IMG/VR virus record: IMGVR_UViG_3300027714_000085
Span: 1-28,431 of that record
Direction: 5' to 3' (one strand)
DNA: 28,431 bases
From: a virus
Shown here: in pieces, positions 1-28,431 of the stretch
Layout: every line of letters begins with the position of its first letter
Numbering within the stretch: position 1 is the first letter of the stretch
Program-made: the position numbers and the translations under genes
Notes under the pieces: generated by a model
The model's input: only the letters and a program-made list of their open reading frames with translations
Told to the model about the DNA's origin: nothing
Database searches by the model: none

Positions 1-378
1 GTAGCCTTTAACTATTATGATGATGTCAGTCTAGCTTGGTTGGTATTGCTACCAAACATTGGTCTCGATCCTTATTATGAATGGGCATTAACGCAAAGAG
101 ATCTTGAATCGTGGCTAAAAAAGAAATACGGTAGCATAGCAACTGCTCAATCAACAATATTATTTTATGAGCATAGTTCAAAAAACATTACAATATCAGC
201 TGATACATATAATCATAACACTACTCTAACACACATCACCGGTGGTGACTATAGCCAAGTAGATGCTTATACTTATTATGATAGAGTTAATGAAAACAAC
301 AGACATATTAAATTAATTGATAGACAATTTGTTGGTTCTATTCCAGCACAACTAAAGAATTTATTTAACAGTAGTTAA
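1..378 (+). CDS. gp53: Baseplate wedge protein gp53, 5'-truncated by window edge
   Basis: The frame is open from base 1 to the TAA at 376-378, giving about 125 residues of a protein whose start lies upstream of the window. The sequence LLPNIGLDPYYEW, with SLAWL just before it, matches the conserved N-terminal core of T4-type gp53 (a short helix ending in Asn, then D-P-[FY]-Y-[DE]-W). In T4, gp53 joins neighbouring baseplate wedges around the hub. The C-terminal part here carries a YYDRVNENNRHIKL stretch and ends in QLKNLFNSS. A TTG at 40-42 could be read as a start, but the conserved gp53 motif is already under way there, so it is an internal codon. The next gene begins two bases after the stop. 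The assignment rests on motif memory and on the unbroken run of baseplate genes that follows. Confidence 0.84.
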   Translation, partial: VAFNYYDDVSLAWLVLLPNIGLDPYYEWALTQRDLESWLKKKYGSIATAQSTILFYEHSSKNITISADTYNHNTTLTHITGGDYSQVDAYTYYDRVNENNRHIKLIDRQFVGSIPAQLKNLFNSS

Positions 379-380
379 TT

Positions 381-1718
381 ATGGCACAACCAGGCAATCT
401 TGAAATAATAACACTATCTATATATTCACTGGATGCTGCCGGTAGCATTACAGATATGGATGATTTATCTGACCAATATGTTCATTGTATGTTAATGCAG
501 TCTATTTTTGATAGCTCGATTAGATTAAATATTGTAATGAGTGAATCAAAAGGTAGTTTAACAAGATTCAATAAAGTTGGATTTCAAGGACAAGAATTTG
601 TAAAATGCGTCGTTAGAACACCAGAACATCGGACAATTGATTTAGATTTCTGGGTTGAAAATATTGAAGGGATTGAATTTTCTGATAAGCAACAATCAAC
701 ATCATTAGTTTTGAAGTGTGTAACAAAAGAAAATTTGATTAGTGTTTATCAAAGCGTTAATCAAGCATTTAAAAGTACATACCCTAGAGCAATTAATAGT
801 ATTTTTAAAGATTATATTATAACTCCACTTAAATCTAATAAAATGCTGAGCGTTCATGGATCCAGCATCCCATCAATTGTTATTGATGAAGTTGATGATC
901 AATATACACAACAATTTATTATTCCGGGCTTACAACCACTCAGCGCTATTAAATGGTGTACTCGTAGGACTTTTGGAAGTAGTACGCAAAAAAGAAATGT
1001 TGGATTGAAAAACGGATCTAATACTTGGGTATTTTATCAGGATTGTGATGATTATCATTATAGAAATTTAGAATATTTAATAGCTAATAATAAGAAAAAA
1101 GCAAAGACACTTATATATGGTGCAATGGACGCTGAAAGTGATTCAAAGAAAGAAAATTGGGATATAAAAGTTAAAACCCTAAAAGATATTGAAGGTATGG
1201 ATAATAGTCATAATAGTAATCACGGTATATATGCAAATAAAGTTAGAGCTATAGATTATTTTAAAAAGACATATAGAGATGTTAGATATAATTATGTTGA
1301 TGATTTTGAAAGGTTTGAGACATTGGGAAAAAGAACAGTTATAGATACGGGGTTTGCAGACTCTTTTGTAAAATCAAATTGGACTGAATTGTTTTTCAAA
1401 GACACAACAAAATTTGGAGGTGCTGTTGGGCAGGGCTATGAGCATGTGCGTGGCCGTAGAAAAGGGTGGTACCATCAATTATTTAACATGAAATGTAAAT
1501 TAACATTAGAAGGAAACCTAGATTGGAAACCTGGAGAAGTTATTAGTTTAGATGTACCAGAGCAATCAGCTACAACAGTAGAGTCCGGAGATAGAGTAGA
1601 TACCAAGTTTAGTGGTCATTGGCTTATAGATACAGTTGTGCATTCTTGGAGTAAAGAAAATCATGAAACTACATTAGAGTTGTTAAAAGATAGTGTGGCT
1701 AATGCAACAGGAGCTTAA
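381..1718 (+). CDS. Baseplate hub protein, gp27-like
   Basis: This 445-residue protein starts at ATG 381, two bases after the gp53 stop, without a clear Shine-Dalgarno. The first half (QSIFDSSIRLNIVMSESKG, then DFWVENIEGIEF) resembles the beta-rich tube domains of the gp27/gp44 hub family. The C-terminal stretch around residues 385-435 (WKPGEVISLDVPEQ, then GHWLIDTVVHSWSKENHETT) has the layout common in late-control/gp44-type hub proteins, with a final domain that orders loading requirements, 'W.I..V.H.[WF]SK...T.L'. In T4, gp27 forms the trimeric adaptor between the sixfold tail tube and the gp5 spike. The position directly upstream of a gp5 gene supports that role. T4 gp27 is 391 residues, so this is somewhat longer. 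No single signature residue proves the family, so the assignment is partly from gene order. Confidence 0.7.
   Translation: MAQPGNLEIITLSIYSLDAAGSITDMDDLSDQYVHCMLMQSIFDSSIRLNIVMSESKGSLTRFNKVGFQGQEFVKCVVRTPEHRTIDLDFWVENIEGIEFSDKQQSTSLVLKCVTKENLISVYQSVNQAFKSTYPRAINSIFKDYIITPLKSNKMLSVHGSSIPSIVIDEVDDQYTQQFIIPGLQPLSAIKWCTRRTFGSSTQKRNVGLKNGSNTWVFYQDCDDYHYRNLEYLIANNKKKAKTLIYGAMDAESDSKKENWDIKVKTLKDIEGMDNSHNSNHGIYANKVRAIDYFKKTYRDVRYNYVDDFERFETLGKRTVIDTGFADSFVKSNWTELFFKDTTKFGGAVGQGYEHVRGRRKGWYHQLFNMKCKLTLEGNLDWKPGEVISLDVPEQSATTVESGDRVDTKFSGHWLIDTVVHSWSKENHETTLELLKDSVANATGA
1709..1713 (+). promoter_or_regulatory. Ribosome binding site of the gp5 gene
   Basis: AGGAG lies inside the last codons of the hub gene, seven bases before ATG 1721. 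It supports that start over any later Met codon and suggests independent initiation rather than pure coupling. Confidence 0.65.
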
Positions 1719-1720
1719 TA

Positions 1721-3184
1721 ATGACTGATCTTAATAAATCAACTGGCATTCTACAAACATTACAACATTTTGTAGGTGTTGTAGAAGATCGAAACGATCC
1801 ATTAAACGTCGGTAGAGTTAGAGTCCGGTGCTTTGGTATCCATACAGAAAATAAAGACAAAATCCCAACAAATATGTTACCTTGGGCGATGCCTGTCATG
1901 CCTTTTAATAGCGCATCGATAAGTGGTATTGGTATTAGTCCAACTGGTCCTGTTGAAGGGACATGGGTATTTGGATTATTCTTAGATGGATCTGATTTAC
2001 AACAACCAGTTGTTCTAGGAACAATGATTGGGATGCCCGAAGAAAAAATTCCAAAGACTGTTGGATTCTCAGATCCCGCTGGAATCTATCCTAAAGAAAA
2101 ATATTTAAAACAAAGCGATGTTAATAAACTTGCTAGAGGAGAAAGTGCTTGGGGTGAAGAATCTTTAGCACAAAAGCAAGATGGTAGAACTACTGAAATA
2201 CCTACAGCAGTTCCTCCTATTGCTAAAGAGGTAAGACCATTAGATGGCCCTGTGCAACTAAATGGTACTGCTGTTTTGGGAGATCCTAAAACCAATGTCT
2301 ATGGTGTTAAAGCTGGTTCATTTTATTATAGAAATAGATGGGACGAACCTAATCCTAGAGTAGGTGGGCAAGCAAGTGATACTTGTTTTACAGACGATAC
2401 TGGTAAGGGACAGCCTTGGGAAGGTAGAGAAGGTACTAAGCCTGGCAAATCTACTTATCCTCGTAACCATGTCTATTCTACCGAGTCTGGTCATATTATG
2501 GAATATGATGATACTCCTAATGCAGAAAGAATACATCAGTATCATACAAAAGGTACATTCTATGAGATACAACCAGATGGTTCAAGAGTAACAAAGGTTG
2601 TTGGCGATGATTATCAAATCTATATGAAGGGGCAGAATGTTGTTGTTGAAGGCAACATGAACCTTACAGTAAAGGGCGATGTTAGATTGTTTGTTGAAAG
2701 TAATCTATATCAAGAAGTAAAAGGCGATTATCATCTACGTGTTGATGGAGATATGGTAACAAAGATTCAAGGTAACGAACAAAAGATTGTATTGACAAAT
2801 AAAGCAACACAAATCAATAAAGATAGAAGTACGAGAATTACTGGAAATGATAAACATGAAGTGGTTGGTGATACTGCACGGTTATTTAAAGGGACGTCAA
2901 ATACTATTCATCAATCCAACGTTGATACAAATATAACAGGATTTAAGAGACAGAAAATGTCTAAATCATTTACTTCAAGCACCGGAGGTAATACTAATTT
3001 TGTTGTTCAGGGTGATACAACCATTAAATCAACAAGTAATGTCAACATTCATACAAAGTCTGGTTTGAATATGGATTCTGTGTTAGATACTACTATCGAT
3101 ACACCTACTAAATTTTTGGTAGGGGATAATACATTGCCTGCAAACACAGTAATCAAATCAACTAGAATAGACTTAAACCCATGA
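1721..3184 (+). CDS. gp5: Baseplate spike/hub protein gp5 without lysozyme domain
   Basis: This is a 487-residue spike protein. Residues about 17-104 form the gp5/VgrG-type OB-fold: GVVEDRNDPLNVGRVRVRC, then LPWAMPVM and a closing DLQQPVVLGTMIG. Residues 257-290 hold the conserved linker GHIMEYDDTPNAERI-QYH-KGTFYEI seen in gp5 and VgrG proteins. From about 293 onward there is an eight-residue V-x-G type repeat (NLTVKGDVRLFVE, DYHLRVDGDMVTKIQGN), typical of the triple-stranded beta-helix needle. T4 gp5 is 575 residues with a lysozyme domain between OB-fold and needle. Here the intervening residues 105-255 show no Glu/Asp/Thr T4-lysozyme signature. The protein should form the membrane-piercing needle below the hub. 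Its stop TGA overlaps the next start as ATGA. Confidence 0.88.
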   Translation: MTDLNKSTGILQTLQHFVGVVEDRNDPLNVGRVRVRCFGIHTENKDKIPTNMLPWAMPVMPFNSASISGIGISPTGPVEGTWVFGLFLDGSDLQQPVVLGTMIGMPEEKIPKTVGFSDPAGIYPKEKYLKQSDVNKLARGESAWGEESLAQKQDGRTTEIPTAVPPIAKEVRPLDGPVQLNGTAVLGDPKTNVYGVKAGSFYYRNRWDEPNPRVGGQASDTCFTDDTGKGQPWEGREGTKPGKSTYPRNHVYSTESGHIMEYDDTPNAERIHQYHTKGTFYEIQPDGSRVTKVVGDDYQIYMKGQNVVVEGNMNLTVKGDVRLFVESNLYQEVKGDYHLRVDGDMVTKIQGNEQKIVLTNKATQINKDRSTRITGNDKHEVVGDTARLFKGTSNTIHQSNVDTNITGFKRQKMSKSFTSSTGGNTNFVVQGDTTIKSTSNVNIHTKSGLNMDSVLDTTIDTPTKFLVGDNTLPANTVIKSTRIDLNP

Positions 3185-4533
3185 TGGATATTGCAGCTTA
3201 TCAAGATCAATTAGTCAACAGCGGTGTTGATCAAAAGTTACAAGACATTGCTATTACAACCAAATTAAAGATGGCGGCGGTAGAAGCACTTGATATAGCT
3301 GCCGGCGACCCTTCGGACCTCTTTGCAATTACTAATGATGCATTTGAAGCAATTAAATCCGGAGGTGAAAGTTTGCTTGATCAAGCTGCTGCTTTACAGC
3401 CTAAACTTCCCAAGCTACAAGATATGATGGGTGAAGTACTATCTGGTGCTCCTTCTGCAAGTTTATCATCATTATTAGAAAAAGCTGGTGGCGCCGCAGC
3501 TGGTCTTCCTAGTGTTGCTTCTCTTTCAAGTGGTGCTCTTGGATCGTTAACAGTACCCAATATTGGAGGACTTAGTGCTGCTGCAGCACAAGTTGCCGGC
3601 CAAGTTACAGGAGATGCTTCTGGTGCAATTCCAGGAGCTAGCTTTATTACAAATGCGGCTGGAGGATTACAAAAAGCATTGACTGTTCCATCACTATCTG
3701 CAGGATCTTTACCGGCTATACCAGATATTACTTCAGGTGGATTTGATCCAGGATCGTTGATTCCAAATATTGAATTTGACACCGTCCCGGAATTTGATGA
3801 AGATGGTATACAAATTGGTGAAAAGATTATTGCTATTAAATTAGGTAAGCCGGCAATAGTACCAGTACAAGATGCTGTAAACGACGCAATACCAGATCCA
3901 GTTAAATTAAAAGAAGTAGCACCGACAGCAAAGAATATCTTTCTATCAGATGTTGGTATACTTGCTTCGCTAAGTAGATCAATGATAAATACTTTTGATG
4001 GGCCTGTAACTACAGAAGTAGTAGAGGATCCTGTTACAGGTGAAAATATTGTTTATGAAACACAAGTAGATGAAGATGGAGAATCGGTAATGGTACCGTC
4101 CGGATTTCCATCTCAAGCAGAATTTAACGCTGCCTACGATCAAGGTCGAAAAGCTGCTGTTGGACATGTACAGAAATTATTAGGACAGTTAAAAACAGGT
4201 ACCGGAGAAAATACAACAGCGTTTCAAGATACAGCTAAACTTTTAAGTAATATATTACCAGTAGCTGCTGACTTGATCAAGCCTCCTTTGCCTACTAAGG
4301 CACCAGGTAAGGCTCGTGTTTTTCAGCTTGATCCAGTAACAGGGGCATCGGTTAACCAAGAGAATCTAATGAATGTAATAAGTAATCTCGCAGTAGCAAC
4401 AGAAGCTGCAAAACCTGGTTTGAATGCAAATATCAAGAAACTTGATAAAAGCACTACGAGCTTTTTCAATCAAATGGGTAAACCCTTACCACCTGGATCA
4501 GAGCCACCTTCATTTAATGAGGATCAAAATTAA
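3181..4533 (+). CDS. Unrecognised structural protein between gp5 and gp25, Ala/Gly/Ser-rich
   Basis: I do not recognise this 450-residue protein. Its ATG at 3181 overlaps the gp5 stop (ATGA), which suggests translational coupling; a second ATG at 3184 is equally possible. Residues 1-60 look alpha-helical (KLQDIAITTKLKMAAVEAL). Residues about 75-205 are rich in Ala, Gly, Ser and Pro, with short repeated phrases such as LPSVASLSSGALGSL and VPSLSAGSLPAIPDI, and look flexible. Residues 205-330 are acidic and more ordered (EDPVTGENIVYETQVDEDGE). The C-terminus (LDPVTGASVNQENLMNVISNL) is again helical and ends in a Pro-rich tail. There is no signal peptide or membrane segment. Its place inside the hub/wedge cluster makes a virion protein attached to hub or needle likely, but no function is assigned. 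Confidence 0.82.
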   Translation: MMDIAAYQDQLVNSGVDQKLQDIAITTKLKMAAVEALDIAAGDPSDLFAITNDAFEAIKSGGESLLDQAAALQPKLPKLQDMMGEVLSGAPSASLSSLLEKAGGAAAGLPSVASLSSGALGSLTVPNIGGLSAAAAQVAGQVTGDASGAIPGASFITNAAGGLQKALTVPSLSAGSLPAIPDITSGGFDPGSLIPNIEFDTVPEFDEDGIQIGEKIIAIKLGKPAIVPVQDAVNDAIPDPVKLKEVAPTAKNIFLSDVGILASLSRSMINTFDGPVTTEVVEDPVTGENIVYETQVDEDGESVMVPSGFPSQAEFNAAYDQGRKAAVGHVQKLLGQLKTGTGENTTAFQDTAKLLSNILPVAADLIKPPLPTKAPGKARVFQLDPVTGASVNQENLMNVISNLAVATEAAKPGLNANIKKLDKSTTSFFNQMGKPLPPGSEPPSFNEDQN

Positions 4534-4956
4534 ATGAGTAAATTAGGACAACTAACAGAATTAACAAAACATAATCTAGAATTTTTTTCTGATATGTTTA
4601 CTGATTTTTCTCGTCATGCTGTAACTGGAGAGTTGAATAGAAAAACAAATGAAAATGCTGTTAAACAATCTGTTAAAAATTTACTACTCACTAATAAGTA
4701 TGAGCGGTTGTTTAATCCGGACATAGGCTCTAATCTTAAGGGTATATTGTTTGAAAACATGACTCCGCTATTGCCTCAAATATTAAATGATTACATTGGT
4801 GATGTGTTTGATAATTATGAACCAAGAGCTGATTTCTTATTTGCTGACATGAGTTTTGATCATGATAGAAACGGGGCATCAATTGATGTCCATTTTACTA
4901 TAATAAATAGCCAGGTACAAGCAACATTACCAATATATATAGAAAGGACTAGATAA
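4534..4956 (+). CDS. gp25: Baseplate wedge protein gp25 (GPW/gp25 family)
   Basis: This 140-residue protein is close to the 132 residues of T4 gp25. The core features of the family are present: an N-terminal segment with NENAVKQSVKNLLLTN, followed by RLFNPDIGSNLKGILFEN and the diagnostic E-P-R motif at residues 96-98 (NYEPRADF). The end of the chain is beta-rich (IDVHFTIINSQVQATLPIYI). gp25 is the conserved wedge protein that, with gp6, gp7 and gp53, forms the inner ring. Through its sheath-like fold it is thought to start sheath polymerisation and contraction. The ATG directly follows the preceding TAA, so translation is probably coupled. Good family match with no irregularities. Confidence 0.93.
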   Translation: MSKLGQLTELTKHNLEFFSDMFTDFSRHAVTGELNRKTNENAVKQSVKNLLLTNKYERLFNPDIGSNLKGILFENMTPLLPQILNDYIGDVFDNYEPRADFLFADMSFDHDRNGASIDVHFTIINSQVQATLPIYIERTR

Positions 4957-4957
4957 A

Positions 4958-6772
4958 ATGGCTGCCAATACAGAATTTTCGGTTGCCAACTTAGAATTTG
5001 ATACTATCAAATCAAATCTGCAAACATTCCTTGAAGGACAAGCTGTTTTTGCAGATTATAATTTTGCTGGTTCCTCTCTAAATGTTTTGCTTGATGTGCT
5101 CGCGTACAACACTTATTACAACAACGTATATTTAAATCATGTTGCAACCGAGATGTTTCTTGATAGTGCGCAACTTAGAGATAGTGTTTATTCTATTGCA
5201 AAGACACTAAACTATTTGCCTAGATCGTACAGATCGGCAGTTGGTTTTGTTAACATAAATGTTAACCCATCCTCTAATCCACATCAAATAACTATTCCTA
5301 GACTAACATCATTTACGTCTACTCTTGGGGATAATACATATACATTTTCAACCAATACTGATATAATTGTATACTCCAACAATAGTTATCTAGCATCTAA
5401 TGTTGCGATCTATGAAGGAGAACTTGTTCAAGAAGCATTCTTGATTACTAATACATCACCTAACACACAACAGACGTATATTAATAATTTTGATTTAGAT
5501 TTAACTAGCTTAACAGTTAAAGTAAGAACATCTAATACAGATAGTACTAACAGCGAATATACACGTGCAAATAGTTTGTTTAGTCTTACTGGTACAAGTA
5601 ATGTATATTTTGTAGAACCTTCTACTAATGGTAGCTACAAAGTGGTGTTTGGTAATGGAGTGTTTGGTAGACAATTGGCTAATAATAATCTTGTAGAGTT
5701 AACATATCGTGTTTCTTCTGGCACAGATCCCAATGGCGCAAATAATTTTAGTGCGGCATCTATAGCTGGACACGACGCTGCTATATCATTAGTAACTAGA
5801 GCAACAAACGGTGCAGTGAATCAGAACTTAGATGATATTAAGTTTTCAGCACCAAGAGCGCTGGCTGTTCAAGAGAGAGCAGTAACTAAACAAGATTATA
5901 TAACATTAACACAAAACGAGTTTAATGATGTATCTTCAATGCACGTATATGATGGTGCGGATGAACCAGTTCCTCAGTTTGGTGTTGTTAAATTAGCAAT
6001 AAGAAGCTCCTCATATGATGTTCTACCCTCTGCATTAAAAACTCAAATTATTAATTTCTTAAAGCCTAAAATGCCGATTGGAATTAGAGGAGAAGTTATA
6101 GATTCTGATTTCATTAATGTGGTAATTGACACAACAGTTAAGTTTGATAAAAATGATACTCAAAAGACATTAGGTCAAATACAAACTTTGGTTTCTAATA
6201 CAATAAGTACTTTTAATACAGATAACCTTGATAAATTTGATGCAGCACTCCGTAAAAGTAAATTAATTGAAAAGGTTAATGAGACTGACGGATCTATTGT
6301 TAGTAATGAAGTTCGTGTTAGAATGACTAAAGATATTGAGCCACAAGGTGAAGTTCCTTATACTAAAACTCTAGAATTTAATAATGCATTGAAAGCAGAT
6401 AATCCAGTAGATCAATTAACTCAAGATGCTTATATCTCGTTATCTACTCCAGCCATTACATCAGAATCATTTGTATTTAATAATATTAATGGTGCTTTTT
6501 TAAGAGATAATGGTGGTGGGGCATTGCAAGTTGTAACTGCTAGTGATGATGATCTTGTTGTTCTAAGCAGTAATGTTGGGACAGTGAATTATACAACAGG
6601 ATCAATATCATTGCAATCACTAAGTATTAATTCATATTCTACTGGAGCTACGTCTGGTTCTTTAAAAGTTTACGCTACACCTAAGGACGATGATGTTAGT
6701 GGTGCAAGAAACGATGTTGTTAGAATAAGAACAGCTGACACAACCGTTGCTGTTACTGAATTGAGATTGTAA
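4958..6772 (+). CDS. gp6: Baseplate wedge protein gp6 (baseplate J family)
   Basis: This is a 604-residue protein (T4 gp6 is 660). The N-terminus, FAGSSLNVLLDVLAYNTYYNN followed by VATEMFLDSAQLRDSVYSIAK, is the classic gp6/baseplate-J opening, in which the protein reads a minimal monomer unit and aligns helices for dimerisation. Residues 231-237 (FGNGVFG) and the following VELTYRVSSG are the conserved turn of the J-type beta domain. The segment VTKQDYITLTQNEFNDV is also typical. Two gp6 copies per wedge clamp gp7 and form the inner baseplate ring. AAAGGA at 4943-4948 lies nine bases before the ATG, supporting this start. The C-terminal about 130 residues are beta-rich and lack a match I recognise. 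Confidence 0.91.
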   Translation: MAANTEFSVANLEFDTIKSNLQTFLEGQAVFADYNFAGSSLNVLLDVLAYNTYYNNVYLNHVATEMFLDSAQLRDSVYSIAKTLNYLPRSYRSAVGFVNINVNPSSNPHQITIPRLTSFTSTLGDNTYTFSTNTDIIVYSNNSYLASNVAIYEGELVQEAFLITNTSPNTQQTYINNFDLDLTSLTVKVRTSNTDSTNSEYTRANSLFSLTGTSNVYFVEPSTNGSYKVVFGNGVFGRQLANNNLVELTYRVSSGTDPNGANNFSAASIAGHDAAISLVTRATNGAVNQNLDDIKFSAPRALAVQERAVTKQDYITLTQNEFNDVSSMHVYDGADEPVPQFGVVKLAIRSSSYDVLPSALKTQIINFLKPKMPIGIRGEVIDSDFINVVIDTTVKFDKNDTQKTLGQIQTLVSNTISTFNTDNLDKFDAALRKSKLIEKVNETDGSIVSNEVRVRMTKDIEPQGEVPYTKTLEFNNALKADNPVDQLTQDAYISLSTPAITSESFVFNNINGAFLRDNGGGALQVVTASDDDLVVLSSNVGTVNYTTGSISLQSLSINSYSTGATSGSLKVYATPKDDDVSGARNDVVRIRTADTTVAVTELRL

Positions 6773-6773
6773 C

Positions 6774-9458
6774 ATGCCCATCCTTAATGATGTTGAAGAC
6801 AACATCTCACCACTTATAGAGCAGCAATTTCCTGAGATATTTCGTGATGATGGGCCTCTTCTTGTTGCGTTTACAAAAGCATATTACGAATACTTAGAAC
6901 AATCAACCAAGGCTTTAGGAATATCTCGAGATTTAATTCAATATACAGATCCCGATCAACTTGTTGGGGACTTTATAACTCATTTCAAAAAGACGTATTT
7001 ATTCAGTATACCAGACGAGAGTTCTGTTGATTTACCTTTCTTAATTAAACACGTATTAGACCTATACAGATCAAAAGGGTCTAAGCGCGCAGTAGAACTG
7101 TTCTTCAAACTCGTTTATGGTAAAAACTCAGACATCTATATTCCAAACGAACACCTATTCAAATTATCTGATGCGGAGTTTGTAACTCCAAGATATATTG
7201 AGTTATATACTTCCGATGGAACAGCGCTAGCAGCATTTCTAGGTAACAAGATTACTGGTGAAACATCTGGTGCTACAGCGTATGTCACATCAATTGTTGA
7301 GACTAATGTTCAAGGTACGTTACTACAAATATTGTTTCTTGAAAACTTGAATGGAAATTTCATCGGCGATGAGCTAATAAGAGATTCAAGCAATACATAT
7401 AGGGTGAGATTAAACGGATCTTTGTCTGGTGTTACGTTTACTGATGCTGGTAATAATTATAGCATTGGCCAAGAACTAATTGTTAGATCCTTGGCTAACA
7501 CGTCTACTCAAGGAGTTGTACGTGTTAAAACTATTAAAGCAGGATCGGGTATTCCTAATGTTTCAATTCAAGTTGGAGGGTCTGGTTATAGTGGCAACTC
7601 TGCCTTATCTAATTTACAAATAAGTAACACCACATTACAAGTTAATAGTATTAGTAATACATATGTTAATGCAGTATATGATGATGCTAATACGTCTCAC
7701 CCGTTAGAAACTCGGCCGGCCAATACGTTTCAAATATACGAGCAAATTTATTCACCAAGAGCTACTATTGAATTTACATCTTCCTCAAATACATTTGTTA
7801 ATACAGTTAATGTAACTTCATATGTAGTAGGTATAAATTCAACAGGAGGGGTTGTTGCTAATGGCAAAGTTTCTGCAATATCGACAACCAATTCTACAAC
7901 GTATACTAATGGTTCTATGATAGTATACGAAAATACCGGTACGTTTAGCTCTGCTGTTGTTAAGCTAAGATTTGCAGAAGACAATGTCGTTAATGCTAGT
8001 TTTAGTACATTTACAAACGGTTATGCAACTGGCACGTTCATAGGACGCCGAGCAAATAACATAGGCATTATAGCTAACAATATGGTGTGGCCGGCAGAGC
8101 CTCAAGGGTTCATTAAGGGCGCTGTATCAAATACTTACGCTGTTATTATCAGTAATAGATCAGGAAACGGAACAAGTGTATCAATAAATTCTGTTGGTAA
8201 TACAGTTAGTACTAATGTATATACAGACTTTATTGGTGATACTGGATCAGGTGGTGTTGTATTTGCAGATACAGTCATTGACGGTTCTAATAGTAATGTT
8301 GCTACACTTGGATATGGATTTTCTAAGTCGGTTCTTGGTAATATCGATGATGTCTTAGACAAATTTCTTACGTATGAAACATCAGAGCTACTAGGAGAGA
8401 TTTCAACTATAACAATAACTAGTTCAGGTAGTGAATATACTGGTGATCCAATTATTTTAGGTCAAAATAAATATGTGGAATCGTTTCATCAAAACGATAT
8501 AGAAATTCTTTATTCCAATAGAGCTGGTACTACTCCTGAAGCAGGAGATATGCTTAGACAATATAGATTAGATCCAACACAAACACTAACATTCAACACA
8601 ACTACTGCAAACAGTTATACTGTTGGGGAAGGAGTAGTTCAAGTTGTTAACTCAACAGTTAATAATTTTGCGCAAGTACGTAGTGTTCCTAATACCTCAA
8701 CGTTGGTGCTAGGTGGTATCGTTCAGAAGACGTCCGGAAGTGCTGTGTATGCAACAGGTTATGGTGCTACATTTACAGCTAATACTATGACAGGATTCTT
8801 ATCTGGACATACTGTTAATACGGTGACGGTTCAATCTAACACAACAGAAAATGTTGTTGCTACAGGCAAGATACTAACAAGTAATACATCAAATAATAGT
8901 TTGTCTGTGAGAATGCATTCTATTGAACATGATTTTTTTGTTAGTAGTACAACTTCAGAGCGACTACAATCTAATAATAACACCAAATCATTTCAAATTA
9001 ATAACATTGGTGGACCACCAAATAATTATAACAGATTTGTAAAAGCAGGTATCAATAGTAATACGTTTGCCAATGTTATAGTTGGTGAAGGGTTAATTGA
9101 TACTGTCTCAATTATAGATTCTGGATTGAGATTTAAAGAAGGTGAAGAATTAACATTTAAAATTGGTGATTCTACTCAAGTAATTAATGGTACAGCTAAT
9201 GTTAATGGAACAGGTATATCAATAGGATATCATAAAACAAATAGTGGTATTCTAGGCGAAAAGTATTTTATACCAGACAACAATTTTTATCAGCAGTTCT
9301 CGTATCAAGTACTATCAGAATTTGAGCTAAATAAATACAAGACGGCCTTAACGGATGTTGTACATACTACTGGATATAAACTCTTTGGTAAGGCTCAAAT
9401 CGAAACCTATAATAGTAAAGCGATAAGTATGGCTAACACCAGTGTAACTCAGGCATAG
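6774..9458 (+). CDS. gp7: Baseplate wedge initiator, gp7-like
   Basis: This 894-residue protein starts one base after the gp6 stop. Residues 14-43 (IEQQFPEIFRDDGPLLVAF, then YYEYLEQ) and residues 65-120 (HFKKTYLFSIP, then VLDLYRSKGSKRAVELFF) match the tail-protein-I-like N-terminus of gp7 in marine T4-like phages. In this family the protein nucleates the wedge and binds gp6, gp8 and gp10. The middle is a chain of small beta domains containing phrases such as GGSGYSGN, ITGETSGATAYVTSI and SGSEYTGDP, which recur in phage baseplate proteins. The C-terminus (FSYQVLSEFELNKYKTAL, then HTTGYKLFGKAQI) is the expected end of this type. T4 gp7 is 1032 residues and shares little outside the N-terminal part, so the gp7 name rests on architecture and gene order. 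Confidence 0.77.
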   Translation: MPILNDVEDNISPLIEQQFPEIFRDDGPLLVAFTKAYYEYLEQSTKALGISRDLIQYTDPDQLVGDFITHFKKTYLFSIPDESSVDLPFLIKHVLDLYRSKGSKRAVELFFKLVYGKNSDIYIPNEHLFKLSDAEFVTPRYIELYTSDGTALAAFLGNKITGETSGATAYVTSIVETNVQGTLLQILFLENLNGNFIGDELIRDSSNTYRVRLNGSLSGVTFTDAGNNYSIGQELIVRSLANTSTQGVVRVKTIKAGSGIPNVSIQVGGSGYSGNSALSNLQISNTTLQVNSISNTYVNAVYDDANTSHPLETRPANTFQIYEQIYSPRATIEFTSSSNTFVNTVNVTSYVVGINSTGGVVANGKVSAISTTNSTTYTNGSMIVYENTGTFSSAVVKLRFAEDNVVNASFSTFTNGYATGTFIGRRANNIGIIANNMVWPAEPQGFIKGAVSNTYAVIISNRSGNGTSVSINSVGNTVSTNVYTDFIGDTGSGGVVFADTVIDGSNSNVATLGYGFSKSVLGNIDDVLDKFLTYETSELLGEISTITITSSGSEYTGDPIILGQNKYVESFHQNDIEILYSNRAGTTPEAGDMLRQYRLDPTQTLTFNTTTANSYTVGEGVVQVVNSTVNNFAQVRSVPNTSTLVLGGIVQKTSGSAVYATGYGATFTANTMTGFLSGHTVNTVTVQSNTTENVVATGKILTSNTSNNSLSVRMHSIEHDFFVSSTTSERLQSNNNTKSFQINNIGGPPNNYNRFVKAGINSNTFANVIVGEGLIDTVSIIDSGLRFKEGEELTFKIGDSTQVINGTANVNGTGISIGYHKTNSGILGEKYFIPDNNFYQQFSYQVLSEFELNKYKTALTDVVHTTGYKLFGKAQIETYNSKAISMANTSVTQA

Positions 9459-9460
9459 AG

Positions 9461-11230
9461 ATGACAGAGAGAATATATAAAGAATTCAACGTACATGGCG
9501 CAAGACAGCTAATTGAATCTGTTACTGAGGCGGCTAATGATATGTATTATGTGTTTACTAGTAAACACACTGCATTTTCTGAAGCAAGTACTCCTACACC
9601 AAATCAATCAATTGCTAACTCACTTTTTCAAACTTATGATGAGATGGTATTTGGGAAATTAGTTACAAGTAGTGATATTGCACATGGGATTAACAACGTA
9701 TCATGGGCAAATGGAACTACATATTATCCTTATGATGATCAAGATGTTGACTTAAACACAAAAAATTATTATGTGTCAACACTAGAAGGTTCTGATTATC
9801 ACGTTTGGAAATGTATTAACAACAACGGAAACTCAGTTTCAAACTCGCAACCACTGTATTCAGATGTTTCTAGTACTCTCAGTTCATTGTATATTAAGAG
9901 TGCTACAGATGGATATCAGTGGAGATTCATGTATACAATTCCAGCAGCCACATACAGCAACTTCACATCTAATAACTATATTCCAGTAGTAGCTCATTCT
10001 AATGCAGTGGCTAATGCGATTAATGGCGCAGTTGATCAATATTTTGTCTCTAATAGTGGTAATAATTATAATGAGTTTGCAAATGGGGCTGTTGTAACTG
10101 CGACTAATACTACACAGTTCATAATAACGTCAACAGCCTTTACATTATCTGCTAATAACGATTACTACAACAACTGTTCGATATACTTTACGGCTGGTGT
10201 AGCTAACGGAGAAATTTCTAAGATATCTGATTATGTTTCTAACTCAACAGGTAAACACGTCGTTGTAGCTACAGCTCTTTCAGCAAGCCCCGATAGTTCT
10301 ACGAGATATGAGATCACACCTACGGTAACAATAAGTGGTGATGGTTCTAATGCTGTTGCTAGAGCTATGATTAGTACCTCTACTAATACAGTAGCAAACA
10401 TACAGATACTGCAAAGAGGGGCCGGTTATACCTACGCAAACGTAAGTATAGAAGCAAATAATATGGCTTCTGCTAATCTTGCAGCAGCTAGAGCAATCGT
10501 TGGACCATTTGGTGGACACGGATCGAATCCTAAAAGTGAGTTAGATGCTCGGCACGTTATTATAAGTACTGAATTTGCAAATAGTGAATCTACTAATATT
10601 CAAACAGACAACGACTTTAGAACAATTGGGTTAATTAAAAATCCTTATTATGCTAACTCATCAGTTACAATTGATGCTCCTTCAGCTGCATTTACGGTTG
10701 GAGAAACCGTAACTCATAGCACTACTAGTGCAAAAGGATATGTACAAGCAGCAAACACAACCAAAGTCCAACTGTCAAATGCTTACGGAACCTTTAGCAC
10801 GAGTGCAAATATAACAGGTGGATCATCTGGAGCTAGTGCTCTAATTACTGCTTACTTAGTTAATGGTAAAGACTCTACAAGATCAAACACTCACTACTTT
10901 CAACAGACTCACAAATTTGAACACAATTTAGTAAGTGGAACAGTACTTACTGAAGATGAGGCTGCAGTACAAACAACATCTAGCGCCAATGGTACTGTAT
11001 ATCAAAGCAACAGTACACACACTTCTTTAACAACGGTTAGAGGAAATTTCTCTGCTACAAACACCTATATAGTAACAGGAGGAACTTCGTCTCAAACTGT
11101 ACGGTTCAAAAATAGTATTCCACCTGATCTAGTTAGAGGTTCAGGTGAAGTCTTGTTCCTTAAAAATATTGAAGCTGTGTCAAGATCCAACACATTGACG
11201 GAAACAGTCAAACTAGTGCTAAAATTTTAG
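9461..11230 (+). CDS. gp8: Baseplate wedge protein gp8, enlarged
   Basis: This is a 589-residue protein (T4 gp8 is 334). Conserved gp8 elements appear in order: NDMYYVFTSKHTAF near residues 26-39, the W-x-x-G-x-x-Y-x-x-Y-D segment (SWANGTTYYPYDD), YYVSTLEG-DYHVWKCINNN with NSQP, ATDGYQWRFMYTI at about 148-160, and GGHGSNPKSELDARHVI starting at residue 351. The following FRTIGLIKNPYY is also typical. gp8 forms a homodimer on the outer wedge and binds gp7 and gp10. The extra length comes from inserted beta segments around residues 190-330 and a C-terminal addition (after about 395) with FTVGETVTHSTTSAKGY-type repeats found in many phage baseplate proteins. The start lies two bases after the gp7 stop, without a strong Shine-Dalgarno. 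Confidence 0.85.
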   Translation: MTERIYKEFNVHGARQLIESVTEAANDMYYVFTSKHTAFSEASTPTPNQSIANSLFQTYDEMVFGKLVTSSDIAHGINNVSWANGTTYYPYDDQDVDLNTKNYYVSTLEGSDYHVWKCINNNGNSVSNSQPLYSDVSSTLSSLYIKSATDGYQWRFMYTIPAATYSNFTSNNYIPVVAHSNAVANAINGAVDQYFVSNSGNNYNEFANGAVVTATNTTQFIITSTAFTLSANNDYYNNCSIYFTAGVANGEISKISDYVSNSTGKHVVVATALSASPDSSTRYEITPTVTISGDGSNAVARAMISTSTNTVANIQILQRGAGYTYANVSIEANNMASANLAAARAIVGPFGGHGSNPKSELDARHVIISTEFANSESTNIQTDNDFRTIGLIKNPYYANSSVTIDAPSAAFTVGETVTHSTTSAKGYVQAANTTKVQLSNAYGTFSTSANITGGSSGASALITAYLVNGKDSTRSNTHYFQQTHKFEHNLVSGTVLTEDEAAVQTTSSANGTVYQSNSTHTSLTTVRGNFSATNTYIVTGGTSSQTVRFKNSIPPDLVRGSGEVLFLKNIEAVSRSNTLTETVKLVLKF

Positions 11231-11234
11231 AGGA
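11229..11234 (+). promoter_or_regulatory. Strong ribosome binding site before the 2187-residue gene
   Basis: AGAGGA overlaps the gp8 TAG stop and lies five bases before ATG 11240. It is among the best Shine-Dalgarno matches in the window and fixes the start of the downstream gene. Confidence 0.7.
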
Positions 11235-11239
11235 AAGAA

Positions 11240-14200
11240 ATGTCAAAATCTCTTGATACCAATTTAAATACAAGCCCGTATTTTGATGATTTCGCGGCAA
11301 ACAGCCAACATCATCGAGTGCTGTTTAAGCCTTCTGTTCCAGTGCAGGCAAGAGAGTTAACGCAACTTCAAACTATTTTGCAAGCTCAGATTGAGAAGTT
11401 TGGTGATAATATTATTAAGTCAGGAAGTATTGTTAGTGGTTGCTCATTTAATACTTTTGCATCGGAATACATAAAGCTAAATGATCTTGATAGTAGCGGT
11501 GATGTTTATGTAGTTACTAATTATTCAAACGGATTTGTTGTTCAGGCTTCATCTAATCTTAGTCTGCAAACAGAAGACACAAGAAGTGGGTTTGAAATAA
11601 CAAACCCGGATTTGAATAGTTTATATGGTCAATATATCAATACTGGTGATGTAGCTGGAGTAGATAAAAAATCCTTTGATCCTGGTGATACTGTTATATT
11701 TTATCCAGCAAACGGTCAGATTTCAAATACATTTACTATTAGTGATGGTGGCAGTGCTTATACCAATGGCGACACATTAGCTTTTGCGGCTTTACGAGGT
11801 ACCAATGCTACAGCTAATGTAACAACAAACAGCACAGGTGGTATTACAGCAGTATCCTTAATTACAGCCGGTAAAGATTATAAATGGGACAATATTCCAG
11901 TAGTTACTGTTACATCAGAAACTGGTACTAGCGCAAACATTTCTCCAACAATTAATTCTACAGCTTCATTCACAATTGCTAATACATCATTCAGCAAATC
12001 CGGTAACATAGAATTTAACACTGTTGGATCAACACTGCGAGTTTCTGTTAGTGATGGAGTAGTATATCAAAAAGGTCATTTTGTAGAAGTATATAAGCAA
12101 TCGGTCAACGTCAAAGATTATGACAGGCACCCAGATCAATGTTCTATAGGTTTTGTAACAACAGAATCTATTATTAATAGTTCTTCTAATAGCTCTCTAT
12201 TAGATAATGCTGCTGGATTCAATAACGAAAATGCGCCCGGTGCAGATCGATTAAAACTTACACCAACTCTCATTAGCAATACGACGAGCAATGCTCGAGC
12301 AAGTAATAACTTTTTAACATTAATGAAATTTGAAAACGGCGAGCCCATCGTCGTTAGAGAAGATACACAATATTCTCAAATTGGTGAAGAGATGGCAACT
12401 CGGACATACGAGGAAAGCGGTAACTATGTTGTTAAGCCTTTCACTTTCGGAACTGAAGATTTAGCTAGTAACAGCACTTATGACAATGTTGTCTTAGGTG
12501 CGGGTAAAGCATATGTTCAGGGATTTAGGAACGAGTTACTTTCTGCCGGTCGAGTAAGAGTTAGAAAGGGTACTGATACTGCTAATGTAGAAAATGCGAC
12601 AGTAAGCCAAAGCTATGGCAATTATATTATTGTTGATGAATTACTTGGTAGCTTTGATTTCAATACTGGTGTAACAGTTAAATTACTTGATACTGCCGGT
12701 AACAGAATCTCCACGTGCCCAGCTGGATCGGCCGAGACAGTTCCAACAACAAATACAGCTACAGCTGTAACAGCAAGTGCGCCTACTCTTGCTGCTACTA
12801 TTATTGGTACAGCAAAAGTAAGATCAGTTACTTATGAGGACAATACACCTGGTACATCTACAGGTCAATATAGATTATATCTATTTGATGTACAAATGAA
12901 TCAAGGTAGAGCCTTTTCTTCTTCAAGAGCAGTCTCGTATTTTACTGGAGCGGATGCTGGTGTTGGATTTGCTGATGTTGTACTCACAGATGGTTCTGCG
13001 GTCCTCAAAGATACAAATCTTAGGAGATTTATACAGCCTCTTGGTACTAAAGGTATTAAGACATTCAACCATAAGACTGCTGATGTAGGAACATATACAT
13101 ATAGAACAATTAGTACCGGTACAGTACAAACAAACGGTACTATTATTATATCACTTACTGGTAATCAGATATTTGATTATACAGCAAGTAGCTATCTAAG
13201 TTCAGATGAAGAGAATGAATTCATTATTGTTGCTAATAATACATCAGCACAAACAGCAGTACTAACTGGTTCAGTAGCTACAAGTGGTAATGTTGTTACA
13301 GGGACCAGTACCACATTTACAAGTGATTTTCAGGTTGGTGATACTATTAGAGTTACAGACGCTCAAGATGAGTTAATCACAGGTATTACAAACTCAATTC
13401 ATTTAACAACATTAACAGCTTTTAGTAGCTCTGTTACTGGTAAGGCTTATAGACGACTGTATGTTGCTGATAAACCAATTCATTTGCAGAACAATACAGC
13501 AGCAAATATTCAAATTAGTTCTGATCAATCATCTGCTACTATTAATATGTCAAGAGGCAAAACTCTTGAGTCTACTCTAAAGGTACTTGTTAAGCATAAT
13601 GTTCAGAAGCGTGAGTCTGCACAGCGAAATAAGCTTCTATCTGCAAATACATATGTTAAGATAACTGGTAATAGCAATGCTGGTGGTACTACCGGACCTT
13701 GGAGTTTAGGCATCCCTGATGTATATGATATACAAAAAGTATATGTCAAGTATGGTAACTTTACTAGTATTGAAGCTGCAGCGAACGAACAAACTAGTCA
13801 GTTTGAATTAATTAGAAACCAACAAGATGGTTTTTATGGTTTGTCTAAATTAAAAATTAAGGCTGGTGCTTCTAATACTACAATCAATAGTACTGCTAGA
13901 ATTCTAGTTAGCTGCCGCCATTTTGTAAACAGTGGTAGTGGATTGGGATATTACAGCGTTGATAGTTATCCGGTCGATGATGCCACCGATACACTTCCAG
14001 CTGATAAAATTAGAACAGAACAAATTCCAGTCTATGCATCTCCATTCGATGGATCGACAACTGATCTCCGAGATGCTATTGATTTTAGGCCGCAGTGTGC
14101 AAATACAGCCAATACAACTAACGCAACAACTGCAGCATCGTCAACAACGGATCCTGCTAATACTGTTTCGTTTAGTAGCGAACAATATTTTGCTTCTCCT

Positions 14201-17200
14201 GGTAAAAGATTGACTTTGGATTATCAACATTATCTACCGAGAACAGACAAAATAACAATATCTCCTCAGGGATTAATAAAAATAATTGAGGGGGCGGGCA
14301 GTCAAAAACCAATACCACCTCAAGATCCTGCTGATGGAATGACCTTAGCTATTGTTCAGATACCAGTGCATCCTTCGTTACCTTCTAAGGATGCAAGAGA
14401 TGCGGGTAGAATGGACTATTCGTATAAGATTATTAATAAGCAAAACCGCAACTTCACAATGGCTGATATTGGCCAGATTAAAGATGAAGTAAGACGACTC
14501 CAATATTATACTTCTCTTAATTTGTTAGAACAATCATCGCTGGATTTGGTTATACCATCAGCGGCTAACACGTCGGTAGAGAGATTCAAAAACGGAATCC
14601 TTGTTGATAACTTCCAAGATAAATCTGTTGGATCAATATTGGATGCTGAATTCAAAGCAGGATATAATAAAGCGACAAAAAGAGTATCCACTAAAACCAA
14701 ATCAAGTGTTGTAGATATTACACCCAATAACTATGCTAATACCGTTAAAACTGGTGATTTAATTACGTTAGCATATGACCACGTTGCTCAGTTCGAACAA
14801 AGATCTGCTACTAAAACAAGAAATACAGCAGAAGCGTTTTGGAAGTATCATGCCACATTGAGTCTGTTCCCAGAGTATGATAACTTTATGGATGTAAGGC
14901 ATCCACCTGAAAACGACTTTCATGTTGAATTAGACTTAACATTAGGCACATCAAGTTTATTGAATAGTATTAAAGACATCGAAGCTATTCAGGCTCCACG
15001 ATCTGATGTAATTAGTGATACGTCCGCTACTTCTAAAACTGGACAAACAACAACAGTAACCAATGCAGTTAGACAAGTTCCGACGGCTGGTGGTACTAAT
15101 TCTGTTCAAACAACAACTTCAGAAGTTGTTGAAAATTACAACACTATTAGAACTATAACCAAACAGAATAGCCAAAACCAATTTAACACAACAGAGGTTA
15201 ATAACACTCAAGTTGTTGGTGAGTTTGTAAGAGATATTGCATTTAATCCTTATATAAGAGAGCAATTTCTTTACTTCCATGTATTTGGTTTGAAGAAAAA
15301 TACACGGCACTATGCTTATTTTGATAGTAAAGATGTCAATGCTCAAACTCAACCTGCAACAGTAGCAGATGCGGACGTTATATCTGAAGATAATTTTAGA
15401 GTAACTGGAGCATTAGGTTCTAATCTAGTTTCATCTAATACAGGTGAAATGTTTGGTGTGTTTCATCTACCAGCTAAAACATATGCAGTTGGTGAAAGGC
15501 AGTTGTTTATATCTGACAAAAGTACAGTAGCGTCTGCATTGGACCATTCTATGTCCCATGGGAGTATAGACTTTAATGCTTATAATTTTGGTATTGATAA
15601 ATCAAGTATTCAACTAGCAACTAAACAAATTCAAGTAAATAGATCTAGAATTGTAACAGGAACATCGGTTGAGTCTTCTTCAACAAGAAGTCAAAGACCA
15701 ACTATTACAGTTTCTCAGGAAGTTGTTGGATTTAATCCAGATCCGCCGCCGTCCCCGCCAACTAATGTCGCCGATCCTTCCGCTTTCGACATCGAAGACG
15801 GGATCGACGGGATCGACGACGACGCCGGCGACGGTGATCCATTAGCTCAGACGTTTATTATTAAAGATAGAGACAATGCTTCTGGAATGTTTATTACGAA
15901 AATGGATTTGTATTTTCAAACAAAAGATCCAGATCTCGGTATGACGGTTCAAATTAGAACAGTAGAAAACGGATATCCTGCAAGAAAAATATTGCCATAT
16001 GGCCAAGTCCATTTAAAATCATCTGAGGTTAACCTCAGCGATGATGGAACTGCTGCAACAACAGTTAGTTTCCCATCACCTGTGTTTGTTGGTGGCGGTT
16101 TAGAATATTGCTTTGTCCTAATGCCAGATGCTAATAATCCAAATTACAACGCATACGTTAGAAAGACAGGTGAAGCAGATCTAACAACTGGTACTAATCT
16201 TAATGTAGATGGTTTTGAAGGTATTATGTTCTTGTCATCTAATAACAGAGCATGGAAACCCTATGAGGATGAGGATATTAAATTTACTATCTATCGAGCT
16301 AACTTTAATTCGAGACAAGGGACAGTAGATTATCAAAACAATGATTTTGAATTCTTTACACTAGGAAGTATTAATGGTACGTTTGCTCAAGGTGAGCGAG
16401 TATTTGTATATGATAATAGTTCTAATGTTACTGGTAATGTTTCGTTTAGTTCAACAAGTGAAACGGTAACAGGTACAGGAAGTACATTTAGTACAGACTT
16501 AGCAGTTGGTAATTTCATTGCATTGACAAATGGAACATCACATTCTGTTAGAAAAGTAACAGCAATTGCTAACAACACTAGTCTAACAGTTCAAGGATTT
16601 CCAGATTATACGTCGGCCGGAGTAGCTGATATTCAGTTAACACCATCTGGTGAAGTGTATTATTATGAGTCAACGGATGTTCTTAAAGAAATGCATTTGC
16701 GAAAATCATCTGCTACTAATAGTACATTTAAATTTGCTAACAGCGCAACTATTATTGGATCAGATAGTGAAGCTAATGCTACTGTAACAACTGTTGATGA
16801 TATTAATGTTACATCTTTTGAGAATTTAATGTATCAAATTTCACCAGTAGGAACACAATTAGTTCAGTATGCACAAGCTAACACAGCTGCCGGACAAACA
16901 TCCAATGCTTCGTTTGCATTGAACGATAGAAATAACTTGAGTGAAGTAGCTCAGATTAAAAGTCTGTCAAATGAGATTGTTGGTAGTACTGGTAAATCAT
17001 GGAAGCATACATTTGAATTTAACACTGCCCAAGCATTGCTCAGTCCAGTTATCGACGACTCTATTAGTAATATCCTAAGATATGAAAATATTATTAATAA
17101 TAGTAACACCAACGAGCATCTACCACAACAAGGTAATTCAACTGCTAAGTATGTTTCAAGAGTAGTAACTTTAGAAGATGGACTTGATGCAGAAGATTTA

Positions 17201-17803
17201 AAGGTGTTTGTAACAGCTACACAACCAGCTACATCACAGGTTGAAGTATATGCTAAACTTGCTCATGAGTTAGAAAGTGATGCGTTTATTGATAGACATT
17301 GGACAAGACTAAGTAAGGTTGGTACTGATGTTCAAACTAATGCTGAACTAGAAGATGATTTCTTTGAGTTTGAATACACGCTACCTAATACACCACCCGC
17401 AACGGCACTTGTTGGTAAGGGCTTAGCGGATGTTGCAAACAACTTAATTGCTACAACAGATACTCAAGCATCTGCACTTGCAGCTGGAGATCTAGTAAAA
17501 ATTGTTAACACTTCTGCATCTACTGATTATCAAATTGAAACAGTCACAGCTGTTAATAGTACAATAATCACGGTTGGTAATGATATTAGTTTTGATAATA
17601 CACAAGCAGATATGTTTAAGATTGATACACCACAAACAGCATTTAAAGATCCACAAAACGAGACAATTGTAACGTATTACAACTCTGGACAAAATAAGTT
17701 TGATACGTATAAAGCATTCCAAATTAAAATTGTTATGTTGAGTGATAATGCAGCTCGAGTACCAAAGCTACAAGACTTCAGAGCTTTGGCGTTGAGTGTT
17801 TAA
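11240..17803 (+). CDS. Giant baseplate/fibre-anchor protein, DUF4815-like N-terminus
   Basis: This is a 2187-residue protein. Residues about 11-68 (TSPYFDDF, HHRVLFKPSVPVQARELTQL, QIEKFGDNIIKSGSIVSG) match the opening of DUF4815 phage structural proteins as I remember the family. The gene lies where T4 has gp9/gp10, so a peripheral baseplate role or fibre attachment is likely; this is inferred from position. A small beta module, G-S/T...V-T-G-T-x-T-x-F-x-x-D-x-x-V-G-D, occurs near residues 674-740 and 1734-1790, with a weaker third copy near 2059-2125. Residues 1501-1533 form a Pro- then Asp-rich linker of unusual base composition. It separates the long N-terminal part from PLAQTFIIKD, where a jelly-roll-like segment begins. 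A coiled region around residues 1075-1110 (DIGQIKDEVRRLQYYTSLNLL) may be helical. There is no transmembrane or signal segment. Confidence 0.78.
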   Translation: MSKSLDTNLNTSPYFDDFAANSQHHRVLFKPSVPVQARELTQLQTILQAQIEKFGDNIIKSGSIVSGCSFNTFASEYIKLNDLDSSGDVYVVTNYSNGFVVQASSNLSLQTEDTRSGFEITNPDLNSLYGQYINTGDVAGVDKKSFDPGDTVIFYPANGQISNTFTISDGGSAYTNGDTLAFAALRGTNATANVTTNSTGGITAVSLITAGKDYKWDNIPVVTVTSETGTSANISPTINSTASFTIANTSFSKSGNIEFNTVGSTLRVSVSDGVVYQKGHFVEVYKQSVNVKDYDRHPDQCSIGFVTTESIINSSSNSSLLDNAAGFNNENAPGADRLKLTPTLISNTTSNARASNNFLTLMKFENGEPIVVREDTQYSQIGEEMATRTYEESGNYVVKPFTFGTEDLASNSTYDNVVLGAGKAYVQGFRNELLSAGRVRVRKGTDTANVENATVSQSYGNYIIVDELLGSFDFNTGVTVKLLDTAGNRISTCPAGSAETVPTTNTATAVTASAPTLAATIIGTAKVRSVTYEDNTPGTSTGQYRLYLFDVQMNQGRAFSSSRAVSYFTGADAGVGFADVVLTDGSAVLKDTNLRRFIQPLGTKGIKTFNHKTADVGTYTYRTISTGTVQTNGTIIISLTGNQIFDYTASSYLSSDEENEFIIVANNTSAQTAVLTGSVATSGNVVTGTSTTFTSDFQVGDTIRVTDAQDELITGITNSIHLTTLTAFSSSVTGKAYRRLYVADKPIHLQNNTAANIQISSDQSSATINMSRGKTLESTLKVLVKHNVQKRESAQRNKLLSANTYVKITGNSNAGGTTGPWSLGIPDVYDIQKVYVKYGNFTSIEAAANEQTSQFELIRNQQDGFYGLSKLKIKAGASNTTINSTARILVSCRHFVNSGSGLGYYSVDSYPVDDATDTLPADKIRTEQIPVYASPFDGSTTDLRDAIDFRPQCANTANTTNATTAASSTTDPANTVSFSSEQYFASPGKRLTLDYQHYLPRTDKITISPQGLIKIIEGAGSQKPIPPQDPADGMTLAIVQIPVHPSLPSKDARDAGRMDYSYKIINKQNRNFTMADIGQIKDEVRRLQYYTSLNLLEQSSLDLVIPSAANTSVERFKNGILVDNFQDKSVGSILDAEFKAGYNKATKRVSTKTKSSVVDITPNNYANTVKTGDLITLAYDHVAQFEQRSATKTRNTAEAFWKYHATLSLFPEYDNFMDVRHPPENDFHVELDLTLGTSSLLNSIKDIEAIQAPRSDVISDTSATSKTGQTTTVTNAVRQVPTAGGTNSVQTTTSEVVENYNTIRTITKQNSQNQFNTTEVNNTQVVGEFVRDIAFNPYIREQFLYFHVFGLKKNTRHYAYFDSKDVNAQTQPATVADADVISEDNFRVTGALGSNLVSSNTGEMFGVFHLPAKTYAVGERQLFISDKSTVASALDHSMSHGSIDFNAYNFGIDKSSIQLATKQIQVNRSRIVTGTSVESSSTRSQRPTITVSQEVVGFNPDPPPSPPTNVADPSAFDIEDGIDGIDDDAGDGDPLAQTFIIKDRDNASGMFITKMDLYFQTKDPDLGMTVQIRTVENGYPARKILPYGQVHLKSSEVNLSDDGTAATTVSFPSPVFVGGGLEYCFVLMPDANNPNYNAYVRKTGEADLTTGTNLNVDGFEGIMFLSSNNRAWKPYEDEDIKFTIYRANFNSRQGTVDYQNNDFEFFTLGSINGTFAQGERVFVYDNSSNVTGNVSFSSTSETVTGTGSTFSTDLAVGNFIALTNGTSHSVRKVTAIANNTSLTVQGFPDYTSAGVADIQLTPSGEVYYYESTDVLKEMHLRKSSATNSTFKFANSATIIGSDSEANATVTTVDDINVTSFENLMYQISPVGTQLVQYAQANTAAGQTSNASFALNDRNNLSEVAQIKSLSNEIVGSTGKSWKHTFEFNTAQALLSPVIDDSISNILRYENIINNSNTNEHLPQQGNSTAKYVSRVVTLEDGLDAEDLKVFVTATQPATSQVEVYAKLAHELESDAFIDRHWTRLSKVGTDVQTNAELEDDFFEFEYTLPNTPPATALVGKGLADVANNLIATTDTQASALAAGDLVKIVNTSASTDYQIETVTAVNSTIITVGNDISFDNTQADMFKIDTPQTAFKDPQNETIVTYYNSGQNKFDTYKAFQIKIVMLSDNAARVPKLQDFRALALSV
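15741..15840 (+). other. GC-rich Pro/Asp linker inside the 2187-residue gene
   Basis: By hand count 65 of these 100 bases are G or C, against 23 of 60 in the adjacent 15661-15720. The codons switch to C- and G-ending forms (CCG, GAC, GCC, ATC). They encode PDPPPSPP, a short neutral stretch, then EDGIDGIDDDAGDGD. A nine-base unit GGGATCGAC is repeated in tandem at about 15810-15827. It looks like a hinge of separate origin between two structural halves. Confidence 0.7.
16023..16038. repeat. 16-bp perfect palindrome CTGAGGTTAACCTCAG
   Basis: This is a gapless inverted repeat within codons for residues about 1595-1600 of the 2187-residue gene. It has no T-run after it, so it is not a terminator of the usual kind. 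It could be chance or a protein-binding site. Confidence 0.4.
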
Positions 17804-17805
17804 AA

Positions 17806-18027
17806 ATGACCCACAAAGAAACAATAAGATATGTGACAGATGAACCTAAATTTGCTCGCGATGCCAGCAACATGGCACTTATAAATACTGATAAGAATGC
17901 TTATTCTGTGTTTAAAGCTAGGCGTTCAGATACTGATAAAGCTAAACGGCTTCATGATGAAGTCGAACAATTAAAATCAGATATAGGTGAAATTAAAAAT
18001 ATGTTACAAAATTTAGTTAGAGGATAA
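17806..18027 (+). CDS. Small coiled-coil structural protein
   Basis: This 73-residue protein starts two bases after the stop of the giant baseplate gene. The middle (MALINTDKNAYSVFKARR) resembles a phrase I recall from short proteins near tail-fibre genes of marine T4-like phages. The C-terminal third is a clear coiled coil: L49, V53, L56, I60, I63, L67 and L70 follow the a/d 4-3 spacing without a break. It is charged and has no membrane segment. A plausible role is a small trimeric connector or assembly factor for the fibre genes that follow. That role is an inference from context only. An exact TATAAATA late-promoter element overlaps its codons 25-28. Confidence 0.78.
   Translation: MTHKETIRYVTDEPKFARDASNMALINTDKNAYSVFKARRSDTDKAKRLHDEVEQLKSDIGEIKNMLQNLVRG
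17880..17887 (+). promoter_or_regulatory. Candidate T4-type late promoter (TATAAATA)
   Basis: This octamer equals the T4 late-promoter -10 consensus recognised by a gp55-type sigma factor. It was the only exact copy I found on the + strand of the window. Transcription would start roughly ten bases downstream, inside the 73-residue gene, and would serve the chaperone and fibre genes from 18029 onward. It lies in codons for the conserved Leu-Ile-Asn-Thr, so protein constraint could explain it too. Confidence 0.35.
18019..18024 (+). promoter_or_regulatory. Ribosome binding site of the S74 chaperone gene
   Basis: AGAGGA lies four bases before ATG 18029 and overlaps the end of the preceding gene. 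It supports the chosen start. Confidence 0.6.
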
Positions 18028-18028
18028 C

Positions 18029-18688
18029 ATGGCTAAAACATCATATCTTGGTGCAAACATTGCGGTAGCAACAGATACGTTTAGAGAATTGGTCAACAGA
18101 ACTAATCAGTTGGTATATGATCAAGGAACGATCGTTATAACTGTTGGTGCTGTATCTACACCCAATTCAACAAACCACACTATTACTTCTGGTAATGGAT
18201 ATGTTAATGGCACATTCTCTGCTAATACATTAGCCGTTACACAAAATTTAAGAGGCGGTACTGTTGCTACTGCTGCAGTAATGACGATTGGTTCAAATAC
18301 AGTACCATCAACAAACGTCACTCATGAAGTTGGTAATACAACCATGATGTTTGGGAATGGTTATTTTAAGAATGTAATCAGCGCTGGTGATGTAGAAGCA
18401 AACTATTCTTCTGACAAAAAATTGAAAACCGATCTCCAACAGATGGATAATGCACTTGAAGTTGTGAGAAAGATAAATGGTTATATGTTCAAGTGGAAGA
18501 CTGATGATGAAAAAAACGGTAAGCAAGATTTAGGTGTTATAGCGCAAGAAGTTCAAAAAGAGTTACCGTTCCTCGTTACAACAAATGGTAATGGTAATTT
18601 AGCTGTAAAGTATCAATCGTTAATTCCCTTGTTAATTGAAGCGATAAAGGAACTCAGTATCAAAGTCGAAGAACTGGAGAATAAGTAA
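18029..18688 (+). CDS. Short fibre protein with C-terminal S74 intramolecular chaperone
   Basis: This is a 219-residue protein. Residues about 122-219 form a peptidase-S74/ICA chaperone domain: NYSSDKKLKTDLQQMDNAL, then INGYMFKWK, DLGVIAQEVQKELP and VKYQSLIPLLIEAIKEL. In this family Ser and Lys five residues apart form the self-cleavage dyad; here they are S128 and K133, with D129. The domain folds a trimeric beta fibre and then cuts itself off. Residues 1-40 (FRELVNRTNQLVYDQGTI) resemble virion-attachment segments of small marine phage fibres. Residues 41-121 are a Thr/Asn/Gly-rich beta segment that would be the mature product. The final coil (IKELSIKVEELENK) is the usual S74 end. It precedes the two proteins most likely to form the fibre. 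It may act only on itself or help fold neighbours. Confidence 0.88.
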   Translation: MAKTSYLGANIAVATDTFRELVNRTNQLVYDQGTIVITVGAVSTPNSTNHTITSGNGYVNGTFSANTLAVTQNLRGGTVATAAVMTIGSNTVPSTNVTHEVGNTTMMFGNGYFKNVISAGDVEANYSSDKKLKTDLQQMDNALEVVRKINGYMFKWKTDDEKNGKQDLGVIAQEVQKELPFLVTTNGNGNLAVKYQSLIPLLIEAIKELSIKVEELENK

Positions 18689-18981
18689 TGCCATTAAAAG
18701 TTGCTGGCGTAACGATTGTTAACTCTGTTGCAAATATACAAATATCTACATTACCTGATACTGGTATCACTACAGGAAATTTTGGTAATACAACATTTGC
18801 ATTAACAGCTAACGTCACAGATAGAGGTTTAGTTAATGCGGTCAGTACGGCCGCAATTGTAAAAACTTCCCGAAATTTCGAAGCCACATCAAACAATGAT
18901 GCCTCGTATGTTGTCTACGTAAGCACCTCTGGGCCATCCGGTGGGGCGAATGGAGATATCTGGTACCAGACGTATAGCTAG
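18688..18981 (+). CDS. Small fibre-associated protein
   Basis: This 97-residue protein has an ATG sharing its first base with the previous stop (TAATG); GGAGA at 18676-18680 lies seven bases upstream. It opens MPLKVAGVTIVNSVANIQIS, a layout common at the N-termini of phage fibre proteins, and the partial gene at 28146 also opens with a P-L-K-[VI]-x-x-x-x motif. It ends SGGANGDIWYQTYS, a G-D-I-W-[YF]-Q phrase I associate with C-terminal or linker ends of phage fibre proteins. It may be a head-to-fibre adaptor, or a complete small fibre subunit. The last 90 bases are clearly more GC-rich than the rest of the gene. Confidence 0.75.
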   Translation: MPLKVAGVTIVNSVANIQISTLPDTGITTGNFGNTTFALTANVTDRGLVNAVSTAAIVKTSRNFEATSNNDASYVVYVSTSGPSGGANGDIWYQTYS

Positions 18982-18993
18982 GAATAGAGTCTG

Positions 18994-21900
18994 ATGTCGA
19001 CGTCGTACGCACCAAGGCTCTATGCGAAGGAGTATGCTGGAGGGGATAGAATCTTCGAGGTCTCGTATACGGGACAGCGGACGACTACTCCTTTCGTTGT
19101 GTATACCAATGCGTATCATGGATACTTTAATGGATTCCAAGGCGTCTATACTAAGTCGAGAACATCAACTTTAGTATGGCAAACCAACTATGCCGGTAAT
19201 TATTCTACAACATATGAGGGTTATGTCAACTACGAAAGTATTGACACCACAACATATTCAAAAATTTATGCCGCCACCGGTGTCAACTTTGCTGGCCAGC
19301 TTGGCTATGTAAAAAATTACGATTCGGCTACTAATCAACCTGACAGCATTTGGGCTGATGCAAATAAATTTACAAACTATACTGGTGCTTATAGTGCTGA
19401 GGTTAACTATGCTCGTGTTGTATCATACACCGGGACCGGTGGTTATGATGGACTAAGTTACACGAGTACATATACTAACTATGCAAACTATGTTCCAACG
19501 TATTCTGGCTTTATAGGATTCTCTAGCTACACAAAAGATTATGTTGGAAATGTTAATTATGATAAGAATTATAGTAAAACATATGTTGGTACTACAACAT
19601 ATCAAGCAGACTGGAATAGAACATATACAAAGCAGTATGCTGGTTTAACCACATACACCGGAGACTATACAAAAGTATATGCTGGTGTAGCTGCCTATGC
19701 AGCTGGCCCATGGGTTGGTGCTACTAGCTTTGTACCATTTAGTAAGGACTATGGTGGAGCTATTGCATACCTCAATGCAGCTGGTGTAGGGTTTACTGGA
19801 TTTATTAATTATACTAAGACATATCAAGCCCAACGATATTGGCATGGAGCCGTAGACTATACTAAAATTTGGCAAGGCAATTATGTTGGAGCTATAAATT
19901 ACTCAGCAGAATATGTTGGAAGAGCCTCTTACGAAGCGGCTGAAAATTTTCATAAAATATATTCAAAATCTTATACTAAATCAGGAACATTCTCAAGGGT
20001 TTGGCAAGGTGGACTTCGATATGCAGGTCAAGTAAGTTATGATGGTACAGCATATGTGGCAACCTATGTAGGACCTATGAGTTTTACTGGTACTACCAAT
20101 TATTCTGGTGGGACTGTTTATACAGGAACATATAGTGGATTAGCAGACGATTCATATAGAGCAGCTGCGTACGCAGGTGAATATACTAAAATATGGGTCG
20201 GCGACTACACAAAAACATATCAAAAAGATTATGTTACAACGTATGATAAGAATTGGCAAAAAGATTACGTAAAAACATATCAAAAAGATTATGTTACAAC
20301 GTATGACAAGAATTGGGTAAAGGCATATGATAAGAACTGGGTTAAGTCATATGAAAAAGATTATGGTAAGACTTGGTCAAAGCTCTACACTAAGAATTAT
20401 GATACGGTATATGAAAAAGATTACGTAAAAACATATTCGAAAGATTATGTAGCAACTTATACTAAAAATTGGGTAAAGGCATATGATAAGAACTGGGTTA
20501 AGTCATATGAAAAAGATTATGCTAGGACTTGGTTAATAAACTACGTTAAGAATTATGATACGGTATATGAAAAAGATTACGTAAAAACATATTCGAAAGA
20601 TTACGTAACAAACTATACAAAAAATTGGGTTAAAGCGTACGAGCAGAACTGGGTTAAGTCATATGAAAAAGATTATGCTAGGACTTGGTTAATAGACTAC
20701 GTTAAGAATTATGATACCGAGTATGAAAAAGATTATGTAAAGGCTTATGTAAAAACATACACCGGCTCATACACCGGTAGTTATCTAGGTATCTACACGA
20801 AGACATACACAAAAGCATATCTTGGTGTATATGAAGCGGCTTATGGTCAATTCTATCTTAAAACATATACAAAAGGATATGCTAAGGTATGGGTTGGTAC
20901 TTATGATAAAGATTATATAACAAACTATACAACAACTTATGATAAGAATTATGTTAAGACATATACGAAAATATGGTCAAAGGATTATGTCAAGGCATAT
21001 GCTAAAGTGTGGGTTGGTACTTATGATAAAGACTATGTAACAGATTACTCAACAGAGTACAACAAAGATTACGTAGCAACTTATACGAAGATTTGGACAA
21101 AGAACTGGGTTAAGTCATATGCTAAAGTATGGTTGGGTGTATACCAAAAAGATTATGTAACAGATTATGATAAAACATATGATAAAGATTATGTTAAAAC
21201 TTATACGAAAACCTGGACTAAGAACTGGGTCAAGGGATATGATAAAGTATGGCTAGGTGTATATAGTAAAGATTATGTTAAAGTTTATCATAATCCATAC
21301 GAGAACTTTGACACAACAGTATTGTTGTTGAACGCCGAGGCACCTGCTGCTACAGATGGCTCAACTGAAATTCAAGATCTCTCTGATCAAGGTAATCATG
21401 TAACAACAGCACATGGTGGTGCTGCTATAACCACAGACCAATATAAATTTGGTGCTGCTTCATTAGAAGTTCCTGGTGGCAACGATGGCTTTACAGTTAA
21501 CATCACTGATGAATCCGCCTTCAATTTTGGAACAGGGGATTTCACAGTTGAATTCTGGATGAGGAGTTATGAGGACGCCGATGGTGGCTTTCCAACTATT
21601 TTAGACGCATGGGATTCTAGCGACGACTCCACTGTATGGTTGCTTTCATCTGGACAAGTCTCGGACCACACGGCACTAAAATATTATGAGGGAGCAATTG
21701 GGGTAGTCGGCGACAAACTCACTGCAGATGATACTAATCCTTGGTGGCAAAGTGGAGTAACGCCGGCGTGGTTCCACATTGCACTAGTGAGAGCGAGTGG
21801 CACAGTAAAGATATATGTTAATGGTACAGCAGACACTACAACCGCCTCGAGCAGTACAGACTTAACTGGCGCCGATAGATTATCGATTGGTAACAGAGCA

Positions 21901-24900
21901 ACGATGAGTCAAAGAGGAATTCATGCTCAGATTGATGACCTTAGAATTGATAAGGGCAATGCTAAGTATACGGCTAACTTTACAGTTACTGATAATGAGA
22001 CGGCCAACGAGCAAATCAATACTGACGATTGGACTTCATTTTCAAAAGCGTGGGTAAAAACTTATACGAAAGTATATTCTAAAGATTATGTCAAAGATTA
22101 TGCTAAAGTATGGGTTGGTACTTATGATAAAGATTATGTAGCAACTTATACTAAAATTTGGCAGAAAGACTATGTAGCAACTTATACGAAGAATTGGGTT
22201 AAGTCATATGAAGGTGGTTTTGGTGCTAACTATACTAAAATATATACAAAAAGATATTCAAAGAATTGGACAGGGGTCTACACTAAGGTTTGGACTGGAC
22301 TAATTTACTATGGTGGTTATGGTTCTGGTAGTCGTGGTTACACTAAAACATACACAGGAGTATTTACTGGTCACTATGATAAGGACTATACTAAGGTTTG
22401 GTCTAAAGTGTGGACAGGAGTATATAATAAAGACTACGTTAAAACATATGATAAAAACTGGGTCAAGGATTATACAAAAACATATGATAAGAACTGGGTT
22501 AAAACGTATGAAGGTAGTTTCGATGCTACTTATACTAAAAATTGGGTTAAAGATTACGATAAGACTTATGACAAAGATTATAATAAAACTTATATTAATG
22601 TTTGGGTTGGTGCTTGGACAAAGAATTGGGTTAAAGGTTATGAGGGATCCTTTGATGCAACATATGAGAAAGATTACGTAACAGATTATACAAAAACATA
22701 TGATAAAAACTATGTTAAGACATATACAAAAATTTGGACTAAGAACTGGCTTGGGGCATATGAAGGTTCGTTTGATGCAACATATGAGAAAGATTACGTA
22801 ACAAACTATACAACAACTTATGATAAGAATTGGGTTAAGGCTTATACAAAAATTTGGACTAAGAACTGGGTTAAAACGTATGAAGGTAGTTTCGATGCTA
22901 CTTATAGTAAGAATTATGTAAAAGATTACGATAAGACTTATGACAAAGATTATGTAGCAACTTATACAAAAATCTGGACTAAGAATTGGGTTAAAACGTA
23001 TGAAGGTTCGTTTGATGCAACATATGAGAAAGACTACGTCAAAAATTATGACGTAGTATATATTAAAGCATACGAAGGTTCGTTTGACGGTAATTGGAGT
23101 AAGGATTATGAGGGTAGCTTTGATCAGGCCTGGGAAGGAACATTTGATCAAACCTATAATAAAACTTATACAAAGGCCTATACGAAGAGGTGGGAAAAGA
23201 CATACACAAAGAATTATGATACTCTTTATACCAAAACATACGATAAAGATTATGTAGCAATATACAATAAAGATTACGTAGCAACTTATACTAAAAATTG
23301 GGTTAAGGATTATGATAAAACTTATATAAAGACCTATAATAAGACTTGGGAAAAGGCATACGAAAAGAATTATGATACTCTTTATACCAAAACATACGAT
23401 AAAGATTATGTAGCAACATATGAAAAAGATTATGTTACTACATATGATAAGAATTGGGTTAAAGATTATGATAAAACTTATACAAAGAATTATGATAAGA
23501 CTTGGGAAAAGGACTACGGCCAGAATTATGATACTCTTTATACCAAAACATATGATAAGGACTACGTTGCTACATATGAAAAAGATTACGTAGCAACTTA
23601 TACTAAAAATTGGGTTAAAGATTATGATAAAACCTATACTAAGGATTATGTAGCAACTTATACCAAAACTTGGGTAAAAGATTATAATAAGTTATATCAA
23701 GGTGCCTACACTAAAATATATGGTGGTATCTTTGCTACGTTCTTGAAGTACTACATGGGTGCAGCGAATTTTGCTGGCAGTCAGAATTACGCAAAAAACT
23801 GGACGGGCCCAACATATTATGTTAAGGAATGGGGCACTGTGTATTCCGGTACATATACTGGTGACTATACTCACACCTTTACCACAACGTATAACAAAGA
23901 TTATGAAGCAGCTTATACAAAGATATATGAAAAGATCTGGCAAAAGACATACACCAAGACATATACCAAAGATTATAGCAAAGACTATAACAAAGATTAT
24001 ACTGCAGTATATGCAGCAGATTATAGCACAAACTATACTAAAGCTTGGATTAAGATTTATGGCAAGACATATGTCGGGCCAGTATATTATGGTGGGTATT
24101 CTCATGCTAGTGAAACAACAAACTATAACAAAGATTATGGTAATACGTTCACTGGAACATACACTAAAATTTGGACTCATAACTGGGAAAAGACATGGAC
24201 CAAAACATACACTAAAGCATACTCTATAGATTACAACAAAGATTACGTAAAAGATTATACTGCGGCATACTCGAAAGACTGGACTCATAACTGGGTAAAG
24301 ACATATACTAAAGATTGGGAAAAAGTATATCAAGCAAATTATACTGGTCACTTTGCGCCAGCTGCGCCATATCTAGCAGCATACACCGGTAGTACTAATT
24401 ATTCTGGTGCAGTCAACTATACTAAAACATATGAAGGTCCATACTTAGGGAGCTATGCTCCTACGTATACTGGCGACGGTGATTTCACTCAAAGATACAC
24501 TGGTGCTCTTACGTCTGTTATGCCTTATATGGGTACAACAAGCTACGTTGGTCCTTCTTCTGGTCAGCTTGATTCTAGCATTACAACTCAACCTAAGTTG
24601 GCTGTTATGCAAGATAACGATTGGAAAGCTATCCGTAGTCTGTTTGTTAAGCAGGCTGATCAATGGAAGAGAGTTAAGTATGTTAATCTTAAGCAAGCTG
24701 ATACTTGGAAAATTGGTTATATTGGTTATGATACAACAGATATTGTTCTGGATAGTAGTCAAACCTTAGTAGACGATTCGGATGCTGGTTCAGCTCGAGG
24801 CGATGATCTGCATCTTGGAAAGATCACTTATTACATAAATGATTTTAATCTTAGATCGTATCTAATTGCAAAGGGTAAAAGTCCAGATACAGAACCACAG

Positions 24901-27900
24901 ATTGTTAATATATACGTTGGTGAGAAAGATGAAAATACAAAGTACTTTGTGTTTGGTTCTACTGTAGCTGGCACGCCAGCCATTGATCTTACAATGAGTG
25001 CTGTTACAGCAAACGTGTCTGGATCTACACAACAAAGTATTAAACATCTTGTTAGGATTTTAACTTATTCAACAGGATATGTTGTTGGTAAGGGTGGTAA
25101 TGGTGGTGATGCAAACCTTGCGTCGAGAGGGATAGGTAATGATGGATTAGCCGGATCTGACGCAATTAAGTCTTGCGCTAACGTTGAGTTGTTTATTGAG
25201 AATTATGGAATAATTGCTGGTGGTGGCGGTGGCGGTGGTGCTTCTGGTATTACTGATCCATACAGTTCAGCTGCTGGTGTATTCTCAAAAACCTACTTAG
25301 GTCATACTTATCATGGTGCGACTACGAGTTTTGAAAAAGAATATACAAAGACCTGGGATAAGGTTTGGTCTGGATCTACTGGCGACTTCGCTAAATCATA
25401 TACTACGACTTATGTCAAAGCCTACGTTGGTGTTACCACTGGTGCTCACTATGCAGCAACTTGGGAAAAGGACTTCACAAAGGTTTGGGCAAAGGCTTGG
25501 GATTCGTCAGCAGCTAGCTACACAAAGATCTATGCTGGTTCGTATCACGCTGATTATGTAAGAGGATATCAGAAAGATTATACTGGCAAAATTTACTACG
25601 TTGATGAAGATGCAGAAACCTATACGGGTGTAACCGGATCTTATACATCAGCTGTAGGCTACAGCGATGGTGAAGTTCCTTTTTCGATTGAATATAATAA
25701 ATCATATGTTTTTGGATATACTGGCCAAGTCGCTTATACAAAATCAATTAGTTATGTGTCGCCAGGTCTGTTCGAGTCTTATACTGGTACTAATGCATAC
25801 GCTAAGGCATATGCTAAGGTCTGGGAAAAAGTTTATGCTAAGGTGTGGAACTCATCTGCTGCATCATACACCAAAGCATATGCGCCAGTTGATTACCAGA
25901 AGCAGTATTTAGGAGGAACAGGTAACCAATGGATTGCAACTGTATTTAGCAAAACGTGGCTAGGTAGTTATCTAGCAGTAAGTACCTACGATAAAACATT
26001 TACGGATGCAGGGCCTTACACAAAAGGATATGGTGGATACGTTGGTGCTGGATATACGACATCAGTTGGATCTTATCTTAAAACATATGTTGCTAGTTAT
26101 ACGAAAGACTGGACAAAAATATATACAAAGAATTATGATAAAGCTTATACTAAGATTTGGGAAAAGAATTACGATAAGGCCTATGAGGGTGCTGACTATA
26201 CTAAGGCATATGTGAAATCATATACTAAGTCGTACGATGGGTTGTCTTTCTCTGGTGTGTTTGAAAAAGCTTATACAAAAGAGTATACAAAGGTATGGAC
26301 TAAGTCGTATGTTAATGAATGGGCCGGCGGATATAGTAAAGACTACACGAAAACGTATGAGGGTACATTCTCAAAGACTTATCAAGGAACATATACCAAA
26401 ACATATGAAAGCGCTACTGAAGCATACCAAGGTGCCTCATATGATGGTGCTACATACACAAAAATATATACGAAGAGTTATGATAAGGTTTATGAGGGTA
26501 GCTTCACCAAGGCGTGGCAGAAGGCATACGAAGGCTCGTTCGACAAGATATACAGCGGTGACTACACCAAAGCATACACCAAATCATATGATAAAGACTA
26601 CAGCAAAGATTATACAGGTACGTTTACTAAGACGTACACAAAGAACTATGATAGAGACTATGCTAAGTTGTGGAACTCATCTGCAGCAACCTATACCAAA
26701 ACATATGAGAAAGATTACACTAAAGATTATGAGGGTACGTTCAGTAAAATTTATACCAAATCTTATGATAAGGATTATGAAAAGGTTTATACTGGAGCTT
26801 ACACCAAGTCTTATGTTGGCACGTATACAAAAGATTATGAAAAGGTTTATACTGGATCATTTACTAAGTCATATCAAAAAGACTATAGTAAGGATTATGT
26901 TGCAACATATATAGCGACATACTCAAGAGGATATGACAAAGATTATATTGGTGATTATAGTAAAGATTATGTGGGTACGTTTACTAAAATATATACTGCA
27001 TCGTATGGTAGTGTGACATACAACAAAGATTATACTGCAGTATATACAAAAGATTATATTAAAGAATACACAAAAGATTTTGTTGGTACGTATACCAAAT
27101 CATATGACAAAGACTATAACAAAGTGTATACCGGAACCTTTACAGCTTCATACATTAAAACATATGCTGCTGATTACACTAAATCATATCAGAAGGGGTA
27201 TACTAAGGCCTATCAAGCAGCGTATTCAAAGTCGTGGCAGAAAGAATATCTTGGAGAATATCAAACTGCCGGTGGGGCATATGGTGCTTACCTTAAAGCA
27301 TATTCGGTTGGTGCTTGGGCAAAAACATATACAGGACACGGAGACTTTGTTGGTACATATTCTAAGAACTATATAACAATATACACCAAGAATTACGACG
27401 GCGCTTATACAAAAGACTATCACAAAGTATATACAGGTACATTTGATCATGCCTGGGAGAAGGTTTGGGAGAAGGCGTTTTCAAAAGCCTATGAGAAGGA
27501 CTATACAAAGATTTGGGTTGGGCCAATTTATTATGGTGGTTACTCTTCTAGTAGTCAAACAACTAACTATACTAAAGTATACTCAAAAATATACAACAAA
27601 GATTGGGTCAAACAATACGGCGCGACGTATACAGGCACATATACAGGCACGTATACAAAAACTTATACGAAGATTTATGTTGGTACATATACCAAAGAGT
27701 ATACTAAGGACTGGGTAAAAACATACGAATCTAGAGCATATAGCAGTCAAGCTCAGGTTAATTATCTAGGTACTGCAGAGACAAGTGGTGTCGCTGGATC
27801 TGGTGGTGCAGGTTGGAATATTGGACTTGCTGGCACTACAGGATCTCCCGATGCTCATTTGTTAAAACCTGCTGAGAATGGTGATATATTGAATGGTGGG

Positions 27901-28137
27901 GCATTCGGAGTACCAGATTGGGCATATGGTAACTCAAGAGCTATCGGCGGAACTGGTGGTCATATAGGTTGTATAGGATCTGGTGGTGGTGAAAGATACT
28001 TGAGAAAGACTAGATATGGTAGAAGTGGCGATGGCGGTCAACCCGGCGCAGCAATTGGTGGATACGATTCTAATTATGTTACAATGATATACCAAGGGAA
28101 TATTCTAGGTGATTCTAATTATATGTTCCAGAGTTAG
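18994..28137 (+). CDS. 3047-residue aromatic-tetrapeptide repeat fibre protein
   Basis: The start is ATG 18994, with AGGA at 18980-18983 ten bases upstream. Layout by residue: 1-178, Tyr/Gly-rich irregular repeat; 179-392, mix of six-residue [YWF]-x-G-x-x-x and four-residue units; 393-769, strict [YW]-x-K-x tetrapeptides; about 771-1000, LamG-like lectin domain; 1016-1580, strict tetrapeptides with one interruption; 1617-1787, a third tetrapeptide block; 1876-1910, three W-K-x-[IV]-type mini-repeats seen in phage tail proteins; 1911-2087, beta domain ending in a Gly-rich tip segment (GKGGNGGD, IIAGGGGGGGAS); 2088-2925, more tetrapeptides; 2926-3047, rest of the Gly-rich tip. Only two Cys exist, C2061 and C2993, one in each tip half. 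No signal peptide, membrane segment or S74 domain is present. The position after baseplate genes and the LamG and Gly-rich tip domains argue for a host-contacting fibre. The function of the tetrapeptide blocks is unknown. Confidence 0.88.
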   Translation: MSTSYAPRLYAKEYAGGDRIFEVSYTGQRTTTPFVVYTNAYHGYFNGFQGVYTKSRTSTLVWQTNYAGNYSTTYEGYVNYESIDTTTYSKIYAATGVNFAGQLGYVKNYDSATNQPDSIWADANKFTNYTGAYSAEVNYARVVSYTGTGGYDGLSYTSTYTNYANYVPTYSGFIGFSSYTKDYVGNVNYDKNYSKTYVGTTTYQADWNRTYTKQYAGLTTYTGDYTKVYAGVAAYAAGPWVGATSFVPFSKDYGGAIAYLNAAGVGFTGFINYTKTYQAQRYWHGAVDYTKIWQGNYVGAINYSAEYVGRASYEAAENFHKIYSKSYTKSGTFSRVWQGGLRYAGQVSYDGTAYVATYVGPMSFTGTTNYSGGTVYTGTYSGLADDSYRAAAYAGEYTKIWVGDYTKTYQKDYVTTYDKNWQKDYVKTYQKDYVTTYDKNWVKAYDKNWVKSYEKDYGKTWSKLYTKNYDTVYEKDYVKTYSKDYVATYTKNWVKAYDKNWVKSYEKDYARTWLINYVKNYDTVYEKDYVKTYSKDYVTNYTKNWVKAYEQNWVKSYEKDYARTWLIDYVKNYDTEYEKDYVKAYVKTYTGSYTGSYLGIYTKTYTKAYLGVYEAAYGQFYLKTYTKGYAKVWVGTYDKDYITNYTTTYDKNYVKTYTKIWSKDYVKAYAKVWVGTYDKDYVTDYSTEYNKDYVATYTKIWTKNWVKSYAKVWLGVYQKDYVTDYDKTYDKDYVKTYTKTWTKNWVKGYDKVWLGVYSKDYVKVYHNPYENFDTTVLLLNAEAPAATDGSTEIQDLSDQGNHVTTAHGGAAITTDQYKFGAASLEVPGGNDGFTVNITDESAFNFGTGDFTVEFWMRSYEDADGGFPTILDAWDSSDDSTVWLLSSGQVSDHTALKYYEGAIGVVGDKLTADDTNPWWQSGVTPAWFHIALVRASGTVKIYVNGTADTTTASSSTDLTGADRLSIGNRATMSQRGIHAQIDDLRIDKGNAKYTANFTVTDNETANEQINTDDWTSFSKAWVKTYTKVYSKDYVKDYAKVWVGTYDKDYVATYTKIWQKDYVATYTKNWVKSYEGGFGANYTKIYTKRYSKNWTGVYTKVWTGLIYYGGYGSGSRGYTKTYTGVFTGHYDKDYTKVWSKVWTGVYNKDYVKTYDKNWVKDYTKTYDKNWVKTYEGSFDATYTKNWVKDYDKTYDKDYNKTYINVWVGAWTKNWVKGYEGSFDATYEKDYVTDYTKTYDKNYVKTYTKIWTKNWLGAYEGSFDATYEKDYVTNYTTTYDKNWVKAYTKIWTKNWVKTYEGSFDATYSKNYVKDYDKTYDKDYVATYTKIWTKNWVKTYEGSFDATYEKDYVKNYDVVYIKAYEGSFDGNWSKDYEGSFDQAWEGTFDQTYNKTYTKAYTKRWEKTYTKNYDTLYTKTYDKDYVAIYNKDYVATYTKNWVKDYDKTYIKTYNKTWEKAYEKNYDTLYTKTYDKDYVATYEKDYVTTYDKNWVKDYDKTYTKNYDKTWEKDYGQNYDTLYTKTYDKDYVATYEKDYVATYTKNWVKDYDKTYTKDYVATYTKTWVKDYNKLYQGAYTKIYGGIFATFLKYYMGAANFAGSQNYAKNWTGPTYYVKEWGTVYSGTYTGDYTHTFTTTYNKDYEAAYTKIYEKIWQKTYTKTYTKDYSKDYNKDYTAVYAADYSTNYTKAWIKIYGKTYVGPVYYGGYSHASETTNYNKDYGNTFTGTYTKIWTHNWEKTWTKTYTKAYSIDYNKDYVKDYTAAYSKDWTHNWVKTYTKDWEKVYQANYTGHFAPAAPYLAAYTGSTNYSGAVNYTKTYEGPYLGSYAPTYTGDGDFTQRYTGALTSVMPYMGTTSYVGPSSGQLDSSITTQPKLAVMQDNDWKAIRSLFVKQADQWKRVKYVNLKQADTWKIGYIGYDTTDIVLDSSQTLVDDSDAGSARGDDLHLGKITYYINDFNLRSYLIAKGKSPDTEPQIVNIYVGEKDENTKYFVFGSTVAGTPAIDLTMSAVTANVSGSTQQSIKHLVRILTYSTGYVVGKGGNGGDANLASRGIGNDGLAGSDAIKSCANVELFIENYGIIAGGGGGGGASGITDPYSSAAGVFSKTYLGHTYHGATTSFEKEYTKTWDKVWSGSTGDFAKSYTTTYVKAYVGVTTGAHYAATWEKDFTKVWAKAWDSSAASYTKIYAGSYHADYVRGYQKDYTGKIYYVDEDAETYTGVTGSYTSAVGYSDGEVPFSIEYNKSYVFGYTGQVAYTKSISYVSPGLFESYTGTNAYAKAYAKVWEKVYAKVWNSSAASYTKAYAPVDYQKQYLGGTGNQWIATVFSKTWLGSYLAVSTYDKTFTDAGPYTKGYGGYVGAGYTTSVGSYLKTYVASYTKDWTKIYTKNYDKAYTKIWEKNYDKAYEGADYTKAYVKSYTKSYDGLSFSGVFEKAYTKEYTKVWTKSYVNEWAGGYSKDYTKTYEGTFSKTYQGTYTKTYESATEAYQGASYDGATYTKIYTKSYDKVYEGSFTKAWQKAYEGSFDKIYSGDYTKAYTKSYDKDYSKDYTGTFTKTYTKNYDRDYAKLWNSSAATYTKTYEKDYTKDYEGTFSKIYTKSYDKDYEKVYTGAYTKSYVGTYTKDYEKVYTGSFTKSYQKDYSKDYVATYIATYSRGYDKDYIGDYSKDYVGTFTKIYTASYGSVTYNKDYTAVYTKDYIKEYTKDFVGTYTKSYDKDYNKVYTGTFTASYIKTYAADYTKSYQKGYTKAYQAAYSKSWQKEYLGEYQTAGGAYGAYLKAYSVGAWAKTYTGHGDFVGTYSKNYITIYTKNYDGAYTKDYHKVYTGTFDHAWEKVWEKAFSKAYEKDYTKIWVGPIYYGGYSSSSQTTNYTKVYSKIYNKDWVKQYGATYTGTYTGTYTKTYTKIYVGTYTKEYTKDWVKTYESRAYSSQAQVNYLGTAETSGVAGSGGAGWNIGLAGTTGSPDAHLLKPAENGDILNGGAFGVPDWAYGNSRAIGGTGGHIGCIGSGGGERYLRKTRYGRSGDGGQPGAAIGGYDSNYVTMIYQGNILGDSNYMFQS
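19528..20133 (+). repeat. Mixed four- and six-residue aromatic repeat (residues 179-380)
   Basis: Aromatic residues are spaced almost only by 4 or 6. From residue 179 to 235 all twelve intervals are 4 or 6, and from 283 to 349 all fourteen are. Of the fourteen six-residue units counted between 183 and 380, twelve carry Gly at the third position (for example YVGNVN, YAGLTT, YVGAIN, WQGGLR). Four-residue units mostly carry Lys or Gly there. Confidence 0.85.
20311..20778 (+). repeat. 156-bp tandem repeat, three copies (block A)
   Basis: Copies start at 20311, 20467 and 20623. Each is 52 residues or 13 tetrapeptides, beginning NWVKAY. Copies one and two share exact runs of 55 bases (20311-20365 with 20467-20521) and 57 bases (20391-20447 with 20547-20603). 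Copy three diverges after the NYDT landmark. Confidence 0.9.
20878..21297 (+). repeat. 120-bp tandem repeat, three and a half copies (block A)
   Basis: Copies start at 20878, 20998, 21118 and 21238, marked by Y-[AD]-K-V-W-[VL]-G-[TV]-Y. Each is 40 residues or 10 tetrapeptides. The last copy is cut by the LamG domain; the same KVWVGTYDKDYV phrase resumes after LamG at residue 1038. Confidence 0.88.
21304..21993 (+). other. LamG-like (concanavalin A-type) domain inside the repeat protein
   Basis: Residues about 771-1000 interrupt the tetrapeptide repeat. The order of motifs is that of LamG/Laminin_G_3 jelly rolls in phage and marine proteins: TTVLLLNAE, IQDLSDQGNHV, KFGAASLEV, FNFGTGDFTVEFWMR, AWFHIALVRASGTVKIYVNG, and AQIDDLRIDKGNAKYTANF. 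Such domains usually bind glycans. Counted lines run near 50% G+C, above the flanking repeat, so the domain probably came from a different source. Confidence 0.85.
22507..23118 (+). repeat. EGSF-marked repeat, five copies of 132/120 bp (block B)
   Basis: The phrase YEGSFDATY starts at 22507, 22639, 22759, 22879 and 22999. The spacings are 132, 120, 120 and 120 bases (11 or 10 tetrapeptides). Length therefore changes by whole 12-base units. Confidence 0.88.
23215..23682 (+). repeat. 156-bp tandem repeat, three copies (block B)
   Basis: Copies start at 23215, 23371 and 23527, marked by NYDTLYTKTYDKDYVA. The 52-residue period and the NYDT[VL]Y landmark equal those of the 156-bp repeat in block A about 3 kb upstream, so the two arrays probably share an ancestor. 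Confidence 0.88.
23842..24354 (+). repeat. Tetrapeptide block C with one YYGGY interruption
   Basis: Residues 1617-1693 and 1711-1787 are in four-residue aromatic register. They are separated by an 18-residue interruption, GPVYYGGYSHASETTN, which shifts the register by two. Confidence 0.85.
24619..24723 (+). other. Trp-Lys mini-repeat before the tip domain
   Basis: Residues 1876-1910 hold three related units: DWKAIRSLFVKQA, DQWKRVKYVNLKQA, DTWKIGY. The W-K-x-[IV]-[KR]-x-x-[FY]-V-K type repeat is frequent before the C-terminal domain of phage tail and fibre proteins. It marks the end of the N-terminal repeat shaft and the start of a conventional fibre C-terminus. Confidence 0.7.
25051..25254 (+). 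other. Glycine-rich tip domain, first half
   Basis: Residues 2020-2087 contain GYVVGKGGNGGDAN, GIGNDGLAGSDAI and NYGIIAGGGGGGGAS, the pattern of Gly-rich tip domains of phage fibres (related in style to the polyglycine helices of T-even gp38-type adhesins). C2061 is one of the only two cysteines. The domain stops mid-way and resumes at 27769. Confidence 0.75.
25255..27768 (+). repeat. Aromatic-repeat insertion (about 2.5 kb) inside the tip domain
   Basis: Residues 2088-2925 are again [YWF]-x-[KG]-x repeats, less strict than blocks A and B. They include repeated interruptions W[ND]SSAA[ST]YTK (residues 2169, 2285, 2560) and YYGGYSSSS (about 2846). The repeat divides what otherwise reads as one Gly-rich domain. 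Confidence 0.8.
27769..28134 (+). other. Glycine-rich tip domain, second half
   Basis: Residues 2926-3047 contain TSGVAGSGGAGWN, ENGDILNGGAFG, AIGGTGGHIGCIGSGGG and GDGGQPGAAIGG, then NYVTMIYQGNILGD. This last phrase matches the usual end of Gly-rich phage tips (G-x-P/A-G-x-A-I-x-G, then V-T-x-I/W-x-x-x-G-x-I-x-G). C2993 is the second of two cysteines. Confidence 0.75.
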
Positions 28138-28145
28138 ATAATGCC

Positions 28146-28431
28146 ATGGGGAAACCACTCAAGATTAAAACCACTGGCGGTGGGACATGGATATCTCTAC
28201 AAGAAACCCCTGATACAGAATTAACCCACACCATACATCAAATATTAACGGAATTTGCTTCTAGTACCTCTGGTACAGGAACGCTTTCTGTTGGAACAGA
28301 CACCGGTGATAGCGTTGGTACGTTTACTGATACCAATTCGACAGCATCATCAACAACCACATTATACCAAAACCTTACATCTATTTCTGAAAGTAGTATA
28401 GTGCGGCCGGTAGAGATGGGTACCACAGTAC
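28146..28431 (+). CDS. Fibre-like structural protein, 3'-truncated by window edge
   Basis: The frame opens at ATG 28146 and stays open to the last base, giving about 95 residues. It begins MGKPLKIKTTGGGTWISLQE, a P-L-K-[IV]-K opening common in small marine phage fibre proteins and similar to the opening of the 97-residue protein at 18688. What follows is Thr/Ser/Gly-rich (TGTLSVGTDTGDSVGTF), as in fibre shafts. An ATG at 28141 is in another frame and stops after 27 codons, so 28146 is preferred although no clear Shine-Dalgarno precedes it. It lies eight bases after the stop of the giant repeat gene and probably belongs to the same fibre cassette. Confidence 0.74.
   Translation, partial: MGKPLKIKTTGGGTWISLQETPDTELTHTIHQILTEFASSTSGTGTLSVGTDTGDSVGTFTDTNSTASSTTTLYQNLTSISESSIVRPVEMGTTV

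Follow-up and report, generated by a model that had tools for sequence, protein, structure and literature searches.

The window (the whole 28,431-nucleotide stretch, IMG/VR record IMGVR_UViG_3300027714_000085), which comes from an uncultured relative of phage T4, probably a marine one, contains a 3047-residue gene, here called gene A, that very probably encodes a gp38-type adhesin of a T4-like phage. A strict aromatic-x-lysine-x tetrapeptide makes up over half of the chain, and alignment puts some 845 residues of this repeat in the place of loop B, the distal receptor-recognition loop of gp38. The first-pass annotation of this DNA had described a giant fibre with a new shaft; on the strength of sequence comparison, our reading has shifted to a giant gp38 adhesin whose receptor loop holds a tetrapeptide tract under selection.

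The phage is T4-like and related to the Kyanoviridae, of a lineage related to pelagiphages and cyanophages, and the window is organized as follows.

381..11230, plus strand: baseplate genes (phrog_350 tail protein, gp5, a 450-aa protein, gp25, gp6, gp7-like and gp8)
11240..17803, plus strand: VrlC/DUF4815 protein of 2187 aa, which marks the tail-fibre island of Kyanoviridae-type phages
18029..18688, plus strand: fibre-type protein of 219 aa with a Peptidase_S74 chaperone domain
18688..18981, plus strand: 97-aa protein between the S74 gene and gene A, with no Pfam or PHROG match
18994..28137, plus strand: gene A (3047 aa, ATG start, uninterrupted open reading frame), very probably a giant adhesin of the gp38 type that contains aromatic tetrapeptide tracts
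28146..28431, plus strand: first 95 aa of gene B, a second repeat protein, cut by the window end

A gp53 fragment precedes the phrog_350 tail protein. The order gp25-gp6-gp7-gp8-VrlC is common to the window, Pelagibacter phage HTVC008M and cyanophage Syn1, and in HTVC008M and Syn1 tail fibres occupy the region after VrlC. The gp6 of the window is 37% identical to that of HTVC008M, and the gp23 of L011, a relative that carries gene A, is 70% identical to that of Stenotrophomonas phage DLP6 and 65% identical to that of pelagiphage Mosig. (The labels L004-L079 denote the contigs or loci of relatives in IMG/VR.) The psbA gene was absent from the 11 contigs checked, most of which are fragments. In those relatives that extend far enough, the S74 gene likewise lies upstream of gene A. 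We entertained the idea that the product of gene A is an intracellular or secreted protein with a borrowed gp38 domain rather than a virion adhesin, an idea in keeping with the finding of no cultured relative of the K-type. The placement of the gene in a baseplate and tail-fibre island, after gp8, the DUF4815 protein and the S74 fibre protein in the relatives examined, nevertheless makes this exceedingly improbable.

Aromatic residues make up 20.6% of gene A, and 461 of its 627 spacings between consecutive aromatics are exactly 4, compared with a mean of 64.7 and a maximum of 82 in 200 shuffles. The unit can be written [Y/W/F]-[T/V/D/E]-[K/G/A]-[T/D/N]. Altogether, 441 units sit in runs of at least 4, the longest uninterrupted runs comprising 117 units (residues 1116-1583) and 95 units (residues 393-772). 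Within runs of at least 4, position 1 is Y in 328 units, W in 80 and F in 33, and position 3 is K in 273, G in 72, A in 35 and T in 27; position 2 is mostly T, V, D or E and position 4 T, D, N, A or V, with S and N also found at these two positions. The same runs comprise 199 distinct tetrapeptides. The composition of the strict tracts is of low complexity (Y/T/K/D); aromatics account for 20%, Cys is absent and Pro nearly so. In residues 1-392 and in parts of 2093-2490 the repeat is degenerate rather than strict. An assembly artefact as the origin of this architecture was rejected on the grounds that several independent contigs share it. Gene A can be divided into the following parts.

18994..20169, plus strand: residues 1-392, N-terminal region in which the repeat is degenerate ([Y/F]-x-G-x, irregularly spaced), without a Pfam match
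20170..21309, plus strand: tract 1, residues 393-772, 95 uninterrupted units
21502..21948, plus strand: LamG / concanavalin A-like domain, residues 837-985 (PF13385 and ConA-like Foldseek matches)
22039..24477, plus strand: tract 2, residues 1016-1828, about 190 units including the run of 117, with short non-repeat spacers
24595..24729, plus strand: three-Trp segment (W1877, W1891, W1905), placed by alignments where S16 gp38 has its gp37-attachment segment
24811..25248, plus strand: first half of the gp38 core, residues ~1940-2085, putative beta-helix and Gly-rich motifs up to GGGGGGG (PF05268)
25249..27789, plus strand: tract 3, residues 2086-2932, about 845 residues of strict and degenerate repeat, inserted at the aligned place of gp38 loop B
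27790..28134, plus strand: second half of the gp38 core (Gly-rich tip), residues 2933-3047, from alignments and an AlphaFold2 model

Residues 2007-2088 match PF05268 (36.9 bits against a curated cut-off of 25, E 4e-9), and gene A also matches PHROG 2056, 'tail fiber protein; host specificity'. The PF05268 domain is split in the gene A of the window and full length in relatives; in L028 (991 aa) the match covers profile positions 4-216 of 218 (44.8 bits, E 1.7e-11). L028, L014 and L017 can be aligned continuously with the gp38 proteins of S16 and PP01, the long Gly motif being followed by loop B, and the Gly-rich motifs separated by hypervariable loops are alignable between gene A relatives and S16/PP01 gp38. 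The gene A of the window was placed through alignment to these three uninterrupted relatives. Loop B spans 17-25 residues in L028, L014, L005 and L017. In the window, tetrapeptide and related sequence occupies this place over 854 residues (counted from the end of the motif as set by the script, the tract proper being about 845 residues); the corresponding lengths are 1093 in L007, 1095 in both L010 and L011, 1136 in L013, 1325 in L006 and 1599 in L025, and the L004 contig terminates within the insertion. The tree of the core, which has weak support (66/52), would fit a single origin of the loop-B insertion. In L025 (5015-16240, 3741 aa) a further repeat-like C-terminal extension of about 90 residues follows the gp38 core. 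In PP01, residues 158-170 of gp38 (loop B) are essential for adsorption (PMC12892980).

Much of what the first-pass annotation had described in gene A was borne out, namely a frame dominated by [Y/W/F]-x-K-x units, a LamG-like domain and a Gly-rich tip, the last of which corresponds to the GP38 adhesin domain. That domain also lends support to the proposal that gene A specifies a tail-tip protein with a role in host contact, a role deduced here from sequence.

Ahead of the gp38 core lie about 1,840 residues of repeat, which are interrupted by the LamG-like domain (PF13385, 46.8 bits against a curated cut-off of 27.6, E 4.4e-12; note that this match surfaced only when residues 773-1015 were scanned alone, not in the scan of the whole protein). 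The gp38 of S16 is present as a single copy on a trimeric fibre and docks onto gp37 via three Trp (PMC6851490). The three Trp of gene A have a 14-residue spacing, and AlphaFold2 predicts, at low confidence, that the segment forms strands, unlike the helices of S16, so that docking on a gp37-like trimer is uncertain. No gp37 adjoins gene A, the neighbour being the S74 protein. Between tracts, a spacer of the form [WY]VGP[VIT][YF]YGG[FY]xSGSxxTNY recurs (at residues 1101, 1694 and 2842 in the window, and in L007, L009, L005, L026 and others) and, between different phages, is nearly identical in gene A and gene B. Gene A also contains another recurrent spacer, W[DN]SSAA[NST]Y.

The tetrapeptide tracts had no match in Pfam (the whole-protein scan found the gp38 domain only), and the PHROG scan gave only a weak match to a family of unknown function (phrog_15773, E 0.006). 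A PDB sequence search with the tract returned nothing usable (best E 0.68), and PDB sequence searches with the LamG region and with the gp38 core or its profile returned no usable match. The earlier suggestion that the repeat has no named class thus holds in Pfam, PHROGs and PDB sequences, the profile check having found no family, and the similar tracts in phage proteins that were mentioned with it agree with the presence of relatives in phage contigs. No tract relatives were found in bacterial genomes, and no aromatic tetrapeptide tracts were found in the same genome region of the cultured phages HTVC008M, Mosig, Melnitz and Syn1. (A tblastn match to Enterococcus phage 156 was rejected as a different simple repeat that is annotated on the other strand.) Two segments were modelled with AlphaFold2 from shallow alignments, residues 601-1200 (5 alignment rows) and residues 1850-3047 (11 rows). 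The gp38 core was predicted to be beta-stranded, with a pLDDT of about 80-91 over much of its first half and of 57-85 in the tip, and the tracts were predicted as long strands at low confidence (pLDDT about 20-48). The low-confidence tract dominated the 1850-3047 model, for which reason Foldseek gave no match to gp38; its hits were barrel-like noise, with E of 0.09 or more.

Immediately downstream of gene A is gene B, which in relatives has its repeat tract set between a conserved N-terminal region of about 240 residues (in which three similar copies can be made out by eye) and an end that is likewise conserved (...LWVRxA or ...YTLYVRxA). Gene B has the same repeat without a gp38 domain, and thus the role of the tract need not depend on gp38. 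Its length was 341 (12 units; L034 and L035), 652, 850, 1363, 1698, 2530, 2708, 3347 or 3884 aa. Minimal versions of 338-341 aa with 12 F/Y-T-G/N-x units are found at L034:9986-11011, L035:8861-9886 and L036:9968-10984. The N-termini of gene B were too diverse for their alignment to serve as a search query; a search with the gene B version of phage C48C1 yielded 43 further loci (L037-L079), nearly all with Gly/Arg at position 3 ([Y/F]-x-[G/R]-x) and often with two gene B copies in tandem. This R/G version of the repeat is widespread, reaches lengths of up to 3884 aa, and has a clear superperiod of 3 units (12 residues). A superperiod is the sign by which a triangular or quadrilateral beta-solenoid, with its set number of units in each coil, would be recognized. 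In K-type tracts no superperiod dominates; correlation peaks, all of them weak, fall at lags of 5, 9 and 14 units, and identical units are strongly avoided as neighbours. Among 50,697 annotated phage records searched, C48C1 was the sole carrier of the repeat to be found. Three conserved small genes lie downstream of gene B in L005, L014 and L017 (recognizable by an ending ...RKAK/RRSK..., a start ...GF[MI][LY]VAS... and MTPIYxIQSEIL...), and have counterparts in C48C1 and in the phages with minimal gene B.

Codons were compared by unit position in gene A and its relatives, using pairs with 57-88% protein identity. The aromatic class at position 1 was retained in 99-100% of aligned units even though synonymous sites were often near saturation, and pN/pS ranged over 0.01-0.14 for position 1 and 0.07-0.25 for position 3, as against 0.30-0.82 for positions 2 and 4. 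The low pN/pS, together with the retention of aromatics despite heavy synonymous change, shows that the tetrapeptide rule is under selection. Of the 25 indels in L010/L006, a K-type pair of gene B, 24 are multiples of 4 residues, a count that is biased because alignments of periodic sequence prefer such gaps. Tandem DNA arrays in the repeat have periods of 12, 24, 60, 120 and 156 nt (those of 156 and 120 nt, or 13 and 10 units, are found in tract 1), and the periods of 60, 120 and 156 nt indicate that blocks of 5, 10 and 13 units were duplicated in register. Genes A and B share repeat blocks of about 600-900 bp at 79-84% identity in three contigs, which suggests past exchange between them.

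Duplication of blocks in multiples of 12 nt is what would be expected if the tract were a coding expansion that itself does little and that slippage and recombination enlarge in loops that permit it, and both the insertion of the repeat into several unrelated backbones (the gene A N-terminus, loop B and gene B) and the very variable length of gene B (341-3884 aa) are in keeping with this. Against it stand the constraint on position 1, with aromatics fully retained over deep synonymous divergence, and the finding that adjacent units avoid likeness (z about -10), which is the opposite of fresh slippage. The tract is thus maintained by selection, and we regard mere expansion as very improbable. 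A second possibility is that the tracts are disordered or sticky low-complexity brushes, whose aromatic-cationic stickers would serve non-specific surface binding or condensation. The low pLDDT in the tracts, their composition and the tolerance of spacers within them would all fit such a brush. Sticker-and-spacer polymers, however, need neither exact spacing over hundreds of units nor constraint at positions 1 and 3, and the 12-residue superperiod of the R/G type also speaks against disorder; we therefore consider brushes rather unlikely.

The long turn-free runs (117 units) could instead indicate that the tracts are elongated, beta-structured fibre shafts, perhaps made of three identical chains, which would hold the LamG and gp38 domains at a distance from the tail. 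The repeats lie between globular domains, gene B varies widely in length between fixed ends, and K-type tracts are without an intrachain superperiod, as would be expected when identical residues of parallel chains pair. The loop-B tract, however, begins and ends on neighbouring Gly-rich strands of one domain, so that it must fold back and cannot form a one-way shaft, and, given that each trimeric fibre of S16 bears a single gp38 chain, this tract is unlikely to form a trimeric shaft. Thus, the proposal of the first-pass annotation that the repeat forms a shaft did not find support and appears unlikely to us, and the tethered ends and the monomeric state of S16 gp38 favour a folded-back contact pad.

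We reasoned that gene A might well, with about an even chance, specify a giant gp38 adhesin that presents a constant aromatic/Lys scaffold and a fast-evolving face for contact with the host surface. If the tract is an extended beta structure, the conserved positions 1 and 3 would lie on one face and the variable positions 2 and 4 on the other, and its diversifying aromatic-cationic surface would enlarge the area over which the adhesin contacts the host. The loop-B tract would fold back as a pad or hairpin on the receptor-binding side, and the N-terminal tracts and LamG may add reach or glycan contact. Growth and change of the tract would presumably occur through duplication of blocks of 5-13 units and through exchange with gene B. 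More tentatively, the tract could be a new repeat class with its own regular fold, an expandable module present in at least two unrelated backbones of uncultured T4-like phages that, grafted onto receptor-binding loops, provides a variable surface for contact with the host.

The gp38 adhesins are the textbook case in which short hypervariable loops, carried on a polyglycine scaffold, determine host range; here, by alignment, 854-1599 residues of strictly periodic repeat under selection take the place of one such loop. If the tract contacts the host, very large contact surfaces would be built and diversified from a four-residue code. If it folds, the result would be a new type of repeat architecture, obeying the simplest of rules and relevant to structural biology and protein design. 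Moreover, with its fixed ends and its ladder of lengths, from 12 units up to several hundred, gene B makes the question of structure experimentally tractable.

Several types of short-period repeat occur in phage fibres, and collagen-like Gly-X-Y, the triple beta-spiral, the gp5-type beta-helix and Rfr pentapeptides all give elongated or solenoid proteins from short periodic sequence. To our knowledge, none of these has a four-residue aromatic rule, the comparison being one of sequence and not of fold. A literature search for an aromatic tetrapeptide repeat in phages returned only gp54 of mycobacteriophage Tweety, a different repeat, which resembles the present one in being a tetrapeptide of variable number between conserved ends; its unit is Ala-Ala-[G/W/Q]-[S/Y], in 15-48 nearly identical copies, and the gene lies outside the tail genes and was judged non-essential (PMC2884959). 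Phage C48C1 (OQ984149, Kyanoviridae) encodes a hypothetical protein of 3347 aa, CDS0201, that shares the four-residue aromatic periodicity (298 lag-4 aromatic pairs against 89 expected) and has N- and C-termini of the gene B type and the conserved downstream genes. Unlike gene A, it has Gly/Arg rather than Lys at position 3, a 12-residue superperiod and no gp38 domain. In its Gly-rich core, a putative polyglycine sandwich, gene A has the motif order of the long-tail-fibre adhesin gp38 of T2-type phages, represented by Salmonella phage S16 (PDB 6F45) and E. coli phage PP01, and it further resembles the S16 and PP01 proteins in its terminal ...GxAxxGY...GNIxGD end, in the three-Trp segment before the core and in having a variable loop at the same place. 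Unlike S16 and PP01 gp38, gene A is encoded beside an S74 protein with no adjacent gp37 and has an N-terminal repeat region with LamG. The S16 and PP01 proteins are about 250 aa long, as against 3047 aa for gene A, and loop B spans about 10 residues in PP01 (Q161-V170), as against about 845 in gene A.
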